Origin: an uncultured Syntrophobacterales bacterium
GTDB lineage: Bacteria > Desulfobacterota > Syntrophia > Syntrophales > UBA5619
Assembly: GCA_903928915.1 (NCBI GenBank)
Contig: CAIYSL010000127.1
Location: forward strand, 1-44,580
Length of the DNA: 44,580 nucleotides
Reading direction: 5' to 3'
Shown here: in pieces, positions 1 to 44,580 of the stretch
Layout: the number at the start of each line of letters is the position of its first letter
Numbering within the stretch: the first letter of the stretch is position 1
Notes under the pieces: generated by a model
Told to the model about the DNA's origin: nothing
What the model saw: the letters and a program-made list of their open reading frames with translations, nothing else
The model's database searches: none
Program-made: the position numbers and the translations under genes

Positions 1-1279
1 AGGGGCCATTACCTCGGTCCTGTTCAATATTCCCGGCGAATCCCATTCGGTGGCCACCACCTTCGACGGCTACCCCATGGCCCAGCAGGGCAGGGCCGGG
101 GAAGCGCTCACCGCATCCTTCACCGGGTCGTTCTTCGGCGCCCTCTTTTCCATTCTGATGATCACCTTTCTGGCGCCGCTGGTGGCAAATTTCGCGCTGC
201 ACTTCGGTCCGCCCGAATTCTTCGCCGTCTATTTCCTTACCTTTGCCAGTTTCATCGGCACGGGCAAGGACCCCTTCAAGACCGTCGTCTCCCTGATGCT
301 GGGTTTTGGCCTGGCGCAAATCGGCATGGATAACGTCAGCGGCACGCTCCGCCTCACCTTCGGCTGGTCCGAGCTGCTCAAGGGGATCGATTTCCTGGTG
401 GTGGTGATCGGCCTGTTCGGCATCGCGGAAATCCTGGTCAGCATGGAAGAGGGGCTCAAATTCGAGGGGGTACACGCCAAGATCAACCCGAAGGTCGTGT
501 GGCAAACATGGAAGAAGCTGCCGAAGTACTGGCTGACGCTGCTGTTCGGCTCGATCATCGGCGCCTGGATGGGGTTCAAGCCGGGCGGCGCAACGGCCGC
601 GTCCTTCATGAGCTACGGCCTTGCGAAGCGTTTCTCCCGCAGTGGTTACCGGTTCGGCACGGGTGAACTGGAAGGCGTACTCGCCCCCGAGACTGCCGCC
701 CATGGGTCCGGCTGCGCCGCGCTCTTGCCGATGATGGCGCTGGGAATCCCCGGCTCGGCCACCGCAGCGGTGCTCTTGGGCGGGCTGATGATCTGGGGGT
801 TGCAGCCGGGTCCGCTGCTGTTCGTCGAACAAAAGGACTTTGTCTGGGGGCTGATCGCCAGCATGTATCTGTCGAACATCGTCGGCCTGGTGATCGTTCT
901 ATCCACCGTGCCGCTGTTCGCGGCGATCCTGCGCATCCCCTTCGCCATCATCGCCCCGGTCATCGTCGTAGTCTGCGCGATCGGCGCCTACACGGTGAAC
1001 AGCGCCATGTTCAACATCTGGGTCATGATGGTATTCGGCGTGATCGGGTATATCTTCAAGAAGCTGGAGTATCCGTTGGCGCCGCTGATATTGGCCCTGG
1101 TGCTGGGCGACGCGACCGAAGTCTCCTTCCGCCAGGCCATACTGGGATCCCAGGGTGATCTGACCATTTTCTTCTCGAACTGGCTCGTCGGCGGGATCAT
1201 GACCGTGGGACTCCTCCTGGCGTTCTGGCCGGCAATTGCGCTTGGGTGGGGTAGACTCCGCGCGGCCCTTACGAAGTAG
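1..1279 (+). CDS. tctA: Tripartite tricarboxylate transporter large permease TctA, 5'-truncated by window edge
   Basis: The large membrane permease of a TTT (TctABC) transporter, which imports carboxylates using a periplasmic binding protein and an ion gradient. The reading frame is open from base 2, so the start lies upstream of the window; a GTG at 50 is internal. The first visible residues (GAITSVLFNIPGESHS) match GTITSVLINVPGESSS in the complete TctA at 3261-4784, which places about 80 residues outside the window. The rest is a chain of hydrophobic helices with the conserved HFGPPEFFAVYFLTF, LGIPGSATAAVLLGG and YPLAPLILALVLG segments. The two TctA copies are clearly paralogous but diverged, so this is a separate transporter and not a recent duplication. 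A hairpin at 1316-1347 follows. Identity is firm; the substrate cannot be read from the sequence. Confidence 0.95.
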   Translation, partial: GAITSVLFNIPGESHSVATTFDGYPMAQQGRAGEALTASFTGSFFGALFSILMITFLAPLVANFALHFGPPEFFAVYFLTFASFIGTGKDPFKTVVSLMLGFGLAQIGMDNVSGTLRLTFGWSELLKGIDFLVVVIGLFGIAEILVSMEEGLKFEGVHAKINPKVVWQTWKKLPKYWLTLLFGSIIGAWMGFKPGGATAASFMSYGLAKRFSRSGYRFGTGELEGVLAPETAAHGSGCAALLPMMALGIPGSATAAVLLGGLMIWGLQPGPLLFVEQKDFVWGLIASMYLSNIVGLVIVLSTVPLFAAILRIPFAIIAPVIVVVCAIGAYTVNSAMFNIWVMMVFGVIGYIFKKLEYPLAPLILALVLGDATEVSFRQAILGSQGDLTIFFSNWLVGGIMTVGLLLAFWPAIALGWGRLRAALTK

Positions 1280-1315
1280 GTCGGCCGGGGAAACGCCGGG
1301 TATGGGGTAGTGTAC

Positions 1316-1352
1316 ACAGAGCCGTATCCGTTCGGATACGGCTCTGTTCTTG
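1316..1352 (+). terminator. Perfect hairpin after first tctA, probable terminator
   Basis: A 15-bp perfect inverted repeat (1316-1330 with 1333-1347, centre TT) begins 37 bases after the tctA stop. It is followed by TCTTGT, a weak T-rich tail. The stem is strong but the tail is poor, so it could also act as a 3' stabilising or bidirectional element. Confidence 0.6.
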
Positions 1353-1699
1353 TCAAACCTGCGCTTACCCGCTCATCCCTCCCGGCGTCGTTTCGGCGCC
1401 GGACCACCCGGCAGCATCCCGAAACGCTCGCGCGGGCGCCTCGCTGCGGTGCAGGCAGCTGCGCGGTTTGTGCATACCGCCGGTCCTCCCGTACGCGCAG
1501 CAATCTGTTATGACGCTGCGATGGCTCGCTCCCCTGCACTGGCGAAACTCGCGCCTGCGACGCCCATTTCCGCCAAACCGTCCCGCAACGCGGCGCATAA
1601 TTGATTATAAAAAAGCTCCCTTTTGTGGTATTGGTGAAACCATGAGTCAGAAAACGGTCGGGAACTCAGGTCAACTATCATTATCACGAGGAGGTTGAA
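1353..1699. other. Intergenic region upstream of tctC
   Basis: No convincing gene. The stretch is GC-rich up to about 1590, then turns AT-rich (1597-1615, containing TATAAA at 1606-1611). This is a plausible core promoter zone for tctCBA, but no good -35 box lies at the right spacing. A strong ribosome binding site (GAGGAGG) sits just before the tctC ATG at 1700. A minus-strand ORF tail at 1508-1680 looks faintly protein-like but has no start signal. Confidence 0.5.
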
Positions 1700-2692
1700 A
1701 TGAAAGAAAGTCCGTTTCAGGTGAAGGCATTCAGGATAGTCATGCTGGCGACGCTGGCGCTGTTTGTCTGCGGCGCCGCGCTCCAGGCTGCGGAATGGAA
1801 GCCGACCAAGCCGATCAATGTGGTCGTTCCCTATGCGCCCGGCGGCGGGAGCGATGTCTATGCCCGGGCGATCGACGGAATCGTCAAGAGCGAGAAGCTC
1901 TGCCCCCAGCGGTTCATCATCGAAAACAAGCCGGGCGGGAGCGGGACGATCGGGACTACGTCGGTCGCCCAGTCCCCGGGCAACGAGCACATGCTGCTTA
2001 CCTTCATCTCGGGCCAGGTCAGCGGTCCCCTCGCCGTGGGAAAGGGCGCTGCCACCTATCGGGACCTGACGATGGTCGCGAACCTGGCCAAGGATGAGCA
2101 GTTCATCGTCGTCAAGACCGATTCGCCCTTCAAGACGATCCAGGACCTCGTGGCTGCGGCCAAGAAGACGCCGGGAACGGTGACCATCGGCGGGACCGCG
2201 ACCGGCCAGGAAGACCATATGTGCAACCGCCTCTTCGAGCGGGCAGCGGATATCAAGGTCCGGTACATCCCCTTCAACAGCGGCGGCGAATGCATCACGG
2301 CCCTGCTGGGCGGCCATGTGGCCGCGATCTGGGCCAATCCGGGCGAATTCGTCCCGCAGTACGACGCGAAGATGGTCCGGCCCATCGCCGTGGCAAACGA
2401 CAAACGCGTTGCGCTGCTCAACGCGGTCCCCACCTTCATGGAGAGCGGCTACAAGTTCGAATTCGATTTCTTCCGCGGCATTGCCGCTCCCCCGAAGATC
2501 TCTCCGGATGTCGTGGCGTACTATGAAACCATGATGAAGCGGATGACTGATTCGGCGGCCTGGAAAGACAACTACCTGAAGAAGTACATGCTGAGCCCGC
2601 TGTATCTGAACAGCAAAGATATGGGCGCCTTTGTGGCCAAGAATGAGAAGATCTTTGCGGACATCCTGAAGGATGTGGGGCTGATCAAGTAG
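1700..2692 (+). CDS. tctC: TctC/Bug-family periplasmic solute-binding protein
   Basis: The 330-residue extracytoplasmic binding protein of a TTT transporter; it captures a carboxylate in the periplasm and delivers it to TctAB. The N-terminus is a Sec signal peptide (basic start, hydrophobic core about residues 12-28, Ala-rich cleavage site near ALQAAE). It is followed by the family-typical PINVVVPYAPGGGSD segment that forms part of the ligand pocket. Length is normal for the Bug family (about 320-330). The start is the ATG at 1700, with GAGGAGG seven bases upstream. It is the first gene of tctC-tctB-tctA. A G10/C10 hairpin lies between it and tctB, which could favour higher expression of this component. 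The ligand is unknown; citrate, tartrate, aromatic acids and dicarboxylates are all known for the family. Confidence 0.95.
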   Translation: MKESPFQVKAFRIVMLATLALFVCGAALQAAEWKPTKPINVVVPYAPGGGSDVYARAIDGIVKSEKLCPQRFIIENKPGGSGTIGTTSVAQSPGNEHMLLTFISGQVSGPLAVGKGAATYRDLTMVANLAKDEQFIVVKTDSPFKTIQDLVAAAKKTPGTVTIGGTATGQEDHMCNRLFERAADIKVRYIPFNSGGECITALLGGHVAAIWANPGEFVPQYDAKMVRPIAVANDKRVALLNAVPTFMESGYKFEFDFFRGIAAPPKISPDVVAYYETMMKRMTDSAAWKDNYLKKYMLSPLYLNSKDMGAFVAKNEKIFADILKDVGLIK

Positions 2693-2727
2693 GGCTCGAC
2701 CGGAATCGTGCTGTCCTGTGACGCTGC

Positions 2728-2752
2728 GGGGGGGGGGCATTTCCCCCCCCCC
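2728..2752 (+). repeat. G10-CATTT-C10 perfect hairpin between tctC and tctB
   Basis: Ten consecutive G (2728-2737), five-base loop CATTT, then ten consecutive C (2743-2752). In RNA this gives a 10-bp all-GC stem 36 bases after the tctC stop and 41 bases before the tctB start. No T-tract follows, so it is more likely a 3'-end stabiliser or attenuator than a classical terminator. Long homopolymers are also error-prone in sequencing and can slip in replication, so the exact length is uncertain. Confidence 0.75.
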
Positions 2753-2792
2753 GGTCCTGCGGTTCAACCCGCACGGCAAGGAGAGTGAACAC

Positions 2793-3245
2793 ATGTGGCG
2801 CGCTGAATTCATCGGGGCATGGGCGGTGACGCTGCTCGGCCTCTTCATCATCGTATTTTCGCTGCCGCTCCAGTACTACACGGAGCTGGGACCGGGACCC
2901 GGCTTTCTCCCCCTCCTGCTGGGCATCGGTATCCTGCTCGGTGGGGTGGTCGAGGTCGTCAAGGTCTTCGCGAAGCGAAAGAGCGCGGGACAGGCGCCCT
3001 TTCTTGCTCCGCGGTCGAAGCTCGGGTTGCAGATGCTCCTCCTGATTGTCGTCTCTTTCCTGCTCCTGCCGGTCCTCGGGATCTCGGTCGGCCTGGCCCT
3101 CTGCACGGGCGCGGCGATGAAAGTCATCGGGAAGCACAAGCTCGTGCCCTGCGTTCTTGCCGCCCTGGGATCTGCGATCTTCATTCACTACGTCTTTGGC
3201 CAGGGGCTGGACATACCGCTGACCAAGGGCTTGATCGGCTGGTAG
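2793..3245 (+). CDS. tctB: TctB-family small permease
   Basis: The small membrane subunit of the TTT transporter, 150 residues with four predicted helices: FIGAWAVTLLGLFIIVFSL near the N-terminus, LGPGPGFLPLLLGIGILLGG, LGLQMLLLIVVSFLLLPVLG, and a C-terminal pair ending in the family-typical amphipathic tail. The GPGPGF motif after the first helix is characteristic of TctB. The ATG at 2793 was chosen because AAGGAGAG precedes it at normal spacing; upstream in-frame codons run into the G10/C10 hairpin and encode low-complexity sequence. tctA follows 15 bases downstream, so the two permease genes are co-transcribed. Confidence 0.92.
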   Translation: MWRAEFIGAWAVTLLGLFIIVFSLPLQYYTELGPGPGFLPLLLGIGILLGGVVEVVKVFAKRKSAGQAPFLAPRSKLGLQMLLLIVVSFLLLPVLGISVGLALCTGAAMKVIGKHKLVPCVLAALGSAIFIHYVFGQGLDIPLTKGLIGW

Positions 3246-3260
3246 AAAGGGGGCGAGCCT

Positions 3261-4784
3261 ATGGAACTCTGGAACAATTTGATGATGGGGTTTGCCATCT
3301 CCCTGACCTGGGAGAACCTCTTGTACTGCCTGGCCGGCTGTTTCGTGGGGCAGATGGTAGGGGTCCTGCCGGGGATCGGAGCGCCCACCGCAGTTGCCCT
3401 GCTCTTGCCCCTGACCTTCTCGGTCAACCCCACCTCGGCGATCATCCTGTTTGCCGGGATCTACTACGGCGTGGCCTACGGCGGGACGATCACCTCGGTC
3501 CTGATCAACGTCCCCGGAGAATCCTCGTCGGTCATGACCTGTCTCGACGGATACCAGATGGCCAAGCAGGGGCGGGCGGGCGCGGCCCTGTCCGTGGCCG
3601 CGATCGGTTCCTGGATCGCCGGGACCATCTCCGTCGTCCTCCTGATGGCCTTTGCCCCGGCACTGGCGAAATTCGCGCTGCGCTTCGGTCCGCCCGAATA
3701 CTTCGGTTTGGCGATGATGGCCTTCGGGCTGCTCACCGTGTTCGGCGGGGGCGATCCCTTCAAGATCATCATCTCCACGCTGGTGGGGCTCTTCCTGGCG
3801 ATCGTCGGGCTTGACGTGGTGAGCGGCGTCCCCCGCTTCTCCTTCGGCATCCCGCAGCTCCTGGGGGGGATCGACTTCATCGTCATCATCTGCGGGATCT
3901 TCGGGCTGGCCGAGGTATTCAACAGCCTGGAGCAGGAGGAGGAAACCGGACTGCTCAAACAGAAGATCCGTCTGAAGGACATGTTTCTCACTTGGGAGGA
4001 CTGGGTCCGCTCGCGCTGGGCGATCCTCCGGGGAGGCGTCATCGGCTTCTTCATCGGGCTGATCCCGGCCGGCGGGATCACCACCGCCTCGTTTCTCGCC
4101 TATCTTGCCGAGAAGCGGGTCTCGAAGCATCCGGAGAAATTCGGCACCGGGCTCATCGAGGGGATCGCCTCACCCGAATCGGCCAACAACGCCGCGTCGA
4201 TCAGCGGGTTCGCCCCGCTGCTCGCCCTCGGCGTCCCCGGCTCCCCCACGACGGCCATCATGCTGGCCGGGTTCATGATGTGGGGCATCCGGCCGGGTCC
4301 GCTGCTCTTCCAGAATAACGCCGACCTGGTCTGGGGGCTGATCTCGAGCAAGTTCATCGGCAACCTGCTTCTGGTGCTGATGAATATCTTCCTGATCCCG
4401 CTGTTCGTCTCGATGCTCCGGGTGCCCTACACGATCCTGATGGGGTTCATCGTGATCTTCGCCTCCATCGGGGCCTTCACCGTGAACAACAACCTCTTTG
4501 ACGTGTGGATGATGCTCGGGTTCGGGATCCTGGGGTATATCATGAACAAGCTGCAATACCCGATCGTCCCGCTGGTCCTGGCCCTTGTCCTGGGCCGTCT
4601 GGCGGAGAACTCACTCCGCCAGTCGCTCATGCTGTCGGGGGGAGATTTCAGCATCTTCTTCACGCGGCCGATCACGTTCGTGTTCATGACCGCGGCGATC
4701 CTCGCCTACCTGACGCCGGTCATCCGGTGGGGGCTGAAGAAGACGGGGTACGGCGGAAAAGGGCTGAACGTAGAGTCACTCTGA
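3261..4784 (+). CDS. tctA: Tripartite tricarboxylate transporter large permease TctA
   Basis: The 507-residue large permease with about twelve membrane segments, full family length. Conserved stretches include GQMVGVLPGIGAPTAVALLLPLTF near residue 30-55, YYGVAYGGTITSVLINVPGE near 75, and a mirrored GVIGFFIGLIPAGGITTASF/LGVPGSPTTAIMLAGFM in the second half, reflecting the internal duplication of TctA. The start ATG at 3261 follows GGGGGCGAG. It completes the tctCBA operon. It is clearly related to the truncated TctA at the left window edge, so two TTT permeases stand side by side. The last 157 bases before the convergent otsB gene contain a G10 run (4884-4893) and no clear terminator. Confidence 0.96.
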   Translation: MELWNNLMMGFAISLTWENLLYCLAGCFVGQMVGVLPGIGAPTAVALLLPLTFSVNPTSAIILFAGIYYGVAYGGTITSVLINVPGESSSVMTCLDGYQMAKQGRAGAALSVAAIGSWIAGTISVVLLMAFAPALAKFALRFGPPEYFGLAMMAFGLLTVFGGGDPFKIIISTLVGLFLAIVGLDVVSGVPRFSFGIPQLLGGIDFIVIICGIFGLAEVFNSLEQEEETGLLKQKIRLKDMFLTWEDWVRSRWAILRGGVIGFFIGLIPAGGITTASFLAYLAEKRVSKHPEKFGTGLIEGIASPESANNAASISGFAPLLALGVPGSPTTAIMLAGFMMWGIRPGPLLFQNNADLVWGLISSKFIGNLLLVLMNIFLIPLFVSMLRVPYTILMGFIVIFASIGAFTVNNNLFDVWMMLGFGILGYIMNKLQYPIVPLVLALVLGRLAENSLRQSLMLSGGDFSIFFTRPITFVFMTAAILAYLTPVIRWGLKKTGYGGKGLNVESL

Positions 4785-4940
4785 TCCCGGGTGGCGCGGT
4801 GGGGCGGCTCGTGGATCGCTCCGCCGCACCCGTCAACCGCCGGCTCTCGGGCCGTGCACAGCGGCTGCGCTGGGGAGGGCTCCGGGGGGGGGGAAGTGCG
4901 GCCCCTGGGCGTGCGGACGGCGCGCTCCGCTGCCGCCCCG

Positions 4941-5708
4941 TCAGTGATTAATGTGGGTCAGGGCCTCGTTGATCAGGCGGAGCAGGGCAAGGATCTCTTC
5001 CTGGTCTCGCAGGAAATAGCGCGCCCTGCTGTTTCTGCCGGCTCCGACGCGGACGGTGAACAGCTGCTCCCAGTCCAGCCGAAAGACGTCTTCATCGGTC
5101 ATATCGTCCCCCACGAACAATCCCTTCGCGCAGCCAGCCCGGTTCATCAGCTCCAGAAGGGCCGTCCCCTTGTCGGGCGCCTCTTCGGGCAGCAGGTTCT
5201 CCACGTACTTCCCGCCGACCACCCGGGGCGGGGGGACCAGCTGTCCGATGGCCTTCAGCACCAGGGAGCGGGCTTCCGGCCTCTGTCGCGCGGCGCGGTA
5301 GTGGACCGATACCGACATCCCCTTGTTTTCGACCACGATCCCCGGATGCTGACCCGCGGGCAGCGCGCGCATCAGCTGCCCGGCCCAGTCGCCTCCCTGC
5401 CGCCGGAACTCCTCTGCGTACCGCTCCCATCCGGGCAGCCCCTCGGCCCCGTGATTGCCCACCAGGTACTGGGGCGTCATCCCCAGGTGTCGCTGCGCGT
5501 CCTGACGGGAACGGCCGGTGATGATCGCTACTGCCGCTCGCTCCCTCAGCGCGGCCAGCGCCGCCGCCACGGCCGGCGCCACCCGGATTTCCGTTGGGTC
5601 CGCGGCGATCGGGGCAAGGGTCCCGTCGAGGTCGAAGGCGAACAGGGTATCCGGGTCGACGAATGCGCTCAGCGCAGCCAGTCCCGTATCGGTCAGGAGG
5701 TAGGTCAT
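4941..5708 (-). CDS. otsB: Trehalose-6-phosphate phosphatase
   Basis: A HAD-superfamily phosphatase that removes phosphate from trehalose-6-phosphate, the second step of the OtsAB pathway. Motif I is FAFDLDGTLAPI (nucleophile and general-acid Asp of DxDGT) near residue 25. Motif II is AIITGRS, and the Asp-rich motif IV is VGDDMTDEDVF; all catalytic residues are present. Length (255 residues) is typical. Two starts are possible. A GTG at 5726 overlaps the otsA stop by four bases (GTGA). The ATG at 5708 has GAGAGGGAAG well placed upstream and is preferred here. Either way it is the distal gene of a GH15-otsA-otsB operon and is translationally coupled to otsA. Confidence 0.92.
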   Translation of the reverse strand: MTYLLTDTGLAALSAFVDPDTLFAFDLDGTLAPIAADPTEIRVAPAVAAALAALRERAAVAIITGRSRQDAQRHLGMTPQYLVGNHGAEGLPGWERYAEEFRRQGGDWAGQLMRALPAGQHPGIVVENKGMSVSVHYRAARQRPEARSLVLKAIGQLVPPPRVVGGKYVENLLPEEAPDKGTALLELMNRAGCAKGLFVGDDMTDEDVFRLDWEQLFTVRVGAGRNSRARYFLRDQEEILALLRLINEALTHINH

Positions 5709-5722
5709 GACCGTCTTCCCTC

Positions 5723-7984
5723 TCACAGCGGGCGGCCGATCCTGACGGCGAGCTTTTCCCGCTGCCGGATGCGTGCCGCGTCGATCAGCATCCTGCCGGC
5801 CCAGCGGTAAACGTTGAAGTCGCGCACCAGCGAGCGCATGCTGAACATCCGTTCCCGCTGTTCGAAATCGGGCATGGTCAGGGCCTGGAACAGCGCCTCT
5901 GCCGTCTGCTCGATGTGGTAGGGGTTGACGATCAGGGCCTCGTGCAGTTCATGGGCCGCGCCGGTGAACTGGCTGAGTACCAGGACGCCCCGTTCGTCGT
6001 CGCGGGAGGCGATGTACTCCTTGGCCACGAGATTCATGCCGTCGTGGAGGCTGGTCACCATGCAGACATCGGCGCTGCGGTAGAAGCGGTTGACCTCCTC
6101 GGGCTCGCGGTGTTCCACCAGCAGCCGGACCGGGAGATAGGAATCCCGGGAAAAACGTTCGTTGATCCGCTGGGTGAGCGCCCGCACGCGCGTGTCGAGG
6201 GTCTGGTACTCCTCGAGGACCGAGCGGGAAGGGGCGGCGATCTGGATGAAGGTGAAGCGGCCGATCATCTCGGGGTGCAGCTCCAGCATCCGCTCGACGG
6301 CGCGCAGCCGTTCGAGGATCCCCTTCGTGTAGTCTAGACGATCCACGCCGAGCCCGATCAGCAGACCCTGGTCCAGCCCCAGCGATGACCTCACCCAGGC
6401 ACGGCACTCTTCCGGGGACGGCTGTGTTTCCTGCCAGGGGGGCGGCCATTGGATCGAGATGGGATAGCTCTCCACCAGGGTCAGCATGCCGCTGTGGGTG
6501 ATCGTGGAGGACTCGTGTTCGATGCGGGTCTCCAGGTAGCGGTCGACGGTCTCCAGAAAATTCTTGCAGTGGAACCGCGTATGGAACCCGAGGATGGTGC
6601 TGCCGAGCATTCCCTGGAGCAGCTCCTCGCGCCACGGGCAGATCCCGAAGGATTCCGGGTTGGGCCAGGGGATGTGCCAGAAGGTGATCACGGTCGCCCG
6701 GGGGAGGAGCGCACGGATCATCGCCGGCAGGAGGGCGAAGTGGTAGTCCTGCACCAGGACCACCGGGTCGTCGTTCTTGGCCTCCCCGGCCACGGCGTCG
6801 GCGAAACGCTTGTTGACCGCCACGTACCGCTCCCAGTCGCTGGTGCGGAACAGGGGGCGCACATGGGCGATGTGGCACAGCGGCCAGAGTCCCTCGTTGG
6901 CGAACCCGTAGTAGTACCCCTGCTCCTCCTCCTTTGTCAGCCAGATGCGCCTGAGCGTGTAATCGGCATGCCCGGGCGGCACTGCAACGTGGTCGTGCCG
7001 GTCCACGACCTTGCGGTCGGCAGTGCCGCCGCCGTGGGCGATCCATGTCCCCGAGCAGGCGCGCATCACCGGCTCCACCGCCGTGACGAGCCCGCTGGCC
7101 GGCCGGTGTATTTCGATGCCGCGTTCGCCCTGCACGTGGATGTAGGGTTCCCGGTTGGAGACGACCAGCACCTGGTCGCCGGTGAGCTGTTTGTGGAGGA
7201 GGCCCCGCAGGGTATCGGGGGTCCAGGAGACGGTGGCGTCGTCGGCGAAGCGCCGCTCTTCATCGAGGGTCCTGAGGAGGGTGCGGAGGTCGCCCACCAG
7301 CGGCTCCAGTTCAGAGCTCGTGGGCCGGGAGAAGGGGCGCAGGATCCCTTCACCCCTGAGCATCGCCCGGACCCCCTCCATCCAGCCGCGCCAGCTCAGG
7401 TGGGCCACGAACACCGTGATCAGCGAGGTCACCACGCCGAGAACGACGAACAGCAGGATGATGTAGTTCCGGGTATCGGTGCTGCGCCGCTCGACGAACC
7501 TCATGTCGTGGACCAAAATCAGGCTTCCCGACGGCATCCCTTCTGCGATCATCGGCCTGATCGCTACATGGACCAGCCCCTGGGGCAGGTTCAACAGCAG
7601 CCCCGGTTTGTCCGCCGCCAGGTCGGGGGCGGTGCAGCTCAGGTTCTTCGGAAAGGTGGGCGTGCGGTAGATCATGGCGCCGTCCTCGTCGCAGTACCCC
7701 AGGGCAAACAGCCGTTCGTCCCGGAGGACCCGCGAGAACAGGGCATTGATCCGGGATTTGTTTCCCTGCCGCAGCAGGTCGGTGAGCGGGTCCTGCAGCG
7801 CGCTGGCGACGAGCTTCGCCCGGATGTCGATGTCGCGGACGGACCAACGCAGGTAGAGCCTGTCCACCAGCGGCACGACGGAATACGCCAGGATCGCCAG
7901 GGCGATGACGAGCGGGACGATGAACCGCAGGGAGAGCCGCAGCGAGCGGAACATCCGTTTTCTCAATCCCAGAGCCTTCATCAC
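5723..7984 (-). CDS. otsA: Trehalose-6-phosphate synthase with N-terminal membrane sensor-like module
   Basis: A GT20 glycosyltransferase joining UDP-glucose to glucose-6-phosphate. The catalytic part begins near residue 271 ([10 protein letters not shown]) and runs about 480 residues, the full length of a classical OtsA. It carries [38 protein letters not shown] and [13 protein letters not shown]. In front are 270 extra residues: a helix at about 20-41, a 130-residue extracytoplasmic stretch, a second helix at about 174-197, and a HAMP-like linker (about 198-250). This is the layout of a sensor kinase or chemoreceptor input module, here attached to a biosynthetic enzyme, so synthesis probably occurs at the inner membrane. 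The start ATG has GGGAGGGTG upstream. A related acceptor such as glycerol-phosphate cannot be excluded, but the adjoining otsB favours trehalose. Confidence 0.92.
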
Positions 7985-8002
7985 ACCCTCCCGCGGCGCG
8001 CC

Positions 8003-9793
8003 TCAGAAGGCGCTGTCCCAGCGCCGGCTCAGCCGGATTGCCGAGTTGATCAATCCTACCATGCTGTAGGTCTGCACGAAGTTTCCCCAGTGCTCTCCCG
8101 TGCCGGGGTTGAGGTGCTCGGCGAGCAGCCCGTGCCGGTTGCGTTTGGCCAGCAGGTTCTCGAACAGGCCCCGGGCCTCGTCAATGCGGCCGAGGGCCGC
8201 CAGGGCGTAGATGTACCAGAAGGTGCAGACCACAAAGGCGTTCTCCGGCACGCCGAAGTCGTCGGCCTCGACGTAGCGGTAGACATACTCGCCCTGTTTG
8301 AGCTCCCGTTCGACCGCCGCGACCGTCCTGGCGAACCGGGGGTCCGCGGTCTCCAGGAAGCCGATGTCATGCAGCAGCAGGACGCTCGCATCGAGCGCCT
8401 CTCCCTCGAAGGCGGCGACGAAGGCCTGCTTCTTCTCGTTCCAGGCCCGCTTGCAGACGACGGCGTGGATGCGGTCCGCCCAGACGCGCCAGTAGGTGCG
8501 GCGCTCCGCAAGGCCCAGTTCTGCGGCGATCTTTGCAAGCCGGTCGCAGGCCGCCCAGCACATCACCGCGGAGAAGGTGTGGACCTGCTGTCGTCCCCTG
8601 AGCTCCCAGAGGCCGGCGTCGGGCTGGTCGTGGACGGCGACGGCCGTCTCCCCCAGCGATTCCAGGCGCCGGAAGAACGCCCCGTTTCCCCTGCGGACCA
8701 AGCGCCGGTCGAAAAAGACGTGGGCCACGGCAAGGATCGCCGATCCGTACACGTCATGCTGTACCTGCGTGTAGGCCTCGTTGCCGACCCGCACCGGCCC
8801 CATGCCGCGGTATCCCGGGAGAGAATCGATCTCGCGTTCGTCCAGCCGGGCCCTGCCGTCGATGCCGTACACCGGCTGGATCCGTCCGGTGGAGGCAGCG
8901 GCCACCACGTTGACCAGGTAGCCCAGATACTTCTCCATCGTCTGGGTCGTGCTGAGGCGGTTCAGGGCGTTGACCACGAAATAGGCGTCCCTAAGCCAGC
9001 AGTAGCGGTAGTCCCAATTGCGTACCGAACCCGGCGCCTCGGGTATGGAGGTCGTCATGGCGGCGACGATGGCGCCCGTATCCTCGAAGGCGTTGAGCTT
9101 CAACGTGACGGCGGCGCGGATGACCGCCTCCTGCCATTCGAAAGGAATGGCGATATCCCGCACCCAGTCATGCCAGAAGGCCAGCGTCTCGTCGAGGAAG
9201 CGGCGGGCCAGCTCGCCGATGGTTTCGGAAACGGTCTCATCGGCCCCGAAAATCAAGGTCGCCCGGTCCTCCAGGAAGAACGGCGTCTCCTCGAGAATCG
9301 CCGTCAGGGACAGGTCGGTGGTCAGCCGCAGGACCCAATCCGGCGCCACGTAGCGGATGTGATGGCTGCCGCAGGTCACCGGACAGCAGTGGCGGCCGTA
9401 GTCGTACGTCGGCCGGATGCGGAGACGGATGCGGGGCGCGCCCTGGACCCTCCTCAGCTGGCGGACCCACATCATGGGCGTGAACATGCGCCCGTACTGG
9501 GGAAACCGCGGGGAAAAGTCCGTCACCTCCACACTGGCCCCCTGGGTATCGGTCAGCCGCGTGACAAGTACGGCCGAGTTGGGAAGGTAGGACTGCTCGG
9601 AGGCGGCCAGGTCGACAAGCTCGACCGCGCAATACCCGCTGCCTTCGCCGGTGGGGTGTTCCTTCAGCAGGGAGCAGAAAACGGGATCGCCGTCGAAACG
9701 GGGCAGACATGCCCAGACGATCTCGGCGTTCTCGTCGATCAGCGCACCGATGCGGCCATTTCCGATCAAACCCAGGTTCAGGGAACTGATCAT
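8003..9793 (-). CDS. Glycoside hydrolase family 15 protein (trehalase/glucoamylase-like)
   Basis: A 596-residue inverting alpha-glucosidase of family GH15. The N-terminal domain (LGLIGNGRIGALIDENAEIVW, about 1-230) is the beta-rich domain typical of GH15 trehalase/glucoamylase-like proteins. The (alpha/alpha)6 catalytic domain follows with RNWDYRYCWLRDAYF near 265 and EAYTQVQHDVYGSAI near 340. Near the C-terminus is GEHWGNFVQTYSMVGLINSAI, where the catalytic base Glu is expected. There is no signal peptide, so it acts in the cytoplasm. It is the first gene of an operon with otsA and otsB (gap to otsA 18 bases). That context favours trehalose hydrolysis or glucan trimming linked to trehalose turnover. 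Which sugar it cuts cannot be decided from sequence alone. Confidence 0.9.
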   Translation of the reverse strand: MISSLNLGLIGNGRIGALIDENAEIVWACLPRFDGDPVFCSLLKEHPTGEGSGYCAVELVDLAASEQSYLPNSAVLVTRLTDTQGASVEVTDFSPRFPQYGRMFTPMMWVRQLRRVQGAPRIRLRIRPTYDYGRHCCPVTCGSHHIRYVAPDWVLRLTTDLSLTAILEETPFFLEDRATLIFGADETVSETIGELARRFLDETLAFWHDWVRDIAIPFEWQEAVIRAAVTLKLNAFEDTGAIVAAMTTSIPEAPGSVRNWDYRYCWLRDAYFVVNALNRLSTTQTMEKYLGYLVNVVAAASTGRIQPVYGIDGRARLDEREIDSLPGYRGMGPVRVGNEAYTQVQHDVYGSAILAVAHVFFDRRLVRRGNGAFFRRLESLGETAVAVHDQPDAGLWELRGRQQVHTFSAVMCWAACDRLAKIAAELGLAERRTYWRVWADRIHAVVCKRAWNEKKQAFVAAFEGEALDASVLLLHDIGFLETADPRFARTVAAVERELKQGEYVYRYVEADDFGVPENAFVVCTFWYIYALAALGRIDEARGLFENLLAKRNRHGLLAEHLNPGTGEHWGNFVQTYSMVGLINSAIRLSRRWDSAF

Positions 9794-9872
9794 GGTCGGA
9801 CTCCGTGCCCAGAGGCGGCGGTAGCGCAGGTTGTGCGCAGATTTCCGCTCCGGTCTCCCTGCGCGGATTGGT

Positions 9873-10487
9873 TCAGCGCCGGGCGACGGCTTCGCGGTAG
9901 ATTTTCCAGAGCGAGGAGTACTTGTCGATGAGTTTGAAACTGCCGTTGCTGAGCGACCAGATGTTCACGAGGCCCTGGATAAGGCCGAACAGCAGCGCGG
10001 CCGCGGCCTCGATGTCGATGTCCTCCCGTACCGAGCCCTGCCGGACCCCTTCGCTGAGGAGCTCCTTCAGGCGTTCGATGTACTTGTCGATCGTCGCCGC
10101 CGCCTGCCGGTTCAGTTTCTTGTCGCCGAGGCTGATGATCTCGGCGATCACCTGGAAGGAGATTCCCTTGCGCAGGTCGATCGCGGAAAAATGGTTCCGG
10201 ATGATCTTCTCGATCGTGTCCAGGGTGACCGGTTCACTGCCTGCCCGCTCCGGCGAGATGTCGCTGAGCAGGACATCTTCGGTGTGGCTCAGCAGGAACG
10301 CCAGGATGCTCTTCTTGCTCTTGAAATGGCGGTAGATGGCCGCTTCGGAGATGCCGACCTCGGCGGCGATCCTCTTGACGGTCAGGTGCTCGCTGCCGAA
10401 CTTGAAGATCAGCACCCGGGCGGCAGCGATGATCTGCTGCTGCCGCACCCCCGTCGTTTCCCGTTTCATGGGTGTCGCTTTTCTCAT
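9873..10487 (-). CDS. TetR/AcrR-family transcriptional regulator
   Basis: A one-component repressor of about 204 residues. The N-terminal helix-turn-helix is clear: RQQQIIAAARVLIFKFGSEHLTVKRIAAEVGISEAAIYRHFKSK is the standard TetR DNA-binding region, written here only to identify it. The C-terminal two thirds is an all-helical ligand domain with no recognisable specificity. Starts at 10487 (ATG) and 10469 (ATG) are both possible. A promoter-like TATAGT at 10498-10503 would make the first nearly leaderless, so the shorter form is a serious alternative. It lies between the trehalose operon (79 bases downstream) and the hydroxyacid operon (95 bases upstream), all on the same strand, and could control either. 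Confidence 0.9.
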   Translation of the reverse strand: MRKATPMKRETTGVRQQQIIAAARVLIFKFGSEHLTVKRIAAEVGISEAAIYRHFKSKKSILAFLLSHTEDVLLSDISPERAGSEPVTLDTIEKIIRNHFSAIDLRKGISFQVIAEIISLGDKKLNRQAAATIDKYIERLKELLSEGVRQGSVREDIDIEAAAALLFGLIQGLVNIWSLSNGSFKLIDKYSSLWKIYREAVARR

Positions 10488-10497
10488 GGCGGGTCCA

Positions 10498-10526
10498 ACT
10501 ATACCGGGCGGCAAGGGAAAAAGCAA
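10498..10526 (-). promoter_or_regulatory. Possible sigma70 promoter of the TetR gene
   Basis: On the minus strand, TTGCTT (10521-10526) and TATAGT (10498-10503) are separated by 17 bases, ten bases upstream of the first possible ATG. The -10 matches five of six consensus positions; the -35 is weak. Confidence 0.4.
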
Positions 10527-10582
10527 GTCAAACTGCTCCGCTTGGCCGCGCGGGCTGTCGCTCCCCGCGGCCGGCCGATGCC

Positions 10583-11467
10583 TCAGGAACGGGGGGCGGC
10601 GATGGCGTCGATCACCTCCCAGAGCTGGGACGAATCCTGGTTGCCGCCCCCGCGGCCGATCAGGGCGTTGAACATCTGCGTCACCAGGGCGGTCCCGGGG
10701 AGCGCCATGCCGAGCGTATGGGCCTCGGTGAGGGCGATCTGGATGTCCTTGTAGTGGAGGCGCGCCTCGATCCCCGGGGCGTAGTTCCTCTCCACCATTC
10801 GCTTTCCCAGCACCTCCCGGATCCGGCAGTCGGCGGCGCCCCCGGCGAGCGACGCATACACCCGCTCGGGGTCCAGCCCGGTCCGGTGGGCGAAGGTGAA
10901 TGCCTCGGCGAGGCCCAGCAGGGTGGTGAGCATGACGATCTGGTTGCAGGCCTTGGCCACCTGTCCCGCGCCGCTCGGGCCGACGTGGACGATGTTCGTC
11001 CCCATGCAGGAGAACAGCGGTTTGACCCGGTCGAACACCTCCGGCTTTCCCCCGACCATGATCGAGAGCGTTCCGTTTTTCGCCCCGGTGCCGCCGCCCG
11101 ATACCGGCGCGTCGAGGGCGTCGACGCCGGCCGCGGCGAGCCGGGCGGCGATCTGCCGGGTGGCGGCGGGGGAGATGGTTCCCATGTCCACCGCGACGGA
11201 GCCCGGCCGGGCGCCGGCGAGGACGCCCCGCTCGCCCAGGACCACCTCCAGGACGTCCTGGGTCGTCGTCACCATGGTGAAGACGATATCGCTTTCCCGG
11301 GCCACCTCCTCGGGCGAGCCGCAGGCCGCGGCGCCGGCCGCCACCAGCGGGTCGACGGTCTCCTTCCGGCGCCCGTACGTCCTGAGGCGGTAGCCGCCCT
11401 TGATCAGGTTCAGGGCCATGGGACGGCCCATCACCCCCAGGCCGATGAACCCTACGTTCGCCGTCAT
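10583..11467 (-). CDS. 3-hydroxyisobutyrate dehydrogenase-like NAD(P)-dependent 2-hydroxy/beta-hydroxyacid dehydrogenase (copy 1)
   Basis: A 294-residue beta-hydroxyacid dehydrogenase of the HIBADH/GarR/LtnD family, which oxidises a hydroxy acid with NAD(P). It has the Rossmann signature GFIGLGVMGRPMA at residues 6-18, the substrate-loop DAPVSGG near 119-125, and the catalytic Lys172 in GPSGAGQVAKACNQ. The ATG at 11467 overlaps the stop of copy 2 by four bases (ATGA) and has GGGGAGGAG before it, so the two are translationally coupled. The open frame continues far upstream, but that part is shadow. It is the last gene of the five-gene operon. Family members act on tartronate semialdehyde, L-threonate, 3-hydroxyisobutyrate or sulfolactaldehyde; which applies here is unknown. 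Confidence 0.9.
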   Translation of the reverse strand: MTANVGFIGLGVMGRPMALNLIKGGYRLRTYGRRKETVDPLVAAGAAACGSPEEVARESDIVFTMVTTTQDVLEVVLGERGVLAGARPGSVAVDMGTISPAATRQIAARLAAAGVDALDAPVSGGGTGAKNGTLSIMVGGKPEVFDRVKPLFSCMGTNIVHVGPSGAGQVAKACNQIVMLTTLLGLAEAFTFAHRTGLDPERVYASLAGGAADCRIREVLGKRMVERNYAPGIEARLHYKDIQIALTEAHTLGMALPGTALVTQMFNALIGRGGGNQDSSQLWEVIDAIAAPRS

Positions 11468-12360
11468 TGCTCCTCCCCCTTTTTCGCTCTGCTGTTCATC
11501 CGCTCGATCACCCGGATCAACGCCGACGAATCGAGTTCTCCCCCGGCGCCGCCCGCCAGCGCGTTGATGTGCTGGGCAGCCAGGGCCGAACCCGGCAGGG
11601 CGAACCCGGCCCGGCGGGCCGTCTCCAGGACGAGCCCGAGTTCCTCCCCGTGGAGGCGCGCCTTGAACCCGGGGCGGAAATCCTCTGCCAGCATTCGCTC
11701 CCCCTGCGCGGCGAGGACGGCGCTCGCCGCGAACCCGCCCAGGAGGGCCTCCCGGACCTTGACCGGGTCCACTCCGTTTTGCCGGGCGAAGGCGAATGCC
11801 TCGGCCACCCCCTCGAGGGCCAGCGTCGCCACGATCTGGTTGCAGCCCTTTGCCAGCTGTCCGGAACCGGCGGGGCCGACGTGCACCACGCTTCCCAGCC
11901 GTTCGAGAAGCGGCTTGACCCGGGCGAACCCCTCCGGTCTTCCCCCCGCCATGACGGTCAGGCTGCCGGCCGCGGCATCGGCTTCGCTGCCGGACACCGG
12001 GGCGTCGAGCAGCTCCACGCCCCGGGAGGCGAGCGTGTCGGCGAGTCTCCGGGAGGCCTCGGGGGAGGTCGTGGTCGTCACCACCACGGCGGTGCCGGGC
12101 TTCGCCCCGGCAACGACCCCGGCCGGCCCCAGGACGGCCTCCTCGACCTCGGCCGTGTCCGCAACCATGAGGAAGACGACATCGGCGGGCCGCGCGGCTT
12201 CTTCCGCCGAGGAGCACACCCGGGCGCCGGCCGCGGCCAGCGGCGCCGCTGCCTCCGCCCGGCGGTCGTGGACCCAGAGGGGATAGCCGCCCCTGAGGAG
12301 GTTCAGCGCCATCGGCGCACCCATGATCCCCAGCCCGATGAAACCGACAGTAACGCTCAT
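11464..12360 (-). CDS. 3-hydroxyisobutyrate dehydrogenase-like NAD(P)-dependent dehydrogenase (copy 2)
   Basis: A 298-residue paralogue of the next gene, with the same architecture: GFIGLGIMGAPMALNL at residues 6-21, DAPVSGS near 119-125 and catalytic Lys171 in GPAGSGQLAKGCNQ. In the cofactor-proximal segment copy 1 has VDMGTISP where this copy has VTTTTSP, and the substrate loop differs (SGGGTGAK versus SGSEADAA), so the two probably have different substrates or stereochemistry. It starts at the ATG at 12360, only four bases after the SAF-domain oxidoreductase stop, and overlaps copy 1 by ATGA. Tandem paralogues in one operon suggest two successive oxidations, or handling of two isomers. Confidence 0.9.
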   Translation of the reverse strand: MSVTVGFIGLGIMGAPMALNLLRGGYPLWVHDRRAEAAAPLAAAGARVCSSAEEAARPADVVFLMVADTAEVEEAVLGPAGVVAGAKPGTAVVVTTTTSPEASRRLADTLASRGVELLDAPVSGSEADAAAGSLTVMAGGRPEGFARVKPLLERLGSVVHVGPAGSGQLAKGCNQIVATLALEGVAEAFAFARQNGVDPVKVREALLGGFAASAVLAAQGERMLAEDFRPGFKARLHGEELGLVLETARRAGFALPGSALAAQHINALAGGAGGELDSSALIRVIERMNSRAKKGEEQ

Positions 12361-12364
12361 GCCC

Positions 12365-13717
12365 TTACATCCCCCACTCCTTCTTGAACAGTGCCTCCAT
12401 CTCCCGGCGGAATTTCACCGCGGCGTCCCCCTCGTCAAAAGTCACGTCGTCCCACCGGACTGTCTGCCCCGCGGCGATCGGGTTGGCGAGCTTGACCCCG
12501 TGGGCGAGCCCGATCGGCAGCGAGCCGGCGGCGACGGAGGCGCGGGCCGGCAGGAGCGTGCCGTAGACGGTGAAGCCCCCCTCGCCGTCGAGGGTCTCAC
12601 CGGCGTTGAGGTCCCGCTTCGCCGTGGCCACGACGTCGCCGGTAAATCCCCGCGCCGCCCCGGTCGGTTCGCCGCGGAGCGCCACCGAGGCCACGCTGAC
12701 CCCCAGCTCCAGGCCGATCAGATGCGCCGGCCGGTACAGGGCCGAATACCGGCCGCTCCCGTCGGTCGCGACGCCGTATTCGCTGAAGCAGCGGGCGGTG
12801 TAGGGGTTGTCGGTGGTGAAGGTGACGTACACCCCCCAGCGCAGGTCGCGGTACACGGGCCGTCCGTCCCGCTCCAGGGAGGAGACGACCTCCACCTGCC
12901 CCGGTGCATCCAGAATCCCCCCCGCGGCGCGGGGCGTGAGGATGCAGGCGAGGTCGTCGGCCCCGCAGGGCGGAAACCGGAGGCCCGCGTCCGGCGGGAC
13001 GAGTCCGGTGGCGTTGGCCACGGCGGCCATCTCGATCGCCGATTTGGTCCCGTCGAGGAAGGAGTTGAACATCTTGGCGTTGAAGTCCCCCTGTGCCAGC
13101 TGCTCGGCGGTAAACCCGTAGTAGTCCCACACCGTGTCGGGCGTCGAGGCGTGGTACGCGGGAAGGTACTTCGTCCCCTTGCCCGCGGCGACCACGGTGA
13201 ACCCGCAGGCCCGGGCCCAGTCCACCTGCTCGCAGATCAGGGCCGGCTGGTCGCCGTAGGCCAGGGAGTAGACGATCCCCGCCTCTGCGGCCCGCCGGGC
13301 CAAAAGCGGCCCCGCCAGGGCGTCGGCCTCGACGTTGACCATGACGATCGGCTTCTTGCTGCGGCAGCAGGCCAGGACGTGGGCGATCCCCGCGGCGGGG
13401 TTTCCCGTGGCGTCGATCAGCACGTCGAGAGGATCGGCGTCGATCAGGGCAAGGGCGTCGTCGGTGAGGAAGGTGGTGCCCCGGGCCAGGGCGTCGGCCA
13501 GCGTCGTTGCATCCCCCTGGCCTTCCGGCCAGCCGGTCCGCGCGAGCGCGTCGACGGCCCGCCCGGGGGCGAGGTCGGCGATGGCGGCCAGGTGGATTCC
13601 CGCGGTGGCCTTGGCCTGGGCCAGGTACATGCTGCCGAACTTGCCGGCGCCGATCAGCCCGACCCGGAGGGGGCCCCGTTCCCGGGCGCGGTTCGTCAGG
13701 AGCGCGTGGAGGTTCAT
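12365..13717 (-). CDS. COG4091-like NAD(P)-dependent oxidoreductase with C-terminal SAF domain
   Basis: A 450-residue protein resembling the predicted homoserine dehydrogenase-like family with a C-terminal SAF domain. The Rossmann motif LRVGLIGAGKFGSMYLAQAK is at about residues 17-36. A central DYYGFTAEQLAQGDFNAKMFNSFLDGTKSAIEMAAVANATGL region is typical of the family. The C-terminal part contains DVVATAKRDLNAGETLDGEGGFTVYG, the SAF (antifreeze/FlgA-like) fold that binds sugar-acid-like ligands in altronate hydrolases. It lacks the usual homoserine dehydrogenase organisation, so calling it a threonine-pathway enzyme would be wrong. The start ATG at 13717 overlaps the amidase stop by four bases. 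Members are often near branched-chain or sugar-acid catabolic genes; the reaction is not established here. Confidence 0.82.
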   Translation of the reverse strand: MNLHALLTNRARERGPLRVGLIGAGKFGSMYLAQAKATAGIHLAAIADLAPGRAVDALARTGWPEGQGDATTLADALARGTTFLTDDALALIDADPLDVLIDATGNPAAGIAHVLACCRSKKPIVMVNVEADALAGPLLARRAAEAGIVYSLAYGDQPALICEQVDWARACGFTVVAAGKGTKYLPAYHASTPDTVWDYYGFTAEQLAQGDFNAKMFNSFLDGTKSAIEMAAVANATGLVPPDAGLRFPPCGADDLACILTPRAAGGILDAPGQVEVVSSLERDGRPVYRDLRWGVYVTFTTDNPYTARCFSEYGVATDGSGRYSALYRPAHLIGLELGVSVASVALRGEPTGAARGFTGDVVATAKRDLNAGETLDGEGGFTVYGTLLPARASVAAGSLPIGLAHGVKLANPIAAGQTVRWDDVTFDEGDAAVKFRREMEALFKKEWGM

Positions 13718-15039
13718 GGCGTTTCCCTCCAGCCGGGGAAGCGGAAGCGCCCTTCGCACCACCGGGCCGCGGCGAGGAGATCGCCGTCCTTCCCCTTCCT
13801 GCCGACGAGCTGCAGCCCCAGCGGCAGCCCCCCGGGGCCGAACCCCGTCGGGATCGTTACGGCCGGGACGCCGCAGAGGCTCCAGAGGGAGCAGAAGGCG
13901 GGATTGCCCGTCTGCTGAAGCGTCCGCGGCGCCTCGCCGGTCGTCGGCGGGGTGATGATCGCGTCGTAGGTGAGCAGAAACCGCTCCAGCTCTTCCTGCA
14001 GGGCGAGCCGGAGTTTCAGGGCCTGCAGGTAGGTCACCGAACCCACAGTCTGTCCTTCGGCGACGAAGTCCTTCAGGGTCGCGCTCAGCTGCGGCGCCTT
14101 GGTGCGGACGAGCTCCTCCAGGTTGAAGGCGGACTCGGCGGCCATGATTGTCCGGATCGCGCCGTGGGCGAGCCCGAAGGGCCCGGGCAGTTCGCGCTCC
14201 TCCACCGTGGCGCCGCCCGCCCGCAGCGTTGCGATGTCCTGCTGGAACTGCGCGCGGGCGTGGTCGTCGGCCTGGTCCCAGACCGGGGTCCGGACGGCGG
14301 CCAGCAGCGGAGGGGTCGTGCGGTCGCAGTGCCTCTGCGGGGCGGGCACCCCTTCCTCGGTCAGGGCTGCCGCGAGGAAGGCGGCGTCCTCCACGCTCCG
14401 GGTGAAGACCCCTGCCTGGTCGAGGGTGTGGCTGAAGGTCAGGGCGCCTGCGATCGGGATCGTCGCCTGGGTCGGTTTGAACCCCACGACCCCGCAGTAG
14501 GCGGCGGGCCGGATGACCGAACCGTTCGTCTGGGTCCCCAGGGCGGCCGGGACGAACCCCGCCGCCACGGCGGCGGCGGAGCCGCTCGACGACCCGCCCG
14601 GGGTGTGGAGCGGGTTCCAGGGGTTCATCGTCTTGCCGGGATGGAGGAAGGCGCATTCGGTGGTGACGGTCTTGCCCAGCACGAACCCCCCCTGCGCCGC
14701 CAGCAGTTCCACCGCCCGGGCCGACCGGGTCGGGCGGTGGCCGGCAAAGGCGGGGGAGCCCATCTCGGTGGGAATGCCGGCGGTGGGATAGATGTCCTTC
14801 ACCCCCAGCGGGATTCCCTGGAGCGGGCCGGGGGCCCCGGCAGAGTCAAGCTGGTCGTCGGCGAGCCTGGCCGCGGCCAGCGCCTGCTCCGGGTTGAGCC
14901 AGGTCCAAGCCTGGATCCCGCCGTCGAGCGCGGCGATCCGCTCCAGGAGGGCCCGGGTGTACGCCTCGGCGGTGAACCGCCGGTTCCTGATCCCCTGTGC
15001 CGCTTCGATCAGACTCAAGCTGGGCAGCGGTTTATCCAT
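13714..15039 (-). CDS. Amidase-signature family hydrolase
   Basis: A 441-residue amidase-signature enzyme that hydrolyses a carboxamide to acid and ammonia. The Ser-cisSer-Lys triad is complete: Lys81 in GIPLGVKD, cis-Ser150 in the Gly/Ser-rich TPGGSSSGSAAAVAAG segment, and nucleophile Ser174 in GTQTNGSVIRPAA, with the usual 24-residue spacing between the serines. There is no signal peptide, so it is cytoplasmic. The start ATG at 15039 has AGGAGG seven bases upstream. It follows the D-2-hydroxyacid dehydrogenase by 19 bases and overlaps the SAF oxidoreductase by ATGA. It is not GatA of the tRNA amidotransferase: no gatB/gatC is nearby and the operon is catabolic. The amide substrate is unknown, possibly a hydroxyacid amide, ureido compound or allophanate-like molecule. 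Confidence 0.9.
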   Translation of the reverse strand: MDKPLPSLSLIEAAQGIRNRRFTAEAYTRALLERIAALDGGIQAWTWLNPEQALAAARLADDQLDSAGAPGPLQGIPLGVKDIYPTAGIPTEMGSPAFAGHRPTRSARAVELLAAQGGFVLGKTVTTECAFLHPGKTMNPWNPLHTPGGSSSGSAAAVAAGFVPAALGTQTNGSVIRPAAYCGVVGFKPTQATIPIAGALTFSHTLDQAGVFTRSVEDAAFLAAALTEEGVPAPQRHCDRTTPPLLAAVRTPVWDQADDHARAQFQQDIATLRAGGATVEERELPGPFGLAHGAIRTIMAAESAFNLEELVRTKAPQLSATLKDFVAEGQTVGSVTYLQALKLRLALQEELERFLLTYDAIITPPTTGEAPRTLQQTGNPAFCSLWSLCGVPAVTIPTGFGPGGLPLGLQLVGRKGKDGDLLAAARWCEGRFRFPGWRETP

Positions 15040-15058
15040 GGTGTGGCCTCCTGTCTCA

Positions 15059-16027
15059 TTACCCCGCGGGATTCAGCAGATTCGGAGGATTCCCCGTCGT
15101 CAGGGCCGCGACGAGGTTCTCCGCGGCCTTCATCGCCATGTTGAAGCGGGTCCGTTCCGAGGAGCTGGCGATGTGGGGCGACAGGATCACGTTTGCGAGC
15201 TCCTTGAACCCGGGGTGGATCGCAGGCTCCCCCTCGAAGACGTCGAGCCCGGCCCCGGCGATGGCCCCGCTCCTGAGCGCCTCGACGAGGGCCGCGTCGT
15301 CCACGACGCCGCCCCGGGCGGCGTGGATGAGGATCGCCGAGCGTTTCATCAGGCTGATCTCCGGGCCGCCGACGGCATGGTGGGTCTCCCGGCTGTAGGG
15401 GATGTGGATCGTGACGATATCCGCCCGCCGGTAGAGCTCCTCTTTCGGCACGTATGCGGCCCGGCAGGCGGCCTCGACCGCCGGGGCGGCCCGCTGTACG
15501 TCGTGGTAGATCACCTCCATCTCGAACCCGGCGGCGCGGCGGGCCACGGCCTGCCCGATCCGTCCCAGGCCGATGATGCCGAGCGTGGCGTGGTGGACGT
15601 CGAGGCCGAGGAACTGCTTGAGCTTCCACTTGTCCCACCGGCCGTCCCGGACGTACGCCTCGGCCTCGTTGAGCCTGCGGGCGGTGGCCAGGATCAGGGT
15701 CCAGGCGAAATCTGCGGTGGTGTCGTCCAGGACCCCGGGGGTGTTGGTCGCCATCACCCCGTGGCTGCTGCAGGCGGCCAGGTCGATGTTGTTGTACCCC
15801 ACGGCGATGTTGCAGACCGCCTTGAGGCGGGGGCACCGGCCCAGGAGGGGCTCATCGATCCGTTCGGTGAGCGTCGTCATGGCCCCGTCCTTATCGGCGA
15901 GGACTCGGGCCAGCTCCTCGGGGCTCAGGACGCAGTCCTCCTGGTTGGCCTGAACCGTGAAATGGGGCGCCAGAAAATCCAGGACCTCCGCAAAGACCTC
16001 GCGAGCGACATAAACGTTCTTCTGCAT
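15059..16027 (-). CDS. D-isomer-specific 2-hydroxyacid dehydrogenase (glyoxylate/hydroxypyruvate reductase-like)
   Basis: A 322-residue NAD(P)-dependent dehydrogenase interconverting a 2-oxoacid and its D-2-hydroxyacid. The nucleotide-binding motif is LGIIGLGRIGQAVARR (GxGxxG at 153-158). The catalytic set Arg238 (HAARGG), Glu267 (VFEGEP) and His285 (SPHIAS) is complete, and NIAVGYNNIDL is the substrate-binding loop of the GyaR/GhrB group. The ATG at 16027 was chosen for GAGGAA upstream and the fit to family length; the open frame runs on to 16477 without homology. It is the first gene of the operon reaching 10583, and is divergent from the amidohydrolase gene at 16353. Confidence 0.92.
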   Translation of the reverse strand: MQKNVYVAREVFAEVLDFLAPHFTVQANQEDCVLSPEELARVLADKDGAMTTLTERIDEPLLGRCPRLKAVCNIAVGYNNIDLAACSSHGVMATNTPGVLDDTTADFAWTLILATARRLNEAEAYVRDGRWDKWKLKQFLGLDVHHATLGIIGLGRIGQAVARRAAGFEMEVIYHDVQRAAPAVEAACRAAYVPKEELYRRADIVTIHIPYSRETHHAVGGPEISLMKRSAILIHAARGGVVDDAALVEALRSGAIAGAGLDVFEGEPAIHPGFKELANVILSPHIASSSERTRFNMAMKAAENLVAALTTGNPPNLLNPAG

Positions 16028-16352
16028 GGTGGATTCCTCGAAGCGTGTGATGTGGGAGAAAAAGCGCGCCGCCCGTGCCTCCGGGCAACCGTGCCGCACC
16101 TTATACCAGCTTTTCCCGGAACAGAAAATAAAAAAGAGAATCGCCCGGTCCTTCGTGCAGACGGGGTCGCCGTTGCCCGTTGGCCCGCACCCGTCGATCG
16201 CCCCGTCGCAACCCCGGGGGGGCCGGGTTGACATCCGCAGGCCCCTGTGGTAACCGCATAGCGTATTGCGTGAAGGTTTCCCCGGGCAAACGGCGCGGGG
16301 CTTTCGATCCCGAAGAAGAACGACCGATTCAAACAAACAGAGGTGACGACAC
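16028..16352. promoter_or_regulatory. Divergent intergenic region with candidate promoters
   Basis: A 325-base spacer between the minus-strand hydroxyacid operon and the plus-strand amidohydrolase/LytSR genes. No gene is supported. For the minus strand, TATAAG (complement of 16100-16105) is a good -10 without a good -35. For the plus strand, TTGACA at 16228-16233 is a perfect -35 but the hexamer 17 bases on (TAACCG) is poor. A short AT-rich patch (16126-16142) may mark an activator site. Confidence 0.4.
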
Positions 16353-17360
16353 ATGGTTATCGATCCCCATGCGCACGCCCTGCCCGTCTCATTCATCGAA
16401 GATGTGCGGGCAGGCAAATTCGGCCCCGACCTCTCCATCGAACGGGGAAGCAAATGGGAGCTGCTGACGACCCGCAACCGCGTCTGCGGCCGAGAGCGGG
16501 TGCATCGGAACCCTTTGCCGGCCCGGGTTTATGACCTCGAGCTGCGGTTCCAGGACATGGCTGCCACCGGCGTGGACCGGCAGGTCCTCTCCGTGGTGCC
16601 CCCCTGCATGTACTACGGCGTGGATGCCGGACTCAGCAAGGAGATCGCGGCTTCGCTCAACGAGGGGCTTGCCGGGCTGGCCCGGGCCTATCCGGAGCGG
16701 TTCTCCTGCATGGCGACCGCGGCGCTCCAGGATCCCCGGGCAGCGGCGGAGGAGCTGGACCGCGCTGCGGCCCGGGGGCACTTCGGCGTGCAGATCGGCT
16801 CCCACGTGGCGGGCGTGAACCTGGACGATCCGGCCCTCGACCCCTTCTGGGAGAAGGTAGCTGCGCTCGCTTTTCCCGTGCTGATCCATCCGATCGACGT
16901 CATCGGCCTGGAGGACCGCCTGAAGGACTACTACCTGGCCAACCTCATCGGCAACCCGCTGGACACCTCCATCGCCGTGGCCAGCCTGATCTTCGGCGGG
17001 GTGCTGGACCGGTTTCCTACCCTGACGTTCCTCTTGAGCCACACGGGCGGGTTCACCCCCTGGATCCGCGGGCGCTGGCAGCACGGCTACCGGGAGCGGG
17101 ACGAGCCCAAGAGCAGAGGGGCCAAGCCGCCGGATGCCTACCTGCGGCGATTCTACTACGACACGATCATCCACAACGCCGATTGTCTCGAGTTCGCCTG
17201 GAAGACCCTGGGGGCGGACCGGCTCTTCTTCGGCACCGACTATCCCTTTGACATGGGATACTCGGGGGCTGCGGGGGAGGTCCCCGGGTTCGACCGCCTG
17301 CCGGCGGCGGACCGGGAAATGATCCTCGCCGGCAACGTTCGACAGATCTACCGGCTCTGA
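16353..17360 (+). CDS. ACMSD-type metal-dependent amidohydrolase/decarboxylase
   Basis: A 335-residue amidohydrolase-superfamily enzyme of the aminocarboxymuconate-semialdehyde decarboxylase (Amidohydro_2) group, which includes decarboxylases of resorcylate, isoorotate and related acids as well as lactone hydrolases. The metal ligands are all visible: His6 and His8 in DPHAH, His179 in VLIHPID, His230 in LLSHTGG and Asp296 in FFGTDYP. Length and the TDYP motif fit ACMSD relatives. The start ATG has a weak GAGGTGA upstream. The LytS kinase gene begins 34 bases after the stop, so the enzyme and the two-component system are probably co-transcribed. The substrate is unknown; decarboxylation or ring/lactone opening of an acid imported by a nearby transporter is an inference. 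Confidence 0.88.
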   Translation: MVIDPHAHALPVSFIEDVRAGKFGPDLSIERGSKWELLTTRNRVCGRERVHRNPLPARVYDLELRFQDMAATGVDRQVLSVVPPCMYYGVDAGLSKEIAASLNEGLAGLARAYPERFSCMATAALQDPRAAAEELDRAAARGHFGVQIGSHVAGVNLDDPALDPFWEKVAALAFPVLIHPIDVIGLEDRLKDYYLANLIGNPLDTSIAVASLIFGGVLDRFPTLTFLLSHTGGFTPWIRGRWQHGYRERDEPKSRGAKPPDAYLRRFYYDTIIHNADCLEFAWKTLGADRLFFGTDYPFDMGYSGAAGEVPGFDRLPAADREMILAGNVRQIYRL

Positions 17361-17394
17361 GTCGGCGACCCGGGAGGTTACGGGGCAGCACCCG

Positions 17395-19071
17395 ATGGAA
17401 ATTCTCTTCCGCATGACCCAGGCGATGTCCGTTTTTGTGGTCGTCGCCTACATCTGCTGCAAGTCGCCGCTGCTTCGCTCCCTCACCGCCGATGCGGTCC
17501 GGGCGCGCGATCGGGTGTATCTGTACCTGGTCTTCTCGGCGCTGTCGATCCTGGGCACCTACCTGGGCGTCCCGGTCCACGACGCCATCGCCAACACGCG
17601 GGCCATCGGCCCGGTGCTGGCCGGGATCATCGGCGGGCCGCTTATCGGAACCGCGGTGGGGTTCACCGGCGGGCTGCACCGGTATTTCCTGGGGGGGTTC
17701 ACCGCTTTTTCCTGCGGTCTTTCGACGACGGTCGAAGGGGCCATCGGCGGGATGGTGCATCTGTATCTGTACCGGAGAAACCGTTCGGAGCGGATCTTCG
17801 CTCCGGAGGTGGCCTTCATCACCGCCTTCTGCGCGGAGATCGTCCAGATGGGCATCATTCTCCTCGTGTCGCGGCCGTTTGCCAATGCGGTGACGCTGGT
17901 GGAAGTGATCGCCCTCCCGATGATCCTTTCGAACGCCGCCGGTGCGGCCCTGTTCATGAGCATCATCCGCGATCAGAAGAACACGGTCGACCGGATCGGC
18001 GCGGTCTCCTCCGCGAAGGCGTTCAAGATCGCGGAGCGGACGCTGAACATCCTCGTGCGGGGGATCACCGCCGAATCGGCCGTGGCGCTGGCGAAGATCA
18101 TCCATACGGAGACCGGCGTCGGTTCGGTCGCCATCACCGACAAGGAGAAGATCCTCGCCTTCCTCGGCCAGGGCGCGGACCACCATATCCCCGGCAACCC
18201 CATCGCGTCGTCCTTTACCAAGGAGGCCATCGCCGAAAACAAGGTCATCTTCGCCGCCGACGGGAAGGAGCGGTATGTCTGCCCGCTCGCGGCCGACTGT
18301 CCGATGACCTCGGTCCTGGTCGTTCCGCTCCACATCGACAACGACGTGATCGGCACGATCCAGCTGTTCGAGCCCAGGAACAAACGCTTCCTCAACATGA
18401 ACAAGACGCTCGGCGAGGGGATCGCGCGCCTGCTGTCGAACCAGCTGCTCCTCGCCCGCTACGAGATGCAGAAGAACCTCCTGGTGCAGTCCGAGCTGAA
18501 ACTCCTCCAGGCCCAGGTCAACCCCCACTTCCTGTTCAACTCCCTGAACACGATTATCGCCATCCTCCGCATCGACGCTGCACGGTGCAAAGACCTGCTC
18601 ATCCATCTGTCCAACTTTTTCCGGAAGAACCTCAAGCGCGCCGGCGACCTGTCGACGCTCGCCGAGGAGCTCGACCAGGTGAATTCATACCTGCAGATCG
18701 AGAAGGCGCGGTTCGACGACCGGCTGGCGATCGACGTGGACATCGATCCTTCGCTGCTCAAGGTGATCCTTCCCACCTTCACCCTCCAGCCGCTCGTGGA
18801 AAACGCCTTCAAGCACGGGATCTCCCAGACGATGGGGCAGGCGGTGGCGCGGATCAAGGCCTTTCGGGCAGACGGCTGGGCCTTCGTGGAGATCGAGGAT
18901 AACGCCGGCATCTTCCACGAAAAGGAGACCGACGACGGCCACGGGATCAAGATCGTCGACCGGCGGCTCAAGGGACTCTTCGGCAGCGATTCCGGGATTT
19001 CGATTGCCTGCGTGCCGCACGAGCTGACCCGGGTCACCGTAAAGATCCCCCTGGAGGCCCAAGCGGCATGA
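17395..19071 (+). CDS. LytS-type sensor histidine kinase (5TMR-LYT, GAF, HisKA_7TM-type HATPase)
   Basis: A 558-residue membrane kinase. Residues 5-195 form the LytS five/six-helix receptor domain, recognised by DAIANTRAIGPVLAGIIGGP and GFTGGLHRYFLGGFTAFSCGLS. A GAF domain spans about 205-350 with an ERYVCPLAADCPMTS centre. The phospho-acceptor His378 lies in LQAQVNPHFLFNSLNT. The ATP-binding N-box is LQPLVENAFKHG (about 464-475) and the G-box is DDGHGIKIVDRRL. Relatives (BtsS, YpdA) sense pyruvate, and LytS senses membrane state; the receptor here probably reads a small carboxylate or the proton-motive force. The ATG at 17395 lacks a strong ribosome site, although GGGAGG occurs further upstream. 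The response regulator overlaps by ATGA, and a TRAP transporter operon follows. Confidence 0.95.
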   Translation: MEILFRMTQAMSVFVVVAYICCKSPLLRSLTADAVRARDRVYLYLVFSALSILGTYLGVPVHDAIANTRAIGPVLAGIIGGPLIGTAVGFTGGLHRYFLGGFTAFSCGLSTTVEGAIGGMVHLYLYRRNRSERIFAPEVAFITAFCAEIVQMGIILLVSRPFANAVTLVEVIALPMILSNAAGAALFMSIIRDQKNTVDRIGAVSSAKAFKIAERTLNILVRGITAESAVALAKIIHTETGVGSVAITDKEKILAFLGQGADHHIPGNPIASSFTKEAIAENKVIFAADGKERYVCPLAADCPMTSVLVVPLHIDNDVIGTIQLFEPRNKRFLNMNKTLGEGIARLLSNQLLLARYEMQKNLLVQSELKLLQAQVNPHFLFNSLNTIIAILRIDAARCKDLLIHLSNFFRKNLKRAGDLSTLAEELDQVNSYLQIEKARFDDRLAIDVDIDPSLLKVILPTFTLQPLVENAFKHGISQTMGQAVARIKAFRADGWAFVEIEDNAGIFHEKETDDGHGIKIVDRRLKGLFGSDSGISIACVPHELTRVTVKIPLEAQAA

Positions 19072-19778
19072 TGCGCGCCCTGATCGTCGACGACGAGGTG
19101 TACGCCCGCCAGGAGATGGAGACGATGCTGGCGGAAACCGGAGAATTCATCGTCGCCGGGAAATGTGCCAACGCCCTGGAAGCGATGCAGGCCATCAGGA
19201 AGGAACGGCCGGACGTCCTGTTCCTCGACGTCCAGATGCCGGTGATCAACGGGTTCGAACTCTTGGGCATGATCGATACGGAGGCCATGCCGCAGGTCGT
19301 GTTCGTCACCGCCTATGACGAGTACGCCCTCAAGGCCTTCGAAGAGAACGCCCTCGACTACCTGCTCAAGCCGGTGGAAAAAGGAAGGCTCGCCAAGACC
19401 GTGGAGAAGCTGAAGCGGCGGTTCGCCGAGGGCAAGCGGCCGGTGTTCGCGGGCCCGGCGATCCAGAAGATCCCCTGTCTCCAGTCCGGCAAGATCAAAC
19501 TCATCTCTCCCGCCGAGGTCGAGTACGTAAGATCCTCGGAGACGGGGGTGCACGTGGTCTGTCCGGCCGGCGAGTTTTTCACCGAACTCACCCTCCAGAT
19601 CCTGGAGACGAGGACGGGCCTGCTGCGGTGCCATAAGCAGTACCTGATCAACATCGATCTGGTGGATGAGATCATCCTCCGGGAAAACATGCTCGCCGAC
19701 ATCAAGACGAAGTCGGGCCACCTTGTCCCGGTGAGCCGGAGATACCTCCGGGTTCTCCGGGGAAGACTGAACTTTTGA
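19068..19778 (+). CDS. LytTR-family response regulator
   Basis: A 236-residue response regulator. The receiver domain (1-120) has the acidic pair Asp8/Asp9, the phosphorylation site Asp54 in LFLDVQMPV, and the conserved Lys in YLLKPVEKGR near 102. The C-terminal LytTR domain (about 135-236) has EVEYVRSSETGVHVV and LLRCHKQYLINIDLVDEI, the fingerprint of this DNA-binding fold. It overlaps the kinase gene by ATGA, showing a cognate pair. LytTR proteins bind imperfect direct repeats about two helical turns apart. The region immediately downstream, before the TRAP operon, contains CGTAGCACCGA twice with 20-bp periodicity, which makes that operon the best candidate target. Confidence 0.95.
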   Translation: MMRALIVDDEVYARQEMETMLAETGEFIVAGKCANALEAMQAIRKERPDVLFLDVQMPVINGFELLGMIDTEAMPQVVFVTAYDEYALKAFEENALDYLLKPVEKGRLAKTVEKLKRRFAEGKRPVFAGPAIQKIPCLQSGKIKLISPAEVEYVRSSETGVHVVCPAGEFFTELTLQILETRTGLLRCHKQYLINIDLVDEIILRENMLADIKTKSGHLVPVSRRYLRVLRGRLNF

Positions 19779-19873
19779 TTGCCGGTCGGCGGGGCGTATC
19801 GACCGCTCAGGCCATGCCGCGACCGGTCGGCTGATTCCGTGCGCCGCCCTCCCCCGGGAAGGGATATTTTCGC

Positions 19874-19903
19874 TTGACAAAGCTCGATTCCGGATATTAG
19901 TAT
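19874..19903 (+). promoter_or_regulatory. Candidate sigma70 promoter upstream of the TRAP operon
   Basis: A perfect TTGACA (19874-19879) is followed after 18 bases by TAGTAT (19898-19903). If used, it gives an mRNA leader of about 310 bases that includes the direct repeats, so it would suit a regulator acting downstream or an additional, closer promoter. Confidence 0.5.
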
Positions 19904-20074
19904 CAACCACCTATCAGGAAGATGTCCCGATTTAAGTGATTAATATAATTTAACAATCTTCCCCTCCTGCTCTTCGCCGGCGGGATGATTGAGGCGAGAT
20001 ATTAACCACGGTTCAGAAACGCTCGACAGGGAAGCGGCGCCCCTGTCCCCTGTCTCAATGCACTCTGGCTCAAA

Positions 20075-20145
20075 CGTAGCACCGATGAGGTTTCCGTAGC
20101 ACCGAGGGGTTCTTCCAACCGATGAAACGAAACCGTAGGGTTTCG
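20075..20145 (+). promoter_or_regulatory. Tandem direct repeats, putative LytTR operator
   Basis: CGTAGCACCGA occurs at 20075-20085 and 20095-20105, exactly 20 bp apart and on the same helical face. ACCGATGA recurs at 20119-20126. A palindrome CGAAACC-GTAG-GGTTTCG follows (20128-20145). Paired direct repeats two helical turns apart are the known binding mode of LytTR regulators, and a LytTR gene ends 297 bases upstream. The assignment is inference from spacing and context, not from a known consensus. Confidence 0.55.
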
Positions 20146-20218
20146 GAGACGGTCGTGTGGGTTGTCGGACGAATGCAGGCAGTCATCGTTTTTACCAACT
20201 GACAGGAGGAGGGAAATT

Positions 20219-21397
20219 ATGACGAAAAAAGAACTGGAGACGAACAAGGGTGTGTCGCGCCGCAACTTTCTTACCGCCGCCGCGGTGACCGCCGGGGCTG
20301 CAACGCTGGGATTCCCGTCGGTCCTCAAGGCGCAGGGGCCCGTCAGCATGCGGTGGCAGAGCACCTGGCCGACCAAGGACATCTTCCATGAGTACGCCCT
20401 CGACTTCGCCAAGAAGGTCAACGACATGACCGGCGGCGATCTCAAGATCGAAGTGCTGCCGGCGGGCGCGGTGGTGCCGGCCTTCGACCTCCTGAATGCC
20501 GTTTCCAAGGGGACGCTCGACGGCGGCCACGGCGTGTTCGTGTACCATTATGGCAAGAACAACGCCCTGTCCTTGTGGGGGTCGAGCCCCGCCTACGGGA
20601 TGGACGCCGACATGCTGCTGTCCTGGCACAAGTACGGCGGCGGCAAGGAGCTGTTCCAGAAGGTCTACGATGCGATCGGCGTCAGCGTCAAGTCTTACGC
20701 CTACGGCCCGATGTGGACCCAGCCGCTGGGCTGGTTCAAGAAGCCCATCACCAAGGCCGATGACTTCAAGGGCCTGAAGTTCCGCACCGTGGGGATCTCG
20801 ATCGACCTGTTCAAGGGGATGGGCGCGGCGGTCAACGCGCTGCCCGGCGGCGAGATCGTCCCGGCCATGGACCGCGGCCTGCTGGATGGGGCCGAGTTCA
20901 ACAACGCCTCCTCCGACCGCCTCCTGGGTTTCGCGGACGTGTCGAAGGTGTGCATGCTCCAGAGCTACCACCAGAGCGCGGAAAGCTTCGAGATCCTGTT
21001 CAACAAGGCAAAATTCGACGCCCTGCCGGCCAAGATGAAGGCGATCATCGACAACGCCGTGGAGGCCGCGTCGGCGGACGTGACTTGGAAATCGATCGAC
21101 CGCTACTCGAAGGACTACGTCGAACTGCAGACCAAGGACAAGGTGCGGTTCTACAAGACGCCGGATGCGATCCTCCAGAAGCAGCTCGAAATCTTCGATA
21201 CCGTCGAGAAGGACTATTCGGCCAAGAACCCGCTGTTCAAGGAGATCGCCGAATCGCAGCGGAAATTCGCCGAGCGGACGGTGAAATGGAAGCGGGACTA
21301 CGTGGTCAGCCCGACGTTGGCCTATAACCACTACTTCGGCAGGAAGGCCGCTGCCGCGAAGGCAGCCCCTGCCAAGGCGGAGCCGAAGAAGAAGTAG
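20219..21397 (+). CDS. TRAP transporter DctP-family solute-binding protein with Tat signal
   Basis: A 392-residue periplasmic receptor of a tripartite ATP-independent transporter. The N-terminus has a twin-arginine signal, SRRNFL at residues 13-18, then AAAVTAGAATLGF, so it is exported folded. The mature part begins near SMRWQSTWPTKDIFHEYALDFAKKV. It contains the ligand-binding region FKGLKFRTVGI with the conserved Arg that salt-bridges the substrate carboxylate, and overall resembles TakP/lactate-type receptors for 2-oxo or 2-hydroxy acids. The C-terminus is an Ala/Lys-rich tail. The ATG at 20219 follows AGGAGGAGGG; upstream in-frame codons lie in the leader. dctQ follows after a terminator-like hairpin. 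Family is certain; ligand class is moderately supported. Confidence 0.95.
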   Translation: MTKKELETNKGVSRRNFLTAAAVTAGAATLGFPSVLKAQGPVSMRWQSTWPTKDIFHEYALDFAKKVNDMTGGDLKIEVLPAGAVVPAFDLLNAVSKGTLDGGHGVFVYHYGKNNALSLWGSSPAYGMDADMLLSWHKYGGGKELFQKVYDAIGVSVKSYAYGPMWTQPLGWFKKPITKADDFKGLKFRTVGISIDLFKGMGAAVNALPGGEIVPAMDRGLLDGAEFNNASSDRLLGFADVSKVCMLQSYHQSAESFEILFNKAKFDALPAKMKAIIDNAVEAASADVTWKSIDRYSKDYVELQTKDKVRFYKTPDAILQKQLEIFDTVEKDYSAKNPLFKEIAESQRKFAERTVKWKRDYVVSPTLAYNHYFGRKAAAAKAAPAKAEPKKK

Positions 21398-21417
21398 CGC
21401 CGTTGAACGCATCAGCG

Positions 21418-21454
21418 ATCGGCCATCCGGACTCGGGTCCGGATGGCCGATTTT
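21418..21454 (+). terminator. Intra-operon hairpin between binding protein and dctQ
   Basis: A 15-bp stem (21418-21432 with 21437-21451, loop TCGG) followed by TTTT. It resembles an intrinsic terminator but sits inside the operon, 20 bases after the binding-protein stop and before the dctQ ATG at 21470. Partial termination or 3' protection here would yield more binding protein than membrane subunits, as is common for such transporters. Confidence 0.75.
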
Positions 21455-21469
21455 GGGATAGGATTGCAT

Positions 21470-22096
21470 ATGAATAAATTTCTGTTCACCGTCGACAGGT
21501 TCAGCACCTTCGTGGGCACGGCCTTTTCCTGGCTCATCGTCTCGCTCACCTTCCTGATCACCTACGAGGTGTTCGCGCGGTACTCGCTCGACGCACCGCA
21601 CGACTGGGCCTTCGACCTGATGCTCCAGATGTACGGGATACTGTTCATGATGGCGGGCGCCTATACGCTGTCGAAGAACAACATGGTCCGCGGCGACGTC
21701 CTGTACGGCTTCTTCCCGCAGCGGGTGCAGGCCGGCCTCGACCTGACGCTCTACATCCTCTTCTTCCTCCCCGGCGTGACCGCCCTCTGCTGGGCCGGAT
21801 ACACCTATGCCCGGGAAGCCTGGGCGATCTGGGAGCACTCGGGCATCACCGCCGAAGGCCCGCCGATCTACCATTTCAAGACCATCATCCCCATCGCCGG
21901 AGCGTGCATCCTCGTGCAGGGGATCGTCGAGATGATCCGCTGCGTCATTTGCCTCAAGCAGGGAAAGTGGCCCTCGCGCATCCAGGACGTCGAGGAGGTC
22001 GACGTCGAGAAACTGAAGGCGACCGTGCAAGTCACCGATGAGGATATCGCGAAGCTCGATCAGTATGTGACGCACGCAAAAGGGGGCGACAAATGA
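21470..22096 (+). CDS. dctQ: TRAP transporter small permease DctQ
   Basis: The 208-residue four-helix small membrane subunit. Helices appear at about 12-35 (TFVGTAFSWLIVSLTFLITYEVFAR), 48-68, 90-112 and 135-160. The motif EVFARYSLDAPHDWAFDL after helix 1 is typical of DctQ. The ATG at 21470 was chosen because the alternative in-frame ATG (21443) lies inside the hairpin. The ribosome site (AGGA) is modest, which fits lower expression than the receptor. The C-terminal 50 residues are charged and cytoplasmic, slightly longer than usual. It overlaps dctM by four bases (ATGA). Confidence 0.93.
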   Translation: MNKFLFTVDRFSTFVGTAFSWLIVSLTFLITYEVFARYSLDAPHDWAFDLMLQMYGILFMMAGAYTLSKNNMVRGDVLYGFFPQRVQAGLDLTLYILFFLPGVTALCWAGYTYAREAWAIWEHSGITAEGPPIYHFKTIIPIAGACILVQGIVEMIRCVICLKQGKWPSRIQDVEEVDVEKLKATVQVTDEDIAKLDQYVTHAKGGDK

Positions 22097-24033
22097 AGAA
22101 AGAAGCCTGGTTTGGATTAACGATTATGGCACTGGTGGTGACCGGTGTCTTTGTGATGATGCCCCCGTTTAGCCAGTGGACGAACGGCCATCTGGGCCTT
22201 TTGATGCTGGCGATGATCGTCATCGCGATCATGCTCGGCTTTCCCACCGCCTTCACCCTGATGGGCATGGGTTCGATGTTCGCCTTTTTCTGTTATTACG
22301 GCCAGGACCCGAGTTCGGCGGTGAACCAGACCCTATACCTCGTGGCGCAGCGGGCCTTTGCCGTCATGAACAACGACGTTCTGATCTCGATCCCGCTGTT
22401 CGTCTTCATGGGGTACCTCGTCGAGCGGGCCAACCTGATCGGCATGCTCTTCAAGAGCCTCCACCTGGCCACCACCCGGATCCCCGGGTCGCTCGCCGTC
22501 GCCACGGTCATCACCTGCGCGATCTTCGCAACCGCCACCGGGATCATCGGCGCCTGCGTCACCTTGATGGGACTGCTCGCCTTTCCGGCGATGCTCAAGG
22601 CCGGATACAGCATCCGCCTCTCGGCGGGTGTCGTGACCGCGGGGGGAACCCTCGGCATCCTGATCCCGCCTTCGGTCCTGCTGATCCTCTACGGCGCCAC
22701 CGCCGGCGTTTCGGTCGTCCAGCTCTACGCCGGGGCCTTTTTGCCCGGGTTCATGCTGACGGGCCTGTATCTGGGCTACATCATCCTCTCCGCGAAGCTG
22801 AAACCCAGCATCGCCCCGCCCCTCTCCGCGGAAGAGCAGCGGGTCGAGCTGCCCAGGTTCGCCGAGGCGATCTCGCAGAAGACCGACAACGTCATGGTCG
22901 GGTTGATCGGGGCGCTCAAGGGGAAGCGGAACGCCGACGTGCCGATGAAGACGCTGCTCAACCATCTGATCATCGCCCTTCTCCCGGCGCTCGCGGCCGC
23001 GTCCATTGTGTTGGTGATCTGGCTCTGGACGACGGCGCCGACCCTGATCGACACGGCGGGTGTCCAGGAGATGGGTTTTGCGGCGGAGGAGTCCGGCGCC
23101 CAGGCCCCGGCCGAGGTCGGTGGGCTTGCCGAACCGGAGGGAGCCGGAGGCTTGGCGGAGCCCCCGGCCGAACCGACGCCGGAGGCGCAGGCTGCCCCCG
23201 CTGAACCGGCGCAGCCGCAGCCTCCTGCCGCGCAGGCCGCGCCCGCGCCCGCGGCTGCACCCGGCCGCAATCCCGCCCCCCTGGCCTTCTGGATCACCTT
23301 CGGCATCGTCGCGGTCGGGACGGTCGTCTTCTATGTGATCTTCACCTTTGCCCGTCTCGAGATCTTCAAGATGCTCCTCGGGTCCTTCTTCCCGCTGGCC
23401 CTGATCATCCTCGGGGTCTTGGGGACGATCGTCGTGGGGCTGGCAACGCCGACCGAGGCGGCGGCCATGGGGTCCTTCGGGGGGTTTGTCCTGGCGGCGG
23501 CGTACAAACGGCTCAATTTCACCGTCGTCAAGGAGTCGGTGTTCCTCACCGCAAAGACCTCGGCCATGGTCTGCTGGCTCTTCATCGGCTCGAGCATCTT
23601 CGCGGCGGCCTTCGCCCTCCTCGGCGGCCAGGAGATCATCAACGACTGGGTGAAGTCGATGAACATGACGCCGACCCAGTTCATGCTCCTGGCGCAGGTG
23701 ATCATCTTTCTCTTGGGTTGGCCCCTGGAGTGGACCGAGATCATCGTCATCTTCATGCCGATCTTCATCCCGCTTTTGGGACACTTCAACATCGACCCCC
23801 TCTTCTTCGGGCTCTTGGTGGCCCTGAACCTCCAGACGGCGTTCCTCTCGCCGCCGGTGGCCATGGCCGCCTTCTACCTGAAGGGGGTGGCGCCGCCCCA
23901 CGTGACGCTGAACCAGATCTTCGTCGGGATGCTGCCCTTCATGGTAATCCAGTGTTTGGCGATCTTTCTGCTGTACATGTTTCCGCAGATCGGTCTGTGG
24001 GTGCCGTCGTTGGTCTATAGCAGCGGCGGATGA
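22093..24033 (+). CDS. dctM: TRAP transporter large permease DctM with long central insertion
   Basis: The ion-coupled transport channel of the TRAP system. Conserved DctM segments are at both ends: AIMLGFPTAFTLMGMGSMF, NDVLISIPLFVFMGYLVERA, ATGIIGACVTLMG and GTLGILIPPSVLLILYGA in the N-half, and GLATPTEAAAMGSFGGFVLAA plus LGWPLEWTEIIVIFMPIF in the C-half. At 646 residues it is about 200 longer than a classical DctM (about 430). The extra material (roughly 245-425) contains a charged stretch, a membrane helix (about 291-312), an Ala/Pro/Glu-rich low-complexity linker (about 330-395) and a second helix (about 397-420). The frame is uninterrupted, so it is not a frameshift artefact. It is the third TRAP gene; two small membrane protein genes follow. 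Confidence 0.95.
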   Translation: MKKEAWFGLTIMALVVTGVFVMMPPFSQWTNGHLGLLMLAMIVIAIMLGFPTAFTLMGMGSMFAFFCYYGQDPSSAVNQTLYLVAQRAFAVMNNDVLISIPLFVFMGYLVERANLIGMLFKSLHLATTRIPGSLAVATVITCAIFATATGIIGACVTLMGLLAFPAMLKAGYSIRLSAGVVTAGGTLGILIPPSVLLILYGATAGVSVVQLYAGAFLPGFMLTGLYLGYIILSAKLKPSIAPPLSAEEQRVELPRFAEAISQKTDNVMVGLIGALKGKRNADVPMKTLLNHLIIALLPALAAASIVLVIWLWTTAPTLIDTAGVQEMGFAAEESGAQAPAEVGGLAEPEGAGGLAEPPAEPTPEAQAAPAEPAQPQPPAAQAAPAPAAAPGRNPAPLAFWITFGIVAVGTVVFYVIFTFARLEIFKMLLGSFFPLALIILGVLGTIVVGLATPTEAAAMGSFGGFVLAAAYKRLNFTVVKESVFLTAKTSAMVCWLFIGSSIFAAAFALLGGQEIINDWVKSMNMTPTQFMLLAQVIIFLLGWPLEWTEIIVIFMPIFIPLLGHFNIDPLFFGLLVALNLQTAFLSPPVAMAAFYLKGVAPPHVTLNQIFVGMLPFMVIQCLAIFLLYMFPQIGLWVPSLVYSSGG

Positions 24034-24114
24034 CGGAGTCTTCCGCGTCCGCGCCCCGGGATTTCGGAGCGGGGATGTACCGAATTACGATAACCTCAAT
24101 CGGGGGGAAGAAGG

Positions 24115-24309
24115 ATGCGACATTTCCTGTTAGTGAGCGGCACCGTTATCGGTAATTTCCTTTTGTGGGCGTTATTCACCAAGCTCCCCGTGCATGTGAT
24201 GATCATCTTTTGTCTCGTGTGCGCGTCGGGCTGTCTGATGCTGTGGGCCATTGTGCATTTCGGGAAGACAAACGACGACCACTCGTCAACTTCACGTAAG
24301 TCGCGGTAA
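24115..24309 (+). CDS. Small membrane protein, unknown function
   Basis: A 64-residue protein with two hydrophobic helices (about 3-20 and 27-48) and a charged Ser/Lys/Arg-rich C-terminal tail. GGGGGGAAGAAGG immediately precedes the ATG, a strong translation signal that makes a real gene likely despite the length. It begins 81 bases after dctM on the same strand, and a second small membrane protein gene begins 12 bases after it, so the pair seems to be an extension of the TRAP operon. I recognise no family. A role as an accessory subunit or an unrelated stress peptide is equally open. Confidence 0.65.
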   Translation: MRHFLLVSGTVIGNFLLWALFTKLPVHVMIIFCLVCASGCLMLWAIVHFGKTNDDHSSTSRKSR

Positions 24310-24321
24310 CGGGGGGCAAGT

Positions 24322-24531
24322 ATGCTGGAAAAAGTGGGCGGGTTCCTTACCATTGTGATTGCCGTTGCGGGGTTGGCTCTGATCAGCGCGTATCAACCGC
24401 CGGTATACCTTCAAATCATCTTGGCGTTGCTCGGCAGCGGTGTCTGTCTGGTCGGCGTTGTGTTCATGTTCGCCGAGGGGCAGATTTTTACCGGAGACCG
24501 CAAGGCGAAGACGGCCCCCAAGGCTGGATAA
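24322..24531 (+). CDS. Small membrane protein, unknown function
   Basis: A 69-residue protein with two helices (about 5-23 and 29-51), the second Gly/Leu/Val-rich, and a Lys-rich C-terminal end (GDRKAKTAPKAG). A GGGGGGCAAGT ribosome site precedes the ATG. It is spaced 12 bases from the previous small gene and followed by a strong intrinsic terminator at 24614-24664, so it is the last gene of the TRAP transcription unit. No family is recognised. Confidence 0.65.
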   Translation: MLEKVGGFLTIVIAVAGLALISAYQPPVYLQIILALLGSGVCLVGVVFMFAEGQIFTGDRKAKTAPKAG

Positions 24532-24613
24532 CCAGCAAGGAACGGCATCATGATGCCTGTGCGACCGGGATGCCCGTCCGGGTTCGGGCACAGGCGCCGG
24601 GGAATTTCTTAAT

Positions 24614-24664
24614 CGTTGCCGCTCCCTTCCCGTCGAGACGGGGGGGAGCGGCAACGTTCTTTTT
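24614..24664 (+). terminator. Intrinsic terminator ending the TRAP operon
   Basis: CGTTGCCGCTCCC (24614-24626) pairs perfectly with 24644-24656, with extra pairing in the inner part, followed by TTCTTTTT. This is the strongest terminator in the window. Confidence 0.9.
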
Positions 24665-24731
24665 ATCTGCTGGCCGGGTCACCCCTGCACGTTGCCAGAG
24701 CCGATCCGGGTCAATCCGCGTTTTTCGCCCC

Positions 24732-24760
24732 TTGCCGCGACCATCGAGATATGCCATACT
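24732..24760 (+). promoter_or_regulatory. Candidate promoter for gpmA
   Basis: TTGCCG (24732-24737), a 17-base spacer and CATACT (24755-24760), 53 bases upstream of the gpmA start and just after the preceding terminator. Both boxes match four of six consensus positions. Confidence 0.4.
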
Positions 24761-24813
24761 GACCGCACTTCGGTCGGAGCTGTATGATCTTCTGAAACCA
24801 CTCATGGAGCAAA

Positions 24814-25575
24814 ATGGAGAAGGCGATGATCAGGCTGGTTTTGCTGCGCCACGGGGAGAGCACCTGGAACAAGGAGAACCGGTTCACCGGCTGGACAGAT
24901 GTGGACCTCACCGAGCAGGGCGTCGCCGAGGCGCACCAGGCGGGAAGGCTCCTGCGGGAGGGGGGCTACACCTTCGACCTCGCCCACACCTCGGTCCTGA
25001 AGCGGGCGATCCGGACGCTCTGGATCGCCCTCGACGAGATGGACCTGATGTGGATCCCGGTCTCCCGGTCCTGGCGGCTCAACGAGCGCCACTACGGAGC
25101 GCTCCAGGGGCTCAACAAGAGGGACACCGCCGAAAAATACGGGATGGAGCAGGTCCACATCTGGCGGCGGAGCTACGACATCCCGCCCCCGGCGCTGGCC
25201 GAGTCGGACGAGCGATTCCCGGGCCGGGACCCCCGGTACGCGAACCTCAAACCCGCTGAGCTGCCGCGGACCGAATCGCTCAAGATGACGCTCGAGCGGG
25301 TGTTGCCCTACTGGCACCGGGCGATCGTCCCGGGGCTTTGCAGCGGGAAAAGGCTCCTGATCGCGGCGCACGGAAACAGCATCCGCGCCCTGGTGAAGTA
25401 TCTCGACGCGATCCCCGACGACGTTATCACCGAACTCAACATCCCCACGGGAATTCCCCTCGTGTACGAGCTCGACCAAGACCTCCGCAGCGTCAACCAT
25501 TACTACCTGGGAGACCGGGAGGCTGTCGCCCGCGCCACCGCCTCGGTGGCCGGTCAGCTGTCGGGGAAGAAGTAG
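24814..25575 (+). CDS. gpmA: 2,3-bisphosphoglycerate-dependent phosphoglycerate mutase
   Basis: A glycolytic/gluconeogenic enzyme interconverting 3- and 2-phosphoglycerate through a phosphohistidine. The active-site motif [17 protein letters not shown] holds the catalytic His13. [17 protein letters not shown] binds bisphosphoglycerate, and the second active-site His lies in [12 protein letters not shown]. Length (253) matches dPGM. The start could be 24814 or the ATG at 24826; the first has GGAGC at close spacing. It is flanked by a terminator upstream and a hairpin downstream, so it is probably monocistronic and unrelated to its neighbours. Confidence 0.96.
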
Positions 25576-25644
25576 CCGGAGACGCCCGATCGCGCCGATC
25601 AGCGGTTCTGTGCCCCGGCAATGGGCTAAGACACGCCTGCCGGC

Positions 25645-25673
25645 GAGGTCACACCGGGGTCCGGTGTGACCTC
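25645..25673 (+). terminator. Hairpin downstream of gpmA
   Basis: A 13-bp perfect stem (GAGGTCACACCGG with its complement at 25661-25673) and a 3-base loop, without a T-tract. It may be a bidirectional or Rho-assisted stop, or a stabiliser. Confidence 0.5.
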
Positions 25674-25725
25674 ACTGCATCGGCGTGCGTGCCGGAATGA
25701 TGAACGTGCGCAGAGGAGGATGAGC

Positions 25726-26943
25726 ATGGCCGGGGAATTGCGGGGGATCAGGGTCGTCGAGGTGGGCGGGGCCGTGGCCGTTCCCGCCGTCGGGATGCTG
25801 ATGGGCAGCTGGGGCGCCGAGGTGATCCACGTGGAGCCGCCCGGCAAGGGCGACAACTGGCGGCATGTCCTCGGCCAGGGGATGGCCGGGTGGGCGAAGC
25901 CCAACCCCGTGAACTACGCCTGGGAGCATGTGGACCGGAACAAGAAAAGCCTCGCCCTGAACCTGGCCGCCCCGGAAGGGCAGGAGATCCTCCACCGGCT
26001 CGCCGCAACCGCCGACGTCTTCCTGAACAACCTGCGCCCCTACGAGATGGAGAAGTTCCGCCTCACCTACGGGGAACTCTCCCGGATCAACCCGCGGCTC
26101 ATCTATGCCAACCTCACGGGCTACGGCCGGCGCGGCCCCGAGAAGAACACCGGCGGGTACGACTCCGTCGCCTTCTGGGCGCGCAGCGGCGTGATGGACC
26201 TGATGCACGATCAGGGGGTCGCGCCCAACATCTCGCGGCCGGGGTACGGCGACAGCGTCACGGCGCTGAGCCTCTTGGCGGGCATCATGTCGGCCCTGTT
26301 CATCCGGGAGCGCACCGGCGTTGCCCAGGAGGTGGAGATATCGCTGTACAACACCGCCGTCTGGGTGCTGGGGTTCGACGTATCCGGCTGCCTGATCTCC
26401 GGCGAGGACGCCCTGCGGCCGCAGCGCAAGACGATGGGAAACCCGATCCGGAACGTCTACGAGACGGCCGACCATCGCTGGATCATGCTCGGAATGACCA
26501 ACGCCCAGCACTACTGGCCCGATTTCTGCGCGGCGATCGGCCGCCCGGAGCTCGAGCAGGACCCCCGGTTTGCCACCTACGCGGCGCGGGTGAAAAACGC
26601 CGGCGAACTCGTCGCCCTCCTGGACGGCGTGTTCGGGAGCCGGAGCTACGCCGAATGGGTCGAGGCCCTGGCGAAGACCAGGATCGTCTGGTCCCCGGTG
26701 ACCACCCCGCTGGAGGTGACCCGGGACCGGCAGGCGCTGGAGAACGAATTCTTCCTGGACTGGGACCACCGCGAGTACGGTCCGATCAGGGTGCTCAACA
26801 ACCCGATCAAGCTGTCCGAGACCAAGGCCGAAAACACCCGGCCCGCCCCCCGGCTCGGCGAGCACACGGAGGAGATCCTGAAGGAGCTGGGGTACGGCGA
26901 GGAGGCCATTCAGGCCATGAAGGCGGCGGGCGCCGTCGGCTGA
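25726..26943 (+). CDS. CaiB/BaiF family (class III) CoA-transferase
   Basis: A 405-residue family III CoA-transferase moving CoA between carboxylates. The N-terminal GIRVVEVGGAVAVPAVGMLMGSWGAEVIHVEPP is the family signature. The catalytic nucleophile is Asp146 in NTGGYDSVAFWARSG, and the C-terminal domain includes SPVTTPLEVTRD. The start ATG at 25726 is seven bases after AGAGGAGG; the ATG at 25720 sits too close to that site. It lies 47 bases before a two-subunit class I fumarase, an arrangement that would suit activation of a C4/C5 dicarboxylate and hydration of an unsaturated acid such as fumarate, mesaconate or itaconate. The real CoA donor and acceptor are unknown. Confidence 0.93.
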   Translation: MAGELRGIRVVEVGGAVAVPAVGMLMGSWGAEVIHVEPPGKGDNWRHVLGQGMAGWAKPNPVNYAWEHVDRNKKSLALNLAAPEGQEILHRLAATADVFLNNLRPYEMEKFRLTYGELSRINPRLIYANLTGYGRRGPEKNTGGYDSVAFWARSGVMDLMHDQGVAPNISRPGYGDSVTALSLLAGIMSALFIRERTGVAQEVEISLYNTAVWVLGFDVSGCLISGEDALRPQRKTMGNPIRNVYETADHRWIMLGMTNAQHYWPDFCAAIGRPELEQDPRFATYAARVKNAGELVALLDGVFGSRSYAEWVEALAKTRIVWSPVTTPLEVTRDRQALENEFFLDWDHREYGPIRVLNNPIKLSETKAENTRPAPRLGEHTEEILKELGYGEEAIQAMKAAGAVG

Positions 26944-26990
26944 GGCCGGGCGAAGCGGTCCGGCCAGCCGGAGTGGGAGGGCGGAGTGCG

Positions 26991-27836
26991 ATGCGGGAGA
27001 TCGATGCGAAGCGGGTGACGGAAACCGTCTCCGAGCTCCTCCGGGATGCCTGTTACCGCCTCCCCGCGGATGCGCTCGGGGCCCTCCGGGCGGCGCTCCA
27101 GGGCGAGCAGGCTCCCGCCTGCCGGGGCGTCCTGGCGGGGCTGATCGAAAACGCCGAAATCGCCGCGGCCGGCGCAATCCCGCTCTGCCAGGACACGGGC
27201 ATGGCCGTCGTGTTCCTCGAGCTGGGGCAGGACCTGCACGTCCTCGGGGGCGACCTGGAGGAGGCCGTCCAGGAGGGGACGCGCCGCGCCTATGGCGAAG
27301 GATACCTCCGCACGTCCGTGGTGGCGCGCCCCTTTTCGGCGCGCACGAACACCCGGGACAACACGCCGGCGGTGATCCACACCACCATCGTCCCGGGCGA
27401 GCGGCTGAAGATCACGGCGCTCTCCAAAGGGTTCGGGAGCGAGAACATGAGCCGGCTGGCCATGCTCACCCCTGCTGCGGGCAGGCAGGGGGTCGTCGAC
27501 TTTGTCGTGCGGTGCGTCGACGAGGCGGGCGCCAACCCCTGCCCCCCCGTCATCGTCGGCGTCGGGATCGGGGGGACCGCGGAGAAGTGCATGCTCCTGG
27601 CCAAGCGGGCCCTGCTGCGCGGGGTGGGGCTTCCCCATCCGGACCCCGAAGTCGCCGGCCTCGAAGCCGATCTGCTGACGCGGGTGAACGACCTGGGGAT
27701 CGGGGCGATGGGGTACGGGGGCAGGGTCACGGCGCTGGCGGTCCATTGCGAGGTTTTCCCCACCCACATCGCCAGCCTGCCGGTGGCGGTCAACCTGCAG
27801 TGCCACAGCGTCCGGCACCGGGAGGCGGTCCTCTGA
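26991..27836 (+). CDS. Class I fumarate hydratase-type alpha subunit (fumarase/mesaconase/tartrate dehydratase)
   Basis: A 281-residue iron-sulfur hydro-lyase subunit equal to the N-terminal half of FumA. The three [4Fe-4S] ligands are visible: Cys66 in PLCQDTGMAV, Cys184 in NPCPPVIVGVGIGG and Cys271 in NLQCHSVRH. The motifs RPFSARTNTRDNTPAVIH and ALSKGFGSENMS are typical of TtdA/FumA. The ATG at 26991 has GGAG at suitable spacing. The beta subunit follows after 29 bases. The split form acts as fumarase in many bacteria, but mesaconase and L(+)-tartrate dehydratase are close homologues, so the substrate is not settled by sequence. Confidence 0.92.
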   Translation: MREIDAKRVTETVSELLRDACYRLPADALGALRAALQGEQAPACRGVLAGLIENAEIAAAGAIPLCQDTGMAVVFLELGQDLHVLGGDLEEAVQEGTRRAYGEGYLRTSVVARPFSARTNTRDNTPAVIHTTIVPGERLKITALSKGFGSENMSRLAMLTPAAGRQGVVDFVVRCVDEAGANPCPPVIVGVGIGGTAEKCMLLAKRALLRGVGLPHPDPEVAGLEADLLTRVNDLGIGAMGYGGRVTALAVHCEVFPTHIASLPVAVNLQCHSVRHREAVL

Positions 27837-27865
27837 GCCGGGGCGGGGAAGCGGAGGGAGGAGCT

Positions 27866-28483
27866 ATGGAGCGGGGCCCGATGAGACCGCGGCGCCTGGC
27901 GCTGCCGCTGTCCGCTGCCGTGGTCGAGACGCTGCACGCCGGCGACGAGCTGCTGCTGACCGGGCCCGTGCTTGTGGCGCGCGATGCGGCCCACAAACGG
28001 ATGGCCGAGGCCCTCGGCCGCGGGGAACCGTTGCCCGTTGACCTGGCAGGACAGGCGATCTACTTCATGGGGCCGACGCCTGCCCGGCCGGGAAGGCCGA
28101 TCGGCTCGGCCGGGCCGACCTCCAGCTACCGGATGGACGCCTACACCCCCGCACTCCTGGCGGAAGGGCTCAAGGCGACGATCGGCAAGGGGCCCCGCTC
28201 ACCGGAGGTGAAGGAGGCGCTGAAGCGGTTCCGGGCGGTGTACCTCGGCGCCATCGGTGGCGCCGGCGCCCTGCTCTCCCGGTGCATCAAAGAGGTCGCA
28301 GTGGTCGCCTACGACGATCTGGGACCGGAGGCCCTGCGCAGGATCGTGGTGGAGGATTTCCCCGTTACGGTGATCAACGATATCCACGGCGGCGATCTGT
28401 ACGACCAGGGGCGGCTGCGGTACCGGCGTGCCGACCCTGCGTCCCCCGTTGCTCCCGAAACAAACACGACCCCCTCCCCGTAA
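27866..28483 (+). CDS. Class I fumarate hydratase-type beta subunit
   Basis: A 205-residue partner equal to the C-terminal half of FumA. GPTPARPGRPIGSAGPTSSYRMD and LKATIGKG are the conserved core, and AVVAYDDLGPEALRRIVVEDFPVTVINDIHGGDLY closes the domain; these residues bind the substrate carboxylates. The C-terminus is slightly extended and Pro-rich. GGAGGGAGGAG precedes the ATG at 27866. Together with the alpha subunit it completes the hydratase. A GC-rich hairpin with one bulged base follows directly after the stop (28484-28504). Confidence 0.92.
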   Translation: MERGPMRPRRLALPLSAAVVETLHAGDELLLTGPVLVARDAAHKRMAEALGRGEPLPVDLAGQAIYFMGPTPARPGRPIGSAGPTSSYRMDAYTPALLAEGLKATIGKGPRSPEVKEALKRFRAVYLGAIGGAGALLSRCIKEVAVVAYDDLGPEALRRIVVEDFPVTVINDIHGGDLYDQGRLRYRRADPASPVAPETNTTPSP

Positions 28484-28650
28484 TCCCTCCCGCGCGGGGA
28501 GGGGAACAGTGCCTGATCCCTCGCGTCCGCAGCGGGGAGGCCTCGAACATGGCACTACGGAACCGGCATAGCGGATGATCCCCGCCCGCAGCAGGGAGCC
28601 GTTCCGTTCCTTTCCCGTCGTCAAACCTGTCGTTTGGAAAATACCGCCTC

Positions 28651-28687
28651 CCCTCCCCCGTGCCGGGGGAGGGTTAGGGTGGGGGCA
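28651..28687. repeat. REP-like palindrome overlapping the end of the PfpI gene
   Basis: CCCTCCCCCG (28651-28660), loop TGC, and CGGGGGAGGG (28664-28673) form a perfect 10-bp stem, followed by TTAGGGTGGGGGC. This CCCTAACCCTCCCCC-type arrangement resembles dispersed extragenic palindromes of several proteobacteria. On the minus strand it supplies the stop codon (28674-28676) and last residues of the PfpI gene. It lies between two convergent genes. Confidence 0.65.
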
Positions 28688-29309
28688 GGGCGATCCGCCG
28701 GCTGTCGCTTTCCGGGAACGGGTATTCCATCTGGCGGGCCGCGGCCCGGGCAACGGCCTGGCCGCAGACGCGGGCGACGATCCGCAGGGTCATGTCGATC
28801 CCCGCGGAGATGCCGGCGGAGGTGAAGAGCCGTCCCTCTTCCACGAAGTGGAGCTGCCGTTCTACGCGGGTCGTGGGGAAAAGCTCCGCCATCCAGTCCA
28901 GGGAGCGCCAGTGCGTGGTCGCACGCTTGCCGTCGAGAAGACCGGCCCGGCCGAGCAGCAGCGCGCCGGTGCAGACCGACGCGAGGATTTCGACTTCTGG
29001 GGCGCGCCCTGCGATCCAGCCGATCAGCCGTTCGTTCCCCATCGCCCTGCGCGTCCCCCAGCCGCCGGGGACGACGAGGATGTCCAGGGGCGGGCAGTCG
29101 TCGAAACCGCACGCGGCCAGGACCTTCATCCCGCCCGCGGTGACGATCGCTTCCGCCCGCTCGGCGACCAGAAAGACGTCGAAGGGGGAAGGTTCCTCCC
29201 GCCGTTTCGCCTCCTCCCGCCGAGCGACGGCAAACACCTCGAAGGGGCCGCAGAAATCCAGGACCTCGACGTCGTCAAACACGAGGATCCCCGTCCGTTT
29301 CCTCTCCAT
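28674..29309 (-). CDS. DJ-1/PfpI superfamily protein (class I glutamine amidotransferase-like)
   Basis: A 211-residue protein with the DJ-1/PfpI fold. GILVFDDVEVLDFCGPFEVF is the N-terminal signature with the conserved acidic residue, and Cys113 in ILASVCTGALLLGRAGLLDGKRATTHW is the nucleophile elbow followed by the usual His. It lacks the C-terminal AraC domain of related regulators, so it is more like an isonitrile hydratase (InhA) or ThiJ-type enzyme. The ATG at 29309 is preferred because AAAGGA precedes it. It is downstream of the Fe-S subunit gene by 104 bases and may be the last gene of that operon. The reaction is unknown. Confidence 0.85.
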   Translation of the reverse strand: MERKRTGILVFDDVEVLDFCGPFEVFAVARREEAKRREEPSPFDVFLVAERAEAIVTAGGMKVLAACGFDDCPPLDILVVPGGWGTRRAMGNERLIGWIAGRAPEVEILASVCTGALLLGRAGLLDGKRATTHWRSLDWMAELFPTTRVERQLHFVEEGRLFTSAGISAGIDMTLRIVARVCGQAVARAAARQMEYPFPESDSRRIALPPP

Positions 29310-29413
29310 CGGCAGTCCTTTCTCCATCCCGCTGCGGCCGCTCCTCACGGCCCGCGGCCGGAGCGTGGTGCCACGCGCTCCGAAAGCGGAGCTGGCGGGC
29401 GTTCGGCTCCGGT

Positions 29414-30061
29414 CTATTCCCCGACGACGGGGAGCTTGATCCCCTTGGGGCAGAGCGAGGGGAGCAGCTCCCGGAAGGTCCGCATCCCTGCGGCGGTGAG
29501 TCCGGCAAGTTTCAGCCGCTGCGCCCCCAGGGCGTCGCGGGGGTCGACGGCCAGCCGGAGGTTCTTCACCAGGGCGGCGGGGGTGGCACTGCCGGCGGGC
29601 GGCAGTTCGGCGTCGCAGACGCCGCAGAGGATGCAGGTTGCGGGGGACTCGATCCGCGCCGCATCCTCGGGGGAGACCAGGCCGGCATGGTCCGGCAGGG
29701 TGATCACCCAGGGGACCACCCGGTTCAGGGCAGCGAAGAAAGGGTCCATGTCCGCAACCAGGTCCCTGAGCTGCCGGAATCCCCTGAGCGGTCCGATGCT
29801 CAGGATGTCCCCGTCCGCGGCCACCTCCCGCACGAGGGTCTGGCAGGCCAGCCGGCTGCGGTCTCCGATCTGCACCGCGCAGGAGCCGCAGATACCGCTG
29901 CGGCAGGAGCGCCTAAAGGCGAGGGAGGGGTCCTGCTGCCGCGCCCTGATCAGCAGGTCGAGTACGGTTTCGTGCCGCTCCCAGTCGACCGGGTATGCCT
30001 GGGGCGCGGGGTTCGCGTCGGTCTGCGGGTCGAACCGGCTGATGTTCAGGGTGAGCCGCAT
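29414..30061 (-). CDS. Succinate dehydrogenase/fumarate reductase-type Fe-S subunit lacking the [3Fe-4S] ligands
   Basis: A 215-residue electron-transfer subunit. The N-terminal ferredoxin domain keeps Cys53, Cys58, Cys61 and Cys73 for [2Fe-2S]. The C-terminal domain keeps Cys143, Cys146 and Cys149 and the distant Cys204 of LCPKGI, which correspond to the four [4Fe-4S] ligands. The three positions that should hold [3Fe-4S] are Leu153, Arg194 and Leu200, judged against the intact SdhB at 39570-40313. The quinone-proximal cluster is therefore absent, and the protein is about 30 residues short. Its start is the ATG at 30061, one base after the flavoprotein stop. No membrane anchor gene is adjacent. 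It is probably a soluble or differently coupled oxidoreductase. Confidence 0.9.
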   Translation of the reverse strand: MRLTLNISRFDPQTDANPAPQAYPVDWERHETVLDLLIRARQQDPSLAFRRSCRSGICGSCAVQIGDRSRLACQTLVREVAADGDILSIGPLRGFRQLRDLVADMDPFFAALNRVVPWVITLPDHAGLVSPEDAARIESPATCILCGVCDAELPPAGSATPAALVKNLRLAVDPRDALGAQRLKLAGLTAAGMRTFRELLPSLCPKGIKLPVVGE

Positions 30062-30062
30062 C

Positions 30063-31745
30063 TCAGTACCCCCTTTCCTGGGGCGGGAACCGGGTGATGC
30101 TGACCGGGCCGGCCTCGTACACTGCCCGCCCGTCGGCACCCCGGCGGGCCAGCGTGTGGTGCAGCCAGCGGGCGTCGTCCCGGTGCGGGTGGTCCAGCCG
30201 GTAGTGGGCGCCCCGGCTCTCGGTGCGGCGAAAGGCAGCCCCGGCGGTGATCTCGCCGAGCTCCAGCAGGCAGCCGAGCTCCAGGTGTTCGATCAGTTCG
30301 GTGTTGAAGGGCCGCTCCCCGGGGGAGAGCCGCAGCGCGTCGTACCGGGTACGCAGGGCCGCCAGCTCCGCCATTGCCTCGCCGAGCTCCTCCCCGGTGC
30401 GGAACACCCCCACTTTGTCGGTCATGGTGCGATTCAGGGCGTCGCGGATGGCGGCTGCCGAGTCGTCCGGGTGCCGCGGGCCGGCGGAGAAATTTGCCTG
30501 CCAGCGGCCCAGGGCGTCCGCGAGCGAGGCGCGCGGGGGAGGCGGCAGGGGCCGGCCGGCCGCGGCCTTTCCCAGATGCCTGCCCGCCCGGCGGCCGAAG
30601 ACCACCGTTTCCAGCAGCGAGTTGCCGCCCAGGCGGTTGGCCCCGTGGACGCTGACGTTGGCCGTCTCGCCGGCGGCCAGGAGCCCCGGGATGGTGGTTT
30701 CGCAATCCAGGTTCACCCTGATTCCGCCCATGCTGTAGTGCTGGGCGGGCTCGATCGGAATCGGCTCCCGGACGGGATCGACCGCCGCGTACCGGTGCGC
30801 CAGTTCGGTGATCTGCGGGAGCTGGCGGAGGATCTTTTCGCGGCCTAGGTGGGTGAGGTCGAGGTTGACGGAGCCACCGTCCAGCCCCCGCCCTTCCTTG
30901 ATCTCCTGGAAGATCGAACGGGACACCACGTCCCGGGGTGCCAGTTCCATCTTCTGCGGGGCATAGCGGTCCATGAACCGTTCCCCCGCGGCGTTGCGGA
31001 GGTAGCCCCCCTCTCCCCGCGCGGCCTCTGAAATCAGGATGTTGCTGCCGGTGAGGGTGGTGGGGTGGAACTGGACGAACTCCATGTCCGCGAGCACGGC
31101 CCCTGCCCGGTAGGCGACGGCCGTGCCGTCCCCGGTGTTGGAGTGGCCGTTGGTGGTCTTCTGAAAGATCCGGCCGTAGCCGCCGGCGGCCAGCAGCGCC
31201 ACCCGGCAGCGGACCACCTCCAGCCTGCCCGTAGCCAGGTGGTACAGCAGCAGCCCCGCCAGCGCCCCCTCTTCGATGAGGATCTCCACCAGGTGCCACT
31301 CGGGGTAGAGCCGCACCCCGGCGGCCAGGGCGCGTTCGTACAGGGTGTGCAGGACCACGTGGCCGGAGATGTCGGCGGCGTAGCACGCCCGGGGAAAGCC
31401 GGCACCCCCCAGGGAGCGCTGGGCCGGCCGGCCGTCGGGCCGCCGGGACCAGGGGACCCCCATCCGATCCAGGCTGCGGATGACCTCCGGCCCCTCGGAA
31501 CAGAGCACCTCGACGGCGTCCTGATCCCCCAGGTAGTCGCCCCCCTTCACCGTGTCGAAGATGTGGGCTTCCACCGAATCGTCCTCCCCCAGTGCGGCGT
31601 TGAACCCGCCCTGGGCGGCCCCGCTGTGGGAGCGGGTGGGGTAGATCTTGCTGAACAGGGCCACATCCAGCCCGGGCGGCGCCTCGCAGGCGGCCATCAG
31701 CCCGGTCAGCCCTCCGCCGACGATCACCACGTCATGAAACAGCAT
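30063..31745 (-). CDS. Succinate dehydrogenase/fumarate reductase-type flavoprotein subunit (second copy)
   Basis: A 560-residue FAD subunit that interconverts a succinate-like and fumarate-like pair. [10 protein letters not shown] starts the FAD fold, and His40 in [10 protein letters not shown] is the covalent flavin attachment site. QFHPTT holds His227, APRDVVSR holds the proton-shuttle Arg271, QHYSMGGI holds His336 and [11 protein letters not shown] holds Arg371, so all known catalytic residues are present. It is closely similar in layout to the SdhA at 40338-42041 but is clearly diverged. It is coupled to the altered Fe-S subunit (one-base gap) and lies 98 bases downstream of a TRAP permease gene, which suggests oxidation or reduction of the imported dicarboxylate. 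Confidence 0.93.
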
Positions 31746-31843
31746 CGGTCAGTACCTCACGATTGTGACGGGCGCGCGATCGGACCGTGACGACGCGCCC
31801 TATTGCAGCCTGCGGCAGGGCGAAGGCCGCCGGCCCCGTTCCC

Positions 31844-33805
31844 TTACCTGACGGGCTCGGACTCCAGTTCCCCCCGCGGCGGTGCGACCCGCCGATGGCA
31901 TTTGACCCCGTAGATCGTCGCCGGCAGCACGAGGATGGCCAAAAGCAGAGCGATGGTGCCGTTCGGGTGGAACAGCACAGTAAACGAGCCCAGGGCCAGC
32001 GCCGCCCGCAGCATCACGTTCGCGCCCCAGGTGCGGGTGAACTGCCCGAAGATGGCGAAGGCGATGCCGCAGCAGGCGATCGCCACCAGGAGCATGTCCC
32101 CGATCTGCGACCAGCCCGGGTTCACCACAAGGTCGGTGCGGACGAAGATGGCGAAGGTCATGATCGTCACGGGCAGGCACAGTTTCAGGGCATTCCACAT
32201 GGTGTGCATGAACGAGGCCTCGGCGATCCGCGCCGAGACCGCGGCGGTGAGCGAGGTGGGCGGCGACAGCTCGCCCCAGACGGCGATCAGGAAGGCGAAG
32301 AAGTGGGCGACCCAGGGGTCGATGCCGAGCTTGCGCATCGGGTCGACGATGATGACCGCCAGCACGATGTAGGTCGCCGTGGGCGGCAGTCCGGTCCCTA
32401 CGAGCCAGCCGAACACAAAGGCCATCAGGACCAGGGCGATGACGTGCCACTCGCCGACGCGCAGCATGATCGCACCCATCCGGTTGATGAACCCGGTCAC
32501 GGTGAACAGGCCGATCATGATCCCGAGCGTGGCCAGGAGCAGCAGCAGGTAGGAGGTCATCTCGGCGTGGATCTCGACCATGGTGCGGATGTTCGCGAGG
32601 AGCGACTCCTTGCCCGTCGCCGGGTCCCGGCGTGCGTGCTTGAAGAAAAGGTACAAGAGGATCAGCAGGCCGAACATGAAGGCCCCGGTGTACAGCCCCG
32701 CGAGCTGCTCGCCGTAGTTGAGGACCCCCATCAGAATGGTGAGGAAGATGATCCCGATGAAGAAGATCGCCGTCTTGAGCTGATCGTAGACCGGCTGGGT
32801 CGACCCCTCGATCGGCGTGCCGGGCATCGTGCTTACGCTCATCAGATACACCGCCAGCGAGAGGGTGGAATAGTAGATGAAGGCCAGGGCGAACCCGCGC
32901 AGCACCACGCTCCAGTAGGAGACGCCCAGGAACTCCGCCATCACGAACCCGGCCACCGCCATCACCGGCGGCATGATCAGCCCCCCCATCGAAGCCGCGC
33001 ACTCCACGGCACCGGCGAACTCGCCCGGGACGCCGTAGCGTTTCATCAGCGGGATCGTGAAGGCGCCCACCACCGTGGCGTTGGCCGCGCCGCTGCCGCT
33101 GATCATGCCGACGGCGGAGGAGGCCAGGACCGCCGTCTGGGGGATCGTGTGCCGCGACTTGCCGGCGATCCGCCGCATGAACGCGACCATCGCCCCCTGG
33201 GCATCGAACCCGCTGGCCGCCGCCGCCAGGAGCAGAAATGCCGCGATTGTCACCAGGGCGATCTGGGAGTACTGGCCGTAGATACCCGTCGAGAGCTCGA
33301 CGGTGCTCGAGGTGATCACCCGGTAGAAGGAGGTCCCGGGATGCCAGAAGAAATCGAGCGGGCTCAGATAGCCCCAGAGGGTGTACACAATCAGGACCAC
33401 GTTCATCCAGAACAGCTCCGCATGCTCGACTCGGGAGAGCTCCATCACCAGCAGGAAGACCAGGAGCCCCATGACGAAGTCCTGGGTGGTGTAGGATCCC
33501 TGCCGGTAGATCGAGATCTCCTCGTACTCCATGTGGAAATGGTAGAAGGCGTAGCAGCAGACCGCCAGGTAGACGATCACGATCAGGTGATTGGCGATCG
33601 GCGGCAGCCCTTTGTAGATGAACCCGTTCTTGTGCATGTGCAGGATCCGCACCATCAGGGCGACCGGCACGAGGTTCGCCGCCAGTTCGGTCGGGCCGCC
33701 GTAGCCGGTGTAGAAGTACCAGCAGAGCCAGACGAACAGGAAGGTTGACAACAGGAAGATCAGATTCTGAAGATTGGCGTGGCGCATGATCCGGTCATTC
33801 AGCAT
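31844..33805 (-). CDS. TRAP transporter fused permease (4TM/12TM)
   Basis: A 653-residue permease in which DctQ-like and DctM-like parts are one polypeptide, the form that partners with TAXI binding proteins. The N-terminal quarter has four helices, including LIFLLSTFLFVWLCWYFYTGY. The DctM-like part includes ASSAVGMISGSGAANATVVGAFTIPLMKRYG, GLIMPPVMAVAGFVMAEFLG and GTGLPPTATYIVLAVII. The C-terminal extension has further helices. The start ATG at 33805 follows AAAGGGGGG. The TAXI receptor gene is upstream on the same strand. Uptake of a small carboxylate driven by a cation gradient is known for the family; the substrate is not readable. Confidence 0.95.
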   Translation of the reverse strand: MLNDRIMRHANLQNLIFLLSTFLFVWLCWYFYTGYGGPTELAANLVPVALMVRILHMHKNGFIYKGLPPIANHLIVIVYLAVCCYAFYHFHMEYEEISIYRQGSYTTQDFVMGLLVFLLVMELSRVEHAELFWMNVVLIVYTLWGYLSPLDFFWHPGTSFYRVITSSTVELSTGIYGQYSQIALVTIAAFLLLAAAASGFDAQGAMVAFMRRIAGKSRHTIPQTAVLASSAVGMISGSGAANATVVGAFTIPLMKRYGVPGEFAGAVECAASMGGLIMPPVMAVAGFVMAEFLGVSYWSVVLRGFALAFIYYSTLSLAVYLMSVSTMPGTPIEGSTQPVYDQLKTAIFFIGIIFLTILMGVLNYGEQLAGLYTGAFMFGLLILLYLFFKHARRDPATGKESLLANIRTMVEIHAEMTSYLLLLLATLGIMIGLFTVTGFINRMGAIMLRVGEWHVIALVLMAFVFGWLVGTGLPPTATYIVLAVIIVDPMRKLGIDPWVAHFFAFLIAVWGELSPPTSLTAAVSARIAEASFMHTMWNALKLCLPVTIMTFAIFVRTDLVVNPGWSQIGDMLLVAIACCGIAFAIFGQFTRTWGANVMLRAALALGSFTVLFHPNGTIALLLAILVLPATIYGVKCHRRVAPPRGELESEPVR

Positions 33806-34111
33806 GGTTCCCCCCCTTTTCGGTCCGCTGCATCCGCTGTCCTCCGGGCCGCCGCGGCATGATCACCGCTGACGATACTCAGCGCATGGTCAAGCCCCGC
33901 CCTGCGGGCGGGCTCCCCGGCAAGGATACGGTATGAACGAACGTCCCGGTCGATCGTCGGTGCACCCGTCCGCTTGCAGGCGTAGACCCCCACCGGCATG
34001 GTTCCGCTTCGCTGATTCTTCGAACGGAATGCGAACGTGATGAGCGCGCGGAGGGGGAAACCCGCCACCGTCGCGGCGCAGGTCCCCTCCTCCGGCAATT
34101 CCCCCGGGCGA
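33806..34111 (-). other. Spacer between TAXI receptor and fused permease genes
   Basis: 306 bases with no confident gene. A minus-strand frame with an ATG at 33999 could encode 66 residues and would overlap the permease start by seven bases, but it has no ribosome site and no recognisable similarity. No clear promoter or terminator is visible. Confidence 0.4.
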
Positions 34112-35155
34112 TCACTTGCCGGCGATCGTCCACTTGTCGTTCCAGGCCTTCTGCTCCTTGAGGAACTTCGCCAGTCCCGCATGGACCGGAATGGTCGGGT
34201 TGGCGTTGATCCCGTTGACCTGCATGCCGACGAAGTCGCGCGCCATCGGGCCGAACCCAGGATCGGCCTTGGCGAGGCCTTCCCGTTCCCTGTAGAACTT
34301 GCCCAGCATCTTGTAGATGACCTCCCCGGGCATGTCCGGACGGACGTTGTAGCCGAAGAGGATCGGCACGCCGAGGATCGTCTTCACCCCCACGTCCTTG
34401 CTGAAGGCCTGCTTCGGGTCGATCTCCACGGGGGCGAGACCTGCTGCCGTCAGCTTTTTCACCTCCTCCGGGCTGGGGTTGATGATCCTGAGGTCGATGC
34501 GCAGCTCGGTCTCCCGCCAGTAGGAGGCGAGTGAACGGCCGGCGGTGGTGTAGGCGCAGGCGCCGACGATGGTGCCGGCCTGGAGGGCATCGCCCTGGGC
34601 CGCCTCGCCGATCTGGACGTGCTTGAACTGATAGCCCAGCGTCTTGAAGATGCGCTGGAAATTCAGCCAGTTCATGAATCCGGCGGGGGTGAAGAAGACC
34701 GGCTTGCCGCTGAAGTCGCCCCAGGACTTGAACTGGCCCGCCTTGGGGGCATAGACGGCCATGAACGACTCCATCGGGTAGGCATACCAGGTATGGACCA
34801 TCTTTGCCTTGGTAGGGGCGAAGTCCTTGAACCCGCCGGTCCCTTCGTAGACTTGTGTCATCCCCACGTCGGCGGTGTAGGCGATCTCCCCTTCGCCGTT
34901 CATCGTCGCCTTCATGGCGGCGGTGGTCGAGGGGTAGGGGTTGACCGTGACGGTGTATTCGCCGCCGAGGGCATCCTCCAGCACCTTGGTCATCTGGGCG
35001 GCAACCTTGTAGCCGTAGGAACCGGTGCTGGACGTGGCCCAGCGGATCGATTTGCGCTCTGCTGCGGAGGCGGGGTTGAGCGCCGAAACGGCGAAAAGAG
35101 TGGCGAGGAGCGCCACTGCTGCTGCAAACGTACTCTTGGATCTTCTCTGTGACAT
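34112..35155 (-). CDS. TAXI-family TRAP transporter solute-binding protein
   Basis: A 347-residue periplasmic receptor. A Sec signal peptide (basic RRSKSTFAAAVALLATLFAVSALNPASA, cleavage near residue 30) is followed by the TAXI N-terminal motif IRWATSSTGSYGYKVAAQMTKVLED and the ligand-region TMNGEGEIAYTADVGMTQVYEG. The ATG at 35155 has AAGGAGGGG upstream; longer in-frame starts have none. It pairs with the fused permease at 31844-33805. It has its own promoter-like sequence (35228-35256), allowing high expression apart from mmgE. Known TAXI ligands include glutamate and 2-oxoglutarate-like compounds; the ligand here is unknown. Confidence 0.93.
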   Translation of the reverse strand: MSQRRSKSTFAAAVALLATLFAVSALNPASAAERKSIRWATSSTGSYGYKVAAQMTKVLEDALGGEYTVTVNPYPSTTAAMKATMNGEGEIAYTADVGMTQVYEGTGGFKDFAPTKAKMVHTWYAYPMESFMAVYAPKAGQFKSWGDFSGKPVFFTPAGFMNWLNFQRIFKTLGYQFKHVQIGEAAQGDALQAGTIVGACAYTTAGRSLASYWRETELRIDLRIINPSPEEVKKLTAAGLAPVEIDPKQAFSKDVGVKTILGVPILFGYNVRPDMPGEVIYKMLGKFYREREGLAKADPGFGPMARDFVGMQVNGINANPTIPVHAGLAKFLKEQKAWNDKWTIAGK

Positions 35156-35227
35156 CGTTTCCCCTCCTTTGATTGCATTCATCGGAACGTTGTCGCTGAT
35201 AAAGAACGAAAGGTGCGTGTGCAAAAA

Positions 35228-35256
35228 AGTCTACGATGGCCCTCCCGGGGTGTCAA
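35228..35256 (-). promoter_or_regulatory. Sigma70-like promoter for the TAXI receptor gene
   Basis: On the minus strand: perfect TTGACA (35251-35256), 17-base spacer, TAGACT (35228-35233), about 70 bases before the receptor ATG. This is one of the best promoter matches in the window. Confidence 0.65.
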
Positions 35257-35348
35257 GGAGATTTTCGCAGCAGATGCCTGCCGACAGGTCAAAACCGCTC
35301 AGGGGGCGGCGACGGCCGCGGTTTCCCGGGGACGCAGTGAGTGAACGG

Positions 35349-36716
35349 TCACTTTCCTGATATCGGGTGCATGATTTCCGCCACCGACTGCGCCGTGTGC
35401 ATTGCCCGCAGCCGGGCGAGCGACTCGTCGACCGCGGCCGGGGAGAGGGCTCGGGATGCGCAATCCCGGTACTTGGCGGTGAACTCCTCGTCGCTGAGCG
35501 GGTTCGTGGGCATCCCCCGGGCGACGCTGGCCGTCGCGCTCCGGGTCTCGCCGGTGCCAAGGGTCACGGTCACGCTCTTGGTGCCGAACCCTTCCGGGGT
35601 GCCCATGACCGGCAGGGGAAACTGTTCCACCCACCGCATCGTTTCGATCAGGCGCCGTACTGCGGGCTCCCGCACCGCCTCGTCGGTGAAGTGCCTGAGC
35701 CGGACCTCTCCCGAGAGGAGGGCGCGGGCCACGCAGTACTCCAGGCTGAACTTGCCTTCCAGGCCGGTTTGCGGCCGGTGGTGGATGAGCAGTTGGCAGT
35801 CGAAGGGGCTCGTCCCCAGCTCGATCGCGGCGATCCGCTCGGCCGTGATCCCCTCCCGGGCGATCGTCAGGGCGCAGTCTATCGCGGTGTGGGTGAACCC
35901 GCAGGAGGGATACGGTTTGATGGCGATGCCCACGGGGCCGGCGATGACATAGGTCTTCCCCAGGTCCCGGCCCACCCCGGACCAGTCGATCTCGCCGGTG
36001 TGTCCCATCACCCGGGCAAACCCCAACGGCGCTTCGATGATGCCTGCGTCGGCGGTGAACCCCGCTCGGGCCAGGAAGGCGGCCTGGATGCCGTTTACCG
36101 CCGCCCTGCCGGCGTGCAGCGGTTTGGTCATGGTGCCGAAATTCTGCCGGAGCCCGCAGGCCAGCGACGCGGCGATCCCGAGCGCCATCCGCACCTGGCC
36201 GGGGTCGAGCCCCAGCAGCCGCGCCGCGGCAGCTGCCGCTCCCAGGCTCCCGAAGGTGGAGGTTCCGTGCCAGCCCTGGACGTAATGGCTCTGAAACATC
36301 GGCTCCGCGACGCAGGAGGCGACCTCGTACCCCACCACGTACGCGGCGAGGGCTTCGCGGCCCGCCGTGCCGAGACCCTCGCCGAGGGCCAGAACGGCCG
36401 GGGCGAGGAACACCGAGGGGTGGGCGATCGGCGATACGGACATGTCGTCGTAATCCAGGGCGTGTCCCGTCGTCCCGTTGACGAGCGCCGCCATCTCGGG
36501 CGACGTCTCCGCATTGCCCGCGATGATCGTCGCCTCGGCTGCACCGCCCATCCGTTCGGCGTACCCCCGGATGATCCGGCCCAACTCCTCCCGGGAGCCC
36601 GCCACGGCGACGCCGACGAAATCGGTCATCCCCAGGAGCGCCTTGTCGAGCGCCTCCTGCGGGATCTCCTCCGTCCGGATCTGACTGACGAATTCGGCGA
36701 TTCTCTGGGTGACCAT
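35349..36716 (-). CDS. MmgE/PrpD family protein
   Basis: A 455-residue member of the family containing 2-methylcitrate dehydratase (PrpD), cis-aconitate decarboxylase and iminodisuccinate epimerase, all acting on polycarboxylates by proton abstraction without Fe-S clusters. Typical stretches are ALVNGTTGHALDYDDM, AYVVGYEVASCVAEP, HGTSTFGSLGAAAAAARLLGL and NFGTMTKPLHAGRAAVNGIQAAFLARAGFTA. The last is the family's active-site region with its conserved Lys/His. The ATG at 36716 follows GGAGG. It is the first gene of a leftward cluster with the TAXI-TRAP transporter and a flavoprotein dehydrogenase, so it probably acts on the imported acid. No prpB/prpC is present, so a methylcitrate cycle is not supported. 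Confidence 0.92.
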   Translation of the reverse strand: MVTQRIAEFVSQIRTEEIPQEALDKALLGMTDFVGVAVAGSREELGRIIRGYAERMGGAAEATIIAGNAETSPEMAALVNGTTGHALDYDDMSVSPIAHPSVFLAPAVLALGEGLGTAGREALAAYVVGYEVASCVAEPMFQSHYVQGWHGTSTFGSLGAAAAAARLLGLDPGQVRMALGIAASLACGLRQNFGTMTKPLHAGRAAVNGIQAAFLARAGFTADAGIIEAPLGFARVMGHTGEIDWSGVGRDLGKTYVIAGPVGIAIKPYPSCGFTHTAIDCALTIAREGITAERIAAIELGTSPFDCQLLIHHRPQTGLEGKFSLEYCVARALLSGEVRLRHFTDEAVREPAVRRLIETMRWVEQFPLPVMGTPEGFGTKSVTVTLGTGETRSATASVARGMPTNPLSDEEFTAKYRDCASRALSPAAVDESLARLRAMHTAQSVAEIMHPISGK

Positions 36717-36779
36717 GGCTATCCTCCGCTGACAACCCGGTGAGACTCCGCCCGGCGGTGCGGGCGGGTATGCACTGTC

Positions 36780-36809
36780 ATTGTACTGCCTTCCGGCAGC
36801 GCGGGTCAA
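36780..36809 (-). promoter_or_regulatory. Sigma70-like promoter for the MmgE/PrpD gene
   Basis: On the minus strand: TTGACC (36804-36809), 18-base spacer, TACAAT (36780-36785), about 63 bases upstream of the ATG. Both boxes match five of six consensus positions. Confidence 0.65.
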
Positions 36810-37091
36810 GCCGCGGTGCGGGCGGGCGATCACTCGGATTACCCGCGAAGATCAGCCTCGTCGCGCGCATACATCGTTTCGCCCGCCAAATCCTCCGGAC
36901 CGCGCTGCCGGAGGCGTCTGCTCAGTCAAAGTGAGTCACTGCCGGCGGTCGTCCCCGGCGGGACATCCGCAGACCGGCCCGGGGAGGGGGTAAAGTTTCC
37001 GCGGATTCTGCCGATACTGCAGAGGAGGGGGTGCGTATGCCCGAAGTCGCGCCGGCATTCCCGCGCCCTCCTGTCGGAATTCCTGTGGCGG
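36810..37091. other. Divergent spacer before the TPR gene
   Basis: No gene supported. AGAGGAGGGGG at 37020-37031 is a strong ribosome-site-like sequence followed by an ATG at 37037 that is out of frame with the TPR protein. No good plus-strand promoter was found. Confidence 0.4.
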
Positions 37092-37673
37092 ATGTCGATG
37101 ATGATGATGCGGACGTACCGAACCAGATCCGTCGCGATCATGCTTGCTGCCGTGGTCTGCGCCGGCCTCTGCCTGCTGCCCTGCGGTACCCCGGCGGCGG
37201 ACGGGGAGGAGCAGCTGAGCGCCCGGGAGTGGTTCGACCGCGGGCGCTTCATGGGAGAGATCGGCAACTATCAGCGGGCCGTCGAGGCCTTCAGCCGGGT
37301 CATCGAGATGCGGCCCGATTACGCGCACGCCTACAACAACCGGGGGGTCGCCTACAGCGAGCTGGGCAGTTTTCGGCTGGCGATCCGGGATTTCAACCGG
37401 GCCATCGCCATGAAGCCCCGCGAGGCGCTGTTTCGCTTCAACCGGGCGATCGCTTTCGGAAAAGGGGAGCAGTTCGATCTGGCGGTCCGCGATTTCCGGG
37501 AGGTCATCGCCATGGACCCCCACAACACGGACGCCCGTTTCCTGCTCGGTCTCATCCAGCGGAGCATCCCCGGAGAGGTCCATACGGGCTCCGACAACAT
37601 AAAGACCTCGGCCCGGATGGGGAACCGTGAGGCCCGGCAGTACCTTCGCGCCCGCACTATGGGCTGGTTCTGA
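37092..37673 (+). CDS. Exported tetratricopeptide-repeat protein
   Basis: A small protein (up to 193 residues) with a Sec signal peptide (RTYRTR basic region, then IMLAAVVCAGLCLLPCG, cleavage near GTPAA). It is followed by three TPR units at about residues 45-78, 79-112 and 113-146, each with the WFDRG/YNNRG-type first helix and an RVIEMRP/RAIAMKP/EVIAMDP ending. TPR arrays bind proteins or peptides. The C-terminal 40 residues are polar. Several ATG codons (37092-37107) could start it; none has a good ribosome site, so the exact N-terminus is uncertain. It stands alone, convergent with the cytochrome operon. Function unknown. Confidence 0.82.
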   Translation: MSMMMMRTYRTRSVAIMLAAVVCAGLCLLPCGTPAADGEEQLSAREWFDRGRFMGEIGNYQRAVEAFSRVIEMRPDYAHAYNNRGVAYSELGSFRLAIRDFNRAIAMKPREALFRFNRAIAFGKGEQFDLAVRDFREVIAMDPHNTDARFLLGLIQRSIPGEVHTGSDNIKTSARMGNREARQYLRARTMGWF

Positions 37674-37727
37674 TTCGGAAAGGATGCGCTAACGGTTGGC
37701 GATCAGCGTTGGGAGGAGGGCCGGGCG

Positions 37728-38048
37728 CTACCGCAGCAGCGGGGCATCTTCCTCTTCCCGGTCCGCCCCGAGCGCCTGGGTGCGCTCGATCTCCCGGAGC
37801 TTCATGCGGATGATGATGAGCAGTCCCAGGATGCCGACCCAGAAGATGATCAGGGTCTCGTAGGCGATGTACAGGTAGTAGGGGGCCTCGGGGAGGACGG
37901 CGATTGTTTCGGCCGCCTTCGGCGGGGCCGTCGCCGCCGCCGCTAGGGCAGGGATCAGCAGCACGCCCGCAACCGCCGACAGCAGCCGGCCCGCACGCGA
38001 TGGGCACCACCGGCTGATAAACGAGCTGACCAAGCTGCTGACTCGCAT
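37728..38048 (-). CDS. Small membrane protein linked to the Rieske/cytochrome b operon
   Basis: A 106-residue protein: a signal-like hydrophobic segment (about 20-40), a short Pro/Ala-rich stretch, one firm membrane helix (IAYETLIIFWVGILGLLIIIRMKL, about 61-84) and an acidic C-terminus. It starts nine bases after the cytochrome b gene and is probably the last gene of the operon. It may be an accessory subunit of the Rieske/cytochrome b complex. I recognise no family, and it contains no CxxCH heme motif. Confidence 0.8.
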   Translation of the reverse strand: MRVSSLVSSFISRWCPSRAGRLLSAVAGVLLIPALAAAATAPPKAAETIAVLPEAPYYLYIAYETLIIFWVGILGLLIIIRMKLREIERTQALGADREEEDAPLLR

Positions 38049-38057
38049 AGGGTCTCC

Positions 38058-39122
38058 TTAACTGAAAAATCCCACCGCCGTCATCGCGAGGAAGTACACC
38101 AGATACAGCACGCCGATCCAGGTGAACAGCGGGCTCTTCTCGCCCCGGCTGGACTTCTTGTCGAGAAAGGGGATGAGGAAGAAGAAGAGGATCAGCGCGG
38201 TCACCACGACGATGGCGATCGTCTCTCCGTTCATGCCCAGGATGACGCCGGGAAACAGCTTCAGGGTCTGCATCAGGAACAGGAAATACCACTCGGGCTT
38301 GACGTTTTCCGGCGGCGGGGCGAGCGGGTCGGCCTTCACGCCGATCTCCGGCGGCAGGAACACCGCGAGCGTCGCGAGGATCCCCGTGATCACCAGCCAG
38401 AGCGACAGGTCCTTGTACAGCATGTTCGGGAAGAAGGGGACCTCCCGCCGTTTTTCCCCGGCGAGCGACAGCGGCACGCTCATCCCGTGGTACTGGACCA
38501 GCAGGACGTGCAGGCCGATCAGCCCCAGGGTGATGATCGGGAGGATGGCCACGTGGAAGGCGTAGAAACGGATCAGGGTGTCGCCCGTCACGTCCATGCT
38601 GCCCCGGAGGAACCCCTTGATGAACCAGCCGATGAAGGGGAAGGCGCCTGCCCCGCCGGTGGCCACCCGGACCGCGGCAAAGGCGCGTTCATCCCAGAGC
38701 AGCAGATAGCCGCTCAGACCGAAGAAGATCGAGATCCCCAGGAGGATGAACCCGGTCACCCAGACGAACTCCCGGGGCTTGCGGTAGGACTTCATCAGCA
38801 GAGTGCCGAACAGGTGGATGAACAGAAACACGATCGCCAGCTGCGCGCCCCAGTGGTGGCAGGAGCGGAAAAACCACCCCATGTTCAGTTTCGTGACGAT
38901 CTCGATGATGCTCTTGTGGGCGAAGTCGATATGGGGGACGTAGTAGAAGGCCATCAGCATCCCCGTCAGGATCTGGACGATGAACAGGTACAGCGTGATC
39001 CCGCCGGTGTAGTACAAGAAGTCGTACCGGTGCTCGGGGATGAGCTTGCCCTTCGCCAGCCGCACCACCCCTGTCAGGTCGTAGCGCTCGTCCAGCCAGT
39101 CTTTAAGCCTTGGGCAGTTCAA
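38058..39122 (-). CDS. petB: Cytochrome b (b6-like, fused b6/subunit IV form)
   Basis: A 354-residue di-heme membrane subunit of a quinol-oxidising complex. Heme ligands lie in SCHHWGAQLAIVFLFIH (helix B) and FHVAILPIITLGLIGLH (helix D). The helix D pair has 14 residues between the histidines, the cytochrome b6 spacing, not the 13 of mitochondrial cytochrome b. The Qo-site PEWY is present (KPEWYFLFLMQ). The Cys that binds the extra heme ci in b6f (in ITLTCFLVQ) is Tyr here. Translation appears to start at a TTG (39122): TGA lies two codons upstream in frame, and the gene overlaps the Rieske gene by 20 bases, so the two are coupled. Confidence 0.93.
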   Translation of the reverse strand: MNCPRLKDWLDERYDLTGVVRLAKGKLIPEHRYDFLYYTGGITLYLFIVQILTGMLMAFYYVPHIDFAHKSIIEIVTKLNMGWFFRSCHHWGAQLAIVFLFIHLFGTLLMKSYRKPREFVWVTGFILLGISIFFGLSGYLLLWDERAFAAVRVATGGAGAFPFIGWFIKGFLRGSMDVTGDTLIRFYAFHVAILPIITLGLIGLHVLLVQYHGMSVPLSLAGEKRREVPFFPNMLYKDLSLWLVITGILATLAVFLPPEIGVKADPLAPPPENVKPEWYFLFLMQTLKLFPGVILGMNGETIAIVVVTALILFFFLIPFLDKKSSRGEKSPLFTWIGVLYLVYFLAMTAVGFFS

Positions 39123-39573
39123 CCTTCACCCCCTTCTTGGCGATGATCAGCTTTTCCCCCTCTTCGCTGATCACGAAGATTTCGAGCGGTTTGGGGGGCG
39201 GCCCGGCGACGTTTGTGCCGTTCTCGTCGAACCATCCCTGGTGGCAGGGGCAGTAGAACCGCTTTTCCGCCGGCTTGTAGTCCACGTTGCACTCCATGTG
39301 GCTGCAGACGCCCTTGAGCGCCAGGATGGAGCCGTCGGCCTTCTTGAAGTAGAATCCCACGGTCCCGCCCCAGGGGAAGCGCTTGATCGAATTGTTCGGC
39401 AGGTCGAGAAAGTCCTTCCGGTTGAGGACGACGAAGTCGGGCTCCTTGCCCAGGGTGGGAAAGGCGAACCGCATCACGGCGAATACCGTGCCGGAGAAGA
39501 AGGCGACGAGCCAGCCGCCGAACAGCGTATTGAGAAAGGTCCTCCGCGTGACGAGCGAATAGTCGAGCTTCAT
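39103..39573 (-). CDS. petC: Rieske [2Fe-2S] iron-sulfur protein
   Basis: A 156-residue membrane-anchored Rieske protein that takes electrons from quinol bound to cytochrome b. The N-terminus has a twin-arginine motif (TRRTFL, residues 9-14) and a membrane helix. Cluster ligands are Cys90 and His92 (CSHMEC) and Cys108 and His111 (CPCH); Cys95 and Cys110 can form the structural disulfide. The CSHMEC box differs from the usual CTHLGC, with Glu in place of Gly, which may alter the cluster environment. It overlaps sdhB by ATGA and cytochrome b by 20 bases. Confidence 0.95.
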   Translation of the reverse strand: MKLDYSLVTRRTFLNTLFGGWLVAFFSGTVFAVMRFAFPTLGKEPDFVVLNRKDFLDLPNNSIKRFPWGGTVGFYFKKADGSILALKGVCSHMECNVDYKPAEKRFYCPCHQGWFDENGTNVAGPPPKPLEIFVISEEGEKLIIAKKGVKVELPKA

Positions 39574-40313
39574 GGTTCGCTTTTCCCCAAGAGCTTGTGG
39601 AAACGGTGTTTCAGGATCGCCTTCCGCAAGTCCACGATTCCGTCGGTGGGCCGGACCTCCTTCGGGCAGGCGTCGATGCAGCGAAACACCGTGTCGCAGG
39701 CCCAGACCCCCTTCTCGTCGTCGACGGTCTCCAGCGCCGCGCCGGGCCGCTCGTCCCGCGAGTCGAGGACGAACCGCGCGAGCTTGGCGGCTGCCGCCGG
39801 GCCCACGTACCCGGGCTCCCGCGCCAGGACCGGGCAGGCCCCGTAGCAGCAGGCGCAGAGGATGCAGTTGACGAACTGGTCGATCCGCTGGCGCTCCGCC
39901 TCGCTCTGGGGGATCTCCTTGTCGGGGACGGGGCTCTGCCGGATCAGGTAGGGCTGGATCTTCTCGTACATCTGCCAGAACGGGGTCAGGTCGACGACCA
40001 GGTCCCGGATCACCTCGAGATTGGGCAGCGGCTCCAGGATGATCGTGTCGCTCTCGAAGGTGGCCACTTGGGTCCGGCAGGCCAGGCCGATCTCTCCGTT
40101 CATGACCATGCCGCAGGAGCCGCAGACGGCCGACCGGCAGGAGGAGCGGAAGGCGAGCGTTCCGTCGAGCTCCTCGCGGATCCGCAGCAGCACCGTCAGC
40201 ACGGTCAACCCCGGGATGACGTTGATCCGGTAGGTTGCGAACCGGGGGGCGTTTCCCGGCTCGGCGGCGTCATACCGGAGGATCTTGAAGGTATATGCAC
40301 TGGCCTTGATCAA
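39570..40313 (-). CDS. sdhB: Succinate dehydrogenase iron-sulfur subunit
   Basis: A 247-residue subunit relaying electrons from FAD to quinone. All ligands are present: Cys59, 64, 67 and 79 for [2Fe-2S]; Cys150, 153, 156 and 216 for [4Fe-4S]; Cys160, 206 and 212 for [3Fe-4S]. This makes it a good reference for the altered copy at 29414-30061. The start codon is TTG at 40313 with GGGGAGG upstream; no ATG alternative fits. It lies 24 bases after sdhA and overlaps the Rieske gene by four bases, which directly links succinate oxidation to the cytochrome b complex. Confidence 0.96.
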   Translation of the reverse strand: MIKASAYTFKILRYDAAEPGNAPRFATYRINVIPGLTVLTVLLRIREELDGTLAFRSSCRSAVCGSCGMVMNGEIGLACRTQVATFESDTIILEPLPNLEVIRDLVVDLTPFWQMYEKIQPYLIRQSPVPDKEIPQSEAERQRIDQFVNCILCACCYGACPVLAREPGYVGPAAAAKLARFVLDSRDERPGAALETVDDEKGVWACDTVFRCIDACPKEVRPTDGIVDLRKAILKHRFHKLLGKSEP

Positions 40314-40337
40314 TACCCCTGCCTCCCCACTGAGTTC

Positions 40338-42041
40338 CTAGTACTTCCTCTCCTTAGGCTCATACCGCGTTATCGTCACCTCCTTGAAGGAGATGGCCGG
40401 TGAACCGTCGGACCCCATCCGGGCGATCGTGTGCTTCAACCAGTCCGCGTCGTTGCGGGTGTTGAAATCGAGCCGGAAATGGGAGCCCCGGCTCTCCTCG
40501 CGGAGGATGGCCCCCAGGACGATCGTATGGGCAACCTCCAGCATGTACCCCAGCTCCACGGCGCCGGTGAGCTCGTAGTTCATGTGCCGGGCCGCCGAGG
40601 TGACGCCGACGCTGCGGTACCGCTCCTTAAACTCGATCACCTTCTGCAGGGCCTGCGTCAGCTCTTCCCTGGTCCGGAAGATGCCCACCTTCTCGCTCAT
40701 CATGGCGCTCAGCTCCGCCTGGAGCAGCGCGGGCCGTTCGCTGCCGGGCGACGCCAGCTTCCGGAGCGTTCTCTCCACCTCCTCCTTCAGCTTCAGGAGG
40801 GCCCTCTCGTCGGGACGGCGCGTCCTCACCTCCGGGTCCTCGCCGATCGTCCGGGACGCCACCTTCCCGAACACGATCGTGTCGAGCAGCGAGTTGCCGC
40901 CCAGGCGGTTCGCCCCGTGGACGCTGACGCAGGAGCATTCGCCGCCGGTGTAGAACCCGCGGACCTCCGAGGCGCACCGTATGTCCACGTCGATCCCCCC
41001 CATCGAGTAGTGCTGGGCGGGCCGGATCGGGATCGGTTCGTCCACCGGGTCGACGCCGACGAAATCGATGCTGATCTGCCGGATGCCGCAGAGCCGCTCC
41101 TGGATCTTCTGCGCCCCCAGGTGCCGGAGGTCGAGCTGGATGTAGGTGCCCAGGGGGTGTTCGAACCCGCGCCCCTCGTTGATCTCCGTCTGGATGCACC
41201 GCGAGACGATGTCGCGGGGCGCCAGCTCCATCGCCGTGGGGGCGTAGCGCTGCATGAACCGTTCGCCCTGGTTGTTCACCAGGTAGCCCCCTTCACCGCG
41301 GCACCCCTCGGTCATCAGGATGCTCGTGCCGATCAGGCAGGTGGGGTGGAACTGGACGAACTCCATGTCCTTGAGCGGCGCGCCCGCGGCGTAGGCCATC
41401 CCGATGCCGCTGCCGGTGTTGATCAGGGCGTTGGTGGAGTGCTGGAAGACGCGGCCGTACCCGCCGGTGCCGAAGAAGGTCGTCCCGGCGGCCACGGGGA
41501 TCAACTCGCCCGTGCGCATGTCCAGGACGACGACGCCGTGGCACTGCCCCGCCTCGATGCTGAGCGCGGTGACGAACCACTCGGGGTAGATCTTGACCCC
41601 CTTGGCCACGGCCCGTTCGTACAGGGTGTTGAGCAGCACGTGGCCGGTGATGTCGGCGGAATAGCAGGTCCGGGGGTAGCCGGCGCCGCCGAAGGGGCGC
41701 TGGGCGATGGTGCCGTCGGCAAACCGGCTGAAGGGGCAGCCCCAGTGCTCCATTTCGTACACGATCGGCGCCGCCTCCCGGCACATCAGCTCGGCGGCGT
41801 CCTGATCGGCGAGATAATCGCTCCCCTTGACCGTGTCGAAGGTGTGCTTCTCCCAGGTGTCGTCGCGGCTGTCGGGGTTGTTGGCCAAGGGCGCGTTGAT
41901 CCCCCCCTGCGCGGCTATGGAGTGGGAGCGCGTCGGATAGACCTTGGAGACGAGCCCCACGTCGAACCGGTCGCACAAACCGACGGCCGCCCGAAGCCCC
42001 GTCAGACCGCCGCCGACGATGAGGATATCGTGCTTGATCAT
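40338..42041 (-). CDS. sdhA: Succinate dehydrogenase flavoprotein subunit
   Basis: A 567-residue FAD subunit oxidising succinate to fumarate. [14 protein letters not shown] starts the FAD fold. The covalent FAD His is in RSHSIAAQGGINAP, and [25 protein letters not shown] and [14 protein letters not shown] carry the remaining catalytic His and Arg. The ATG at 42041 overlaps the sdhC stop by one base (TAATG). It is part of sdhC-sdhA-sdhB, followed by Rieske and cytochrome b. The direction of the reaction (succinate oxidation or fumarate reduction) cannot be read from this subunit; co-transcription with a quinol-oxidising complex favours oxidation. Confidence 0.96.
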   Translation of the reverse strand: MIKHDILIVGGGLTGLRAAVGLCDRFDVGLVSKVYPTRSHSIAAQGGINAPLANNPDSRDDTWEKHTFDTVKGSDYLADQDAAELMCREAAPIVYEMEHWGCPFSRFADGTIAQRPFGGAGYPRTCYSADITGHVLLNTLYERAVAKGVKIYPEWFVTALSIEAGQCHGVVVLDMRTGELIPVAAGTTFFGTGGYGRVFQHSTNALINTGSGIGMAYAAGAPLKDMEFVQFHPTCLIGTSILMTEGCRGEGGYLVNNQGERFMQRYAPTAMELAPRDIVSRCIQTEINEGRGFEHPLGTYIQLDLRHLGAQKIQERLCGIRQISIDFVGVDPVDEPIPIRPAQHYSMGGIDVDIRCASEVRGFYTGGECSCVSVHGANRLGGNSLLDTIVFGKVASRTIGEDPEVRTRRPDERALLKLKEEVERTLRKLASPGSERPALLQAELSAMMSEKVGIFRTREELTQALQKVIEFKERYRSVGVTSAARHMNYELTGAVELGYMLEVAHTIVLGAILREESRGSHFRLDFNTRNDADWLKHTIARMGSDGSPAISFKEVTITRYEPKERKY

Positions 42042-42349
42042 TACGCGGATGCCTTTACGTACAGGAAGATCAACGCCGCGGAGATGAGCGACGCGACGAT
42101 GTTTGCCACCCAGAACAACTGCTTCTCATTCCGATACCCGAAGTCGATCGCTATGGTTCGGAGACCGTAGATGCTGTGAAAGGTGAACAGGATCAGGATC
42201 AGGACGTCCAGGACGGGGTGTCGATGCAGGCTGAGGGCCCAATCGGGCTTCTTGTCTTTCGTGAACAGGAAGTAACTGGTGAGGATCTTGATGCCGAACA
42301 GGATGATCAGGGTAACACCGCTGATGCGATGAAAAAGCCAGATGAACAT
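42041..42349 (-). CDS. sdhC: Succinate dehydrogenase cytochrome b556-type membrane anchor
   Basis: A 102-residue three-helix anchor. HRISGVTLIILFGIKIL at the N-terminus matches the SdhC quinone-site motif (His7, Arg8, Ser10). FHSIYGLRTIAIDFG in helix 2 has the heme-ligand-like His58 and the conserved Asp69. It is the first gene of the sdh-Rieske-cytochrome b operon. Only this one anchor gene is present between sucD and sdhA, whereas most complexes have two (SdhC and SdhD). Either the partner is elsewhere or this anchor works alone or as a dimer. Confidence 0.88.
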   Translation of the reverse strand: MFIWLFHRISGVTLIILFGIKILTSYFLFTKDKKPDWALSLHRHPVLDVLILILFTFHSIYGLRTIAIDFGYRNEKQLFWVANIVASLISAALIFLYVKASA

Positions 42350-42416
42350 ACGCCCCCCTGCATGGTTTCAAGGAATGCCGGCCATCTTGCCGGATGTCCG
42401 CCGCCGGGCGGAACTT

Positions 42417-42445
42417 TCGCTAACAGGAAAAAACCGCTTTGTCAA
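42417..42445 (-). promoter_or_regulatory. Sigma70-like promoter for the sdhC operon
   Basis: On the minus strand: perfect TTGACA (42440-42445), 17-base spacer, TAGCGA (42417-42422) with an extended TG just upstream of the -10. It lies about 70 bases before the sdhC ATG and so could separate the sdh operon from sucCD. Confidence 0.55.
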
Positions 42446-42524
42446 GGAGTAATTCGGTCCGCGGGGCTCCCCGGAAAGCGATCGAGAAGCGCCCAGCCCC
42501 TTCATCCTGCGCAGCCAGATTTTC

Positions 42525-43403
42525 CTATGTTTTCGCGGCGATGATCTCCCGGACGCGCCGGCCGATCTCGGCGGGGTTCTTCTCGACGGCGACGCCGGCC
42601 CGCTCCAGGGCCCGGAACTTCTCCTCGGCGGTGCCCTTCCCGCCGGAGATGATCGCCCCGGCGTGGCCCATCCGCCGCCCCGGCGGGGCCGTCCTGCCGG
42701 CGATGAACGAAACCACCGGCTTGCGCACGCAGTCCCGGATGAACTCCGCCGCCTCCTCCTCCGCGGTCCCCCCGATCTCGCCGATCATCACGATCGCCTC
42801 GGTCCCCGGGTCATCGGCGAACAGTGCGAGGATGTCGATGAACCCCGAACCGATGATCGGGTCCCCGCCGATCCCCACGGACGTGGACTGGCCGATCCCC
42901 AGCTCCGTCAACTGCCAGATCATCTCGTAGGTGAGGGTCCCGCTCCGCGAAACCACGCCCACCTTCCCCGCGCGGAGAATGAAGTTCGGGGTGAACCCGA
43001 TCTTGCCCACGCCGGGGGTCGCGATCCCCGGACAGTTCGGCCCGATCAGCCGCGAGCCCGATCCCTTCAGCGCCTGCTTCACCTTGACCATCTCCAGCAC
43101 CGGGATCCCTTCGGTCATGCAGACGATCAGCCCGATCCCCGCCTCGATCGCCTCGAGGATCGCATCGGGCGCGTACGCCGGCGGCGCGAAAATCCCCGAG
43201 ACGGTGGCCCCCTGCTTCTCCACGGCGTCGATCACCCGGTCGTAGACGGGGATGCCGTCCATCTGCGTCCCCCCCTTGCCGGGAGTAATCCCCGCGACGA
43301 CCCGGGTTCCCAGCTTCAGCGACTCGCGGGTGTGAAAGCTCCCCTCCGCCCCGGTGATCCCCTGAATGCAGACGCGCGATTGTGTGTCCAGCAGTATGGC
43401 CAT
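42525..43403 (-). CDS. sucD: Succinyl-CoA synthetase alpha subunit
   Basis: A 292-residue CoA-binding subunit of succinyl-CoA ligase (TCA cycle, substrate-level ATP or GTP formation). The N-terminal [34 protein letters not shown] binds CoA. The phosphorylated His247 is in [14 protein letters not shown], and GPNCPGI is conserved. The ATG at 43403 is 17 bases after the sucC stop; the open frame further upstream is shadow of sucC. The sdhC gene follows after 175 bases. Confidence 0.96.
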
Positions 43404-43420
43404 GGGGGTTCCCCTTCTTC

Positions 43421-44580
43421 TCAGCCGAGCAGCGCCACGGCCTTCTGGGCCGCCTCGTACAGCCCTTCGGCCACGGTGATGGGGAGGCCCGATTCCCTGA
43501 GCATCCGCCGCCCCTCCTCCACGTTCGTCCCCTGCAGCCGGACCACCATCGGTAGCTTCATCTCGATCTTCCCCGCCGCCTGGATCAGCCCGGCCGAGAC
43601 TCGGTCGCACCGGAGCACCCCGCCGAAGATGTTGATCAGGATGCACCGCACGTTCGGGTCCGAGGTGAGGATCCGGAACGCCTGTTCGATCTGATCCGGC
43701 GAGGCGCCCCCCCCCACGTCGAGGAAGTTCGCCGGCTCGCCCCCCGCCATCTTGATCAGGTCGAGCGTGGTCATCGCGAGCCCTGCCCCGTTCACCATGC
43801 AGCCCACGTTCCCGTCCAGCTTGATGTAGTTCACCGATGCCTCCCGGGCCAGGACCTCCAGCGGCTCTTCCTCGCCCGGGTCCCGCAGCTCGCCGATGTC
43901 CGGGTGGCGGTACAGGCCGTCGTCGTCGAAGGCGATCTTCGTGTCCAGGGCCACCAAGCCCCGCTCCGTGACCGCCAGCGGGTTGATCTCCACCAGCGAG
44001 CAATCCTTCTCGACGAACAGCCGGTACAGGTTCCGGCAGATCCCGGCGAACTGCTTGGCCTGCTCCGCGGCCAAACCCAGCCCTACCGAGAGCTTGCGCG
44101 CCTGAAAGGGGCTGAACCCCGCGACGGGATGTATCGCGCATCGGATGATCTTCTCCGGCGCCGCCGCCGCCACCTGCTCGATCTCCATGCCGCCCGCCTC
44201 CGAGGCCATGAACACCACGCACTCCCTGCCCCGCGAGCGGTCCACCACCAGGCTCAGGTACAGCTCCTTGGCCGGCGCGGAGGCCTCCTCCACGTGGACC
44301 CTGCGCACCTTCCTGCCCTCCGGACCCGTCTGGTGCGTCACCAGCTGCATCCCGAGGATCGCCCCGGCCGCCGCGTGGGCCTCCGCGGGAGAGGCGGCGG
44401 GCTTCACGCCGCCCCCCTTCCCCCGGCCGCCGGCGTGGATCTGCGCCTTGACCACGGTCCGGCCCGCAAGCTCCGTCGCGATCCCCAGCGCCCGCTCCGG
44501 CGTGGATGCCACCTCGCCGCGCGGTACCGCAATCCCGTAGTCCCGCAGCAGCTTCTTCGCCTGGTATTCGTGGATCTTCA
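43421..44580 (-). CDS. sucC: Succinyl-CoA synthetase beta subunit, lacking only the first base(s) at the window edge
   Basis: An ATP-grasp subunit of succinyl-CoA ligase. Typical stretches are [48 protein letters not shown] and [22 protein letters not shown]. At the right edge the frame reads [16 protein letters not shown], which is the normal SucC N-terminus. The last two window bases are the TG of what is almost certainly the ATG start, so only one base is missing. It is followed by sucD. Confidence 0.96.

Follow-up and report, generated by a model that had tools for sequence, protein, structure and literature searches.

The TRAP transporter operon dctPQM of this uncultured bacterium is very likely driven by a BtsS/BtsR-type circuit acting through a three-copy BtsR operator at 19781-19829, directly behind btsR and 52 bp before the dctP promoter. 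The first-pass annotation had predicted a LytTR operator in front of the same operon at 20075-20145; its prediction very probably holds for the kind of site (phased direct repeats in this intergenic region) but not for the place. The window, the whole stretch of DNA that was analysed, comprises 44,580 nt of contig CAIYSL010000127.1 (GCA_903928915.1, forward strand) and belongs to a genome of 4.34 Mb. The features concerned are as follows.

17395-19071, + strand: LytS-type histidine kinase, BtsS-like (Pfam 5TM-5TMR_LYT, GAF and His_kinase)
19068-19778, + strand: LytTR response regulator of the BtsR family (Pfam Response_reg and LytTR; NCBIfam BtsR NF008677)
19781-19829, + strand: predicted BtsR operator, three direct repeats (repeat comparison among loci)
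19874-19903, + strand: likely sigma-70 promoter of dctPQM, TTGACA, 18 bp, TAGTAT (promoter scan against shuffles)
20075-20125, + strand: direct repeats of the first-pass annotation, without supported function, private to this genome's dctP leader
20128-20145, + strand: palindrome of the same annotation, a possible but weak 7-bp hairpin in the leader (read from the sequence)
20219-21397, + strand: DctP, TRAP solute-binding protein with a twin-arginine signal, keto-acid (TakP-like) type (Pfam; solved relatives)
21470-22096, + strand: DctQ, small TRAP membrane subunit (Pfam)
22093-24033, + strand: DctM, large TRAP membrane subunit (Pfam)

The LytS/LytTR pair does lie immediately upstream of the transporter genes, as had been stated; its two reading frames overlap, and DctP, DctQ and DctM follow downstream. 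It is not, as had also been proposed, an uncharacterised signalling system, because it is a member of the BtsS/BtsR family, which has been studied in E. coli. Specifically, the regulator reaches 319.1 bits with the NCBIfam BtsR model (curated cut-off 246), and the kinase, which shares 48% identity with E. coli BtsS across 557 aligned positions, combines the 5TM-5TMR_LYT sensor with GAF and His_kinase domains and keeps R72, R99, C110, S113 and H382 of its E. coli counterpart. The first four residues are needed for pyruvate binding in E. coli BtsS, according to PMC10653868. All four are present in 24 of the 30 sequences aligned with E. coli BtsS (window included, the partial kinase of L045 left out), the exceptions being L037 and L038 (S113 to A), L046, L052, L058 and L059. 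Pyruvate is less certain as the ligand in L037 and L038, two of the four syntenic relatives described below, because of the alanine at S113; both keep the operator and the TRAP genes, and their ligand may differ. The BtsS-like kinases of L052 and L058 (Malonomonas rubra and a Desulfuromonas MAG) are without both pocket arginines (G/L and S/S), and these loci possess a good operator triple despite this, possibly with a different ligand; a carboxyl transferase gene follows in L058.

The repeats flagged at 20075-20145 are real. The 11-mer CGTAGCACCGA is repeated exactly 20 bp apart (20075-20085 and 20095-20105), ACCGATGA recurs nearby (starts 20081 and 20118), and the palindrome CGAAACC-GTAG-GGTTTCG occupies 20128-20145. 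Their description as phased fits the first pair only, because the third ACCGATGA is separated by 17 bp from the second copy and by 37 bp from the first, neither distance corresponding to an integral number of turns of the helix. Of 3000 dinucleotide shuffles of the 440-bp intergenic region, 0.23% contained an exact direct repeat of at least 11 bp with a period of 12-40, making a chance origin unlikely at this place. The whole window holds six such repeats, whereas 20 shuffles gave 0.95 on average, and they are therefore not rare here; the five others, exact 11-bp repeats with periods of 18-36, are located at window positions 29194, 30255, 42867, 13409 and 17658, some of them in likely coding sequence. 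The CGTAGCACCGA 11-mer has no copy beyond these two in the 4.34-Mb genome.

It is extremely improbable that the repeats at 20075-20125 form the operator, or an additional, weaker site for this regulator within the leader. Their 20-bp period fits LytTR sites, and the third half-site alone scores +6.9 with the motif of the relatives, but the other two score -3.8 and -8.2 (against 7.6, 12.0 and 9.4 for the triple at 19781-19829), and the best triple in 20031-20218 scores -9.2, a value equalled or beaten by 681 of 1000 shuffles. Lack of conservation of the pair near homologous TRAP genes, which the first-pass annotation had named as a ground for refutation, was indeed observed: none of the ten other DctP leaders contains it, even with 3 mismatches allowed per 11-mer. 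The -35 element of the likely promoter lies about 200 bp before the flagged repeats, which are thus past the likely transcription start. Their position, their absence from all ten leaders and their poor motif scores together make a role as LytTR operator probably untenable, and they are peculiar to this genome's leader, without supported function.

The best operator candidate is the three-copy repeat directly behind the LytTR stop codon, a predicted site consisting of GCCGGTCG (19781-19788), ACCGCTCA (19802-19809) and ACCGGTCG (19822-19829), with spacings of 21 and 20 bp, about 280 bases upstream of the flagged repeats. The BtsR half-site consensus is ACC[G/A]CT[C/T]A, with a 13-bp gap, and direct-repeat BtsR half-sites about 21 bp apart are present at 19781-19829; the YehT site was reportedly first described in a 2012 paper. 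Four genomes besides the window share the order btsS-btsR-dctP (L037/G012, L038/G001, L039/G003 and L035/G008). When the sequences from the btsR stop to dctP were aligned across the five loci, the direct repeat behind the btsR stop was common to them and the flagged repeats were not. The triple with 21 and 20 bp spacing occurs in all five loci with dctP immediately after the LytTR gene, with scores of 24.8 to 34.6; in G012 the automatic search put its best triple out of register and the 21/20 triple was placed manually, after which a leave-one-out scan returned 21/20. Using a half-site matrix from eight loci of the order, each left out in turn, the window triple scores 28.9 with the window excluded from the matrix, compared with 13.8 for the best site elsewhere in the window, and none of 2000 shuffles of the intergenic region attains even the truncated triple score of 20.4.

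The operator is observed together with btsR at this position. The triple is absent from all six loci whose dctP has no btsR immediately before it (G014-G018 and G020), where the best score over 700 bp ranges from -7.6 to 6.5 and dctP is 72-88% identical to that of the window. Because several of the six genomes are only 74-88% complete, it is less certain that they lack btsR altogether than that they lack it at this position. The promoter at 19874-19903 is the only promoter-like site in 19700-20300 (mean of 0.2 in shuffles), and a CTTGAC element precedes dctP in all four syntenic relatives and, within 510 bp before the gene, in five of the six btsR-less loci. The distance from the third copy to TTGACA varies among the five syntenic loci (52, 52, 68, 152 and 93 bp), which would count against a rigid mechanism.

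Retention of the promoter-like element by dctP orthologues without btsR directly upstream implies that the transporter can be driven without the triple. Together with the fact that the repeat abuts the btsR stop codon, and with a candidate triple in front of LytS in L050, this favours the view that the three-copy repeat serves btsSR itself, by autoregulation or control of the btsR transcript end, rather than dctPQM. We consider this view very improbable, given that in six loci (L040, L041, L043, L048, L051 and L053) the triple precedes a CstA or DctP gene which itself lies ahead of LytS, and that in E. coli it precedes btsT, far from btsSR.

The flagged stretch falls within the inferred transcribed leader, and a short hairpin could form at the palindrome and at the matching place in several relatives, so that the stretch might instead be part of a structured leader RNA, either a riboswitch or an attenuator. 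This explanation is very improbable. A riboswitch or other known RNA was rejected after an Rfam search of the whole window, in which no family reached the gathering score, and no intrinsic terminator was found in 19700-20300. A structured leader was likewise rejected: folding of the flagged stretch is no better than that of shuffles (z-scores of +0.68 and +0.78), and the consensus structure of eleven leaders is negligible (-0.25 kcal/mol, 3 pairs). When the tested leader helix was slid by -3 columns, 93% of cells were paired for 4 pairs, making a 4-bp hairpin possible; the short one that several relatives could form where the palindrome stands is no more than a weak lead. Over the 100 nt that immediately precede dctP, the window (20110-20200) and ten related leaders have short blocks such as GTCGG in common, with or without btsR upstream.

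To return to the predicted BtsR operator, 32 loci (31 BtsR-like ones plus the btsT region of E. coli) were scanned over their full length and on either strand, the reversed sequences serving as control; of the 55 loci in total, near-duplicate Aeromonas loci (L062-L065 and L067-L069) and more distant ones (L070-L091) were left unscored. The highest reversed control, 17.2, was exceeded by 21 of the 32 loci and by 13 of the 24 non-training loci, including E. coli btsT (33.1), and the remaining 11 of the 32 show no clear triple (L042, L044, L045, L047, L049, L054, L055, L057, L059, L060 and L061). Among 18 loci chosen for having a triple, 17 have all copies at 2.3 or above, the first copy of L094 scoring -1.1; every spacing is 20 or 21, the only values permitted, and in none of the 18 does a fourth copy exceed 0.9.

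A 17-operator sequence model that includes the window's site has a single match in the 4.34-Mb genome, the site at 19781-19829 (E 7e-5). With that site removed from the model, it is nonetheless the top match in the window (11.9 bits, E 0.012, filters off), but models lacking the window's own site did not find it in the genome-wide search. An operator model built from outside the order matched 41 of the 155 genomes of the order at E<=1; its three best matches, and five in all, fall at BtsR loci (BtsR is present in 8 of the 155 genomes), and it missed this genome, G003 and G008. The 36 remaining matches, weak and in genomes without BtsR, look like noise.

The closest known counterpart is the BtsS/BtsR-btsT system of E. 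coli, formerly YehU/YehT-yjiY, with which the window shares the kinase and regulator families, the four pyruvate residues, the half-site motif and, at the btsT promoter, three copies 20-21 bp apart. The E. coli K-12 btsT promoter (L096 5410-5466) carries a third BtsR-like half-site, GCCGCTCA, upstream of both ACCGCTTA (by 20 bp) and ACCACTCA (by 41 bp), the latter two forming what we take to be the described BtsR site. Read against this motif, the fragment used as the YehT site of yjiY in PMC4847170 holds all three copies. The E. coli target differs in being a CstA-family symporter, BtsT, encoded elsewhere, whereas in the window a TRAP operon adjoins btsR. In published work, btsT is described as the single BtsR target in E. 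coli (PMC5936718), and BtsR motifs as conserved in most gamma-proteobacteria tested (PMC5552118).

The YpdA/YpdB-yhjX system of E. coli is similarly a LytS/LytTR pair for pyruvate with a direct-repeat operator, but there GGCATTTCAT is present in two copies, as given in PMC4847170, and the window regulator matches the BtsR model. The same source describes two copies, with 11-13 bp between them, as the rule for LytTR sites. Operators with three direct repeats and LytTR-type spacing are described for RcoM1 and CoxC in PMC11347149; unlike the window's pair, these are one-component CO sensors with the motif TTCNNGCA and without a LytS partner. Within titles and the beginnings of abstracts of the open-licence literature, no report was found that links BtsR or LytS/LytTR with TRAP transporters.

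Among proteins of solved structure, the window DctP is nearest to 4yic, 4yzz, TakP (SmoM of Rhodobacter sphaeroides, 2hzk/2hzl), the ketoacid-binding 7ug8, and 4pet, so that keto-acid binders (2hzk/2hzl, 7ug8 and 4pet) are among the best five, as for a TakP-type protein. The TakP ligand residues are Y100, Q156, R177 and W215 according to PMC1839085. In the window DctP, Y100, Q156 and R177 correspond to Y109, Q168 and R189 (alignment counted by hand) and are thus conserved, in contrast to W215, which is replaced by F227; E214 of TakP, which we infer to be a further ligand residue, is also conserved. The TRAP binding proteins of L051 and L056, only about 31% identical to the window DctP, likewise have 4pet, 7ug8 and TakP (2hzk/2hzl) among their best solved relatives. 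The window DctP thus appears closest to keto-acid binders, and a 2-oxo acid is its predicted substrate. This may be a 2-oxo acid other than pyruvate, because the TRAP genes have a gene for a 2-hydroxyacid dehydrogenase nearby (15059-15997; its best NCBIfam match, glyoxylate reductase, stays below the cut-off), as they also do in four of the six btsR-less loci. Amidase and 2-hydroxyacid dehydrogenase genes accompany the TRAP operon in the window (13714-15997), in L037 and L038, and in L132-L135, also without btsSR. DctM has a long proline/alanine-rich run at about residues 320-400, between its two Pfam-matching halves.

Among the loci covered here, a TRAP binding-protein gene is found next to the pair in nine (the window, L035, L037, L038, L039, L048, L051, L053 and L056) and CstA in eight (L040, L041, L043, L049, L061, L066, L060 and L034). 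Other loci have neither among the genes examined; in L094 and L095, for instance, the site is followed by HTH-cupin genes. The genes next to the pair in the window are dctPQM and not those of a CstA-family (btsT) target. In our view the transporter target is variable and does not define the BtsS/BtsR pair.

The BtsR family of the regulator, the pyruvate residues of the kinase and the keto-acid type of DctP lead us to propose a BtsS/BtsR-type circuit for pyruvate or another 2-oxo acid, with a TRAP transporter in place of the usual CstA/BtsT. The BtsS-like kinase would sense extracellular pyruvate or a close 2-oxo acid and, once activated, would phosphorylate the BtsR-like regulator. The latter would bind the three copies from roughly the same face of the helix and activate the promoter at 19874, and with it dctPQM, whose products would act as a cation-coupled TRAP importer of 2-oxo acids. 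More broadly, we give roughly even chances to the combined proposal that BtsR operators are generally three-copy with a 20-21 bp period, from Desulfobacterota-type genomes to E. coli btsT (where GCCGCTCA would be added to the described pair), and that in this order btsS-btsR and the abutting operator form a portable cassette placed before a TakP-like TRAP operon with its own promoter, making its expression responsive to pyruvate or 2-oxo acids.

For uncultured bacteria, these results predict the exact operator of a regulator-transporter pair and point to its likely ligand. They would also connect the TakP-type TRAP importers with BtsS as pyruvate sensor, two 2-oxo-acid systems that have been studied apart. 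Should the third copy prove to matter, the model in which BtsR controls E. coli btsT through two sites would have to be revised. Finally, the paired presence and absence of btsR and the operator suggests how a sensor plugs into an existing transporter operon.

Follow-up and report, generated by a model that had tools for sequence, protein, structure and literature searches.

Electrons passing through complex II reach quinone from the [3Fe-4S] cluster, the final one in the chain, and SdhB contacts the membrane anchor with its C-terminal part. Quinone-linked enzymes of this kind (classes A to F) are recognized by three Fe-S clusters together with a membrane or amphipathic anchor. The TfrAB thiol:fumarate reductase of methanogens is soluble and Fe-S-linked, and it does not use quinone. 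Syntrophobacter fumaroxidans FrdABEF, a class E enzyme (Sfum_4092-4095), has an FrdB for which only [2Fe-2S] and [4Fe-4S] motifs were described, a lack that FrdE and FrdF are thought to make up for (PMC3570798). Pelotomaculum thermopropionicum SDH2 (PTH_1492-1490) lacks a transmembrane subunit, and it was proposed to reduce fumarate in the cytosol with electrons received through the FrhB-like protein PTH_1492 (Kosaka et al. 2023, PMC10308238). NADH:fumarate activity in this organism was 35.7 mU/mg in the soluble fraction versus 5.7 mU/mg in membranes, values that belong to cell fractions and not to SDH2 itself, and the paper is silent on a missing cluster and on an MmgE/PrpD neighbor (PMC10308238). 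The subtype described here is therefore already partly known, with one member reported as a cytosolic fumarate reductase. A full-text search of mostly open papers returned no other soluble FrdB lacking [3Fe-4S] apart from the Syntrophobacter remark (PMC3570798), and the family-wide loss of the cluster and the metabolic gene neighborhood appear to be unreported in the open papers searched.

The stretch of DNA analyzed here (the window, 44,580 nucleotides) contains two genes of this type packed in operon style on the minus strand, one for an SdhB/FrdB-like Fe-S subunit with a clipped C-terminal tail (29414..30061) and one for an SdhA/FrdA-like flavoprotein (30063..31745). Both belong to the complex II superfamily by sequence, the Fe-S protein scoring 141.7 bits against TIGR00384 (SdhB/FrdB family, cut-off 88) and the flavoprotein 705 bits against TIGR01812 (SdhA/FrdA, cut-off 567). 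The 215-amino-acid Fe-S protein contains exactly 8 cysteines (53, 58, 61, 73, 143, 146, 149, and 204), and in alignments with the SdhB of E. coli and the window's own intact SdhB all of them fall at the [2Fe-2S] and [4Fe-4S] ligand positions. The 3 [3Fe-4S] ligands, E. coli C159, C206, and C212, are replaced by Leu153, Arg194 or Thr195, and Leu200; which residue stands opposite C206 depends on a one-residue gap and is immaterial. The absence of a ninth cysteine rules out ligands displaced to other positions in this protein. The claim of an initial sequence-only reading, that 8 ligands are kept and all 3 [3Fe-4S] positions changed, thus stands, with the one proviso that its Arg194 may be Thr195. 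From these ligands, the predicted cluster content of the enzyme is [2Fe-2S] plus [4Fe-4S]. AlphaFold models of the two subunits were poor (mean pLDDT 56 and 60, from alignments of 14 and 12 rows).

The same pattern, with 8 ligands kept and the 3 [3Fe-4S] ligands absent, was found in all 26 homologues examined from Desulfobacterota and Bacillota, setting the whole group apart from the three-cluster enzymes of classes A to F, while the nearest ordinary SdhBs retain all eleven ligands. In a tree with ordinary SdhBs, the two-cluster members form a single branch with an SH-aLRT of 100 and a long stem (two rows, L031 and L032, were set aside as the ordinary SdhBs of the same contigs, and the true members there were checked separately). 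Members of the branch also share a shortened loop, the distance from the CxxCxxC motif to the last cysteine being exactly 55 residues in the 23 measured versus 58 to 62 in ordinary SdhBs, and only 6 to 18 residues follow the last cysteine in these 23 versus at least 18, and mostly at least 22, in ordinary SdhBs. Values of dN/dS of about 0.1 to 0.3 in both subunits point to purifying selection. Homologues were sought in several sets of genomes: 5 of 21 genomes of the same family have one, including the window's own (71% to 73% identity), a scan of public genomes gave 13 loci in Bacillota and other Desulfobacterota (53% to 73% identity), and the gene occurs in 3/395 genomes in a sample of the phylum, again counting the window's own, and in 19/113 genomes of the class that holds Desulfofundulus. 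Syntrophales members, including that of the window, adjoin Peptococcaceae-type Bacillota sequences in the tree, a placement suggesting that the gene passed horizontally from one phylum to another.

The pair in the window has no anchor gene next to it, as had been noticed from the sequence, and none was found among the annotated neighbors across the loci of the clade, so the adjacent annotated genes offer neither the membrane nor the amphipathic anchor of classes A to F. Compared with E. coli SdhCDAB and FrdABCD, the clade has the same subunit fold families, catalytic residues, and first two clusters, but it lacks the [3Fe-4S] ligands and anchor genes and has a shorter C-terminal tail. We consider it likely that these genes encode a cytosolic, anchor-less SdhAB/FrdAB-type oxidoreductase for succinate, fumarate, or a similar dicarboxylate, with an electron wire that ends at [4Fe-4S] and a soluble redox partner. 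An active enzyme with a [4Fe-4S] exit that does not feed membrane quinone had been proposed at the outset, and conservation in 26 genomes, the single clade, purifying selection, and the clipped tail support it as the best reading.

Under this reading of a soluble oxidoreductase, electrons would move between FAD, [2Fe-2S], and [4Fe-4S], where the wire would stop, and the complex, having lost both the [3Fe-4S] cluster and the C-terminal tail, would meet a soluble redox partner, not quinone. The low-potential [4Fe-4S] exit would suit carriers at the level of NADH or ferredoxin, which would favor reduction of an enoate. We infer that enoate reduction is most likely the direction of the reaction and that the enzyme most likely operates in the manner of soluble fumarate reductases, although the SDH-type Gln45 of the flavoprotein argues mildly against a dedicated reductase. 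In the organism of the window the enzyme is probably soluble. It would resemble TfrAB in its way of working, as a soluble Fe-S-linked fumarate reductase without quinone, but the heterodisulfide-reductase-like part of TfrB is missing from the window protein, which scores 89 bits against the TfrB profile (cut-off 385 bits). The clade would then be a natural case of a complex II apparently unhooked from the quinone pool, with exactly the last cluster removed and the C-terminal tail clipped, and the role of the [3Fe-4S] cluster in the choice of electron partner becomes directly testable. It also carries a warning for annotation, since genes of the clade score as SDH/FRD but in syntrophs probably do not encode a membrane respiratory enzyme.

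A gene for an FrhB-like flavin/[4Fe-4S] protein lies directly upstream of the pair in Desulfofundulus, in Desulfovirgula thermocuniculi, and in genome G630. The earlier suggestion of a soluble carrier or partner is supported by this adjacency in several Bacillota and by the soluble NADH:fumarate activity of P. thermopropionicum (PMC10308238). G630 has FrhB, SdhA, and SdhB one after another at 1.556 Mb and a further SDH flavoprotein at 1.043 Mb; gene order and positions match strain SI, and the G630 member (L155), which falls in the two-cluster branch with the same ligand pattern, is almost certainly P. thermopropionicum SDH2. SDH2 and the window enzyme are alike in the absence of an anchor and in their ligands, and the cytosolic assignment of SDH2, with the FrhB-like gene directly upstream in G630, is in line with the reading given here. 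The window lineage differs in having no FrhB orthologue and a different set of neighbors, namely TAXI-TRAP genes, CaiB, and another MmgE/PrpD subfamily. The adjacent FrhB-like protein, ultimately linked to NADH, would probably serve as the partner in Desulfofundulus, Desulfovirgula, and P. thermopropionicum. This partner is not general, because no FrhB orthologue was found in the window's genome or in several other genomes of the clade, and FrhB was rejected as a universal partner. At one locus (L157), a gene for an NADH:flavin oxidoreductase-family protein with Oxidored_FMN and Pyr_redox_2 domains (14397-16328, minus strand) lies upstream of the MmgE/PrpD gene and is a candidate NADH-linked partner.

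The flavoprotein of the window retains His40 (FAD), Gln45, His227, Glu240, Arg271, His336, and Arg371, with Ser239 at the position of E. coli Thr254. Across 12 aligned members, the covalent-FAD His, the SDH-type Gln, and the catalytic His, Glu, Arg, His, and Arg are invariant. The sequence-only reading was right that these catalytic residues are kept, but it overlooked a change at E. coli Phe119, which we take from SdhA/FrdA structures to be a substrate-pocket residue: it is Leu in 12/12 clade flavoproteins (Leu112 in the window) and Phe in 15/15 ordinary SdhAs. The pocket has therefore probably been altered in the clade. In the well-covered part of the comparison with the 15 ordinary SdhAs, the fixed clade-specific substitutions are F119 to Leu, C391 to Asn, and E454 to Asp; the N-terminal part is covered by only three ordinary SdhAs.

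In the window, the pair ends a minus-strand run of MmgE/PrpD, TAXI, TRAP, SdhA, and SdhB genes. Upstream of the flavoprotein gene are a TRAP transporter fused permease (31844..33805), a TAXI-family TRAP solute-binding protein (34112..35224, start codon uncertain), and an MmgE/PrpD family protein (35349..36833, start codon uncertain), the last a probable functional neighbor with iminodisuccinate epimerase as its closest solved relative. Nearby on the plus strand are two possible pathway partners with uncertain start codons, a CaiB/BaiF type III CoA-transferase (25666..26943) and the alpha part of a class I fumarase/tartrate dehydratase (26910..27836), along with the fumarase beta part (27893..28423, the extent of the match and not of the gene). 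TAXI-TRAP genes, proposed earlier as a context that homologues might share, lie beside the pair in three Syntrophales loci only and were rejected as a family-wide context; broadly shared instead are MmgE/PrpD and CoA activation. An MmgE/PrpD gene is near the pair in 19 of the 23 loci with enough flank. These neighbors belong to two subfamilies that share only about 33% identity, so MmgE/PrpD may have become associated with the pair on more than one occasion, and CoA activation comes in two non-homologous forms.

The gene order in Desulfofundulus and Desulfovirgula thermocuniculi is sigma54 regulator, CitE-type lyase, SucC-like, SucD-like, MmgE/PrpD, FrhB-like, SdhA, SdhB, and DUF1847. The closest solved relatives of the Desulfofundulus-type lyase are CLYBL, a citramalyl-CoA lyase, and other CitE-like proteins, and those of the SucC-like subunit are succinyl-CoA and citryl-CoA synthetases. 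In genome G002, the pair has CaiB, MmgE/PrpD, and an aldolase of the DHDPS family in its vicinity. A cluster in G455 (L130, C41, 4265-16504) reads CitE, SdhA, SdhB, acyl-CoA dehydrogenase, 3-hydroxyacyl-CoA dehydrogenase, two CaiB genes, and a short-chain dehydrogenase, and looks like a catabolic cluster for some acid. The conserved neighborhood points to an assayable carboxylate pathway in anaerobes.

What the substrate might be is suggested by these neighbors. Fumarate is the simplest reading for the P. thermopropionicum enzyme. A tentative refinement of the soluble-oxidoreductase reading, possible but on balance doubtful, is that the enzyme acts specifically on a substituted form of the succinate/fumarate couple, methylsuccinate/mesaconate for instance, within an anaerobic pathway. 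The frequent MmgE/PrpD neighbor in two subfamilies, the CitE-like lyase nearest CLYBL and the SucC/SucD-like ligase of the Desulfofundulus operon, and the Leu at the pocket position of Phe119 all favor it, as do a proven MmgE/PrpD (S)-(R)-methylsuccinate isomerase clustered with a citramalyl-CoA lyase and the mesaconase activity of class I fumarase (PMC12290011). Perhaps, then, an MmgE/PrpD isomerase, the oxidoreductase, a class I fumarase acting as mesaconase, a CoA ligase or CaiB transferase, and a CitE-type citramalyl-CoA lyase could lead to acetyl-CoA and pyruvate, though we hold this sequence of steps only loosely. The methylsuccinate/itaconate cluster of Pseudomonas and Cupriavidus similarly brings together MmgE/PrpD, CoA activation, and a CitE-type lyase, but there an acyl-CoA dehydrogenase oxidizes methylsuccinyl-CoA, where the loci described here have an SdhAB-like pair (PMC12290011). 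Against a methylsuccinate/mesaconate enzyme, the known fumarate activity fits plain fumarate, and oxidation of methylsuccinate through a low-potential [4Fe-4S] exit would be energetically awkward. No CitE gene lies beside the pair on the window's contig, the best in the genome being 38% identical, and the SucC-like subunit also resembles citryl-CoA synthetase, so tricarballylate, aconitate, or citrate would fit as well. It is conceivable, with the same reservations, that the branch changed both substrate and electron partner and carries out the redox reaction in an anaerobic route, not yet described, that sulfate reducers and syntrophs of two phyla use for substituted succinates.

The soluble oxidoreductase also has to be weighed against a class E-like arrangement, in which an FrdE/HdrB-like subunit encoded elsewhere would supply the missing cluster and the contact with the membrane. 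Syntrophobacter FrdB offers a precedent, with two cluster motifs and FrdE/F thought to compensate, a likeness taken from the published description and not from sequence comparison (PMC3570798). FrdE and FrdF are, however, present in Syntrophobacter and absent from the clade neighborhoods, where no FrdE/FrdF-like or HdrB-like gene was found among the annotated neighbors, and we regard this arrangement as improbable.

More unlikely still is that the enzyme remains quinone-linked through an anchor encoded at a distance, such as the Rieske and cytochrome b proteins of the neighboring SDH. The window does have Rieske and cytochrome b genes on the same strand, some 6 kb upstream of the pair, but they come immediately after, and belong to, an intact SdhAB that keeps all eleven ligands and lies about 8 to 10 kb from the pair; the clade lacks both the last cluster and the C-terminal tail, and the Bacillota members and G002 have no Rieske/cytochrome b genes near the pair. 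This intact set (38058-42041, minus strand) is an ordinary SdhA-SdhB followed directly by Rieske and cytochrome b in place of SdhC/D, an arrangement kept in G010 and G018. In L014, L016, and L020, the open frame of SdhB continues into an apparent Rieske domain.

Decay or sequencing error has next to no chance of explaining the ligand loss and was rejected, for although the window comes from a draft genome of 141 contigs and the flavoprotein gene is interrupted in one homologue (L039), 26 genomes share an identical ligand pattern, including all three losses, under a dN/dS of roughly 0.1 to 0.3, which bears out the original argument that random decay would not produce it. The interrupted flavoprotein gene of L039 lies at 9136-9995, and an interrupted FrhB homologue occurs in Pelotomaculum propionicicum (G543, C150:11782-12980).

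Directly downstream of the Fe-S gene, a gene for a carboxymuconolactone decarboxylase-family protein of about 127 residues is present in related loci of Syntrophales, namely L036 (10747-11127), L034 (4778-5164), and L037 (1653-2033); none was found downstream of the window Fe-S gene. Elsewhere in the window, a listed frame at 42525-44222 (minus strand) has a SucD-like C-terminal half after about 270 residues without a Pfam match, and probably represents a SucD gene whose start was placed too far upstream.
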